Shown here in pieces: positions 1-64,000 of a DNA stretch of 64,000 nt. The notes under the pieces were generated by a model. It had not been told where the DNA came from, ran no database searches, and worked only from the letters and a program-made list of their open reading frames with translations. Made by a program: the position numbers and the translations under genes. Each line of letters starts with the position of its first letter. The stretch's first letter is position 1. The stretch is from NCBI GenBank assembly GCA_963402885.1, contig OY727103.1:16704085-16768084 (forward strand). The letters run 5' to 3'. Source of the DNA: Antedon bifida. Its lineage: Eukaryota; Echinodermata; Crinoidea; Comatulida; Antedonidae.

Positions 1-544
1 AATGTGTCCACTGTCTGGGGGTGCTTTATATTAAAATGGAACATGACACCGCTGCAGCTTCATGAAAGCTGTGCAGCAGCTGAATTATAAGTTAATGTAC
101 TGAAGTACTATAATTAATAAACAGTACAGTGTGTATAAATAATTAATATAAAGTCATTTTGAACAAAGGTAATGTGATGTACTGTAGTTCTACAGACTTG
201 ATTTATTATAACGCAATACTCATTTGTTTAATCGCAGACTGTTCTTTAGGATTAAACAAATTACAGTATGGTGAACTTATATGAAATGATAGGTCATTTA
301 CAACTATTACTACTAGGCTATTCAAACAAACAAACTACTGTATGTGTTTTATAAACTTTAACTGAAGTAGAGGCTTATGGATAATTTTTCAATTTGTTGT
401 AGTCACTTCAGCTATCACAACGCAGGTTGAAATGGTAATTCATACTATAAAAAGATGAACAAATTAATTTTAAAATGTGATGTAGAACCTTACACAGTAG
501 TTATCACAACAGAGAGGTCTAAAAAGAAATGATAGTAAACTTAC
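1..544 (-). other. TDG intron, no gene seen
   Basis: This AT-rich stretch lies downstream (minus strand) of the donor that ends the TDG exon at 545. The next TDG exon, which should carry the catalytic motif of the glycosylase, is beyond the left edge. I see no other coding signal here. Confidence 0.7.
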
Positions 545-3343
545 AATCATGATATCCAAGCCCAGCTTGAGATGATCTGGTAGCACCCGCTTCGCGACCT
601 CTTCTTCGGGCATGCCGTTAAACCTATCAACCTTCCTCCTCTTTTTCACGGGAAACGCATCCGTTAACGTCTCCTGCTTTACTTTTTTGCTTTTGCCCTT
701 CCTCTTTGTTGTCGCGGTCGACGCCAGAGCCGTGGAAACTGCAGGATTCGGTAGTTGTCCCACGGGGTTCAGCATCTGATTTGGATTATTGCAATACATA
801 GGCTCCTGCTTTATGTGAAATCCATTCCTGGGAGGGTAGCCGTTATTCATGGTTGCCATATTACCGTTATACACGCCGTTCATGTGTATCCCGTTGTGAG
901 ATGGTAAACCATTCATCTGCATATCGTTATTGTACATACTGTTCACGTATCCGTTTGGTACCATTGGTGAGTAATAGTCGGCTGGTTCCTGCTTCACTTG
1001 GAATTGTTGAGGACTAAGGAAGATAAAATAAAGAAAAAAATAAATATTACTACTAGCCCATATTACTGTTATATTATACTGAATGGGTATACAGTTAGTT
1101 CCAGGCAGTAAAGATAAGAGTAAAGATTAACAATGGATTTACTAAAAGACATCCCGGTACTTGAATTTAAATTAGGACTTAGCACACAGAGCCAGCAAAC
1201 AAAACATAGGGCAAATTTGTAACTAATGCTCATAAATTTGGATAGCCTATATAATGGCTACTGTAGTACTAAACCAAGCCCAAGTATACTATAGAAAAAA
1301 CAACTTTATAGTCTTTCATCACAGTCTAATATTTAAATAAAATAATGTATGTGCTTGAAACAGTTAAAGCATTGTATGAAAATTAATTAAAATACAGAAA
1401 ATCCAAACATAACTGTAATTAATATGAGTGAGAAACAGAAATACGTATTGGACTGGTGACCTAGAGGTCATAAGGAAATGACCCATACAGTACTAACTGT
1501 AAAATGTGAAAGTCATGAGGCAACCAAATAAAAAAAACATAATTATTCCTCGGTGTAATGTAATTTTTTTTTTACTTTCAAATTAAAAGCAATTGAATAT
1601 TAATGGAATGTAATGACCAAAAAAAATAGACATTTCGGAACCATCCTCAAGAACAAATAAGTAAAAGTTAAAAATTTTTTACTCATTTCTTCTTTAGAAT
1701 GATGATGATTCCGAAACATCGATCTTGTCATTAAATTTTATTTTTATAGGGAATATTAATCATTTTTTTTTAAATGCAATGTATTCTAGTAACAGACAAA
1801 TTCCTTATCTGGTTGTATAACATACAAAATAATCCTTTGTTTATGCTATGTATTTCTCAACTGATTTACAAAGGATTATATAATTGGCAAAGAAATGATA
1901 TGTACGCATTCAAATTGGCATGCAGCTAAACAAAACATTTGTCACTTGTTCAACTACTGTTATCACAAATATAATAATTATCACATGACCTAGAGTACAC
2001 ACTTATATTATGTAATCTTTTCACACTATTTTGCAAAAACACTTGGGTTAGACAAACATTATTATAGTGGCAAGTGCAATTAGATAGACTGTACTGTATA
2101 TCAATTTTGTTGGTGTGTGAAAAGGATATTATTATTGTAGATATAGATTGAAGATATACAGTAATATCAATAATTAAACTTGTTACTAAGGTCCTGTTCA
2201 CACCTATAGCATTTCAGCCTATGACACTGTTCAGACTTGATTTTACTGTACTGTAGCACAAGCTAAAACTCCAATAAGTGGAAATTGATCCACTTATAAC
2301 TTATCAAAACGTTTCCAAATAATAAGCGTCCCGATAAGCATTTGCCTGTGCATGGAAAACCTTCATTTTTTCTCGGTATATACTGTAATTTGATCAATAT
2401 TATAAACATCATTTATACATTTTTTATTACAATAAATTTGGAACAAATCAGAGCTTAGAAATGGGCCAACTGGCTGAGCCAACTCTTTGCTTTACCACTG
2501 CCAGTGTGTACTGTGAATATGCCAGTACGTATTATTGTGACTTTTGTGTTTTGTCATTAATGGAATTTTTATTCATTTATTGCTAAACAATACACAGAAA
2601 ATGACACATTACAGATGGATAGATGAGCTAACAGGGACACAATAATAAAATAAATCACAAACGTCTTGCATGCTCACACGTTAAGTTTCAAAGAATATTG
2701 CAAACATTGCTATTTGTCGTATAAATACTTACTAATAATATGGGTTTTGGTGTTGTACATCTTGCTGTTGGGATTGCGGATGTTTCTGTTGTGGATGTTG
2801 CCCCTGCTGTTGTGGGTGTTGCCCCTGCTGCTGTGGGTGTTGCCCCTGCTGCTGTGGGTGTTGCCCCTGCTGCTGTGGGTGTTGCCCCTGCTGCTGTGGG
2901 TGTTGCCCCTGCTGCTGTAGGTGTTGCCCCGGCTGCTGTGGGTGTTGCGGCTGTTGTTGCTGCTGTTGTGGGAGTTGCCCCTGCTGCTGTGGGTGTTGCG
3001 GCTGTTGTTGCTGCTGTTGTGGTAGTTGCCCTTGCTGCTGTTGGTGTTGCCCTTGCTGCTGTGGGTGTTGCCCCTGCTGCTGTTGCTGCGTGTGTTGCTG
3101 TTGTGGGTGTTGCCCCTGCTGCTGTTGTGGGTGTTGCCCCTGCTGCTGTTGTGGGTGTTGCCCCTGTTGTTGTGGATGGTGCTGCTGTTGTTGTTGCGGG
3201 TGATGTTGCTGATGCAGATGCTGCTGTTGTTGTGGGTGTTGCGACTGGCTTTGTGGGTACTGGTATCGATTCTGATCCATGTTTTCGTGACCTTGTTGTG
3301 GAAATGGTGGCTGTTGCAAGTTCACAGAAATGGGACACATCAA
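545..3343 (-). CDS. TDG: TDG, G/T(U)-mismatch thymine DNA glycosylase, N-terminal part (partial)
   Basis: TDG removes thymine or uracil mispaired with G, and 5-formyl- or 5-carboxylcytosine, in the nucleus during base-excision repair and active demethylation. Two exons are visible: 2733-3343 (acceptor TTTTTCAG, donor GTAAGT) and 545-1013 (acceptor TTCCTTAG, donor GTAAGT). Joined, they stay in frame. The second exon ends in KQETLTDAFPVKKRRKVDRF, then NGMPEEEVAKRVLPDHL and LGLDIMI. This matches vertebrate TDG just before the catalytic GINPGL segment, which must lie in the next exon, off the left edge. The first exon is a Gln/Pro/His low-complexity region of about 190 residues built on QGQHPQQ-like repeats, followed by an Asn/Met-rich stretch. 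Three psi-K-x-E motifs are present (VKQEP, IKQEP, VKQET). The start is unresolved: MDQNRYQYP or MCPISVNL in exon 2733-3343, or an ATG at 4166-4164 ending an upstream exon with donor GTAAGA, which joins in phase 0. Confidence 0.9.
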
Positions 3344-4163
3344 CTGAAAAATAATGAATTGATATGTTAGTATGCACAGTGTATCTATTAACATTTGATT
3401 CTTGCATTCATTTACTTGTGCACATACTGTACAGTGAGATTCCTTACATTACTCAAGAAGTTTTTTTTACTAATTTTTAAATAAATATTACAGGTGTTTT
3501 GTATCAGGTTATTTTTTTGAATAAAATAAACATAAAAAAATGTTTATATTAATAAACTTTTGTTTTTAAAAATATTTACAAATTGTAATAGCAATGTTTT
3601 CATTAACAGCAACTAATGAAATGACCAGTTACATTTGTAAACCTTATCTTACTGTACTGTAGCCTACAATTATTTTTATTAAAAACACATTCCAAGAAAA
3701 TTGATTTTATAGCTTTTTTATTAAACAATAAACGAATGATTTGCCATGTGGTTTAACATGTACTCTATGATTTAAACCAAATGTGACGTTGTTAATATTA
3801 TCCTTAAAGTAATTTATAAAGCCGGTATGTGCGGACTCGATGCATTGTCATGATTTTGAATGTAGGCTAGCTTCAGTTAGGCAAATTTAAATTTATTTTT
3901 TTCAATTAATCCGTCCTTGGCCTAACTGTAATCGTAAAACAATATTATACGTTACCATAAAGGTCGAATTAACCATAAAATATACCCAATTTAGGATGCG
4001 ATAGAGCCTTATGCTTGCGTTTTTTAGCAACCTTTTGTGCTATGCTAGCTCTCATTCCTTTTAAAATACAAAATTCGGCAGCTGCTGCTCTCTGTCCGTC
4101 GCACACAGAAATTCAAAAGGGGACAAAACTTGGCTATTTCTAGACACTGAAATTCATTCTTAC

Positions 4164-4527
4164 CATAACTATTTTAACCCAAGTCTTAAACAATCGTTTA
4201 AATAAGTATGTTATCTTTAAAATAAGCACAATTTTTAGTGAAAAAAACAATTTAGATTGACAAATATGGACAAAAATTACGAACCTTCTTCTCAAGTTGA
4301 ACTGCGACAGACCACCATCGTTTAAAGCCCAGCCTTCAAAACAATCAATCAAAACTAACAGCCGATTGGCCGAATGAACAAAAGTATCAGTAAGCGTCGT
4401 AATCTAAGCCAATCACACAAGCCATAAGACACAGTTAGACAAAGCCACGAGAAAATTAGTACGAACAAACAAACGTGTAGTCTGCTAAAAAATAAGAATG
4501 GCGGCGTTGAGATCGTAAGTTTCAGTT
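4164..4527. promoter_or_regulatory. Shared head-to-head promoter region of TDG (minus) and UQCC5/UQCC6 (plus)
   Basis: TDG transcription leaves to the left and the UQCC5 start is at 4528. A likely TDG first exon ends at 4164 (ATG followed by GTAAGA). Between the genes there are CCAAT boxes in both orientations (ATTGG at 4365-4369, CCAAT at 4409-4413). An ATGGCGGC motif at 4498-4505 resembles a YY1 site, a type often found at the start of housekeeping and mitochondrial genes. The frame from an ATG at 4352 is open to the TDG donor, but its hydrophobic translation does not look like TDG, so it is probably 5' UTR. Transcription start sites are not visible from sequence alone. Confidence 0.55.
4498..4518 (+). 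other. Six-codon upstream ORF overlapping the YY1-like site, before UQCC5
   Basis: The frame ATG GCG GCG TTG AGA TCG TAA encodes MAALRS and ends 9 nt before the UQCC5 start. GTAAGT at 4515-4520 also resembles a splice donor, so the stretch could instead be a short 5' exon end. If transcription starts downstream of 4498 it is not in the mRNA at all. Confidence 0.4.
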
Positions 4528-5529
4528 ATGCAAAGTGACACTCTTCGTCGTTTTTTAAATCGTTGGCCAGGGAAAAGAAGACTAGGAATATATAGATTCC
4601 TTCCACTGTTTTTCTTTATGGGTGCTGGTATAGAATGGGTTATGATTAATGCCCAAATTGCTCCCGGAAGAGAGACATTTTGTAAGTGTAATCCTAGGCC
4701 TGGCTACTATCCCTAGTTATTATTTACTAGTGGTAGTAGACCTTCCTCTCCCGGTGCCGTCTAAAGTAAGCAAGGTATAGAGGGATGGGCTTAGGGCCTA
4801 GGTTAGACTACACACATAGGCCATCACAAGATTACCAATTGTACTACTAGCTAGTCAATCTGTTTAATATTAAAACAAACAGTGTCAGTGATAATTAATA
4901 TGTTTATTATTCTTTTTAATTTTTTTAATACTGTAATTAATTTAAATGTATAATACTACTATTAGCCTACTATTATTAGCCACCGCAGCACTAATAAATA
5001 GTAACTTAGTAATAAATAATATATAGGCCTAACTAGTACTGTATTTATATTAATTCGATTAATCAAATAATATTTTATAAATTTATATTAAATGCATCAT
5101 TTCCTTTATTATTTTCTAAAAAATATAAAATTTTACTTTTTATCAAACACAAATTGAGTGCACATTTATAGTACAAGTAGTATTGTGTTTTACATCACCT
5201 TGAATTAAAGTCATAAAAAAACCCATAAAATCTGAAAAATATGGGAGAATTTTTTTTTCATATTGAAACTCAAGGTCATTTTAATCATAAAAATTAAATA
5301 ATAGTTTTCATGTTTATTGAAAGTTTCCGGAAAAAATGCGAGTCGTTACCAGGATGTGGGTTTACTTAGTAAATGCAATGAATGTTTTATTAAATTCTCG
5401 GAACAATATCACACATTTTGTTTGAAATCTTTTTTTTATTTCCTGTTTGTAGATGATGTATGGCGAAGAAAGCAAACTGAAAAATTGATACTAGAGAGAA
5501 ATAAAACGGTTGAAAGAAACAGTGAATAA
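4528..5529 (+). CDS. UQCC5: UQCC5 (SMIM4), mitochondrial complex III assembly microprotein; first cistron
   Basis: UQCC5/SMIM4 is a single-pass protein of the mitochondrial inner membrane needed for early assembly of cytochrome b into complex III. Exons are 4528-4681 and 5453-5529 (donor GTAAGT, acceptor TTTGTAG), giving 76 residues; the human protein has 70. Conserved landmarks are PGKRRLGIYRFLP, a hydrophobic segment at about residues 24-42 (PLFFFMGAGIEWVMI), and GRETFYDVWRRK formed across the splice junction. The start is the first ATG that opens this frame, with G at position -3. The same second exon continues 39 nt past the stop into the UQCC6 start, so both proteins come from one spliced transcript. 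In Drosophila the orthologous pair (sloth1/sloth2) is bicistronic, which agrees with this layout. Confidence 0.94.
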
Positions 5530-5568
5530 TTAAAACAATTTTATTAACTGAATTTTAAATTTTCAAAA

Positions 5569-6243
5569 ATGCCTGCCGGTGTGAATTGGATACCATACCT
5601 GAAGTTTGTTTCAGCTAGTATGATATCAATGTTTTTAGGATCACAAGTGATTCATAACTACTATAAACCAGATATGGTAAGATAAACACGAGTGCTATCT
5701 TATGGATTATGAGGTGGGGGGGGGGGGGGGTTGCAATAAAAATGCATTAAGATTAATAGTTTATTAACGAAAAAATAATAATTGTCATACAGTTTGTATA
5801 CGAATAGCAAATCTAATGAACATAATGATCTCAGTAGGTGTGAAAGTGCAGTAGGGCCATTATCTATAACATTTGTTCTTAAGCTCCGTCTACTGTACAC
5901 AAACTAGTTTGAGAGATATGACCAAATATGGCAGTGATATGACATCACATTTTTTTGTCACATCAAGTTTGATAGTGTAGACAGAGCTTTATAATCTGTA
6001 AATCCCAGTAACCACAGCATAATAATTATTACAACCAATACGTGTCAAAAAGAACAAACATATCTGGCTCCTGACAGACACTAGTACAGAAATAAGAGAT
6101 AGTGAATATCTGTGTAAAGTAGTACTGTATATAGTGTAAACAAGTTTTAACAATTCTTTAAAATTTAATTTTTATAGACTTTACCTGTTGATTTGAGTGG
6201 AGCAGACAGCACACAGACAGATGTGGAGAATTCTTCCAGGTGA
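5569..6243 (+). CDS. UQCC6: UQCC6 (BRAWNIN, C12orf73), complex III assembly microprotein; second cistron
   Basis: BRAWNIN is a small inner-membrane mitochondrial protein required for complex III assembly. Exons are 5569-5676 and 6178-6243 (donor GTAAGA, acceptor TTTTATAG), encoding 57 residues; the human protein has 71. Recognisable features are the N-terminus MPAGV, then YLKFVSASMISMFLGSQVIH with the membrane segment, and HNYYKPDMTLP, close to the vertebrate HRYYRPDLTIP. The C-terminal tail is shorter than in vertebrates and has no other recognisable feature. The ATG sits in a good context (A at -3). The gap to the UQCC5 stop contains no ATG and no AG dinucleotide, so no splice acceptor can separate the ORFs there. 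Translation by reinitiation or leaky scanning is inferred. Confidence 0.93.
5712..5730 (+). repeat. Poly-G run
   Basis: An almost uninterrupted G tract lies just inside UQCC6 intron 1, 36 nt after the donor. It is length-unstable and could form a G-quadruplex in the nascent RNA. Confidence 0.85.
5883..5988. mobile_element. M1 palindromic element, short copy
   Basis: This is a shortened copy with the ends and the CAAATATGG core of family M1 (see 8794-8953), in UQCC6 intron 1. Confidence 0.75.
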
Positions 6244-6575
6244 CCGGTCCCATTGCCTTCAATGTACAGCATCAACAGTAAAATCCTAGATGCATTGGTT
6301 ACTTTGTGATAACTAAAGTTTTCTTCAAAAGTGCAAAACTTTCAGACCAGGATGTTTAAGAGGCTATACACGATTGGTTAAATTAATAAGTTCAAGGATC
6401 TCAAGTAGAAAACCGGCCAATAACAATGAGGCACACATGGTATTCATTGTCAAAACTAATTTGAAATTATATTATATGTTAATGTTATTAATTGATTGAC
6501 CTGCTTCAGTTGGGTTGAATCCATCGGCTAAGTACACAAATTATATAGAAAACAAATTGGCAAATAGAAATCTTA

Positions 6576-6581
6576 AATAAA
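6576..6581 (+). terminator. Polyadenylation signal of the UQCC5/UQCC6 transcript
   Basis: An AATAAA hexamer lies 333 nt after the UQCC6 stop. No closer canonical hexamer was noticed. Confidence 0.6.
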
Positions 6582-8184
6582 AAACTGAGAAACATTGAAT
6601 ATTTATTATTTCATGTCTACTACTGGTTTGAACGCTACAATAACGACACAAAAAAATCCACACAAATTGAAAAAAAATGTTGGTGGCATTAGCTGGATGA
6701 ACGAACAAAAAAAAATGAGTGTTATTGAGTATAATTTAGGCAAAACTCAAGATCTTATTAAATTCCACTGAGCTCGCCTTGCCAAGATAGGAAATCATAA
6801 CAGTCCTTTGATCTTATGTCTGGCTGCGAAAACTACCAAGATTACTGTACTATGGCCATATTTTCAGAGGTGTGTTGTCGGTAAGGGAGTAGAACTGATC
6901 ATGTCACAGCCACAGATAAATCCTTTCATCTCCGAAGCTCAGCATCCTGTTGATTCAATCAAGTATAATCTCACTCCCTAACTTCATACCCAGGCTCCCT
7001 GAGACTGTGACATACTCGTTGGTATTTGTTTTCTTAAATGGATTGACCATCTATAATATTGAAAAATCTAAAACATTGAATTGGCCTTTTGTTCAATGTT
7101 GATTTCCTATTGAATTGTGTTCTTTCCAAGAATCTTATTCATAATATGACAAGCATAAATTCATCGAACACATTTGCTGTTGATAATATTTTTGATTAAG
7201 AAAAACATCAGAAACATCTAATTAACTTAGTTAATATTACATTGTGTAATTTGATTCAATGCATTTACATACAGCATAAAGCAAAACAACCGAGCGAATT
7301 CAAAATAAAATGATTACGCAGATGTTCTGTGTACACAAAGTAAATTAGATGTTAAGATAACAAAAAGTAAGCAGATGTTACCTTTTCAGTATAGCGTATT
7401 ATTACAGCCATTAAAAACATTTCCCTAGGCTAATTGTTACAGTTCTGTAGTCTTGCATAGCCTGAAGCTGGCCTGGTCATCAGTCAGTCAACGACTGTAA
7501 ACATGTCTGGTTTGTTTACTAGTGAGTGATAGGAAAACTAAATTTCGTTGTAAATTTAAATATTTGATCATCTGAAAACCATGTTTTGTTTTAGTGCTAC
7601 GGATAACTTTTAAACAATGATCTGCCAAATATATATACAATATTTTACATACAAAATTATTTTACAGAGGCCCCACTTGATAAAATAAACTAAATGGAAC
7701 TCTTTTTGCTATGAATTAAATTATTTTATCACCCGACGACTATTTTTTGACATCGTCCCAGGGATAACTATTAAATCTGCTAAAAATATACAATACAGTA
7801 CATACAAAATTATTTTCCAAAAAATGAAAGAGAGACTTGGCCAATTCATAGAGGGTGCTATAAATTTTACAAAAACATCCAAACATAGAGGGTGCTATTT
7901 ACAAAATCTCTAGCATCAGGATCTGTTATAAATAATGTATGGCAATCTTTTCCAAACATGGAAATGAATAGCCAATGTGCATTGTCGAAAATGTCTCCCA
8001 ACTCACAATGCATTTTTAAAACTTTAGTTAACCAAAAGGGGTCAACTACTGTAATAGTAAATGTAGATGCTATTGGATATCGTAAACCCAAAACAATCGG
8101 GAAAAATTGCGCATTTAGCGGAAGGTGGGAACTCGAAATATCGCAAAATTCTCATAGTTTTTAGGATACTTTGAAGGTGTGATT
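6582..8184. other. Intergenic, UQCC5/6 to CENPK (convergent ends)
   Basis: This AT-rich DNA lies between the two 3' ends. I found no exon-like reading frame with a recognisable product. Part of it is probably CENPK 3' UTR. The ORFs at 7867-8164 overlap on both strands and resemble nothing known. Confidence 0.6.
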
Positions 8185-11100
8185 TTACATGTGGTACGAC
8201 GTTAAGGCTATTCTATTACTGTCTTCGGGATGTCGTCTGGCAATGCCACATCGTAGAAGTAACTCCACGTACGGGGGCCAAAAATTGGATGTGACTTGTA
8301 CATAGGGGTCATGCTTGTCTTCACCTGTGCTTTTATTCATCAAAACCTGCAAAAACGATTTGATTTAATTTCTGTTTATAATTCAAAATAATATTATATA
8401 TATATTTGTTTTACAACACTTCCGCATGTTTTGCATTTAGCTAACAAACAAGAGCAAAGCAAAAACATTTTAATTCGTTTTTTTCCATCTAAAACAATCA
8501 TGAAAAATTGCACCTTTAGCAGGAGATAGGATAAACAAAACATCGGTAAACTCCCACTTTATCCAGAGATGAAGAAGTCTTTGGCTGTTAGCCAGACGGA
8601 ACTGTTTTCAGACACACAAGATTTGGTTTATAACTTGTGAACCCTATCTTAGGCCGTATTAATAATACAACCCATTTCAAGTTACCTCTAAAATTTCAAA
8701 AAGTTGAAAAAGCTCATCTTCGTCATCATCAACAGTTTTACCGGATAGATGCTGTAAATATAGATAAATATATATTAATATATGGAGTTGAATAGCTCAG
8801 TCTACACTATCAAACTAGTTTGACAAAAAAAGTGTGATGCACCCAAATATGGTAGTGATATGCTTAAATATGGTAGTGATATGACATCATCATGTCCATA
8901 TTTGGGCACATCACATGTTGTTGTCACATAAAGTCTGATAGTGTAGACAGAGCAAATCAACTGAAAGAAACTAAGTTCCGATACAGCGCTTATGTTCAAT
9001 TTTGAGCAATTGAAAGGAACCATGGTGCGAGTGCTTATGTCGAAATATGAAAGTAATTGTGAATAGCTAGCATGGTTACTATATACGGCACATGCAATGT
9101 GATTCGTAGTTGATTGCTTATGTGAACATTTCTACTGGTCGCGGTTACCAATACCACACACTATTTAAGTTTTCAGTTGCGTTTCTTTCAGTTTTGAAAA
9201 AGTGGTGTATAGTTAAATATACTTATAATTCAACATGCTATTTGTGTGTAAGTGACAGTGCTCAAAGATCAAAACCAGGCTAAACATTAACATGTACAAA
9301 CCCTTTTTCTTTTGCTATCTGGAATATTTGGCATAGGGAAATGTTGCTTAGCAAACTGGCCTAGATTTTTCATTAAATTCTTTTGTTTTTCAATCCCACG
9401 TTTTTTCATTTTTTCCAAGTTTTTTAATTCACTGTAAAAAAAAAGAGATAAATTAATGATCGATAAAATAGAATATCAATTAAAATATAGCAGGGTTCTT
9501 TTGGTGGTAAATTCACCAGTACAGTATATGACATGTTCAAATGTTGCTTACTTTAATTGAAATAAGGAGACAAAGAGTATTACTCGTATAGGCTGCCTCC
9601 TCTCATAGTTTTTATGTGTAAGTCATATGTTCGTTTAAAAGTGTTGGGCTTGAAACAATGTGATAAGGTAATGAAGTCTATGTGTTTATGATACGTATAT
9701 CAAAGAAAGAAGCTCTACTGAAGGTATTAAATCGAGATTTACACAACTTAAAAAGATGATATATAACCCAGTGGTTATTGTAATTTACTTGTGAAAAACC
9801 ATCAAAACACAAATTATTTATGGGTTATTTGCCATAATAAACATAAAACAGTCAACAAAGCAAAAAGGGACATTTGTACTGGAACACCTTTATGTCAGTC
9901 ACATAAACTGACAAAAAAACTTGGAAACCATCAGATTCCAAATGCTATTTCCTGGTATAATGATTTTAAGAACATTTTCATAACCTGATAAGCTCTGTGA
10001 TGTGCCCATATATTGACATATCACTACCATATTTGGGTATATCACTATCATATTTGGGCACATCACACTTTTGTTGTCAAACTAGTTTGATAGTGTTGAA
10101 AGAGCTTTAGTTGTGTACAAATTGTGAACAAAAAAACAGTATTCACCTATCGTGTGATTTTTCAGGAATTTTTTGTTCTACTTCAATTTTTTCTTCTATA
10201 GAAGCTTTTACCTCCTTGTGTTGTTTTAGGAGTCTTCTTTCCCTGAAAAGAGTAAATTTAAAATGAATATTTATTGTTTTGTTATCTACTGGAAAGCTCA
10301 GTCTACACTATCAAACTTTATGTGACAAAAAAAAAATGTGATGTGCACATATATGGACATGATGATGTCATATCACTACCATGTTGAAGCATATTTGGGC
10401 ACATCACACTTCTTTTGTCAAACTAGTTTAATAGTGTAGACAGAGCTAAATACATAAACAGGATAAGCATGTTTTTTTAATGAGGGTCCGAATGCAACCC
10501 CAAAACCAAGTCTCCAGTAATAGTCATCAATAAAATCTATATATAACGTTACCTTTCTGTCTCCTCTACAAGTTCTCTGCGCTGGGTCTTTACCACTGAC
10601 AGTGTCTGTTTCAACTGCTCAACACATGTTTGAAGATCGGACAAAAGAACTGCCTCAATTACCTCAGAATTTGTGCTAAGTACTAAAGATCAAGAGACAT
10701 TATATAATTTAAAATATTAAGCCTTGTCTATGCTATCAAACTTTATGTGACAAAACAATGTGATGTGCCCATATATGGAAATGATAATATCATATCACCA
10801 CCATAAAGCATATCACACTACTAGTTTCTGTGCATTGAATAGGGAGCCTTTGATTGGTGGCAAAAAGTGTGATGTGCCCAAATATGGTAGTGATGTGACA
10901 TCATCGTGTCCGATGGGCACATCACATATTTTTGCCACATAAAGTTTTCTAGTGTACACAGAGCTTTAATTCTTGTGTCTTCTGTGATAAGCCTGACAAT
11001 GGTAGTGATAAGCCCAAATATGGTACTGATCGTGTCCATAGTGGTAAAGAACCAACGCACATTTTTTTATAGTGTAGACAGAGCTTTAATTCTTGTGTCC

Positions 11101-13316
11101 TCTGTGACAAGCCTGACTATGGTAGCGATATGCCCAAATATGGTACTGATCGTGTCCATATATGGGCACATCACATTTTTTATAGTGTAGACAGAGCTTT
11201 AATTCTTGTGTCCTCTGTGACAAGCCTGACTATGGTAGCGATATGCCCAAATATGGTACTGATCGTGTCCATATATGGGCACATCACATTTTTTATAGTG
11301 TAGACAGAGCTTTAATTCTTGTGTCCTCTGTGACAAGCCTGACTATGGTAGTGATATGCCCAAATATGGTACTGATCGTGTCCATATATGGGCACATCAC
11401 ATTTTGTTATAGTGTAGACAGAGCTTTAATTCTTGTATCCTCTGTGACAAGCCTGACTATGGTAGTGATATACCCAAATATGGTACTGATCGTGTCCATA
11501 TATGGGCACATCACATTTTTTATAGTGTAGACAGAGCTTTAATTCTTGTGTCCTCTGTGAAAAGCCTGACTATGGTAGTGATATACCCAAATATGGTACT
11601 GATCGTGTCCATATATGGGCACATCACATTTTTTATAGTGTAGACTGTCCTGTCCTCTATGACAAGCCTGAATATGTGCAAATATCAAGATGAATGATAA
11701 ATACAGACTAAAACATTTACATATAATCAAAAATTATTACTCACAGCTTGGTGATGTTTTAATATTGGCGTCAATTTCAGCTTGTAATCTTTTTTCTTTA
11801 GCTTCAGATATCTGTGACATCTACCAGGAAACAATAGTTTATTTAGCTTATACAAGATAAAGTATTATTATAAAAATAATGAAAGTTTATTATCAGTTGA
11901 ATAATGTACAGTATATTAAAACAATACAGGTAATAATAGTGTAACTTACTGTACATTCCGGGTTATTTATTTTTCCAATCTTCTTTTCTTGATTTAACTT
12001 TGCTTGTAGCTGTAGAAAAATAAAAGAATAAATTTACATTAAAACATTTACAATTAATAGTAATATTGTAGTAATTACCGTGTATCCTCGGTTATAATCC
12101 CACCCCTTACTTTATGTCTGACTTCACAAACAAGCATATTCTCGGATATAGTCCCAATATTGACTTTTGGTCTGGATGTAAGCTTCTCTTTAGCCAGTTC
12201 TGATGTGTTTTTACAAGAAATGCTTACTCAATCATTTTTTTCTGAACCAAGGTTTTCCCAGGTATTTTTTTTTTTTTATTTATTTTTTATTCAGAACATT
12301 TATTTCTCTTCTCTTTTCTATTAACAGTGTTTGTAAAAAAACAATTTTAAATAAGAGAGGCGAACCCCAGAAAGTGTAAACTTGTGGTGGGCTGCCAAAA
12401 AATAAAAACAAAATTATTATTTTAATTCAATTATACAGTAGTCCCACCCCCATATTACTACCATATTTGGGTACATCACACTTTTCTTGTCAAACTAGTT
12501 TGATAGTGTAGACAGGGTTTTACATTCATACCAAAAATGTTGTTTTAAAAAAACAAAATCTGTCTGTTGATAATGTTTATTTTTGTCATAACTCAGTCTG
12601 TAGCCAAATTATAAATTCAAAAATAAAAGGCTGGAATATTGTATTGTAGTCTGAGATCGGTTGTTATAAAAGAAATAATATCCCTGTAAGGAATTATATC
12701 TTTTGATTCCTTGAAGGGATAGTCTTGTATGCACCTTGTTCAGTTTTAACCATTGTTCTTCAATTTCTATTTTTAACTGGTTTTCTGCTTCTTCTAATTC
12801 TGTTGACGGACTCTGTTGATCTGGGTCAAATGATGTCATGAGTGATCGCTGTGCACCAGCAGTTACATCATCCTGAAAAAATAAATACGAGTTCTCTGGT
12901 GGTAAACAAGTCGTTTGAATTGAATAAGGAAATCCTTGCATACTTTCAAATTGTGCATAATATTACATCATAATTAAACAGAACAGCACCAAAAAAATGT
13001 TTAAAATCCAAGCGACAGGGAGGGCTACATAAATTAATATGAATCTGAGTATCAAAAGGTCATGGTCTCTATTTATATTACTTGTAAGTAAGTCTAGAAT
13101 AGTAGGCCAGCTAGGCCCGGACACAGTAGTACTTACTACTAGCCTACACACTGAGCCGGCCGCAGTGGTAGTACGTGTGTCAACTTGACATTTTGATCGA
13201 CAGGCTAGGCTTATAGGCTAGACTCTACCCAGTTCCAGTAACCAGCCAGAACGTCCTTACACTTACGGTAGGAGTAATCGTTCTTTATAGAATAATAATA
13301 ATGTTTATCTTACCAT
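8185..13316 (-). CDS. CENPK: CENPK, centromere protein K (CCAN kinetochore subunit)
   Basis: CENP-K is part of the CENP-H/I/K/M group of the constitutive centromere network and helps recruit outer kinetochore proteins. Nine coding exons on the minus strand: 13316-13314 (the ATG alone, donor GTAAGA), 12872-12735, 12009-11950, 11820-11745, 10682-10553, 10242-10147, 9431-9302, 8751-8686 and 8346-8185. All junctions keep one frame, giving 286 residues (human 269). The N-terminus MDDVTAGAQ is formed by splicing the lone ATG to exon 2. The middle is coiled coil (KLQAKLNQEK; ERRLLKQHKEVKASIEEKIE). The C-terminus carries the family signature HDPYV, then FWPPYVELLLRCGIARRHPE and DSNRI. The donor at 9302 (AGG/GTTTGT) is weak but fits the frame. 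The introns are unusually rich in M1 copies. Confidence 0.94.
8794..8953. mobile_element. M1 palindromic element, representative copy
   Basis: M1 is a short inverted-repeat element of about 110-200 bp. Its ends are AGCTCTGTCTACACTATCAA and the reverse complement. Inside is a second inverted pair, GTGATGTGCCCAAATATGG against CCATATATGGGCACATCAC, around ATGACATCATCATGTC. No coding capacity is seen, so it is a MITE-like non-autonomous element. This copy lies in the last CENPK introns and has an extra internal CAAATATGGTAGTGATATG unit. Confidence 0.85.
9991..10106. mobile_element. M1 palindromic element, one end shortened
   Basis: The right end, with TCAAACTAGTTTGATAGTGT, is intact. The left end is cut to AGCTCTG joined directly to the GTGATGTGCCC core. 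It lies in a CENPK intron, 41 bp from exon 10147-10242. Confidence 0.75.
10295..10447. mobile_element. M1 palindromic element, full copy
   Basis: Both ends and both core arms are present. It lies in the CENPK intron between exons 10147-10242 and 10553-10682. Confidence 0.85.
10721..10967. mobile_element. M1 palindromic element, rearranged copy feeding a tandem array
   Basis: The left end is diverged (GCCTTGTCTATGCTATCAAAC). The right end, AGTGTACACAGAGCTTTAAT, is the first unit boundary of the 113-bp array that follows, so this copy is the probable founder. Confidence 0.7.
10951..11690 (+). repeat. 113-bp tandem array derived from an M1 end
   Basis: The string AGTGTAGACAGAGCTTTAAT recurs at 11071, 11184, 11297, 11411, 11524 and (truncated) 11637, spacings of 113-114 bp, with a diverged first unit at 10951. 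Each unit joins the right end of M1 to a new stretch (TTCTTGTGTCCTCTGTGACA) and the CAAATATGG/CCATATATGG core. The units are nearly identical, which indicates recent amplification. The repeats generate spurious ORFs on both strands. The array fills most of one CENPK intron. Confidence 0.9.
12442..12520. mobile_element. M1 half copy
   Basis: Only the right half is left (CCATATTTGGGTACATCACA to AGTGTAGACAGGG), in a CENPK intron. Confidence 0.7.
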
Positions 13317-14116
13317 GATTATCGAACGTATATTTTTTAAATCTATGATTAGACTTAGGGTCAGGAACTCTCAGATCAAAAAACCAGCAGCCGACCGTAC
13401 CACCACCAAGTGTAAGCGCGCGCAGTGTTTGAAAAAATAAACCCGGAAGCAGCCTGGAATGTTCCATTAATAGTCTGGGGCTGTACTTTTATCGAGCCGG
13501 TATTGTATATCAATTTTTGGGGATAAAAAACATCTCATCCATTAAAACCACACTGAGTATCGTATCTATTAAAATGATACATTTTTATTGTCCATCATTT
13601 ATCAAAAATATATAATACGATCATTTCCATTATCATTTGAAAAAACTGGGCTCACCACAAATTATATCAAATTCTTGTTTTTTTAATAAAAATTAATCAA
13701 TTTGTTATATCTCATTCGTTGACAAATTATTAACTATAATTGTTCATATCACGTGCTTGCCTCTGTCCAATGTTTAAGTCTCTTTTTTTCTACTTAAAAT
13801 CTTTTTTTTTTTCAATGTTATACTTTATTTTTTAGTATAGTATTGTATCTTTCACTACCCAACTATAGAAATAGACCTATAGGTCTACTTCGTTTATTTA
13901 TGGGAACCTAAGCGTAAAGTTGTCTACAACTATGAAATATCAAATATCAATTTATTTTCACCCTAAACTATTTGGTTAATCAAAGTAATTGTGATGTGTG
14001 AAAAAACGAAAACTTATGAAATGAAAAATGTAAATATTTTAATGTTCGTTTTCTTAATTATACTTAGCTTGACTCGTAAGTATTTTGCTTGTTTTTTTGG
14101 TGTGCCTCAAGTGTGT
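13317..14116. other. CENPK upstream region and downstream flank of gene A
   Basis: The CENPK promoter should lie near 13320-13500, the least AT-rich part of this interval. The remainder is AT-rich with no recognisable coding region or repeat family. Confidence 0.5.
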
Positions 14117-14129
14117 TTTATTATTTATT
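14117..14129 (-). terminator. Polyadenylation signals of properdin-like gene A
   Basis: Two AATAAA hexamers on the minus strand (TTTATT at 14117-14122 and 14124-14129) lie about 100 nt past the gene A stop codon. Confidence 0.65.
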
Positions 14130-14219
14130 CTTAGAAGTTATTCTTGTAAATCTATCTATAATTACGAATGTAAAAGCGTAGCCTAATTTCCGAATAATCG
14201 GTAAGAATATCGGTACAAA

Positions 14220-17200
14220 TTAATCATAATAATCTAAGCTACTACTACTGTCTGTCTTTTCTTCTTCGTCAATCTCTTCTTCTTCTTCTTCCTCCTCACA
14301 TTCAACCCATTCGTACGATGATTGTGGCATCGATTCAGAATTTGCAAAGCTCACGCTACCCTCGCTAAAAGAAAGTCCGGATTCGAGTGTGTCGTTACCG
14401 GGTTCGGGAGTAAAATATCTTTTACATTTTTTAGTAGGTGGTTGTGTAGTGGTTTCATCATCCAGACTTGTAGAATATGAAGGTGGTGAGCAATCAGCAT
14501 CGTCATCATCGCAACAATCATTCTATGTAAATATCCCGGATGAAAAAAATAAATATCGGAAAGAAAATTAATATTATGGACAATGATGATTGGCTGAGTG
14601 CGGGTGAAAGCATCGTATTCTATCGTATGCCACAGCGGCACTATCAGCACTGCCGCAGTGCGGTGAAAGCATCGTATTCTATCGTATGCCACAGCGGCAC
14701 TATCATCACTGTCGCAGTGCGGTGAAAGCATCGTATTCTATCGTATGCCACAGCGGCACTATCAGCACTGCCGCAGTGCGGGTGAAAGCATCGTATTCTA
14801 TCGTATGCGCTGCCACAGCGGCACTATCGGCACTGCCGCAGTGCGGGTGAAAGCATCGTATTCTATCGTATGCCACAGCGGCACTATCGGCACTATCGGC
14901 ACTGCCGCAATGCGGGTAAGCATCGTATTCTATAGTATGCCACTGCGGCACTATCGGCACTGCCGCAATGCGGGTGATCGTTTTCTATCGTATGCCACAG
15001 CGGCACTATCGGCACTGCCGCAGTGCGGGTGAAAGCATCGTATTCTATCGTATGCCACAGAGGCACTATCGGCACTGCCGCAGTGCGGGTGAAAGCATCG
15101 TATTCTATCGTATGCCACAGCGGCACTATCGGCACTGCCGCAGTGCGGGTGAAAGCATCGTATTCTATCGTATGCCACAGCGGCACTATCGGCACTGCCG
15201 CAATGCGGGTGAAAGCATCGTATTCTATCGTATGCCACAGCGGCACTATCGGCACTGCCGCAGTGCGGGTGAAAGCATCGTATTCTATCGTATGCCACAG
15301 AGGCACTATCGGCACTGCCGCAGTGCGGTAAGAACTACAGTTGTGTTTAACTTACCCCAACACAACCATCTCCGCTACTCTCTTCATTTACCAATTCTTC
15401 CTTATCTGATTCCTCTAGATTAAAGATGATAATTTAAACATATCGATAAAACAATAAAATACAAACATATTACTTTGATTTTGAAATAAATAATAATATT
15501 GTGTAGCTTAAGTTATAAACACCGAGAGAGTAAAAACAAATCACCCCTACAATAATATTAAACCGAAATACTAAATATCTTTATAGATTTAGATAGCAGA
15601 GTGGGCGCCAGGATTATCAGACATATAAGGTGCATGCCCGACGTGGAGTCCTTTTTGTGTGAATTTTTAAAAATAATTAGGCCTATATGATAATATTAAT
15701 TATTATAATGCTAATTTTTTGTGAGAGCAGGAAAACTGTAGAGCTAGCAAAACAGAGTTGGGGGAGTAGAGTCTTCACATCTGAAGTTGGCTCCAAATAC
15801 GAAGAAGAAGAAACTAAAACTTCAACGTATCTTGGATATGTTCAATTGCCGGGGCTCAATATACATTTTCAGAATTTTAATCTCGTCTCGTAATATTGTT
15901 GTTATAAAATGCGTAATATTGTACCTATTATACAATCAGCCTCTGATTCGCATTTATGGTACTCAATGGCCAAACCATCACATTTGAAACTTGTTCCATC
16001 TTCCGGGATAGGGCATTGTCGTGTGCGTCTTTGGCTACTATACTTGACGCAATCCGAGCAATGGGACCATTTTGACCAGTCAGTCCAACCTCTGATCTCT
16101 GAAGGAGAAAATAAAAAAGATTCGTCAATCATGAATTATTTCGTCATAACTTCTTAAGTGATCCTCGTTGTTTAAGATAATATTTCTGAACAAGGATTAT
16201 TTTAAGCTTTGTTGCTATCTAGTACGCAATGCAAGGGCGTTTAATGCGTGGTTCCCACTGGCGACGCAACACAAGGACGTAACGCAACGCAAGTGAATTG
16301 ACCAATCACAAGCGATGGCTTATTCGCTTTTGATTGCTAACTGTCTATAACTTCGCTTGTAATTGGTTAAAACGCTTGCGTTGCGTTTACGTCCTTGCGT
16401 TACGTTCTAGTGGGAACCAAGCTTTAGTGATTGGTCAACTTACTTGCGTTGCTCTACGTTCTTTGCGTTGCGTCCTATATAGCCAAGTTATTCAGAGACA
16501 GTTATCGCTAAACTTGGTGGTTAGTAGAAACCAAATTGCCCGGGTATATAAAAGTAAGTAAGCCATAGTATGTGTTATTAAATTCGGAGAAAACATGACA
16601 GTGTAAAAAAAAAACTGCGTCTCACTAATACATGGTGTAAGTGCCAAATCCAAGCTAGGTTACTGTGCTTGTGTTCACTGAAGGGTGTCAAGTGAACAGG
16701 TGACCAACCATATGGGTTATGCTAATGAGGGCATAGCTTGCTTGGGCTGTGGCTGGCAGTTGGATAGTTAGGCTTGTTGGGTAAGGACCTAGCAAGCACA
16801 AAAGGCTTACTTAGAAGCCTATAGAAGTGGTAGATGTACCAAGGCTTACTTAGAAGCCTATAGAAGTGGTAGATGTACCAAGGCTTACTTAGAAGCCTAT
16901 AGAAGTGGTAGATGTACCAAGGCTTACTTAGAAGCCTAAGCTGGCCTAGCTATAGAAGTGGTAGATGTACCAAGGCTTACTTAGAAGCCTAAAGCTGTAG
17001 TACGGTAGTAATTGATATAGTGTATAGCTATAGCTGCACATGTTATCCAGGCATATCTTTGGTAAGCAATTGAGACTTATCTTATTATTATTATAGTTGT
17101 AATTATTTTGAACCAAGAATTATTTATATTGTACTGTTTTATCTATGACTTATTTAGATACTTATGTAAGGTCTATTATTATTGTATAGAATTATTTATG

Positions 17201-20200
17201 TTGTACTGTATGATAGATACCGTATATATTATTTGTAATCATTATTTATTTGTTATAGTAAATCGGATCAAGTTGGAGAACAATTAAATTCCGCATTTGC
17301 AAGAAACTTGTTTGTGCAGTTATAAAATTTACAAAGCTATATCCACGATGGCTGAAGCTGCTTCAGAGAAATCTGTTAGAGTAAAACGTAAGACCGAGAA
17401 GGGTGCAGAGTATGAAAAGGAACGAAAGCTGAAAGGAATCAAAGAGTTGTGGCGTCGTGTTAAATTTGTGTCAGAAGCGTTGAAAGCTTCTTTGAATAAG
17501 GAAGTTACAAGAGAAAATCTGATTAAGGTGCATCAAGATTGGTTAATGGTGTATGGTGAATTTATGTTCCTTCATGATGAAATTTGTGGCTTGCTGAACG
17601 AGGAAGAGAAAATAATGTATAATGAATGGTTTGAAGACAAAGATGTGTGGTTGGCAAACTTAAAAGCTAAAGTAGAGGATTGGTTTGCGGTGCTTGAGGT
17701 AGAGCAGTCTGCGGCGGTAAATTCTCATCGCTCCGCAAGCAGGAAATCAACTAACAGTTCAAAATCTTCTAAGCGATCACTAAGTGCTTTTGTGATGCAA
17801 GAAGAGCAAAAACATGCAGAGTTGCTAGCCAGGCAGAGGAGTCTCAAAGAAAATCAGAGAATTCAACAGGAAGAGTTCAAACTCAAACAGTTAAAAGAAG
17901 AAAACGCTTTAAAAGAAGAGATAGACGTCGCCGAAGCAAGATTGAATGTTGCAAGGGATTTCGCAAGCGGAAGTGGTTCTGGTAGCCACAAAAGTACGTC
18001 ATCAATGGAAGGGTTTCTAGATAGTGCATACCGACGAAATGTGTTATCCTTTGCTCCAGCGGATCCTGCTACTATTCCTGTATTAGATTTAGACCCATTG
18101 GATCCTGTTGTAGTCCCTGTTGTTCCTGGTGATGTAACACAAGCCTTTGCTCCAGCCGATCATGTTACAATTCCTGTGCTAACGTCAGTTGCTCCTGTGG
18201 TAGTTCCTGCTGTTCCCGTAAACATACCGGCAACCCAAAACTTTGCTCAAGCAGATCCTGCTCCTACTACAATTCCTAACTTAGCTTCGAACACAGTGAC
18301 TCCTGTAGTAGTTCCTATTACGCAAACTCATCTGTTTCAGCAAAACCGGCAGGGTTGTCAGGATTCTTTTTCTTCTAATAGAAAAGTTGGTTCTACTGAT
18401 ATGAACGAGGTGATAAGGACTATGCGGAAGCCACAAATGGAAATTAAGAAATTTGCAGGTGAATCCTTGGAATTCAAACGTTTTATAAGACAATTTAAGT
18501 CTAGAGTGGAACAGTTTTGTTCAGCAGATGAGAAATCCAATTGCTTCCGGAGAAGATGGAAACAAGCTCAATATTTGGCTGATCGTTTCTGGGAGAGATG
18601 GAAAAGTGAATATCTTCCGCTGTTACAAAGAAGACAAAAGTGGTTATCTCCAAAACAAGGATGGGTTTGTTCGGCAAGTAAAGGTAAAGACACATGCAAG
18701 TATCCTGACAAGGCCTGTGAGTAAACTATGTTTTCTGTTGGAGAATGATGATCCGGAAAAGTAAATCCGAGGCGTTGTCTATATTATTCTGAATTGAACA
18801 AAACAAAAGAAGGAAACACAGAAAACTTAAGAAACTTTAAATGGACTTTATATTTAACTTTTTTTTTGTCGCTACTTATATACATTGTTGTTTAACATTA
18901 TAGTCAATAAGTTGATGGATAATTTGTGTTATAGGCCTGGATTTTACACTTTCATTGTATTTGTATGTAGAATTGTGCAATGCGCAATTGTGGGTGGGTA
19001 TGTAAGTGCCAAATCCAAGCTAGGTTACTGTGCTTGTGTTCACTGAAGGGTGTCAAGTGAACAGGTGACCAACCATATGGGTTATGCTAATGAGGGCATA
19101 GCTTGCTTGGGCTGTGGCTGGCAGTTGGATAGTTAGGCTTGTTGGGTAAGGACCTAGCAAGCACAAAAGGCTTACTTAGAAGCCTATAGAAGTGGTAGAT
19201 GTACCAAGGCTTACTTAGAAGCCTATAGAAGTGGTAGATGTACCAAGGCTTACTTAGAAGCCTATAGAAGTGGTAGATGTACCAAGGCTTACTTAGAAGC
19301 CTAAGCTGGCCTAGCTATAGAAGTGGTAGATGTACCAAGGCTTACTTAGAAGCCTAAAGCTGTAGTACGGTAGTAATTGATATAGTGTATAGCTATAGCT
19401 GCACATGTTATCCAGGCATATCTTTGGTAAGCAATTGAGACTTATCTTATTATTATTATAGTTGTAATTATTTTGAACCAAGAATTATTTATATTGTACT
19501 GTTTTATCTATGACTTATTTAGATACTTATGTAAGGTCTATTATTATTGTATAGAATTATTTATGTTGTACTGTATGATAGATACCGTATATATTATTTG
19601 TAATCATTATTTATTTGTTATAGTAAATCGGATCAAGTTGGAGAACAATTAAATTCCGCATTTGCAAGAAACTTGTTTGTGCAGTTATACATGGGTCCCT
19701 TGTACATGTCCGCTTCTCCGCACTCTCTCCATTACAGGATAAACCGTTGTATTTTGGTTTTGGATTGTTACACGATCTTTTACGTACACTTTTACCCGTA
19801 CCACATGTCTTACTGCAACCAGTCCATGGCGACCACTCTCCCCAACCACCATCAACTGTCAATAACAAATGATATTATTTATTAGCTTTTTCACGTTATT
19901 TTCTTAATCGGAGTTAAATCGCGGTCTATCGGAGTTAGGCCCGAGTTCAAACGCAACATTTTAACCACTCGATAAACCCCCAATAGTAAGTGCTTGTCAA
20001 TGTCACATTCTGAAACAATCGGAGTTAGGTCTAGTTTCACCGAATGTACCTCAGAAAAATATCGGAGTTATATCAGAGGTATCGGAGTTATAACGACAAG
20101 GAGAGTTAACGTATGTGAACGGATCAGCTTAAGCGTGCATAGAAGAGTTACCTGTACTGTACAACATTGGAATTGCTGACAAAGATTTGTCCAAAGCCAC

Positions 20201-21156
20201 GCCTCCCTTTCAAACACCACAATAAATCAGCCTAAAGTACGATATTGAACACTTACTCGGACACGGTCCAAAGCCACAGTTACGCGTTGATCTCGATTCA
20301 CCATAGCAAGATTCACCACCGTATTGTGCTGGTGGATTGTCACAGACTCTATCTCGGCTTCGAAAGGCGTCCGTTCCACAGGTTGCTGAGCAGGCGGAAT
20401 ACGGCTGCCAATCTCCCCAATTACCATTAACTGAAAAGAACAAAACACAATACATAAAATGAGACAAACAAAATTACAGTTGTATTCTTCCCGGCAACAC
20501 TATACAGATCGAATCTGTGTTTGTTTAATGTTAGTGTTTTAACCGGTCTAATCCGAAGCGGTCGCGCGGCCCAATCGAAGCCGAAGGAGAGCCATGATGC
20601 AAAATAAAGTAAACATTTTATAGTAAATACCAGGACAGTTTTGTACTTCCTCACAATCTTCTTGTTCGATTTCTAAACATGTCGTTGTTTCATTGTATAC
20701 CTGCACATTGTCACAACTGTTGCGTGATCGTGAACGAGTACCAACACTGCACGTCTTAGAGCATGTTGACCATTCAGACCACACATCCAGCTCACCAATA
20801 ACTTGAATAAAAGAAACAAAAATGCATAATTGTTGCCAAACTACGTTTAGAAAAATCTTACAAATTAAAATAACTGTTATAATTGGTACCCAATTATCGA
20901 TTTTTTTTATAATACTGTATCAAGACAAGGTTTTTCCTTCACAAATTAGTGTTACTTTTAGGCCTAAGCCGTAGCAAACAAATACAAAATTAAAACTATA
21001 GGCCTATATAAGAGTAATCTTATGGAAAACTAATTAGACCTAAAATGTATAATATTTCTCTAAGAACAAAAATATCTTACCTGTCAAAAAGAGTGAAACT
21101 CCTATAAAATACATGAATATATGGACAACATTGCTTCTACTTTTTCCAACTGCCAT
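14220..21156 (-). CDS. Properdin-like paralogue A: secreted TSR protein with acidic Cys tail, split by an LTR element
   Basis: Exons on the minus strand: 21156-21081 (start MAVGKSRSN plus a hydrophobic signal peptide), 20801-20631, 20430-20257, 19855-19690 continued by 16635-16626, 16098-15925, 15414-15356, 14522-14220. All TSR exons are symmetric, phase 1. Without the inserted element the frame is open for 375 residues: signal 1-25, four thrombospondin type 1 repeats at about 26-82, 83-140, 141-197 and 198-255, then a tail. TSR landmarks are [23 protein letters not shown] and [12 protein letters not shown] (C-mannosylation and O-fucose type motifs). The last TSR is atypical ([10 protein letters not shown]). 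The tail reads GDGCVG-NDCCDD, then [18 protein letters not shown] and a poly-Glu run. Compared with gene B it lacks the TB domain and first TSR. The third TSR exon is interrupted by the LTR element, so this allele is probably non-functional or mis-spliced. The substrate and partners are unknown. Confidence 0.85.
14597..15335 (+). repeat. 60-bp minisatellite in gene A intron
   Basis: About twelve copies of a 60-bp unit beginning GTGAAAGCATCGTATTCTAT and ending GGCACTGCCGCAGTGCGG; from 15001 on the period is exactly 60. Each unit contains a small palindrome (CCGCACTGCGG-like). The array ends about 20 bp from the donor side of exon 15356-15414. The ORFs it produces on both strands are artefacts of the repeat. 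Confidence 0.93.
16246..16425. mobile_element. M2 inverted-repeat element
   Basis: M2 is a MITE-like element of about 160-180 bp. Its ends are AAGCTTGGTTCCCACTAG followed by GACGCAACGCAAGGACGTAA, and the reverse complement; inside are CCAATCACAAGCGATGG and a matching arm. No coding capacity is seen. This copy lies in a gene A intron, about 150 bp from exon 15925-16098. A partial arm follows to about 16480. Confidence 0.85.
16631..16635 (+). repeat. Target-site duplication, left copy
   Basis: CATGG lies immediately before the 5' LTR and is repeated at 19690-19694 immediately after the 3' LTR. Because the flanking ATA also matches the LTR end, a length of 5 to 8 bp is possible; 5 bp is usual for BEL/Pao. 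Confidence 0.9.
16636..19689 (+). mobile_element. Non-autonomous BEL/Pao-type LTR retrotransposon
   Basis: Two direct LTRs of 689 bp each (16636-17324 and 19001-19689) flank a 1.7-kb interior. By eye the LTRs look identical, so the insertion is recent. Each LTR holds five copies of a 39-bp unit starting AGGCTTACTTAGAAGCC. The interior has a gag-like ORF that runs straight into a remnant of the pol C-terminus; protease, reverse transcriptase, RNase H and most of integrase are missing. It must have been mobilised in trans by a complete relative. Orientation is opposite to the host gene. Confidence 0.92.
17348..18724 (+). CDS. Gag-like protein fused to a pol C-terminal remnant (BEL/Pao)
   Basis: 459 codons from the first ATG of the interior. 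Residues 1 to about 120 form a charged helical region. About 150-220 is a Lys/Glu-rich coiled coil, and about 230-350 a Pro/Val-rich linker with repeats of the type VVPVVP. Then comes [20 protein letters not shown], the signature of the DUF1759 gag domain of BEL/Pao elements. Directly afterwards [20 protein letters not shown] matches the DUF5641 end of BEL/Pao pol. The junction at about 18537 marks a large internal deletion. A second lesion near 18650 shifts the frame: the usual pol ending ([19 protein letters not shown]) continues in another frame to 18764. The element therefore cannot encode its own replication enzymes. Confidence 0.82.
19690..19694 (+). repeat. Target-site duplication, right copy
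   Basis: This second CATGG lies inside the TSR exon of gene A; together with 16631-16635 it brackets the element. Confidence 0.9.
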
Positions 21157-21159
21157 CTT

Positions 21160-21722
21160 GCAGAACATAATTAATAATGTTCATAAACATCAGGCCAACT
21201 GTTATACTTTAAATTTTTGCCAATAAGGAAAAGGATCGGCATATCGGAAAGGAGAAAATGAAACTTAAGATTACCTAAATCACAACGGTAAAAGTAAATA
21301 TTATTCCCTTTATCATATAAACATAAAATACATCCGTTATTAGGCCTATACATCCTTTTGTTACATCCTTATACCAACCTGTTTATCTGTTGTACCGATT
21401 TAATTCGTAAGCTTGCATTGATTGAACGTCATTTAAAACAAACATGCTGGCACTACAATTTCTCAGAGGCTGCTTCATCAGCAAGCGCAAGGCATGTTAT
21501 AGCATACTTTCAATTTTCTCAGTGAAATGGAAATTCTACAATATTTATATGACAATGTAATTAATAAAACTGAACAGTCTTGCAGAACACAACATTAATA
21601 ATGTTCATAAACATCAGGCCAACTGTTATACTGTAAGTATATGTTTGCCAATAAGGAAAAGGATCGGCATATCGGAGAAAATGAAAGTATGAGTACCTAA
21701 ATCACAACGGTAAAAGTAATCA
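21160..21722. repeat. Local duplication upstream of gene A
   Basis: A segment of about 140 bp at 21160-21305 (containing TTCATAAACATCAGGCCAAC and AAGGAAAAGGATCGGCATAT) is repeated at 21583-21722 in the same orientation with small differences. It begins just 5' of the gene A start codon, so the 5' UTR or promoter is duplicated. Confidence 0.8.
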
Positions 21723-22445
21723 ATCAGAAATAAAAACTTTAGAGAATAGAAAGAATACAAATATCACAGCAAATCATGTTTTAATACACATATCGATCCT
21801 TTTACCAAAGTGCAATCTATATAAACAAAATTACCAAAAAGAATTGAATGAATATAGGCCTATGACAATTGTATTTAACTACAAATTGTGGAGTAGCTTT
21901 GCGTCGGGGAGTTGAGTAATTGGTTTGTTTGTTTGTTTGCCCTACTCTGACGTAATTTTGTACTTTATACTAAGTAATTGAGAAAACTGGAAAGACTCGG
22001 GTGTGAGAGTAGGGCAAACCAACGATGATTGTGATGCTTTAAGACACAGGGTTTATAAAGACCGAGCATTTATAATGTGTTAACAGTAGGCCTATCAATA
22101 AAAAGAAGAATACTGATATCCGTGATTGTTGATGCCAAAGGTAGCTTTGGCATCAATACAAAAAAAGTTCTTAAAACTTAGCATTGTTCGAATAACAAAA
22201 ATTATGAAGTTTTTCTTTTGAGGTGATAATTAATTAATTATTTATTGGTGGTTATTGCGTCTGTGAATTAATTTAGTATCATACGTGAGTAAAGTATAAT
22301 TATTTCAATGAAACGCTTTAGGACACAAGTTGTCCAAAAGCATAAAATAGCAGTAGGCCTATCAATAATTCGATAAGTCATACATATTATAATTCGTGGT
22401 GGTTGTGAATATATACTTTTATATAATATCAGTAACACCTCTTTC
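21723..22445. other. Intergenic between paralogues A and B
   Basis: This interval carries a perfect 12-bp stem hairpin at 22132-22159 (TTGATGCCAAAG / CTTTGGCATCAA), a probable gene B polyadenylation signal (TTTATT at 22241-22246, minus strand), and a short repeated string AGTAGGCCTATCAATAA near 22085 and 22351. No coding region was seen. Confidence 0.55.
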
Positions 22446-22551
22446 ACATCGCCTGCAAATCTCCAGAGTTTTAACACACATCGTATTATGCTGTGTGCCC
22501 TTGGACGATGTGTGTAAAACTCTGAAGTTTTGCGAGGCGATGTGAAATGAT
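22446..22551 (-). ncRNA. Pre-miRNA-sized hairpin in the apparent 3' UTR of gene B
   Basis: Arms TCACATCGCCT...AGAGTTTTAACACACATCGT and the reverse complement (ACGATGTGTGTAAAACTCT...GGCGATGTGA) pair over about 40 bp with small mismatches around a loop of about 20 nt. It begins about 57 nt after the gene B stop on the transcribed strand. It may be a microRNA precursor, an RNA stability element or an inverted-repeat insertion; the sequence alone does not decide. Confidence 0.45.
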
Positions 22552-22607
22552 AAGACAGACTACACTACTATGATAGACTAAGGCCATCGTAGTTGATTCT
22601 GTTTAGA

Positions 22608-25600
22608 CTATGAACTGCTGCTAAAGGATCCTTGTCCGCCACCACCTGCATTGCCACCGCCTCCATTACCGCCAGTGTCTTTTCCAGAGGACACATATGA
22701 AGACGACAAGCTGTTCTCATCCCCACCTCCATTATCGGGAGCGTCAGTAGCAATAGCAACGGGGCTTGCGTTAGAATCACTGGAACTTACGTCATAATCA
22801 CTTATACTGCTACTCCCGCCCCCTGCTGGAGTTGGTTTCTTATCAGATGCATCATCACTATAATCGTAATAATCACTAAAGGCGCAATTATTACTGTTAC
22901 TATCTCTGCAATCGTCTGCGGGGGTTGGTGTAACATCTTCCGGACAATCAACCCATTCGAATGACGCGGCATTGCTATCACTGCCTTGGCTAACACTCAC
23001 ACTTATACTGTCACCAAGAGAATCGCTAATACTGTTGTCTGGCGCCGGTGTGAAAAATCGTTTACATTTATCGGGTGGTGGCGGTTCTGACGATGATACG
23101 ATATTGCTGGATGAAAACGAATTAGACGAAGATGAACCATCAGAGCAACCATCTGGGTCGTCACAACAATCGTCCTACATAAACAATATTACGTATCAAA
23201 AAATAAACATTGCGTAAACTATAAACAAACATTACGTAAACAATCAACAACATTACGCATTCAAAAATAAACATTGCGTAAACCATCAACAACATTACGC
23301 AAAAATATCATGGAATAAGATACTTACCCCAACACAGCCATCGCCGCTTCCACTTCCTTCTCCATCTGATACGCCTAATATAAAAATAAATATATGATAT
23401 ACATTTTAATAATGGCATAAAATAAATAATAATAATAATAATAATTTATTTGGAAGCTATCGCACTATTGAAACAGTGGCACACGTCTTAAGCAAAGGTG
23501 CGACATTCAGAGTATTGCAACAAGTAAAAGAAAAGTGATTTAACCAGGCCTATTTAGAAGAAAACTTCAACGAAAGTGTACAAAATATAAAAAGTAATAC
23601 AGGATTTGATAGCAGAAAGCTAGGCCTACTACAATTCCATTGTTGTTTGGTGAAGCCTTTACAAAATCGATAAAATGCAACTTCAATATTTCTAGGAAGA
23701 CCAAGTAGGCCTACAAAAAACCAAGAACATATTGATTTTTTATTTGCCAATTTCTCGAATAATAATATTATGGAGAGCATGATATGAGAAAAGGAAATGC
23801 CTAGGCCTACTACCTTCAGTGGATTTAGAATTACATATAGGGTTGTTATTGTCCAATTCAGTCATTCGATATTTTTTTTAAATTTAATTAAAAAGCACAG
23901 TATCTTAAAGATGTATTGTCCCCTTGAAAAATAATTTTTACTTATTTTTTATTTTGTTGAATATGCTATTTTAATGTCACCTAGGCCTAATAGTTATTCA
24001 CTTTGACCAAAAATTGGATCGAAAAAACTGTATTTACCTGAAAAATATGTAATTTAAAGCAAAAAATAGTCAAATTGGCTGCCAGCCAATATATTTTTTA
24101 GTTGAATTTAACTGTTTATTTTGTTGTTGTTACACATTACTTTTTTTCGTTTTCTTTTCTACGGAAGTGATTAACTTTATTAAAACTACAAAATAATCTA
24201 TTCAAAGTCTGATTGAATTAATCTTCATTGTTCATGTTTTTGGAGGACAATATATCTTTAAGTATCTCTGTAAAATAATTTTCCAGAAATTGCATAAACA
24301 AATTTACTTTTCTTGCAGTTATCGACAGACGTGCACCTATATATATCAAGTGATGAACCGTCGCATTTGATAATTTTACTATCAGCTGTGACAGGGCAGT
24401 TACGCGTGCGTCTCTGTTGACCATACGTTTCACAGTTCGAGCAATCTGACCAGTCTGACCATTCTGTCCAATCAACGGGTTCTAAATAGAGAATAAAGAT
24501 ACTTATTTGTGTACAATATGGTTGACGCAATACAGATCATATAAAGCTTGGTTCCCACTAGCGACGCAACGCAAGGATGTAACGCAACGTAAGTGATTTG
24601 ACCAATCACAAGCGATGGATTTTTCGAACAGTGGCTTGTCATTGGTCAATTCACTTGCGTTGCGCGTACGTCCTTGCGTTGCGTCGCTAGTGTGGGAACC
24701 AAGCTCGATGAAAACTTGGGATGAGATGAAGCAAACTATCATGAACACACTTTAACCGAACTTTAAGAATATTTCTCATGTAACAACAGTTGTAACTTGT
24801 GACGAACACATGCCACTGTATCATGGAACATTCCTAATATACTGAACACATTAAGATACAGTACAGCCTAATGGGCAGGTCATATAGCAAAAAGAGAGAA
24901 CAACAAGTGAACCACAGGTGAACCGAATTGCAGCCGAGAATCGGCAAAAGAAGAAGGGAAACACAAAAACGCAGATGGAGGGACATCTTATACAGGAACA
25001 ACTTGGGCTTCTGTAGGACAGCACAGAAAGGAATGACAGTCAGATGAGATTTGATTTATGTATTCAACCAATAATTCCATGATTACTCACTGATACATTC
25101 ACCAAGGTTACAAGTCCTTCTACCCGTATCTTCTCCGTTGCATGGTTTACCGTTGTGTTGTGGTCTTGGGCTGTTACAGCTTCGCTTACGAACACTTCTA
25201 CCATCTCCACAAGTCTTACTGCAGCCTGTCCATGGTGACCATGACGACCAATCACCATCAACTGTGTCAAAGGACAATATTGATAAAGACCATTATTTAC
25301 TAGGCGCTACAGAATAATGAAGGATGTTACTGACCCGAAGCAGATACAAGTTGCAGGGTCGTACTACCAGGATTTTTTGAACGGGGAGCGCTAACATCTA
25401 ATTAAAAGTAAAACATAGATTTTAGCCAAACGATATCCTTGCATGGGTCCGCCCTTAGTTATCACCACTTCAAACCTTCAAACTAGGCCTCCTACAATGA
25501 CTATCAACCTACGTGTTTATTGTATTGTTTGCTGTATATCGATAGCTAAACACTTACTCGGACACGGTCCAAATCCACAGTTGTGCGTTGATCTGGATTC

Positions 25601-28293
25601 ACCTGAACAAGGACTACCTCCGTATTGTGGTGGTGGATTATCACAAGCTCTATCTCTGGTTCGAAAAGCGTCGGGTCCACAGGTTGCTGAGCAGGCGGAA
25701 TACGGCTGCCAATTCCCCCAAATACCATTAACTTGAAAGAAGACAAAACAGACGTTTAGTTTAAGAAAATCTGCCCATGTCATTTGAGGTCGCCCCGAGT
25801 CGGGGAAAACTATCACTGAGTCGGGGAAAACTATCACTGAGTCGGGGAAAACTATCACTGAGTCGGGGAAAACTATCACTGAGTCGGGGAAAACTATCAC
25901 TGAGTCGGGGAAAACTATCACTGAGTCGGGGAAAACTATCACTGAGTCGGGGAAAACTATCACTGAGTCGGGGAAAACTATCACTGAGTCGGGGAAAACT
26001 ATCACTGAGTCGGGGAAAACTATCACTGGGTTGTGGATAATAAATGAAAATATACTATGAACTGGTAGGCCTAAACAAGAATTTTGTTTTTGTCTGAAGA
26101 TAACGTTAGTCTCATGTCCGAAAAACGACGTGTGAAAATATGGTTTATCTGAAACTACAGTAGAACTCTATTCAAGGGACAGCCAGGGACAGCCGTGGAA
26201 ACACACATGGAGATGTTTTAACACTACGACGAACTTGAGAAGGTGTTCACTAAAGCTTGATTCCCACTAGACGCAACACAATGACGTAACTCGCGGCAAC
26301 GTATGGGATTTGACCAATCACAAGCGATGGATTATTCTAACTGTCGCTTGTCATTGGTCAACTCACGCGGCGTTGCGTTTACGCCCTTGCGTTGTGTCCT
26401 AGTGAGAACCAAGCTTTAATAGGGTTCTATATTATGTTAAGTACATACTTGGGCAGTTTTCAGTTTCTACGCAGTCTTCTTGCTCAACGGAGTCGCCCCC
26501 AATTTGCAAACACGTCCTTCCGTTGTATAGTGGTGCCGGAGAGTCACAAATTCTGGACCGTGAACGAATACCGACGCTACATGTTGTAGAACATGCCGAC
26601 CATTCAACCCAATTACCCCATTCTCCATCAACTTGAAAAAAATGAAAGAAAACAAAGTTGCAGTTAAAAATTGCCAATTCAATTAGGCTCTGTCCACACT
26701 ATCAAACTGTTTTGACAAAAAAGTTTGATGTGCTCAAATATGATAGTGATATGGTCAAGTATCATCATGTCCATATGGGCAGATCACATTTTGTTGTCAA
26801 ATAAAGTTTGATAGTGTAGACTGGGCTATGAACCTTTTATACTGTCAGATCTGTTTCCATTATTCTTTTAGACAAAGTAGATAATCATATCGTACATGGA
26901 TCGTCAGTAATAGGGGCTAACCTAAAAAATGAAAGATTGCCTGAACTTAACCGTCCTATAACAGGACCTTATGTAACGGGTGCTACATCTATACCTAATA
27001 TATTTATATTAAATAACGAATCTTACTCGGGCAGTGTTGATGTTCGACACACTCCCTCTGCTCAGTTGTTGATCCATCACAAATACCTTTTTCACAAGTA
27101 CGCGTGCGTGTATCTATTCCGACATCGCACGTGCGACTGCAACCGGACCAAGCGCCCCACTCAGACCAGACTGCAAAACGATTGAGAAAATGTATGGAAA
27201 ACATTATTAATATAGTTAATTAAACATATGCCAAAATAATTAGACTTTAACACGACACTAGCACGAGTTGGTAATACGCGCAACGCAAAATATATATTTA
27301 GAAATTGGTAATGAATGTTGGAATGACCTCTGGGATGACCCAATTTGAAAAAGCTATTCCATTTGTGTACCTGGTGTTATGTCTTCTTCGGAAAGTGCAC
27401 TTTCACAAATTTCACAGTATTTGCCTTTGACGTTTGTGCTAAACCCGACGGAATCTTGCACGTTGCTACAGCAGTCTTCAAGACTCCCGCCAGGAAGGTC
27501 GTTCAATCTGGTTCTACATCTGAATTCGTAATCTCCTGTCGTCTTTTTCTTATAGGTTTTAAAACAGTAGCTAGAAACTGAGATATTACAGAAAAATGTA
27601 TTGGAAATTAGAGTTTTTCTTAACTCTAGGCCTACTAATCTATTATTCTGGATCTGTTCAGCTTGGTTCTCATTAGGAAACAACGCAAGAGCGTAAAGCA
27701 CATTTAATGCAAGTAATTTGACCAATCACAAACAATGGATTATCAGAACTGTCGCTTGTGATTGGTCAACTCACTTAAGTTTTGCATTACGTCATTGCGT
27801 TAAGCTTGGTTCCCAAACGTCACTAGGACGCACGCAAGGATGTAAGCACAACGCAACGTAATTTAACCAATCACAAGCAAGTCGAATCCACATGATTTTG
27901 TGTACATGCAATGTTGACGGGGTTGTTTTGTAAAAGGGTCTTAACTACAGTAAAACAAGCACTATTACGTACTACTGTATGTTCTTACCAAGATTCATGC
28001 AATTAATTAATTGAATAAGAAAACACATTTTAATATCATTTATTTTCGGTCATAACTTCATACATATCTATAGCCTACTTCTAACGGTTTAAAAAACTAA
28101 AACTGTTTAAACCGATAGGTCTTAGTCAGCGCACTTTGTTATGATTGTTCTTGACTAGTTCAAGTTTCAGGTTAACGTTAATAATATAGGCCTACCGTAT
28201 TATAAGAAAACAGAAAATGGTCTTACCTGTCGGAAGTAGTAAACTCAAAGTAATCATAAATATAAAGGCAATTCTATTCCTTCCAGCCGCCAT
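22608..28293 (-). CDS. Properdin-like paralogue B: signal, TB domain, five TSRs, acidic Cys tail
   Basis: Exons on the minus strand: 28293-28227, 27577-27371, 27170-27027, 26631-26449, 25731-25558, 25261-25091, 24481-24308, 23374-23328, 23174-22608. The frame is open for 577 residues. Residues 1-22 are the signal peptide (MAAGRNRIAF...). Residues 23-91 form a TB domain with six cysteines in the properdin order: YCFKTY, FRCRTR, SLEDCCSN, KYCEICE. Five TSRs follow at about 92-139 (WSEWGAWSGCSRTC), 140-200, 201-258, 259-315 ([12 protein letters not shown]) and 316-373 (atypical, WSDWSDCSNC). Then comes a linker SDGEGSGSGDGCVG and a 188-residue tail DDCCDDPDGC, DKCKRFFTPAP, SFEWVDC, ending Ser/Gly-rich. 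No transmembrane segment is seen. TB directly followed by TSRs is known to me only from properdin, the stabiliser of the alternative-pathway C3 convertase; vertebrate properdin has six TSRs and no such tail. A complement role is inferred. Confidence 0.88.
23904..24262. mobile_element. M3 inverted-repeat element
   Basis: Ends CTTAAAGATGTATTGTCCCC and GGAGGACAATATATCTTTAA form terminal inverted repeats of about 20 bp. The interior is AT-rich and non-coding, with AGTCAAATTGGCTGCCAGCC. A second copy is at 29992-30346. It lies in a gene B intron and ends about 45 bp from exon 24308-24481. Confidence 0.82.
24545..24705. mobile_element. M2 element, well-preserved copy
   Basis: Both ends are nearly intact (GCTTGGTTCCCACTAGCGAC / GTCGCTAGTGTGGGAACCAA). 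It lies in a gene B intron, 64 bp from exon 24308-24481. Confidence 0.88.
24860..25047 (+). mobile_element. LINE reverse-transcriptase 3' remnant
   Basis: Translated pieces WAGHIAKRENN and, in another frame after a stop, RRWRDILYRNNLG match the typical C-terminus of LINE reverse transcriptases (WxGHIxR ... RRWxDDL). Frame breaks show decay. It sits in a gene B intron in the orientation opposite to the gene. Confidence 0.65.
25795..26031 (+). repeat. 21-bp minisatellite
   Basis: Eleven to twelve almost identical copies of GAGTCGGGGAAAACTATCAC(T), about 65 bp upstream of the acceptor of TSR exon 25558-25731. The open frames on both strands come from the 21-bp (multiple of 3) period. Confidence 0.95.
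26253..26416. mobile_element. M2 element
   Basis: Ends AAGCTTGATTCCCACTAG and CTAGTGAGAACCAAGCTTTA; it lies 32 bp from the donor of exon 26449-26631. Confidence 0.82.
26686..26828. mobile_element. M1 element
   Basis: Both ends are present (GGCTCTGTCCACACTATCAA / TTGATAGTGTAGACTGGGCT); the core is slightly diverged. It lies 55 bp upstream (gene sense) of TSR exon 26449-26631. Confidence 0.82.
27660..27880. mobile_element. M2 element followed by a partial second copy
   Basis: One copy runs from GCTTGGTTCTCATTAGG to GCGTTAAGC; a second, partial one starts at TTAAGCTTGGTTCCCAAACG. Both lie in the gene B intron upstream of the TB exon. Confidence 0.75.
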
Positions 28294-29904
28294 TCTTTTT
28301 CGTTGATTGTTGGAACGTAAGTTCCAGTGTTCTTTCCAAGTGAAGATTCGATACTACAAGTGCTCAAGGAAACTTCATAACAAAGTGCGGAACGGAATAG
28401 GAAAGGGATTGTCGGAACCGGAAAGATAGAATTACTCTCTCTCTGTTTCAATATCAGAAATTAAGCACTGCCCAAGGTGAATAAATACATGACTTCCCTC
28501 AATGTTATAACATTTGTGGGCAATGATTCCACATAAAACAACCATGTATCCTACATGGAGGTTGCATATTTTAAGGGTCACCTAATTCGACGAGGTGACG
28601 GTTCAGATTTACATTTGTGGCTGGTTCCAACATCATCATCTCATTATCCGAAAATAAGGAGATTGATACTGCTTGGTTCCCACACACTAGAGAAACGCAA
28701 CACAAAGACGTAAGCGTGGTTCCCACTAGAACGCAACGCAGTGACGTATCGAGGCAATGTGCTGTTAGTATTGCCGCGTAATCACAAGTGGGAACCGACG
28801 ACGCAACAGTGCTGCAAACAAATGATTGGAAGGGCATTTTCTTATGTTGCGTTGCTAGTGGAAACCAAGCGCAAGTGATTCACAAATGATACATTATTCA
28901 AACTGTCGCTTATTATTTATCAACTCGCTTGCGTTGCGTCTACGTCCTTGCGTTGCGTCTCTGGGAACAAAGCCTAAGGTAGAGACTAAAGCCCAAGAAA
29001 CATGTAAAAACACGTTTTCAGACGACACTGCTACTATGCCATATGGCACCGACCGGCGGTTTGTTAGCTGGGTATAAATAATAGGCCCATTGAAGCTAAG
29101 GAAATATCTATGTTAACTACATCCCTTTAAGAACAAACACTTATCTAATGAGGAATTTAAATGGGAAACGGAAAGTAGACGTCCTTCTTTGAAACATTCG
29201 GGGTTTGATCGCTAATAACATTCTGTGTCATCATCGTTATATAAATCTTCATATTTTGTTTTATTAATTTCGGTAAAACAGAAACAAGGAAGAAGATTAC
29301 AAAGATAATAATATGTTTTAACACTACGGCCACCTCAGAGGACGCACCTATACAGGGGACACCCAAGAGGACACTCCTATTCGCGGGACTCACCTATTCA
29401 GGTGACACCCCTATTCAGGGGCAACATCTAATAAAAGTACACTTTCTCATAAAACGAATTACCGGAAATTGTACGGCCAACCCCAATTAAGTGGCAGCCT
29501 CCCCCCACTCCAAATTGTCCACCTTAACTGTATACGTGGTTATCGTGGTAAAAATTCTCTACACTCTGCACAATGAACCAATCGATGAATACTGGCGCAA
29601 AATAAACATAAAATATTACAACCTTACTGAACTTACAAATAAGACACATCATAACATGTGTTCACACTGAGCTATTGAGTCTATAATTCAAACTATTTAT
29701 AAGCATCAACATCATCTGCAGTTTATAGTTGGTTAATTCTATCCACAGGAATTTGCAAATATTTTTTAACTCAACTAAATTTAAATACCACATGCCTTGA
29801 ATTAGCAAAAATCATGTTTATAATATTTATAATCAAAAATGAATAAAAAAAAAATTACAGATTAAAATAATTTTTATAAATTAAAATTTCCTGCAAGAAT
29901 AATA
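28294..29904. other. Upstream region of gene B and downstream flank of CCDC66
   Basis: Contains rearranged M2 arms (about 28672-28975) and short GGGGACACCCCTATTCAGGGG-like strings at 29330-29480, a dispersed family also seen near 41400, 45800, 49930 and 62250. I found no exon-like region. The gene B promoter should be within a few hundred bases of 28293. Confidence 0.5.
28672..28975. mobile_element. M2 arms, rearranged or nested
   Basis: Several copies of GGTTCCCAC...ACGCAACGCA in both orientations within 300 bp; it looks like one element inserted in another. Confidence 0.65.
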
Positions 29905-32900
29905 CTATGTTGATAAAGGTGTAGTTGATAATCCAAGTTCCATTTCACGTTGCTTCATTATTAAACCCTATAAAATAATAAAGAACATTAAGTTAAAGAT
30001 GTACTGTATTGTCCTTTTTTTTTAAACATTTTTTTTGTTGAATATGCAATTTTAATTTTACATAATAGTTATTCACTTTTATATAAAATTGGAGCAGAAA
30101 AAAATATTTACCTTAGAAAACTGTAATTTAAAGCAAAAAATAGTCAAATTGGCTGGCAGCCAATTGGTTTTTGGTTGAATCTAACAGTTTATTTTGTCTT
30201 TTTATATTAGTAAAACCATTATTTGTTTTCGGTTTTTTTCTACGAAAGTGATTAACTATATTAAAGCTGTAAAATGACCTATTCAAAGTCTGTTTTTTTT
30301 TGTATTAATCTTTATTTTTCATGTTTTTAGGGGACAATTTTTGGGCAAAACAAAAACAAATTTCAACAAAAAAAATATTTGACAAAATTAACTACAACAC
30401 AATGAACTGTGGTTGGTAGGATTAAAAGGTGTGGCCATACAGAATTAATTGAAGCGGAAAGGAGAAGCAGTAAGATCCTGTTTTAAGGCCTTGGGTTTGA
30501 AATAAATTAATCCGCAATTAAATTTAAACAAAGGTTAAATAAATATTTCCTATTTATTAGTAGCGATGAAAATAGTTGACCATTTGGGGTGTGTTTCTGA
30601 TAATTAACGCCAAAAAACACACTTATTTTACTTGTGGTTATAACAGGGCTGGCATTTATCAATATTTTTGCCTAAGTTAAAATAGTTGTGGAGTAGTGCA
30701 AGTGAAAAACTGAAACTTTATTATTAAACCAGTTCTCTTTATCTGACGGAATTTACAATTTGTAAATTATTTGCTTAATTTATTTTGAAAACAAACTTAA
30801 TCAGTTGATTTTTGAAAGAAAGTTTGATAAATAAAAAAGTGAACTTAAAATTCACCAACCACACAGCATCTCAAGGGTGGGGTGGGGTGTGGTTTGGGGT
30901 GGGGTGTAAATGGATATATATGGAGAAGTACGTACCTGCCGGAGGTTTGATAACTGTTTAAGAATCAGTTTTTGTCGATTTTCGCCCTCTTTGCGAATGT
31001 CAGGACTAAACAACGGATCCTATAAAAATCAGATTAAGAATATTTTATATCAACTGTAGATAAATTCTCTTGAAATGCATAAAATAAAAGTTAAGTAGAA
31101 CCGCTCCATTTGGGACATCCCTATTCATGGGACAACTACATTAAGGGAACTGAAAAAAAGAAGGTGCAATATATGTTTTAACACTACATGAATTGTTTAT
31201 ACCACAGTAAAGTTTCCCCTTAATAGATGTGTCCCCTTAATAGATGTGTCCCTTTAATAGATGTGTCCCCTTAATAGAGGTGTCCCCTGAAAAGAGGTGT
31301 CCATGAATAGTGGTGTCGTGAATAGTGGTGTCCCTGAATAGAGGTGTCCCTTCAATAGTGGTGTCCCTTTAATAGTGGTGTCCCTTTAATAGTGGTGTCC
31401 CTTAATAGTGGTGTCCCCTTAATAGGGTTGTCCCCAAGATAGTGGTGTCTCAAAATAGTGGTGTCCTCTAAATAGTGGTGTCCTTGAATAGTGGACAACC
31501 AAAGGTAGTGCTCTACTGTACAGAATAGATGAGGCAACCTGCGAGTAAAAACAGTTGCCTCAACTGACAGTTCAAAGTTCACCTTATTATGATGATACTG
31601 AGTTTGTTTCTGCGCAGACTCTTCCTCAGCGTCTCGGTGACGCCTAGCTAAATACTCCGCAGGAGTTACTGGAATACTGTCATAATCAAGTCTTTCATCA
31701 GTCCTTAAGAATGGCACAAAATCTCCTGTTTGTAATGGCGGTGTGACAGAGTAATCATCAAGGTGTTCTGGAGGAGGTTCATTCTGTCGCTCAGGTATCA
31801 CTCTTTCAGTTTCTCTGTGATCATTATGATCATTTTGTGATTCAAGTCTTGTGTGATGATGTTGTCTTGTGTGATCATTTTGTCTAGTATGATCATGTTG
31901 ACTTTTCTGACCCTGTCGACTGTACTTCAAAACTTTATCAATTTCTTCATCTCGACATTCCAAAACCGTAAATGCTGGAGATTCTCGTTGACTTCTTGAC
32001 CTTACGACCTCTGTCTTTGTTCTTGGACGTGGCATGTGTCTTTCCTGATCTGCCATCAACTCCTGCATTCTCTTTTTCCGCCGTTCTTCTCTCTGTTTCT
32101 TACTTACTGTTAAGTCTTTATCAGAGGCTTTCACTTTCTTTTTTGGTTCCGATTTGACACCCCATTTTGGCCTCTCTGATAACTTGTTTTTTCTCTTTTT
32201 AATCTTTATTTCTACTTCTTTGTTATCTGTATTGTGTGTGTTTTTTTCTTCCATTTCGTTAACTTTGGTTTCAGCTCTAACATGTTGTTTGGGTCTTTCT
32301 TTTCTGAGTTCCTTGTACTCAATTCCAGCACTCTTGTCTCTATCATTCAACCTTGAAACATTGTCCTCGGGAATGGATGAAAACTCTGCAGAAAAAAAGC
32401 AAAAATCAAACAGTAAAGCAAAGCAATAAGTAAATATATATGACACGTTCACATCAGAAGTCTATGATAACATCATAGTATAGTATGTGACTTTGGTACA
32501 AATTTGAAAAATATAATACTAAGCTGAAGACACTTTTTAAACTCTAAAAGAAACTTCTCCTCGATAATAAGATATGATGAAAAGAATGAGAGTACAGCAG
32601 TTCCAAAGGACAGTTTTAGACATTTATTTCTTCAGTCAAAACTGTTCTCCCAGAGGATCAGGTAGATGATCATGATTTTCAAATAGTGGACATGTATATA
32701 CATTAACACCAACAGCCTTACATCCCATCCAAAGGACGAGGAAATGAGAGTAGAATATCTTGGTCAAGGGTACAATCAATATGGACCAGGTCGGTTTTGA
32801 ACCCATGCCTCTTACATGCTAGTCCGATATCCCTTACTACACATAAGTAGTATCCCTAAACTAGTTTGACAATAAAATGTGTGATGTGCCCAAATATGGT

Positions 32901-34554
32901 AGTGATACGACATCATCATGTCCATATATGGCCCACATTTTGTTGTCACATAAAGTTTGATAGTGTAGACAGAGTTTTATATTGTACAAAAGTATAGAGT
33001 ACCTGTTTGGACGCCTTGCTCATTGACATCTGAAGTTTTGAAATCTGTTGCTTCAGTTGCTGTGTCTTCGGCCGCTGGTTGAGGCGGTGTTCGTCGTACA
33101 GGTCCATGGCTACCACCTACTCTTGGAGAGGCAGTTACTGGCACATCTGTCAAAAAAAAATGTTTATGTCTAATATTTTTCTAGCACCAATAAATGGTGT
33201 ACTGGTTCACCACAGCCCCAGTTGCAAACAACACAAAGTCAAAATGACATTTATTTTATTTGTGATATTAGTCCACTATGTTATGTATATATATCGATCA
33301 TTAAAAATACAAATCTATTGTTAATGCTTTGATAAAAGAACTATATTAAGAAAAAAAAACCTCAAGAAACGAGTAAAAAATTGTTTGGAATACTGCCATC
33401 AGAATCATTTTAAAGTAAAATGTACAAGAACTCACTTGGAGGTCTTTCTAAAAGAGTTCGCCATTTTCTAATAAACATAGCATTTACATGCATAATTTTA
33501 CAGTACCTTCATTGTGTTGTTGTTGATTGGTTTGTACTGGTGATGTATTCTTTAGGTGTCTCTTGCGTTTTTCTTGTTTTAACCTCATAGATTCTTCATA
33601 AGCTTGTTGCATACTCTCAACTAACGCTTGATGCTTGGCTAATGCATCCAACTAAAGAGAAAATATATAATACACTACTAGAGAGAGCGGTATGACATAA
33701 AGGTTGGCGATATCGGACAAGCATGACAGAGGTATGGGTTCGAGAACTTCCCCTGCCATATGTAGAATGCACAATAAAGAACTTGATACATGAAAAGATC
33801 TCCTTTTGTGCTAATCATGGCCATGTACTGGGTCCTTTGGATGGGACATAAAGCTGTTGGTCCTATGTACATATATACAGAGGTCACCCAGTAAAAATAA
33901 TAAGTTTAAAATATAATTGAATTAAACAGTTGTAGAACATATAAACAAATGGCAGCTAAAAAGACACTAAACAAGAAATATACTAAAGTTGTAAACTGTG
34001 GTACTACCACAACAGAACACTCCGTTTTACCATTAGCAGTAGTACAGTGGTAGTAACAGTGAGTACATCAATAATTTAGTGAAAATATTTAATAGTTACA
34101 AATAGATTGACTTACTTCTTTTTGTTTCTGCTTTTGAGCTTCCATTTCAAATTGTTTCTGCAAGTTTTCTCGTTCTTTTTCAAGTTTTTCTTCTTCCTCT
34201 TTGTCTTCTCTCCTCTTTTTTTCTATCGCTTCTCTCTTTATTCTTTGTTTCTCTTCCACTTGGGCCTTCACAGCTTCCTGTAAGAACGAAATGCGCAACT
34301 GTTTAAAAATATCATACACACCCAACAGAAATGAACATGGCAATTACAGGATGGATAAACTACATCGTGCTTATAAACTAAGTCTCATTTTAGGCTTAGG
34401 TAGTGGAGTAGAGAGAGTCACTAGGTCAGGATTGTGAGTGAGTGGCCGAGCGGTTAAGACAGTGGAAACGTAATACATAGCCATAACATCGGCAAGGGTT
34501 CAAGGCTCACTCGCTCCATGGTTCTGGTGGTAGAACAAGTCTTCTCGGATAAGG

Positions 34555-34586
<32 letters not shown>

Positions 34587-37500
34587 TCAGTGTACACATC
34601 TGGCTCATGTGCATATATATACACTGGACCCTCTGGAAGAAAAGTCTTAGACTGAAGAGGCTGCCCAGTACAAGAATAAATAATAAAGATTGAACCCTGG
34701 ATTGCGGGATTGGACGAGCTTAAAGATCTGACTTACTATATGTTCTAAATGTTTACTACGAGCTTTATCCTGTCTCTCCTTTTCAGCTGGATCTGTTAAA
34801 GTCCACTGGCCTCGTTGATGTCTGTAAAAATACGAAAACTGTAAACATCAACCGCATGCTCAAAAAAATGTGCCTATATATGGACATGATGATGTCATAT
34901 CACAACTGTATTTAAGCATATCATTACCATATTTGGGCACATCACACTTTTTTCAAACTAGTTTGATAGTGTAGACAGAGCTTTGGGCACTATACAACAG
35001 TACCATTATTATCATTATTTTATACAGACAGTACTTACCCTCTTGGTGTTATAATAGTGTTCTGCGTATCTCCTCTTGGACTTATAATACTGTTAATGGG
35101 AGCTGTTGTCCCAGCAGGGTCACTTTGAGATGTCATGGATCTGGTAAGAGTTGTTTCTTCCTGTCCTGTCGCTGTGTCATCCTTCGTTACCGTATTCTGG
35201 AATGACACGCTACTTTTCACGACAGGCACTTGTTTTGCCCAGTAACTTTCGTCCGTGTTGACGCTTTCACGCAGTTTTTTCTGTTGCGCTTGTCTCGCTT
35301 TATCCTCTTGTCTTTGCTTTTCTATTAAAAAATATAAAATAATAATACAATTTGTTCAAAACATCAATATTGTGCCCAAATATGATAGTGATATGCTTAA
35401 ATATGGTAGTGATATGCCCAAATATGATAGTGGTATGCTCAAATATGGTAGTGATATGCCCAAATATGATAGTGGTATGCTCAAATATGGTAGTGATATG
35501 ACATCATCGTGTCGTGGGCACATCCCATTTGATTGTCACATAAAGTTTGATAGTGTAGACAAACCATTTGTGTTATTCTTGGTAAGCATCATTTAACACA
35601 TTGCAACATGGAATTGTGGGTAAGCTGTCTAACAATATCGCAACATACCTAATTCTTGAAGCCACGCCTTCTTTTCTTTCTGTTTTATTGCAGCATTCTC
35701 ATCAGAATAATTCTACACAAAAAATAAAAATATTTGAAAAGGTACAAATGTTATTTCTGCAGTGAAAGGAAAGTATAAAACGAGCGATTATATACTGTAA
35801 TCTAATTGTTAAAGCCTAAACTAGCAAACTTTTGTTTGAAAACTGTTTTTATTAATACTGTATAGTTATTAAAAAATACTGTAGTTATGTCAGGAAGTAA
35901 GTGACAGTTTGTCATGGTAAACTTCTTCTTGAAAATTTTCTTTGGAGTTCAGTTCTTTAAATCTACAGTCTCAGTTACTGTACCTTAGTTTATTAAGGTT
36001 TAGGTTTTTACTTCTGTACCCTGGCAAACATTGGACAATTTTCTTGCCAAACTCTGAGTTTGCGAACGAAAGTTTGCTAGTATAGACTATGCTTTGTTCA
36101 GTATAATTAATAAAATCTAAACCTACCCCAAAAGAAAATGAGCTCCTCATAGCTGCGGGGGTGTTAGCCTGATTGTACGATTGATTCACTGTAGTTGAGG
36201 AAGGTGCTATTTCAGGTTTACTGTTCTGGTTACTTGACTTTTCAGGAACATCATTCTAAATATAATCAAAATGTACAAGATTAGTACTAATACTATTTAT
36301 ACGCATAATTCCATCCATAGAGGAGGAATAAACAAAGAGTTAGGTTTAGGGCAAAAGAAAATTGTTTGCGTAGGAAATCAAAATCAATGTGAAGGAGAAT
36401 TTGTCAACATAAGAAATGTTCTCTATGGGACAAATTACTCTATTACTACTTCACATAAAAGTAAAGCGTGAAGGTAAAGATTTTAACTTGGCATTGAGAG
36501 GAACCATTGACAGTGTGGCCAAAAAAAATACATTGAAATATAGAGGGTGCTATTATGAAAAATCTATACTATGTTTTCAAAGACAACCTACCTTGACCTG
36601 TGGTATGGTTGTGTTGTCCACTTTCTTTTGTCCTCTACCTCCACTGTCACTTAGACCCCATGGATTCCACTGACCAGCACTGTCCCCACTCAGACGTAGT
36701 TTCTTCATTTTATCCTTCTCTTTCTGCTTCTCTGCAAGTTGTTTGTCTACAAAATATATAATTTTTTTTACAAATTAAACCTAAATATTTAAATTTAGTG
36801 TTTCATTTAAGATGGTGTACTTTAGGCCACTCTTAATTGATTATCATTTTAATGGTATTCCTCTGACTGTGTTTATGTTCTATTGAACATAGTATCTCTA
36901 GTTTCATTTGTATCTATTGATAAATAAATAAAACAGAAAGAAAATAGACACCTAATTCTTCTTTCCATTCTCTTCTTCTTCTGGCTGCGTCATCTTTATC
37001 ATTAAAACCACTGATACCTATTGAACCCCCGATGTCACCAAGGTTAAACCGTGGAGATAATACATTTTTAACATTCTCAGTTCTATGTTCAACCTCCTCT
37101 GTTTTATTATCTGTCGCGTTGCCCTCCCCGGCATGGTTAACGTGCGAAACTTCATGCGATTCTTCGTTGTTCTGATTTGATACAATGTCGTTGGCTACAT
37201 TTTCTGTACTTGGTGTATCATCTATCAAATCCGGTATATTTCTATTTTCGTCGGTTTGTAAGTTTGTTTCTATTTCGTCTTGTTTATTTGATAAGTCTTC
37301 AATTTTAATATCACCATTTTCTACAACAGAGAAACAAAGTTTAATATTGTAAGTATACATAATTAAAATGATACTCAATAACTATAATATACATCCAAAA
37401 CACATTTTGTTTTCATAATCTGTAAAAAAAATTGATTAAAAATTTTCAGCCACACAGGAAGACGAACAGATATTTACTGTACACATTATATATTATTAAG

Positions 37501-39042
37501 TATTATATAACACCTAAATAAATTCCTGTCATTTGATTGGATGATTGTGGGTCACATGGCGTGCAATAGAATGCACTATTGAATGGTAATGATATGTTTC
37601 CTCACATAGCAAAAACAAATACCGCAGTCATACAAAAATGAACACATTATTAATTTCAGAAAACGTATATCTTAGTACAATTTATTAGTGCCCCTTTGTG
37701 TAATCACAATTAAGCAGATGTTACACAACAAACCAAAGATCAACGAAGCATATAATACGTACCAATCTTTAGAGACGCATTTTCCCCACCAAATGTCTGT
37801 AAAATCTTCGTAAGCTGATCTTGTGTGAGAGTCACGGTATTAGCAGTCTCCGATTTCTTCTTCTGAAGATGTTTATTATTCTCGATAAAATTAACATTCC
37901 GTGACTTGACAGATTTAGTTTTGGCCAAATTATTATTGCTTTTCAATGGCTTCTTTGACGCGTCTTTCTTAGTCGGTGGTCCTGGATCTTTCAACCGCGT
38001 TTGAGAATGTGCCTTGGGTGCGGTTCCTGCAGCATTCTCGCTGCTGGTTGGAACTTTTCTTACAGAAAATCCTTGGGACCGTGATTTATAGGAAAACTGT
38101 GAATCAAAATAAAATTTTAAAAACATCATTATACTTTTATAGTATTTTCAATCATAGATAAAATTATACAGATTGTTATTTTTTAATAATTTATTTTAAG
38201 TTAATCTTGAGTGTATTAGCAGCAGAATCGGCAAAGGAGATAAATTTCTCTAGTATTTTAATAATAATATTGTTTTCCCAGTCCTTGTAATCACTGATTT
38301 TTACATTTTTTTGTAGTTGCTTGATCCCTTGATTACTGAATAAACAAACTAAAAACACATACCTTCTTTTTTCTCTTTTCTGGTTCTAAAATGATAAAAA
38401 TTAAAACAAATGTTACAAAATGTATATTTAAATGTAATGTTATAATAGAATTAATAACTTTTTATATCAGTATTCTAAATAAAAAACACCATACCTTTGA
38501 ACATGAAAATACCAACTTGACCAGACTTTGACTTAGCAGCGATTCTTGCTCCTTCTCTAAAAGATAAAACAAAACATATATTTTTAATTAAATAGATTGT
38601 GTAGTTTGATAAGCTACTGAAACGACTCCTATTTGTCAAGGATCCTCCATCATGCATGGTCAAACATAATATTATAAATTGTACATCATCAAATTATGTA
38701 ATTAATGATGTAAATTGTATTTGTAGGTATGTTATAATTATTACAAAATTATTTCAATGTTTTAGCACTAGCATAGACCCTACGTCAATGAAAAAACAAA
38801 ATCTGCAAAGTATTATAACTAGGCCTACTCAGCTAGGCCTAAAATCCTAAGTCCCTCAATCTAGCCGAATTATGCAGTAACGAGCACCTCGGATTCCGTC
38901 GGGCAGACAGGAATTCAACGACAAACCATGCCAACCAATGCCCTCACTAGGCTAGGCCTAGCCAAAAACAATTACAATGCAATTTCACTTCACAAAATAC
39001 CGTATATTATTTCTATAAACCTACTACAAACCTGTTATTCAT
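29905..39042 (-). CDS. CCDC66: CCDC66, coiled-coil centrosome/cilium protein
   Basis: CCDC66 is a microtubule-binding protein of centrosomes, satellites and cilia. Sixteen exons on the minus strand: 39042-39032, 38556-38495, 38385-38363, 38096-37763, 37320-36952, 36746-36592, 36255-36127, 35712-35649, 35321-35039, 34821-34737, 34277-34116, 33651-33507, 33146-33003, 32385-31583, 31019-30936, 29967-29905. They sum to 2,916 nt in one frame, 971 residues (human 948). Matches to the vertebrate protein: VTLTQDQLTKILQTF; RRREWKEELG and WNPWG; LTDPAEKERQDKARSKHLEH; AVKAQVEEKQRIKREA and QKQFEMEAQKQKQKE (the conserved CCDC66 coiled-coil domain); EQGVQT; GDFVPFLRTDE; DPLFSPDIRKEGENRQKLIL; and the C-terminus LIMKQREMELGL. 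The 11-nt first coding exon (ATG AAT AAC AG) is the least certain part. Residues encoded at about 31830-31930 are His/Asp/Arg-rich (HTRQNDHTRQHHHTR), a lineage-specific insertion. Confidence 0.93.
29992..30346. mobile_element. M3 element, second copy with a damaged right end
   Basis: Shares TTAAAGATGTACTGTATTGTCC, AGTCAAATTGGCTGGCAGCC and GTTTTTAGGGGACAATT with the copy at 23904-24262; the right terminal repeat is truncated. It lies in the last CCDC66 intron. Confidence 0.78.
31205..31505 (+). repeat. 18-bp GTGTCCC(C)TTAATAG repeat block
   Basis: About sixteen imperfect units of TTAATAGAGGTGTCCCC and variants (AATAGTGGTGTCCCTT), in the CCDC66 intron between exons 30936-31019 and 31583-32385. 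The same words appear singly in WIF1 introns. Confidence 0.85.
32676..32850 (-). mobile_element. tRNA-derived SINE, minus orientation
   Basis: On the minus strand it shows GGATATCGGACTAGCATG, a B-box-like GGGTTCAAAACC and the core CTTTGGATGGGATGTAAGGC-TGTTGG, the same order as in the copy at 33672-33897. Confidence 0.72.
32861..32976. mobile_element. M1 element, left end lost
   Basis: Starts at AAACTAGTTTGACAATAAAATG and ends AGTGTAGACAGAGTTT; 27 bp from CCDC66 exon 33003-33146. Confidence 0.78.
33672..33897 (+). mobile_element. tRNA-derived SINE, plus orientation
   Basis: Shows GGCGATATCGGACAAGCATG, a B-box-like GGGTTCGAGAAC and the core CCTTTGGATGGGACATAAAG-CTGTTGGTCC, then CCCAGTAAAAATAATAAG as tail. 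It starts 21 bp from the acceptor of CCDC66 exon 33507-33651. Confidence 0.75.
34433..34690 (+). mobile_element. tRNA-derived SINE with a clear A box and B box
   Basis: GAGTGGCCGAGCGGTTAAGA is a pol III A box of tRNA-Leu/Ser type and GGGTTCAAGGCTCACTCG supplies the B box. A core GGATAAGGACTATAAACCGT and an AATAAATAATAAAG tail follow. It lies in the CCDC66 intron between 34277 and 34737. It is not a functional tRNA gene because the anticodon arm and acceptor stem do not fold properly. Confidence 0.78.
34861..34983. mobile_element. M1 element, left end lost
   Basis: Retains GTGCCTATATATGGACATGA to AGTGTAGACAGAGCTTT; 56 bp from CCDC66 exon 35039-35321. Confidence 0.78.
35370..35562. mobile_element. 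M1 element with internal unit expansion
   Basis: The CAAATATG(A/G)TAGTGATATGC unit occurs six times in a row before the turn ATGACATCATCGTGTCG, so the left arm is expanded while the right arm is single. It lies in the CCDC66 intron next to exon 35039-35321. Confidence 0.82.
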
Positions 39043-40733
39043 TGTTTATTTCATCGTACACCATTTACTATAATTTATTGTAGAAGCACCTTTCATAGCA
39101 ACCCTACAGAATAATTTGTTTTTGTGTTGGCATGTCAAACGACTGTAAATTTTAGAGTCAAAATATGTGTCATATTGAGTTCGATTGGTCGGATTGTGAA
39201 ACCAAAAAACTAATCAAGTGTAATCGAATACATGGCCGAAGTAAATACTATAGAGGGCGGTATGACACTTGTTTAAACAGAGCCATATATATAAAGAGTT
39301 ACGACATTGGATTATAGTCACGTGATATGCAGATCAATTTGTGTCAAACTTGTCTCCGTTATTGCATGTAAAGTATAGGAGCAAGAAAATACTTTAAACT
39401 TTTTCTTATATTTAAAAAAATGTAATTGCACATTTTACGGTGAAATATCGATGTGCACAGCGTACAGAAGTACTTGCGGCAAAGAATATTGCGCGCGCGT
39501 GCGCTAGTACATTATAAAGTTCGATTGATTGATTTTGGAACGAAACATCCCATAACTACGTCCTATTAATAACAATTATGTAATATTTTCAATTCATAAT
39601 GCATGCTTTGATGACTAAATAAAATAATAAAGTGTCGTGGATATATTTGTTAATATATTGAATAGGGTATGAACAATATTAAAATAATAAAGGCAAATTA
39701 TTACAAATGAAATGATGAACGAGTCTCTGAAAGTTTGTGTCAAAAACACACAGAGAGCCATATACTGTATAAAAAGAGAGGTGAATTTGTGTGTTTTTTG
39801 TATTGGTTCATGCTTTGATGTATCCTGACTTGCATGTAGGCCCTAGCATTTATTCTTTTGTTATTATAGACACAATATATATACGTTACCAAATTAATAC
39901 CATTAATAAAATTAATTACTAAAATAAAAACGGAATATAAGCGTTATTTCATAGACAAAAAAATCTAAAAATAATGCATGAACTATAGGAAAACGCTATA
40001 CAAAAGAGACGCGCGCGCCCTCAGCGTGCGAATTCTTTGACACAAAAATGGCTTCTAATTTTCAATGTCGTAACTCTTTATATATATGGCTCTGGTTTAA
40101 ATCATCAGGGCCAGACCTACGATGCCTAGTATAAAATACATCGTCTCTCTCTTTCATTGTTTCTAAAAACGCTTAAAACGATTTAAAAAATAGTATATTA
40201 ATTACCAACGGTACGCTAAATCATGGAGCTATTGAATTAATGTATCTCCATGGTTAAACCTATGTAATATGGATTTTTGAAAGATGCGATGATAACTGAG
40301 AATCTAATAAAATCGACATTTCTTTTAAATCAAGAATTATGATTGGTTAAAACATTGAAACGCATGGAATGTTGTATTACGGCGTTTTTCTATGTTAATG
40401 GAGACATTTAGATACAGTACCAATAATCTGAAACAGAGAGAGATCTAGAATAGGCCAGTTAGTTTTCTATTCAGTTTCATAGCGCCCTCCGGTGGATTTA
40501 AGCTTTCCATATAACTTAACTAGATATCAATCAAAAAAGTTAGTTGACAACATACAACGATAGAACACGTACACCTACTTTGATAACCAGTGAGGCGTTA
40601 TGCGAGATGCTCTAGAATAGAAACACATTTCTATTCTTTTTTTGTGGTATCATCAAACGAGTCAAGTCTTTTTTTTCTTGGGATTTTTATAAACGTTTCC
40701 GTGCGACTGTGTAGTTTTAGGAAAGCGGCGAAT
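39043..40733. other. Divergent intergenic region between CCDC66 and WIF1
   Basis: About 1.7 kb separate the two start codons; most of it is the inverted-repeat element at 39240-40130. The CCDC66 promoter should lie at 39043-39230 and the WIF1 promoter and 5' UTR at about 40400-40733. Confidence 0.55.
39240..40130. mobile_element. Inverted-repeat element of about 0.85 kb between CCDC66 and WIF1
   Basis: TTTAAACAGAGCCATATATA-TAAAGAGTTACGACATTG near 39273 is matched by its reverse complement near 40056-40108 over about 40 bp. A shorter internal copy (GAGAGCCATATACTGTATAAA) lies at about 39755. No ORF of useful length is found inside. It is probably a non-autonomous DNA element. Confidence 0.62.
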
Positions 40734-43700
40734 ATGCTAGCCAGCGCTGTTGCGCTGCTTGTCATATATTCGCTGCTTCTATGTCCATCTGGAGCTCTGG
40801 ATAATGACACCTTGGAATTATGGATTGAAGGAAAAGAAATGCGCAAGATCTCGGGTAAGAATTTTAGATTTATATTACAACCCTACTAAACGTGTTTTGT
40901 TTCAAATTACTGAAACAGTAATAATCAATTCCGAGAACTTAAAAAGTAAAGTAGTATAACTCCTCCTCTGTTGGTTTTAGGACACTCTAATTCAGAAGAC
41001 ACCCCTATTAAAACATTTTACATCTCTCTGATTAAAGGGGACAAATAACCACCCCCCCCCCCCCCCCCCCACCTAAGGTGTCCCGATGTGTGCTTGGTGT
41101 CTACTGTGGAAAAAGTAATTTTATAGTTTACTTTCAATACATTGATCATCACTATTATGAAGGAATATAAGGAATCCCGTGTCGTTTACAACACTACGCC
41201 TTTGTTAAGAGACAGAGGTGAGACAAATAACACCTCAAAATTCTGAAAAGGCTCCGTCTATATAGGACCTCGTCACTGGGGATCGTGTGAAATGGGGCAG
41301 CTTGAATGTATGTCTCTTTTATTTTAAATTACTACATACACAGTATTAATATTAAGGAGAAACCTTCGGGGCCCAACAACGTGTCCCCTAATTGGGGTGT
41401 CCCTATTGGGGTGTTCCATATTGAGGTGTCCTCTAATTGGGGGGTGTCCCCTGAACAGGAGTTGGCCGTTTGGTATTAAGACATATATTTCTCCTAGCGT
41501 TTCTATTAATAATAGAGGTGTACTCTGAATAGGGGTGCCCCAAAGGGCTTGACTGTATTGTAAACGTTGTCGTGTCATAAGAAATGGAATAAAGTATGTG
41601 GATGTGTTGCCGATTGAATTTATACAAATGACCGTATAGGCCTAGACCTACTCTGTAGGCCTACCTGTTGGAGAGACAAAATGCAAACAAAGCCTAGACG
41701 ATTACCGAGAGGGCATGGGTTAAGAGATATACACTCTATGTTTGGTTTTTAAAATACACAAAGATTTCAACGAATGTTGACATGACAAGAGATAAGAACA
41801 TGTATACGGACGTGCATGCAATATGTTCTGAATAGCCATAAGAAAGACATTAACCTTTGTGCCCTAATGTGTATTGTCTGTATAACTGAATGCCATATTT
41901 TTCGGGATGTGCCTATATATAAGGTGCTAATACTATAATATCTCTATAAGTCCCCTATAAGTAGAACAACAAAGTGTCCACTCTCAATAAGGGCGTATCC
42001 CCTGGATAGGTGTGCCAGAAAGGAGTGTACTGTATCTAAAGCGTTTATCAGAGGCCTGGACTAGATTCTTCCATAAGGACCATAGCATTTTCTTATTGAT
42101 AATGACGATCTCTACAAAATTACTGGCTGTCAACCGCTAGAAGAATATGTCTACAAGCAACAATTCAACTGGATCGGACATGTAATTAGAAAAGAAAATG
42201 AAGATCCTACAAAAATTCTTACTTTTCACACAACCCAAAGTAAACGAAGAGGTCGGAAGATACCATCAATACTTGATAGAGTTGTACAACAAAGTCAACT
42301 TACTAGATGCAACTTCATTAGAGCCTGCTTCAACAGAAATTTATAATTCCCAGCAATGTTTTAACTGTATATATGAACTGTTTATAAGTTGTTTTGAGAC
42401 TGTGTAATTTGGTAGTAGTCACTCTCATACTGTAGGCCTACATTTAAAAGTAACACATCCAAATGCCAACTTTAAGTCAATGGCTACCAGATGTCTCTGT
42501 GAGACGGTTATTTGAACCAGTACCAGTACCAGTACCAGTACAGCCAGTGCTCAGCACTTTTTCTCGTTGGTCCAAGGAAATTGAAAGTGGACATCGTTTG
42601 ACGAATCACTGAAGATTCAGATCTTTTCTGGTCGACTTGTTGTCTACGATGCCATCCAGAAATAGGAGAGATATACTATGCAACTTTAAAAGATCATTAC
42701 AATATATTCACTTTTCTCGATAGCATGATTTTACAATTTTCAATAATAAAAGGTAGTAAGCTGACGCGCCCGGGAGTAGCTACAAGGGTTGGTTCTACAA
42801 AGTGAGGGATGAATGCAGCTGGGTGTGGTGTGACCCAGCACCACTCCATTCACGAATGGATCCACGCGAATCCCAATTCTGTCAAATAAAGCTTTCTCAT
42901 TAGTATCATGTAGCAATATGTCGGTAAATTAAAGAGAGTCAATTGACCTACGGGCGGATATGATATTATATTGAATACCATTTCAATAAAATCAGACATA
43001 TAGAACATGAAGGTATTTTGAGGTTAATACAGTACTTCCGATAAGTGTCCTAATTGGAGGAAGTGGATATATCCGACACTGCCGTCTGTCCGCGAGGAGA
43101 TGAAAAAGTAACAATTTATTACAGTATAACTTCTATTAAGAGGACACCACCTCCGCGACCCAACAACGTGTCCCGGTAGCATTATTTTTTCCTATTAGGT
43201 TAAGGCAGAAACTATCGGTAATAGGTATGTCTCTCATTAAAACATTGGGCTTCGTTCGTTTCTCGGACGGGTCCCCTTAATAAGGTTGTCTCAAAGTTGG
43301 GATTCTATCTGTATCATTGATTTAGTCTTACATCTCACTGGTTTGATTTTTCGGATTGTACTATATTTATGATATTCTGTTAGCCCAAAGTAAATTATTA
43401 AAACCCTGTTTAGAAATTATATTGGGTGAACTTTCATAATCTATACTATGGAAAGCCAAACTCGCCAAAAAATACTTGGTGGATGGTATGTTTTATGTAT
43501 TTTTGGCGGGTTTGGCTTTCCATACTATGCTAGAACATTGGATACAACGTGTAATATAATAGGCCACAGTGTCTTAGCCCACACATCGTATATCGTGATG
43601 AATGAGTCTGCCAGTAATTCAACTCGACCAGTTGTTGGAAAAAGTCACGTTAATATATTAAAAACACAAAGTTTTGAATATGGATATTAAATTATGTACT

Positions 43701-46700
43701 GAAGCTGTTAAGTTTCTTATTTTTAGAACAGTGACATGACTCAGTAGTCGAAGGGTTAATTATGACATTTCAACAGTGACCTTGTATTATGACAGCTGTC
43801 AACGGAGATTGATTCATTGTAGATTTGAAATATCATCGTGTGCGCAAAAGATTATTTAAAAAGTGTTTAATGATTCCCTTGCAGACTGATAAAACTCTAT
43901 GAAAAAAGCAAACATTTTGTTTGATGATTAATCTTGTGCAAAGCCTACTGTACTACTATCAAACTGTATGTGACAAAAAAATGTAATGTGCCCATATATG
44001 GACATGATGATGTCATATCACTACACGTATTTGGGCATATCACTACCATTGGTCACATCACACTTTTTGTTGTCGTCAAACTAGTTTGATAGTTTTGACA
44101 GAGCTTAATTGATAATGGTCCGAGTTTCGACAAGTGGTACGGTTCCTCTCTACTAATTAATTTTTTAATTAAATTTAATAACTGTCACAAATCTTGCGAA
44201 CGTATCCCCGGCCCCAAGTAGGCCTTCCTATATAGTTCTACCAATAAATTGATTTGTTCAAATCTAGGGAACCCCTCCTTACCCCAAAATTGTCCTATCT
44301 ATATTATTCCGTCAGTGATAAAATAATTAAATTCTAAATTTCTATTCGGTTTGCAGGATCAACAACGGATTTTCAACTTGTGACTCAAGGCAGATATAAA
44401 GGCCTACTGACAAGTGAGTCACAACTGACACTGCCAGAACATCAAAACTCCCTGAGGTTCAAGTGGCAGGCACCACCAGGGGTAAGTAATTAATATACTT
44501 AAGTATTATATAAATGTTACGATATTATACACTAAAAAGTGAAACTGTAAAATGATACTTATTATATACACTATTTACACTAACACAATTTGGGGATGAC
44601 ATTGACAATATCAACAAATTGGGTTCAAGGTGAGTATAGATATCAATTTTAACATACATGTGTAGGCCCAGGATTATAAACAAAAATAGGGGTGTCCCCT
44701 TGAAGAGTGGCCGCATGGGTTTACTCTTCCCTGGTTTAAAACATTGTTTCTCCTCGTTCGTTCCTCGAGAAAGTGTCTCATGAATGGGCGTGTCTCGACT
44801 CCCAGGAGGGTTTCTACTGTATTAGGCCTACACTTCGGTTAACAGTACCTTTAATATGACCTATGACCTATGTTTGACATTTATACACCAAAGTATCAAC
44901 CTATATAACCTTATTATTTCTAACACGTATTATTGTATCTCAATGAATGTAATACTCAACGGAAAAAAAATCATCACGCCTGAACTTATTTAGGATCGTA
45001 AAGTTGTGTTCACACTGTCCACGGGCAATTTACAACAATTTAAAACGCGTAATTCAATATGGTAGCGAATACTCGGATTCACACGAATCGTATTATTTCA
45101 GTCGGTAATGCGATACAGCCTGGACCAAATACAAAAATATCGTAATTTACAACCAAATATGTTACTGAAACCACTGTGTAGTGTACCTGCGGGTCATGAC
45201 CTCCATTTGAATACAACCTAACAAATCAAAAGTTTACAGAATTTGACAAATTGTTTTCAACAATACTATACGTCAATCAAAGTATACATGCTATTATGTT
45301 TGTATCCACGTGCATACAATACACTACGATGAAAGTATCTAATATTTTCCACAAACACGAAATGTTAAAGCTGGAATAATGGGCCGATATAACCTTGGTA
45401 TCGAGTTAGTGCTTACGCTATCATCGAAAATCTATACTGTCGTAAAAAAAGTATAATAATTGAAGGTGAAGGCTATATTAGTAATGTTTTTGACAGTTTT
45501 CTATGTTTTTCTGTTATTTGAGAACAATACGAACAATGACATTATAAATGATTTACTATAGTTTAAATGACAGTAGACAACTAAACACGAAATATGTAAT
45601 TTCAGCCTTGTTTCGACAAAAAATTAAGTCTTTTCAGTTTGACAATGCAAACACAAATTTGTTTGCGAAAAAGTATAATAGCACTTATATTGTAGGTTGT
45701 GTAAGCCTGTTATGTTTCTTTTATCAATAACATTGTGTAAACAATGTAAGCACAGCAGAAAAAAATGCCCGCTTAGCATGGGTGAAGTGTCCCCTTAGTA
45801 GGGGTGTCCCCTGAATAGGAGTGTCCCTGAATATAGGTTGGATCATGTAGACTCCTTGATTGTTTCACGAAAAAGCGTCTATTTTATTTATAGGTGTCCC
45901 CTGAATAGGAGTGTCGACTGAATAGGAATTCAACCGTATAGTTTTAAAACAGCATATTTCCCCTTGTCCGTTTCACGAAAAAGCGTCCCTTTAATAGGGG
46001 TGTCCCCTAAGTAAGGCTGTCACAAAAGAGGGCTCCATTTTAACGAATAATACATGAAATATCGTATTACGTTTAGTACACCAGTTAATAATATCTGGAG
46101 GGAATTGGAGGGAATATAGTATAGAATATACGTAGGAATACGAGTTCCCAATTATTTTTTAATAATTCCATAAGCATTAACGAGGGTCTATCCGCACGGC
46201 CGTCGGTTACCTCCGTCTGCCTACATGATGGAATTTTCTGTATGATTTTCAGTTGGTACAACCAACGCCTCAAGTTACGATAGTAACTTATCGTAGGATG
46301 GAAGAAAGGCAGCTGACAATACTTTATGCTTATGATTTCAAAGTGATGACAGTTTCTAAGGAGGGCTCTGATAGGTCAAACACTTTTTAGAAGTGCACTC
46401 CCTTTCTTTTAAAAACAAGGCCTACTTACGTCATGGAGGATTTACTTCAAACTTCAAATGCTAGGGCCTACTACAGTCAAAATTGTTAATAATTAAGGAA
46501 CATGGAGGCAAAAATCAAGTTGAGGCTGGGAGTAAAGTTTTACTTTCTTTTAAAATAAATTACATTGGAAAACCCTATTAAAGTACGGCCTTTATAGATA
46601 TACTGTATATGTATGTAGTATACAGATGCTTAATATAATTTAACATAACATATATTGATGAAATAAAAGTGGGGCGAACTTGTAAAAGACAAAGTACAGT

Positions 46701-49700
46701 ACACTAGTACTACGGTCTATTAATGCCTGTTAATTCTACACATGTTGGCATTCTTTTTAGGCTAACAAAGGTGACCATTACGACAATTATTTGTTAATTT
46801 TAGAAGTTCATGCTAGGTGAACCTTTACATGTATTTTCAGAGCAAGCAAGCAGACGACACAAGATGATATACGGGTACTTTAACACGTTTGTCTTGCCAA
46901 AATAAACATTACTTTCCTCTGTAAACATTGAAGCTGCGAGCAAGCAGGAAGCCAAGCCAAATTCATTCATAAATGTTTGTCATCATGGTTATTAACCTGA
47001 CCTTAACATACATTAAGCTATGTTCAAATGTACACAAACATTAGTAAAGAGACATTCAAAATACAAAGGTGTTGAGCCACCGTAAAACATAGTTAACATT
47101 ACATGGGGACTACCTATCTCACTCAAAATTCGTATCAAAGAAGATGATATTTACGTCATGTTATAATGAGGCTTGGGTACCTATCTTACTCAAATTCGTA
47201 TCAAAGAAGATGATATTTTACGTCATGCTATATTTAGGCCTATGGTCCGGTACCTATCTTACTCAAATTCGTATCAAAGCAGATGATATTTTACGTCATG
47301 CTATATTTAGGCCTATGGTACCTATCTTACTCAAATTCGTATCAAAGAAGATGATATTTTACGTCATGCTATAGGCCTATTGAGGCTAGAGCACTTATGA
47401 GCATAAGTGGAATAAACGCAATCTAAAGCTCTGTCTACATTATCGAACTTGTTTGACAAAAAAAGTGCGATGTGCCCATATATGGACACGATGATGTCAT
47501 ATTACATCCATATTTGGGCACATCACACTTATTTGTCAAACTAGTTTGATAGTGTAGACAGACCTTTAACTACTATAGGCTGTAATATTTAATAATCATT
47601 AGCATGTGGTGGTATCTTTATGAAACATTCCAACACAATGGCGTGTATGAGTGGGCCTATGGTATTATACGTTGTTCGTACTTGTCTGGAATGTTGTCTG
47701 TGATCTTAAGCCTCAAACGTTCCGTTCAGAGAGAGACCTACTTTTCCTAACATTATTAACGGTGTGTGGTTTTCCAAAACGTTTGCCTTCGAGATATCCT
47801 CTCCGAAGAGAAGAAATTTCCGTGTCATAATCCCTAAAATAATTAGCGTTATAATTAAGTACCTCCTTGTAGTTAGGCCCTAACCCCGTGAGACGTTTTC
47901 TTGTCTAATAATTTGAGTCATGTCACGTTAGAATGCGACACGCAAGCCAAGGGAAACAGTCAACTTCGACTTCTGACAGCTTGCCCGTTTTAGTTGTGTT
48001 TGATTAAAATAGGCAGGGAGGTGTTTTTATGACATGTCTCACGTTGGTGTTCCCGTACGTATCTGTCAATGTGACAACATGTCAACATTTTGAACACTCT
48101 AATGTCCAAGTTGTAATAATAGGGCATACTTGAGATGTCATTTTATTAGCACAGTCACACATCCAGAATTGTTTCAGTTCAAATTCATCAAGCGAGTTTA
48201 GTTTCATCAATCGCGTTCAGTTTCATCAATCGCGTTCAGTTTCATCAATCGCGTTCAGTTTCATCAATCGAGTTCAGTTTCATCAATCGAGTTCAGTTTC
48301 ATCAAACGAGTTCAGTTTCATCAATCGAGTTCAGTTTCATCAATCGAGTTCAGTTTCATCAATCGAGTTCAGTTTCATCAATCGCGTTCAGTTTCATCAA
48401 TCGCGTTCAGTTTCATCAATCGCGTTCAGTTTCATCAATCGAGTTCAGTTTCATCAAACGAGTTCAGTTTCATCAAACGAGTTCAGTTTCATCAATCGAG
48501 TTCAGTTTCATCAATTGCCTTCAGTTTCATCAATCGAGTTTAGAAAGTTTTAACAAGTTAGGAATAGGAGTTCAATGAACGTCTTATCATACTGGGGGTT
48601 AGAACTCTGTGGTTTGGTTTTCTGAGCGCTTCGATTGTTAAACCCTAATTCCATGTTATAACCAAACGCAGGGGACTCATAAAGAGTAGCGTATCCAATG
48701 ATAAGTAGCAATAGTTTAGTGAAATACTTTTTCAACGAACTTTTGATATACAAGTTAAAGATTTCATTGAAGCGACTCCTGTGAGAGTATTTTGTAACCC
48801 CTGGCACTGGCTAAAATGATTGAATGAGCCACTTGGGATGATTGGCGGAAAGTTTACAAAGTGAATAGAAGGTTTCCAATCTTTATGGATTTTGTAGAAG
48901 CACAAATCAGTGTTTGCAAAAACAAATTGTTGCGTACAAGACAGATGTTACCGTAACAAGATATGGCCACCTTCTACGAATGAATGGAAATGATATATAG
49001 AATGGTACAATATGCCATGGAGAAATAATTCTCCATGAATATACTAATATGGTACAATGATATAGAATGGTACAATGTGCAAATTGTAATGTGAATATCC
49101 CTAACTGTGCACACGACTAGAGGTGTACACAGAACGAGTCTAAGCTGATCCGATTCCGATATCTTATCGGAGTTTTCAACGGACTCCGATGTACCTCCGA
49201 CACACATTTGAACACAGACACCATCGTATAATAACACTTGTATGCGACGGTGGTGGATGGTGGTCGAGTACTGCCTAAAGATGGTACTTTTTGGGGGTAA
49301 ATATGTGGGTCCGTTATTTCATCAGTTTTGTGTTTATATTCTATATTCTATTTATATTCTATCAGAAACCATTGTGTAATGATTAAATCTTCGTAAAAGA
49401 ATGACTTAAAGTGCGAGACCAAATTTTACATATTATCGAATCCATACATCATTGAAACTTTACATTCAATTTGTCAACCGTGAAAGACAAACATCTTAGG
49501 TCATGTCGTTATCAAAACATTACACATAACAACAAGAAAACTGATATGTTGAGAGGCCTGAAGGCATGAGGCCCAGTTAAAACCATTCTATCTACTCTAG
49601 GCCCTATAGGTCGGCCATGTCCCGCTGGGGGGAAAGACAGCAAACACAGTCAACATTTACACAACTCAACAATATATTGAATCAACAGTATTATAACAAA

Positions 49701-52700
49701 GTGTGAATTTATTTAACTGATTTACGCCGACGGGTGTTTTGAAATGGAATTTTGGATACGAAGTCTTTAGATACCATGTTTGAGAAAGTTTCTTTGTGGG
49801 TTGTTTGTTACACACAGGGGATACAGTAAGATATCGTATATTTTCATTATCGGTCACATGTTAAGAATGATCTCATGGCCTTCTAAAGAACTCGTCTGCT
49901 TTTTTTTCTAAATACAGTGTCCTCCATTGGGACATCTATTCAGGGGAAACGCACGAGAAATATAGTTTCTAACAGGGGACAATCTTATTTAAGGGGAGAC
50001 TTCGTTGGGTGTCCCTTTAACGTTTTTTCACAGATGTTTTTTAAACATTTGGTTATTATTATTATTCTGTGTAAGTCGAAGTTAATGTTAACGATTTCAA
50101 TTTTAAAAGCTAGGTCTAAGATACGCAATCCATGTCACTGAAACATTATAGAATACGGTACCACTAGAATAGAAATTTTGACGACAGCTTACAGTGTCGT
50201 TTTAAAATCAATTAGTTTCTCGATGTAACCTTCATTTTACATCTCCCAAGTGGGCACTAGTCGTAATCTAGTTAGTAAACAATACACACACAAGACTTGT
50301 ACTTTTATTACAGTAGTATGTAGAAGCAATTGCTTGGAAAGGTTTTTCTTATTTCTCCATGGTTTTATGTTATTCAATTGAGCAATGAAACTGATATTAG
50401 AAGATAGGTAGACGTTTCTCCTACTCCGTGTAATCTTACTAAAGTAGTAATATTTAGATAAGAAGTAAATTAAAAGGAGGGCCATCGAATCAAAAACTCT
50501 GTTACGAGTTGTGCAAGATGCAACGCAATTAACTCATCATCGAACACCATACAAATTCCTAAAGTAATTTTCTGCATGCTTGGCGTTCAATTCCGCTAAA
50601 TTAGCAAACAAAAGCAACCAATTTATTCTATTATATAAGTTGAACAAACACCTGTAGTTTGATTGCATTCCATAGAAATTAAATTCTAAGGGTACCAAGT
50701 TGATCGCCTCAGCCACTGGCGAAATTGATATTGGTTTATAATACGACTCAATATAAACCAAGGTCTAGCAATTTGTATCTTGAACAATTAATAAGCCAAC
50801 TCTGATTAAGGATCAGCTAGACATTGCTATACTTTGTATAGGCATATATATATAAACTTTATTTATTTACATGTGCAGTACAACTTGTTCAATCAATATT
50901 GATTGTTTTTACACATGTTCGTGATATTACAAAAAAAAAAAAAACCAACACCATAGGCCTATAAATACGACAAAAAAGATGGAAAAAAATGAAATTGAAT
51001 TTGGTTCGCAGCGCAAACGCAAGGACGTAAGCGCAGCGCAAGTAATTTGACTAATCACTATACAGCTTAGCTTGGTTCCCACTAGAAAGTAAGGACGTAA
51101 GCGTAGCAAGGACGAGCGTAGGCGTAAGCGCAACCACTTCGCGATAAAAGATCATCTATCTTGCGTTGCGTGTGCGATACCGTACGAGATGCTGTATTAC
51201 GAAATATTCCTATGATACTGGGCAATGATATAGAATGTGGATATACAGTATCCTAGAATCAGATAAATTATAAAAAAAATTGATGGGCAGTAAAATTGAA
51301 TTTAGCCCAGTAAGAAAACTGATCTACTGGGTCCGATTGGTCAGTGAAAAATAACTTTAGGGCGTTTAATAACAAGGGCTCACAATATAATCCATACAAG
51401 ACACCCGTAGGCCTAACAGGTGTCTATAAGACCACTGATGCAACAGGGGATTTTGAACACTTTAGGTAATAGATGTAATCTAAACTAGAAAAATGTATTC
51501 AAATGGATAAATAAATACACAGGGTCTTTCTTTAGAAATCTAAGAATAAGATTACTTCAAAATAGCTTGTTTTATGATATTTCAATTTCTCCTTAGGCCT
51601 AGATGTCTCTGCCTACAATTAATTTTACCTGGAACATGGAAACAACGATATTGTTTGCCAGTCGGTGCTCAACACATTAGTAATTCCTTTTAAAAACAGC
51701 TTATTTCGCCAGGCCTGAGGGGTAGGGGATTTGTTTGGAAGCAGGTTGTCTAGTTTACCTCTGCATGCCAGATTATCGGTGTCAAAAACGGTCTCGTCTG
51801 ACCGTGGTTAATAGCCGTGAAAAGAGCGAACAACCTCGCTAGTGTAAACACAAGCAAAAGGTGTCAGGCAGTCACTTAAAATCCGTAAAGCTATACTGCA
51901 CACATCCTAGTCATATTAGTTAGTTATTCTTGTTAACTATTGAGGCGAAATGTTGATATTGTTCGGTGGTAATGATGGTTAAGTGGCGTAAACATATGTG
52001 GATTCGATGTGATTGCATTGGAGAATTACAAAAACAAGACACTCCAAGATTTCAAAATTGTGTAAAGCTTGGTTCCCACTAGGCCAAATGCAAAGACGTA
52101 AGCGCAACGCACGCGAGCGACAGTTCGAATAATCCATCGCGTGTGATTGGTTAAATTACTTGCGTTGCTTGTACGTCCAATAATGGCAAGTTTAAGCAAA
52201 AACATGTAGGCTGGTTCGGGCATGGAAACGGAGGTGGAGGGACGGACAGATGCGTCACAAGCAAGCTGTTTAATGGTCCACCGTTTTGTGGTCCCTCGTT
52301 TAAAGCAGAACAAGAGGTGCACTTTCTTCCGTCTCTGCGGGAGTGTGTTCCCTCAACCTCTACCTATGTCATTCGTATGCTTATTTAAAATTCCTTTAGG
52401 AAACATTTCAAACATGAATATATTGAATAATGTGTTTCACAAAATGAAATAGGGCCATGTGCCACATCCATGTGTACCACATCCGTACTTCCGTTTATAG
52501 GATTATACGGAAGATCACAGGGCATTATATCAGATATGTGGTCACATTCGGAAGGATGCTGCCATGATCACAATCTTTGCAGTCGACAATCCATGTGGTG
52601 TCACTATTAATCATGCTAGGCCTATTAATCTAGTGATGAGACAATAACTAATTAGTTAATTGCTTTGGTTCCCATAACTCATCCCAAACATCGTTATTGG

Positions 52701-55700
52701 TCTTGCTTGCGTTGCACCTACGACTACGTCCTTGGGTTACGTCCTCACGTCACGGAAATGAAGCTTATTCCCAGTGCCTAACAGTGTTTCATCGTTTTGT
52801 AGGCCTATACACGATTGTATTCGTGATGTAGCAGGCCTACATGACCTAGTATGCCTACTTGTAATGATAATAGCCCTGTCGTGTCGATCTAAAAGGCAAG
52901 GCAATGTTTCAGTACTGATAAACTGCAGTTTTCCTTCGTAACAATGACTGGTTTTTAGGTCCCCGACAGAGTCGGATGAATGCTCTTCATCCGCAACTTT
53001 ACTCTACAGGTAGGCCTACTACTTAAAAGGGTGCATTGTGTTACTTAGTAGACATATCGTATGTTGGAAGAATGTTATATTCGATACACCTAGGCCTTCA
53101 TATATTATCACAGATAAGGTCTTCCGAAGGAGTTACGGTTCGTCGGACTTTACTTTTCTCTCCCTAAAATCTCAATCCTATCACCTTATTCTAAAACGAA
53201 CCAAAACCATCGTGACAGGGTGAGCTACAGTTTAACGATTTGTTACAAAATAAACTAGTACATTTTAAGGTCAGTTTATTAGCGCTGCTAGCATTCTCTG
53301 TACTATTTTAACAACGTGTTTATTACCTAACTGAAGTTGACTATCAAACCCCTACGTTGTTAACCTTAAACATGATATACAACTGCGAAGTGTAGGCCTA
53401 TGTATAGAAACACGCTCCTTTCATGGTAATTACCTGAATTATAACCAGAAACGGTTACTCCTCAATTAAATATTGATTGATTACTTTATTTCAGAATAAC
53501 AATTCCATACGCAAAATAGAAAACGTAAAATCACACTAAGAAGATAGTTCGTTACCCCCAACAAGATAATTTTCAATTTCAAAACTCTTCTAAAACGATA
53601 GACGCACTTGCGTATTCTCCTCGTAACAAACATGTTACTAGCACTGCACTAGCATATCAGACCTTACATCTTAAAAAGGCAAAATATGTATTTGTAAATT
53701 AGACGACGTCAGTGAAATTGTTTTATTGTTCTTCCATTTCCCCCTCTTTATACTAAAAGAAAAGACAATGATAAGATAGGAAAGCACAGTAAATTGGTAA
53801 ATTGCGTTTGGCCTATATACATTTTAACTTGTTACTTTACCGTATGAAATTAATAGCAGTCGTATGGGCTCATATAATGTACTACAAAACATTTATTTTT
53901 TCAAATAAATATTAAGACTGTTACAATTACATCAATCAATCAACAAAAAAAGGTGTCATCCGATAGTCTGAATTTTTCATTTAAAGGTGGGTAGTTTAAT
54001 ACCGTATCAATAGATCAATGACATGTTTTTCAAGCGAGTTATTACAAATTGATAACACTTTGTCTACAGAGCCGTAGATTACTCCCAGAAGATCAATTCT
54101 TAGAGGAATTCCGTGTTAATAATCCTATCGGATTTTCGACATGCATTTTAGCTTCTTTTTACCTTCAGTTGACCCCAGAGCTGACCTGGTTTGGACAATT
54201 CCAGTCCACTACCTGAAAGTAACTTTCTGTTTTTTAATCGGCCGCCCAGCTAGGCTTAGTAAGCTGTAGATTACAAATTGCCACCGGCTTGCGTCGGTAT
54301 ATTCCGGCTTATGTTGTTTTAAACTTGTACATCCAATACTTTGTGTTCCAGGCCTATTCTATACTATTACTACCCACCTTCCTGAACGAATACCCTCTCT
54401 CGTATTACGGCTACATGAGCTTCAAAAGTCCTAATTAACTTTCACTTTTCTGACAAAGAGGTAGGCGTATTTCCACAGATATCTTGTAACATTTTTTGTT
54501 TCGTGTGCTCCATTTGCTAAATTTGGTACACTATTTGAAGATTCATCTCCCGGTGCGCTGATTTGGTAGGCGCTGCACTTCTGCCGTGGGTCTATTGTGT
54601 ACCGTACAGGTCCTAATCGGAATTTATATTTAATACAAACCAAACGAACATTTACGGTATTGATTCTGAACTTTTTCGTCTTTAGAAAAACGGTTCTACA
54701 GACTTTCGAAAACTTCACTCTTAGGTTAGACTGTCGAGTGAAAAGGGAAAAGACTAAAATAATGTTGCGGAAATTCTACACAAAACTGCTTCAACCTATT
54801 AAAAAACAACTGTGTCAGTTCGACAATTTATATATTTACATCACTAGCATGTTTTGCAGTCTTCCATATATGATCTGTTTCAAAACACAACATTGAATCT
54901 CTACGACCGAATCAATTACAATACTGGTCTATGATATGCCCAATTTGATTTAATGTTTGACGTTGCTAAGCAACAGCACAACTCGAGCGTTAAAGATTCA
55001 TTGACAAATATATAAACTCAATAATAACTGGAGCGAATGATTTTGTTTGTGAACCTCTCCAATGAAATACACGCCAATCATATTTTCATAGCATTCAAAA
55101 TTCATGTTAACATGGATATGTTAATATATCAGGAATCCAATACAATAATAATGTATATGTATATGTATAGGCCAATATAGGCCAATATTGAATTTCATTT
55201 TTTTTTAGTGATATGTGCGCTATAGAAATATATTATTATTATAAAATTCATGGGCTGATACTGCTACGAATCATGAGTAATCAGCCTGTCCAATCAAAAT
55301 CGATCATTTCTTTTATTTTATTTTAGCATGGATTTTAGCATTTAAGTAAACTGTATTATCTTTAATATTATGGTATGTTGAAGACAAGACAATATTATAG
55401 TAACACGTTCACTTCTGTTTGTTTTTAGTATAAATACTCCATTGATCAACTGGTGACCTCAGGCGATAGCGGCCTATCAACGTCACCATATCTCAGTATA
55501 CCACACGCTGGAGATGTTCCTCACGTCGAATCGGGTAAGCCACTTTATTATTGTATAATTAAAATCCCTCCCAGCCGTCTATCACAAACTGACAAAACAA
55601 ATTGTTTAGGTTGATTAAAAAAGGTACATATGGAGCGCCAATAGGAAATATAGATTTCTTTTGAGGAGGTGTTTAACAGGGGACATCAACTATCTAACAA

Positions 55701-58700
55701 CATAGACCTACGTCACACATTTGAACTAATAGAAGTATTACGTCATTCAGTTAACTTCATTCAGACTTTGAATCTAAAGAATGATGGCCTGCTAACCCGT
55801 ACCAAGAACAATTCGAACACGTTTACGTAACCATAATTTGCACAAATCCAAAAAAACCTAAAATACAGCATTTTGTATAAAGGTTGAACAAAACACTTGT
55901 AGGCCTATTCTTACATTGTCTCTCTTTCTGTAGAGTTCCAGCTCTGGCTGCCATGTGAAGACGGTGACGGCGAGATGAAATCTGTCTACATCAGTCTCAG
56001 CTTCACCAATAGTGACGTCAGACGTCAATCCAGACCAGTCACCATTAACATCAATAAACGTTGCAATATCGGTAAGACAAAAGGTAAAATGACGTACACT
56101 AGACTAAGCACACGTGACCTACACGTAACGCATGACGACTATCATCAACTTTTTGTGATGTCACAAATGAACAAATATTATTTAAATATTTGAATAACAT
56201 ATGACATAACACAGTAGGCTTTGTCAGAGGTGAGTCAATAATGGTCTTAGATCATAAGGAGAAGAGAGAAGGTATACATCAAGTAGTAGTAGTCAGCCGG
56301 GTATTCTCCTGTTCTTGTCGGGGATGGCATGGAGGGTTAAACAAAGATAGAGATGGGTTCGGATTTAGGTGAGATATTTTCGTTAACTCAGCAACACCTA
56401 GGGTTTATGATAACAAACTTAGTACAGTCTCGTCACAATTTAAAAATCGTAACTAGAAACTATCCATGGTCTTGAGCATAATTTTCAATCGCAGTACTGT
56501 ATATACATAATTTCATATTTTCCTAATAAGTTGATACCAGTATAACATTACACTAAAGTATTCAATTACATTATGATTAGTATTACATAGCAGATTAATT
56601 TGTCAGCTGGTCTTCAATATTTATCCATGGTTTAGAATTTTGTTGAAAACTAAAATCCAATGTTTATATTTTCTCTTCCCAAGCCGCTCTTAAAATATAT
56701 CTCGTTACCTTTTGGGTTAAAATCCAAATTATACCTCTACCTCTAGTGGCTATACAAATTGACATTCGACCTCGATTATTTGTATTTTAATTTCATTGTT
56801 ATTGTAACTTTTTCTCTCACGAGTAAACTAGACATACTAGTAAGAGTAGAACGTAGAATTCTCAACAAACGTACAGCCAACATAATTGCTTTTCGTTGGT
56901 CTTATTTTAAAGTACCATTACCAATTCTAAGCTCCGTTCCGAGTCCGAAATCGGTACTGTGGCCGGGCCAGATACGTTTTGTACGGAATCCGGAATGCGT
57001 TAGTGTAAACGCCCGTTTTCATGATTTTGTATCCGGTTACAAAAGAGGAGAGGAGATTGATGTTGTTGTCTACTCGATGCCTTATTGTACTTTAATACAA
57101 TCAAATTTCCTTGTCCAATTTAGACGAAAGTCGAGACGCTCCCCTACCGGCCCTAGATGCCCCGAAACGCCCTTCTTGAACTCTTTAATAAACCTCGTTC
57201 ACGTACCTACACTCCCAGATTACGGAGGTAATATTACTAAATTATTATGATTTATATAGCGTATCAATCGACCTTAGCAAGCCACATTTAACTTCGACTC
57301 CACATTTCTTTGTCGTTCCGCTTCGACTAAATTGGTGTCCCGGATGGAATTCAAAATGTATATACATGGTATTTAGAGAAGATTAAAAAGCAATGCACTT
57401 GCCAATGAAAACTCTAGATGATAAATTATGTTGGGAATTCATGTTTGAAAGATCAGAAAGTACATATTACGAATCAACGACCTCTTCTCTATTACCATCT
57501 TAAGGGTGAATTGCACGTTTAAATGTATGGATATTGTTTTGTAAGATTGTTGATGCATGTCCCCTGTGATCGATGTCTTCGGACACCCAAGGGTATAGAG
57601 TGGCGGGAGAAAAGCGGTGGGGTCCCAGGGGTAAATGAACGAGAGTACATAATGTTAGGCCTCCTACACGTCACACTTAAACATGTTTGTTTTTGCGTCT
57701 ACTATACAGGTACAGTTATACCATGTAGGCATGCTTGCGAAAATGGAGGATCATGCGGCAAGTACGGTGTTTGTGAGTGCCGGGACGGGTACTATGGCCC
57801 GTCATGTAGACAAGGTAAGATCACTAAACCTCCTCACTGAAAAACATAGCTTAAAAAGGAAACAGATGGCAAATCTCCCTGGTGCGTCACGTACGTGGCA
57901 CTTTGTAGTTAGTCGCAATTGGTAGTGTACTTGTCACGCTTTCTATCTGTCGCACCTTCTATCTACCGCGCTTTCTTCTTTCTATCTGCCGCACTTTCTT
58001 CTTTCTATCTGCCGCACTTTCTTCTTTCTATCTGCCGCACTTTCTTCTTTCTATCTGCCGCACTTTCTTCTTTCTATCTGCCGCACTTTCTTCTTTCTAT
58101 CTGTCGCACTTTCTTCTATCTATCTGTCGCACTTTCTTCTTTCTATCTGCCGCACTTTCTTCTTTCTATCTGCCGCACTTTCTTCTTTCTATCTGCCGCA
58201 CTTTCTTCTTTCTATCTGTCGCACTTTCTTCTTTCTATCTGTCGCACTTTCTATCTGCCGCACTTTCTTCTTTCTATCTGCCGCACGTTCTTCTTTCTAT
58301 CTGCCGCACGTTCTTCCTTCTATCTGCCGCACTTTCTATCTGCTGCACTTTTGTAATCAACGGACCAACCGAAAACGCAAATGCACATTCATGGAACTCG
58401 ACAAGAATTTAATCTTTTTTTGATATTCAGTTGCAATGTTTTTTTTTTCTAATATTCTAGTTTTGTGTGTACCACATTGTTTTAACGGGGGTACGTGTAC
58501 TGAACCGGGTGTGTGCTCATGCGTTGAGGGATATCATGGAAAAATATGCGAAAAGGGTAAGTTACAAAACGCCTTAACGTAATAGTGAAAGACACCGCTG
58601 AAAAATAGAAAGCCTTTGATTTTCGATGGCCTGGAATCTACGCATATTGTGCTGTTGGTCGTCAGGAACTAACGACCAAAATGTGTCGAGGAATAGAGTC

Positions 58701-61700
58701 GAAGAGCACGTCATAATGTCTGCACATGTGCACAATTAATTCATTCAAGCTTTGAACTACGGTAGTTAATTATCACGGTTTGAATTCCGTGACATTTCGA
58801 TCTATTGCACGGACGGTCTGAAAACGCTTAGGGCTCAATACTTTTAGGACAGTGCTTTATACTATGGTTATACATATTATTACATGATGTATCCATGTGC
58901 GGTCCTGAAAGCCTTTGGGGTCAATAATGGGGTCAACAGGTCAATAGTATGGTTATACAGTTACAAGATGCATTCAAGTTAAAGGAATCATGTTTAATGT
59001 TACGTTTGAGAAAAGTTACGGAGAAAAAACTTGATGACATGAAATAATGAACCGACTACATAGGCCTAGTTTTTCCAAGTAAAATCGTGTATAGCACTTA
59101 CCGAGTTCCCGAGTGAGAATCCACGTGTTGTCGGCTATCTGTATGGCTATGGTCACGTTCACACACTGATTGGAAACAAATAGAAAATGGTATAGGTTAA
59201 TTACTGTCGGCATCTTCAAAGTCAAAGCCACGCCCTTTAACTCTAGGTGAACATTTTAATGGTAGCGTCTAGCCAAGATAGCGCCTCGGTTAATTCTGTT
59301 GAATCCTGTGTTTCTCTTTAAAGTTTGAAATGTCATAATTCATAATTCATATCTATATTACCATTAAACAACCAAATGGAAAAACCTGAAATGATAGTGA
59401 TTTAAAAAAAAAAAATCGCCCCAACTGAACTCCGAACTCCGATTGGTTAACAATTCATTCACCCTCTATGTGTGGTAACATAAGGTGGGCAGTCCTATTA
59501 AATTCTTGGCGTAGGTTTCAAAATGCGATGAGCTGCTGTACAATTCGACGCACGCATAAAAATCTACTATCTCATATTCTTGATACAGTCAGTACAGAAA
59601 CATGACCCTCGATTTGATTTATCTTTTTACAATTTATGTCATGCGGTTTTAGCGTCCCATACATTGTTCATTATAAGACACAGACATAATTAAATAGTAC
59701 CATAAATACTTCCATTTGTTTAGTAGGACTTTCAGGGATAATTTACGCAAGTTAATTTTGAAAAGAAGAAGCCGCACTGAGAACACTGGGACCATTCCGT
59801 GCGAATTAAACTGATTAAAAAGTAGATTTTTAGGTTAATTCGACGGAACAATACTGGACTGTTCGGTAACTTTGTCAAATTAATAATATGATAACCTAAT
59901 TTGAGCAAACTTGCTGAAATTTTGCATTTGGTGAATCTCATAATAGAAATGTATTATCGTAACGGCAGATAAACTTAAATAACTCTCAGTGATTTGTTTC
60001 ATGTGACTTTTTACATGTTTTACATTTTCATCCTATATGTATCGTCCTGTAGGAGAAAAAATATTATTATATACAATATTATTAAAAACTATCTCTACCA
60101 TTCATATATCTCGGATGTAGAATATCCACATCACTGCCATAATTAACAAATTTAAAAAATCATTATGTATACAGTACAATCATACTACATGGTTCAATTA
60201 GCAAATAGCTTTCAAAATCATTACATATGCATAGGCCTAAAGTTCACCAACTTGTGAGAGAAATCATATATCTTGATCGTTTTCTCAGAGTGGTTTATTT
60301 TGGAGGTTGAATGTTAGATGAATTACAGAGATGTGTTTACACCTGACATATGAAATTACGTTGGTGAAAATAAACTTAAATTCCATTCAAATGCGTCATG
60401 TTATTTTCAATGAATTCGACTAAAGGTAAAACCTGATTAGCCGTACATTGTAACCAACAATAAATAAAAATGATCGGGTTAGCGTCCCTCACCCTCAACT
60501 CCCCTCCCCCAAGATCGACGAATGGGGTTACTGAGTATTATGGGAAAATTTGGGAAAAAACGCCAAATTGAGGGCGGAAAATAGGCGACTAATGGCAAAA
60601 TACGGTCACACAAATCACTGTAATTAAATCTAATGCAATATATTCGAATAGTTTATTATTTGTTTATACACATTTTAATTTCTAGTTAATAAATTAGTTT
60701 ACTTTGTGTTTTTTTTTTCAGCTTCGTGTAAGAATGACTGCAATAACAACGGTCGTTGTATAGGACCAGATAAATGCATGTGTTACAAGCAATGGACCGG
60801 CAAATATTGTAAAAAACGTAAGAAAATGTTTTATTTATTTGAAAAAGAACCACATATAAAATCTCTCTAGGCCTATCAATTAATATTGAATAGCGAAGAA
60901 AAACTAATTATGCCGATCACCTAACCGGTATGCGGGATTTCAATTCTAAAAACAAGTTTCCGGAAAACCAAGATGCCGAAAACAAGCTTTCCTAAAACCA
61001 GGATGTCGAAGACCAGTATGCCGAAAACCGGTATGCCGAAAACCAGTATGCCGAAAACCAGTTCTAAATTCCAGTTTTCTAAATCCCAATTAATTACTGA
61101 AAACCAGTATTCCGAATCCCACAGTCCTACAAAACCTATTTACCGAAAAGTGGAATACCAGTTCTAAACCCCTTTTTACCGAAACCCAGTTTTCTGTCTA
61201 TCCCACTGTGCAAGACCCGCATTCCACTGTGTTAAATACAAGTTTTACGATTTAACAAAAACTACAATTTTCCCATCAGGTGTCTCATAATGTTCTCCTC
61301 ATCTTTCAGTGCCCTTTGACCCGAGGATAGCATACAACATTACATTGTTATAACGTCATCCCTATCATAGCTACACGGCAATCTAAACATTGACACGTAG
61401 CCAAACTATGTGAACATGGAATTGTAAACAGTTGGGGATACTGTCTAAATTATTCTAGCAAATTGACCAATCAAAAGCGATGGATTATTCAAACTGTCGC
61501 TTGTCATTGGTCAATTCGCTTACGTTACTGCTTACGTCCTTGCGTTGCGTTTTAGTGTGAACCAAGCTTTAGCCTTTATGTATTTATAACTTTGTTTTTC
61601 TTTTACAGAATTAACAAGTGAAGTTTATGAAAAATTCTACAAAATGACAAGAGTTAAACGAAAATCACCGAAATCAACCAAAATACGAACAGCTGATAAT

Positions 61701-61721
61701 AGAAAAATAAATAAGTTATAA
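40734..61721 (+). CDS. WIF1: WIF1, secreted Wnt inhibitory factor 1
   Basis: WIF1 binds Wnt ligands outside the cell through its WIF domain and blocks signalling; its EGF repeats bind heparan sulfate proteoglycans. Eight exons: 40734-40854, 44357-44481, 55429-55534, 55934-56071, 57710-57814, 58461-58556, 60722-60817, 61609-61721. They sum to 900 nt, 299 residues. Residues 1-24 are a signal peptide (MLASAVALLVIYSLLLC). The WIF domain at about 27-163 includes LELWIEGKEMRKISG, FKWQAP, the PHAGDVPHVES stretch and FQLWLPCEDGDG. Three EGF repeats follow, one per exon: CRHACENGGSCGKYGVCEC, CVPHCFNGGTCTEPGVCSC and CKNDCNNNGRCIGPDKCMC. A basic tail (TRVKRKSPKSTKIRTADNR) ends the protein. Vertebrate WIF1 and Drosophila Shifted have five EGF repeats. 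The ATG chosen starts the signal peptide; the frame upstream is open but lacks an ATG. Confidence 0.95.
41051..41071 (+). repeat. Poly-C run
   Basis: About twenty consecutive C residues follow ACAAATAACCA, within a GTGTCC-type dispersed repeat in WIF1 intron 1. Confidence 0.85.
42086..42346 (+). mobile_element. LINE reverse-transcriptase C-terminal remnant
   Basis: One open frame of 86 codons (no ATG at its start) translates to pieces such as LEEYVYKQQFNWIGHVIRKE and SKRRGRKIPS, typical of the end of LINE reverse transcriptases (xxQLRWIGHVxR ... KRxRGRP). Stop at 42344-42346. It is a 5'-truncated copy in WIF1 intron 1. Confidence 0.72.
42512..42541 (+). repeat. (ACCAGT)n microsatellite
   Basis: Four to five copies of ACCAGT in a row in WIF1 intron 1. 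Confidence 0.85.
43448..43523. ncRNA. Near-perfect 76-nt hairpin, pre-miRNA-like, in WIF1 intron 1
   Basis: Left arm ATGGAAAGCCAAACTCGCC then AAAAAATAC (43448-43475) pairs with right arm GTATTTTTGGCGGGTTTGGC then TTTCCAT (43497-43523). There is one T:G wobble and one bulged A, around a 21-nt loop. The size and asymmetry are those of a microRNA precursor; the lower stem outside the arms is weak (CTATACT against ACTATGC). A small foldback insertion is the alternative. Confidence 0.45.
43940..44105. mobile_element. M1 element
   Basis: The full palindrome is present with a diverged left end (GCCTACTGTACTACTATCAAA) and right end AGTTTTGACAGAGCTTAA, in WIF1 intron 1. Confidence 0.78.
47140..47376 (+). 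repeat. About 70-bp tandem repeat, four copies
   Basis: The unit contains CTATCTTACTCAAATTCGTA and ATGATATTTTACGTCATGCT. Copies two to four are nearly identical; the first is diverged. WIF1 intron 2. Confidence 0.88.
47427..47567. mobile_element. M1 element, well-preserved copy
   Basis: Both ends are intact (AGCTCTGTCTACATTATCGA and TTTGATAGTGTAGACAGACC), 51 bp after the ~70-bp tandem repeat. Confidence 0.85.
48183..48543 (+). repeat. 19-bp minisatellite
   Basis: About eighteen copies of GTTCAGTTTCATCAATCGA with A/C variation (CGAG or CGCG) and some AAACGA units. The unit variants are arranged in runs, suggesting unequal crossing-over. WIF1 intron 2. Confidence 0.94.
50998..51150. mobile_element. 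M2 element, diverged
   Basis: Contains GGTTCGCAGCGCAAACGCAA and an internal AGCTTGGTTCCCACTAG; probably two overlapping fragments. WIF1 intron 2. Confidence 0.65.
52066..52180. mobile_element. M2 element, right end lost
   Basis: Begins AAGCTTGGTTCCCACTAGGC and reaches the second arm at TGCGTTGCTTGTACGTCC, then stops. Confidence 0.75.
52663..52772. mobile_element. M2 element, diverged
   Basis: Retains TTGGTTCCCATAAC and TACGTCCTTGGGTTACGTCC with GGAAATGAAGCTTA as the right end. Confidence 0.6.
56072..57709 (+). other. WIF1 intron 4
   Basis: Non-coding as far as I can tell. A 163-codon open frame at 56759-57250 starts with TTG, has no recognisable domain and no exon-like borders tied to WIF1. 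Confidence 0.55.
57950..58350 (+). repeat. 24-bp pyrimidine-rich minisatellite
   Basis: About seventeen copies of TTTCTTCTTTCTATCTGCC with GCAC between them, some shortened to TTTCTATCTGCCGCAC. WIF1 intron 5, about 140 bp after the first EGF exon. The 145-codon ORF here is made by the repeat. Confidence 0.94.
60968..61075 (+). repeat. 15-bp ATGCCGAAAACCAGT repeat
   Basis: Seven or so imperfect copies (ATGCCGAAAACCAGT, ATGTCGAAGACCAGT) in the last WIF1 intron. Confidence 0.85.
61445..61572. mobile_element. M2 element, left end diverged
   Basis: Contains TTGACCAATCAAAAGCGATG and ends GTGTGAACCAAGCTTTA, 37 bp before the last WIF1 exon. Confidence 0.78.
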
Positions 61722-61821
61722 TAAACACAGGAACCTAGTTTTCGAAGCGATAAAATGTACCTGATGACTACATAAATGATCCGCGTGTGGTATCCATGGA
61801 AACATTAAACAGTTCTCGACA

Positions 61822-61827
61822 AATAAA
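61822..61827 (+). terminator. WIF1 polyadenylation signal
   Basis: AATAAA about 100 nt after the stop codon. Confidence 0.65.
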
Positions 61828-62018
61828 CACATGAAGTAGATTTACGCTAATCTTATTGGGTCGTAGACTTAGTACGGATTAGTCTAAATGCCCCAATGTA
61901 TTCTTTATTGAAGTATAAAATGTAATGTTTTTAAGTAGTTCTAGCAAGAAAAAAGAAAATGTCATTTTGTTTTTATAACACTAAAGGCTATATGCTGTCT
62001 GGTTTTCAAACTTTTTTA

Positions 62019-62172
62019 AGCTCTGTCTACACTGTCAAAGCTAATTTGACAAAAAGAGTGTGATGTGCCCAAATATGGTAATGATATGCTCAAATACGGT
62101 AGTGATATGACATCATGTCCATATATGGGCTCATCGCATTTTTGTCACAAAAAGTTTAATGTAGACAGAGCG
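62019..62172. mobile_element. M1 element
   Basis: Left end AGCTCTGTCTACACTGTCAA, right end AATGTAGACAGAGCGTT; near full length. Confidence 0.85.
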
Positions 62173-62840
62173 TTAGATCATAGATTTAAAATACATTTGA
62201 ACTCCTTTGGGATACCCCTGGAAACACATTAATTTTAACGACACAACCAACCCCTATTCAGGGGACAATTGTTTGGGCCTTGATTGTATTATTAAAGGGG
62301 TAAACCGTTATTATTAGATGTAAAAACAGAAATGTAATTTAATATTAAATTACGATACGATAGTATCGATACTAGAATAAATTAAACGTTTCCGAAGTAA
62401 AAAACTATCAAACTTAGCAATGACAGTTTTAAGTTACAGTTGGTATTTCTTAAACGGTCGCGACTATGAAAATAATATAAATATTTACAATGTTTAAAGA
62501 TGTTCATACTTATATTTGTGAACATTTATGGCGGCTATGGCAAAGAATATGTAATTCAGAGTATTGGCCAAAAATAAAAAGTTTTTTTTAAAAAATATTT
62601 TAAATCTTTTTTTTTGTTTGATAGAGGGGAGTGTTTTTGTGTGATCTTTACAAATTACAAATTCGAGAAAAAACAGATTTTACGACGATTTAGTTAATCC
62701 TTTTCAGATGTTTCAAATTGTATATAAAAGTGTGAAAGTATTTATTCTTACTATGTCTTTTAATTTAATTATATTGGTGTTTTTACGTCACCAAGAAAAT
62801 ACAATATCTATAAGGTTAGTATAGGCCTATTTAAAACTTA

Positions 62841-62968
62841 AGCTCTGTCTACACTATCAAACTTTGATATACCTATGTATGGACATGATGATGTCATATC
62901 ACTAACATATTTGGGCATATCACTAACATATTTGGGCATATCACACTTTTTTTGTAGACAGAATTTCA
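62841..62968. mobile_element. M1 element, right arm shortened
   Basis: Left end AGCTCTGTCTACACTATCAA is perfect; the unit ACTAACATATTTGGGCATATC is doubled on the right arm. Confidence 0.82.
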
Positions 62969-64000
62969 GAAATTACGCATATTTTGGAGGTTTCTGCACA
63001 ATATGATACGTGTTTTATTTCAAATAAAAAAATACTGAAAAATATAAATGTGTTTTATCTAGTTTATTTTTGCGCATTTGTATTTTGGTTCAAATTTTCA
63101 TATCCTGTAATTGGCGTATTGGCATATCTGTTGGACGGTGTGAAAATATAAATAAGGCCAATATTGCAATAGCGAGCGGGTTACATGTGTCGTACATAAC
63201 ATCTTTATTGTAAACATTTCCTTTTTAATGTTTCATACGATTTGCTAAAACCGAAACAATAAATTGCATATGTTATACATTCGAATAAAAACAATCGCTG
63301 CAGGTGGATAATTTGGCGCTGTCCCCTATGCTTCATTGGGCCCGGTTCGAATCATTGAATGTGCATTTCGAGGAAATATGGTTATTATGTACGAACATGT
63401 CGAATTTCCGATAGCTCCTTTAGGACATTGAATTAACAAGCGCACATTTCTGCTTGCACAAATATTTTGATACGATACATAAATACGCGAAACTAATGGT
63501 ACCGTACACAACCAAATCCAGCAGATTGTTTTTGTTTTATATCGAATAAAAAGTCTTATTTGTATGCATAGGACTCAGATGCGATTTAACCCTAAACACA
63601 TCACGCACAATTTAAAGTAACGTTTATTTAATGACGGTAAGTTGTTTTGAAGGAAATATTTAATCATGGAAAATTAGAGGCAAGATTTTCAACTTCCGGT
63701 TCCAACTTATTCTATTGGTTAGGCTTGTTATGTCCACATGGTATCATCTCTACACAGTCGGTGAAGAAGCGTTTAATGACATGGATTGTCATCACTTCAT
63801 AAGAGGCGTTTGTTAAGGTCGGTGAAGAAGTCTAAAGTGATGACAGAATACGTCATCGTTCAGGTGTATTGAACATCTGGTCACCGATGATATGAAATCG
63901 GCATTATACTATAATGTCCAGTTCGTAACAACTTTGTGACCCAAAATAACACAATCAAAACTTAAAACAATCGAAATAATACAATCGAAAGAATTCAATT

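Follow-up and report, generated by a model that had tools for sequence, protein, structure and literature searches.

A young antisense LTR element interrupts a TSR exon of one of two tandem properdin-like genes in the crinoid Antedon bifida

Introduction

Does an LTR element that lands within a coding exon abolish the product of the gene, and was the gene still intact when the element arrived? Both questions are raised by a locus of Antedon bifida (contig OY727103.1), where, within the 64-kb stretch of DNA analyzed here (the window), two properdin-like genes stand in tandem and a thrombospondin type 1 (TSR) exon of the shorter one, gene A, is cut by such an element. Insertional disruption by an LTR element is a well known kind of event, and here it is cleanly resolved. 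Reln, a gene for an extracellular protein, provides a parallel. In its mouse allele rl-Alb2, an antisense IAP in exon 36 is reported, in an excerpt of PMC6466679, to cause exon skipping together with reduced mRNA, and the same paper describes mutagenic ERV insertions in mouse as mostly intronic. A description of the gene A insertion was not found in the titles and abstract openings among the literature matches listed, which in part say little about BEL/Pao elements.

Results

The element occupies positions 16636–19689 of the plus strand (3054 bp) and is antisense to gene A. It is bounded by a 5' LTR (16636–17324, plus strand), which begins with TG, ends with TA, and contains tandem 39-bp units, and a 3' LTR (19001–19689, plus strand), each 689 bp in length. 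The LTRs had been described in the earlier note as apparently identical, and they indeed agree at 689 of 689 positions, which puts the 95% upper bound on their divergence at 0.43%. Copies of the pentanucleotide CATGG flank the element on the left (16631–16635) and on the right (19690–19694). Two direct LTRs and a 5-bp target duplication are what is expected of an LTR retrotransposon insertion, the duplication being reported in an excerpt of PMC12440569 as 4–6 bp in most such elements. We note that the match between the LTR copies runs out after TA and not after CA, and that the duplication is also readable as ACATGG (6 bp); an LTR end at CA would move the boundary by two bases, at the price of one mismatch between the LTRs and a duplication of only 3 bp (TGG). 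The empty site is unchanged under the 5-, 6-, or 3-bp reading. A 21-mer from the LTR (up to 3 mismatches allowed) had five matches in each LTR and none in the rest of the window (maximum in shuffles 0, n = 100), a pattern that chance does not produce, and no further LTR copies were seen within these 64 kb. Directly after the 5' LTR, where a tRNA primer-binding site would lie, inspection by eye found no TGG.

The interior between the LTRs is 1676 nt long. The plus-strand ORF of the element spans 17297–18724 (17348–18724 from the first ATG) and contains a sequence that is gag-like by eye but has no Pfam match in 17348–18457, and its 3' end is the first of two DUF5641 fragments (profile positions 1–36, about 18551–18658, Pfam E 2.8e-9). 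The second fragment, a pol remnant, lies on the same strand in another frame (18651–18737, profile positions 66–94, E 1.3e-5). As read from the sequence, most of pol is missing; DUF5641, the domain at the C terminus of BEL/Pao pol, has moreover lost an internal part and changed frame. Further, a 201-aa gag-like piece gave six pattern matches among viral contigs, in which tblastn found no relative. The element resembles BEL/Pao (Belpaoviridae), its likely parent, in having LTRs that start with TG, a 5-bp target duplication, and DUF5641 remnants, but it differs in its short interior, in the TA at the LTR end, in a gag-like part whose pieces have no Pfam match, and in the absence of Pfam matches to protease, reverse transcriptase, RNase H, and integrase in the ORF pieces tested (17348–18457, 18458–18724, 18404–18538, and 18528–18761). 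Because BEL-type reverse transcriptase and integrase were not matched and the interior is so short, we file the element as a probable BEL/Pao derivative and not as a member; the family label, drawn from one C-terminal domain, is provisional because no reverse transcriptase was found in the tested pieces. What we see is a defective LTR retrotransposon, for which autonomous movement is not to be expected and which would have been mobilized in trans.

The exon that it entered, T4 of gene A, survives in two parts on the minus strand, a 5' part of 166 nt (19690–19855) and the last 5 nt (16626–16630), after which the donor GTGAGA follows, so that the element sits five bases upstream of the donor, or ten if the duplication is included. 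The earlier note had joined the exon across the element by simple arithmetic, and this calculation is reproduced: 166 nt (19855–19690) plus 10 minus 5 gives 171 nt, the length of the gene B exon at 25261–25091. The rejoined exon also has the phase of that gene B exon, the A/GTGAG donor, and the sixth Cys, and the TSR that it encodes has six cysteines. Against the Pfam TSP_1 profile, the 54 codons that precede the insertion in gene A have an E value of 5.4e-14, compared with 1.6e-14 for the gene B exon. No intact second copy of the exon was seen in the window by a regex scan and by tblastn. The scan returned 10 segments, namely the nine TSR exons used in our models and one at 59735–59953, and tblastn with TSR1 of gene B returned the same nine exons (E up to 0.009), with only a six-residue match near 59790 (E 12).

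Exon models of both genes were built from sequence signals alone. In the gene A model, which lies on the minus strand, exon 1 (21081–21156) with a start codon, a signal-peptide-like stretch, and the donor CAG/GTAAGA is followed by TSR exons T2 (20631–20801), T3 (20257–20430), the interrupted T4, and T5 (15925–16098), a small exon E leading from phase 1 to phase 0 (15356–15414), and a last exon with an acidic tail and a stop (14220–14522). These seven exons have consistent phases and, when joined over the empty site, give one open frame of 375 codons in a model of 1128 nt, which has neither a premature stop nor a frameshift and retains six Cys in each TSR; the TSR exons T2–T5 are all of phase 1-1 and of lengths divisible by 3. 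The element is, as far as the letters go, the only visible lesion in gene A. Start exons were located by requiring a start codon together with a hydrophobic stretch and a donor of phase 1. With donors above 3 bits accepted, the scan returned a single distinct site ahead of each gene; a control scan of both whole strands, in which donors had to exceed 9 bits, returned four distinct sites, including the start exons of genes A and B. These two exons are similar and have the CAG/GTAAGA donor in common. By an approximate matrix, the donors of T2, T4, and T5 of gene A score 3.0, 3.1, and 2.2 bits, that of T3 scores 7.4 bits, and the five donors of gene B score 3.7–7.4 bits. To judge by the low scores of T2, T4, and T5, splicing of gene A may have been weak already before the element arrived.

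Gene B (22608–28293, minus strand) is a tandem, properdin-like paralogue whose model has an open frame of 577 aa closed by one terminal stop. It comprises a start exon (28293–28227), an N-terminal exon (27577–27371), five TSR exons (27170–27027, 26631–26449, 25731–25558, 25261–25091, and 24481–24308), a small exon (23374–23328), and a last exon with the stop (23174–22608); an alternative acceptor at 27570 for the N-terminal exon was discarded because it breaks the frame. Since gene B has its own stop exon and gene A its own start exon, we reject the idea that gene A forms the 3' end of gene B. In vertebrates, properdin (complement factor P) has six TSRs, forms oligomers, and stabilizes the C3 convertase. 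When the N-terminal part and TSRs of gene B (373 aa, tail omitted) were used as a query, the best PDB match was properdin (1w0r, E 2.9e-53), with a single alignment from the N-terminal exon through TSR4 (query 43–311 to chain 16–281), and thrombospondin-1 ranked second (E 2.5e-35). With TSRs T2–T4 alone as the query, thrombospondin-1 came first (3.7e-47) and properdin second (2.7e-43), and properdin thus leads only with the longer query. Used by itself, the N-terminal exon matched nothing in the PDB (E limits of 1 and 10) and nothing meaningful in Pfam; with TSR1 it gave 11.0 bits. The properdin arrangement, in which an N-terminal domain leads into a TSR array, is seen in gene B, which differs from properdin in having five TSRs and an acidic tail, and is absent from gene A, which has four TSRs and, in the region upstream, no significant counterpart to the N-terminal exon or TSR1 of gene B. 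Because the rank of properdin depends on the query, the N-terminal exon alone is unmatched, and the TSRs number five and four and not six, we call both genes properdin-like and do not call them properdin orthologues. A contig resembling properdin has been reported in a sea star, according to an excerpt of PMC4503460.

The comparison of the two genes bears on the state of gene A before the element arrived. Over 225 aligned TSR codons, 0.57 of the synonymous and 0.23 of the non-synonymous sites differ, giving a dN/dS of 0.25 (bootstrap 0.15–0.37), with dS near saturation in three of the four TSR exons. The last exon, in which pS is 0.885 (beyond correction) and dN is 0.549, was excluded from the pooled value. 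Had gene A drifted neutrally since the duplication, a pairwise dN/dS of at least 0.5 would be expected if equal branches are assumed. In simulated neutral drift of the gene A frame (1000 runs each), the probability that no stop arises was 0.257, 0.04, and 0.002 at 2, 5, and 10% substitution, respectively. We conclude that gene A was under purifying selection in the past and until recently and, because its frame would close quickly under neutral drift, that it cannot have spent long as a drifting pseudogene before the element arrived. An open frame under selection together with an LTR divergence below the bound given above makes it plausible that the insertion is recent and was the first lesion of gene A. 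It is also plausible that the inserted allele is polymorphic in the species: at a pairwise diversity of at least 1%, an insertion so young would usually still be polymorphic.

Two other accounts of the locus have to be set against this. It could be argued that the element landed in dead DNA, gene A being already a non-functional fragment, as is suggested by its lack of a significant counterpart to the N-terminal exon and TSR1 of gene B and by the weak donors of three of its four TSR exons. However, a dead fragment accords poorly with a gene that has its own B-like start exon and a last exon with a stop, whose joined model carries neither stop nor frameshift and keeps six Cys per TSR, and whose dN/dS is below the value that we would expect under neutral drift, and we consider this account unlikely. 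As for the age of the insertion, the perfect identity of the LTRs could also reflect gene conversion or copying during assembly. The second account is an assembly artefact, with the element misplaced or one LTR copied onto the other; collapsed or polished repeats can also produce such identity. A misjoin, however, is not expected to give a target duplication and an exact continuation of the exon at both edges, and the window contains no N. An assembly artefact is, in our view, very improbable indeed.

Discussion

We think it highly probable that a non-autonomous element, probably a BEL/Pao derivative mobilized in trans, has recently integrated in antisense orientation into exon T4 of gene A and that the full-length product of gene A has been lost. 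The full-length protein would be missing from the haplotype that carries the insertion, the untouched gene B may buffer this loss, and the inserted allele may still be segregating within the species. The earlier note had seen in the insertion a knock-out of gene A. Disruption of a coding TSR exon by a young antisense LTR element stands, whereas the knock-out may be incomplete, because the exon is phase-neutral and both skipping and read-through could still yield products.

If the transcript reads into the antisense LTR, translation would continue for 25 codons after the last Cys and end at a TAA, as proposed previously, giving a predicted product of 221 aa in which T2, T3, and the six Cys of T4 are all retained but T5 and the tail are lost. 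This TAA overlaps an AATAAA at 19615–19610, about 75 nt inside the antisense LTR. With 92 occurrences on the minus strand of the window (1.44 per kb), an AATAAA within 80 nt has a chance of about one in ten, and we do not find its presence striking. That the inserted allele is no plain null but yields a stable, truncated, secreted properdin-like protein (T2–T4 with a 25-residue tail from the LTR), and that presence and absence of the insertion are maintained in the population as a polymorphism of a complement-type regulator, strikes us as quite improbable.

Alternatively, the 171-nt exon T4 might be skipped together with the element, so that a three-TSR protein is made and the insertion is nearly harmless. 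Without T4, the model stays open (318 codons, closed by one terminal stop), as the phases and lengths of T2–T5 allow, the 166-nt part of T4 has lost its adjacent donor, and skipping is on record for antisense exonic IAPs in mouse (an excerpt of PMC6466679). Truncation at the AATAAA and chimeric splicing would compete with it, however, the antisense element holding many donor- and acceptor-like sites that make chimeric splicing possible. We regard a large degree of rescue by skipping as a real possibility, though one that we would not expect to prevail. In the mouse allele rl-Alb2, too, an antisense LTR element has entered an exon of a gene for an extracellular protein, but the element family and the host differ, and the skipping reported there is a prediction here.

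The locus thus offers a sharply bounded candidate for loss of function through a single lesion; the gene hit is properdin-like, and an intact-looking sister gene adjoins it. It raises the questions of redundancy between the two gene copies and of skipping versus truncation. Further, the apparent recent mobility of an internally deleted LTR element suggests that the genome has, or once had, an active helper. We also note that the last Cys codon of the T4 TSR is restored by the LTR end; only one of two bases was needed for this codon to be regenerated, and we do not consider it remarkable.

Close similarity within the T3 exon pair

When the thrombospondin type 1 repeat (TSR) exons of gene A, the minus-strand properdin-like gene, were compared with those of its tandem paralogue, gene B, the T3 pair (25731-25558 in gene B and 20430-20257 in gene A) was far closer than the T2, T4, and T5 pairs, with a dS of 0.40 compared with 1.4-2.5. 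The excess similarity of T3 gave a Fisher p value of 2.5e-4, calculated from rounded counts. This disparity between exon pairs makes it possible that local gene conversion has occurred between the tandem genes at T3.

Repeats and other segments

Two tandem repeats lie within the genes: 12 overlapping matches with a 21-bp step at 25734-26082, in a gene B intron and adjoining the edge of that gene's T3 exon, and a repeat with a unit of ~60 bp at 14597-15388, mostly in the intron that separates gene A's small exon from its last one. We further noted two dispersed families. The first, with TGTGCCCATATATGG-like motifs and perhaps a MITE, occurs in both orientations in at least nine places, for example at 8794-8957, 10014-10109, 12451-12524, 34860-34953, 35345-35513, 43936-44071, 47420-47555, 62038-62116, and 62841-62987. 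The second is TTGCGTTGCG-rich and was located at 16242-16474, 24525-24705, 26251-26418, 27661-27808, 28880-28973, and 61471-61553, with four of these six places falling within introns of the gene A and gene B models.

A minus-strand ORF at 473-1126, which we take to resemble a partial thymine-DNA glycosylase, had no match in a Pfam search. The TSR regex scan also picked up 59735-59953 (minus strand), yet this segment is outside the set of nine TSR exons of the two genes. Tandem arrays with units of 19 bp and 23 bp are seen at 48119-48631 and 57911-58386, respectively.
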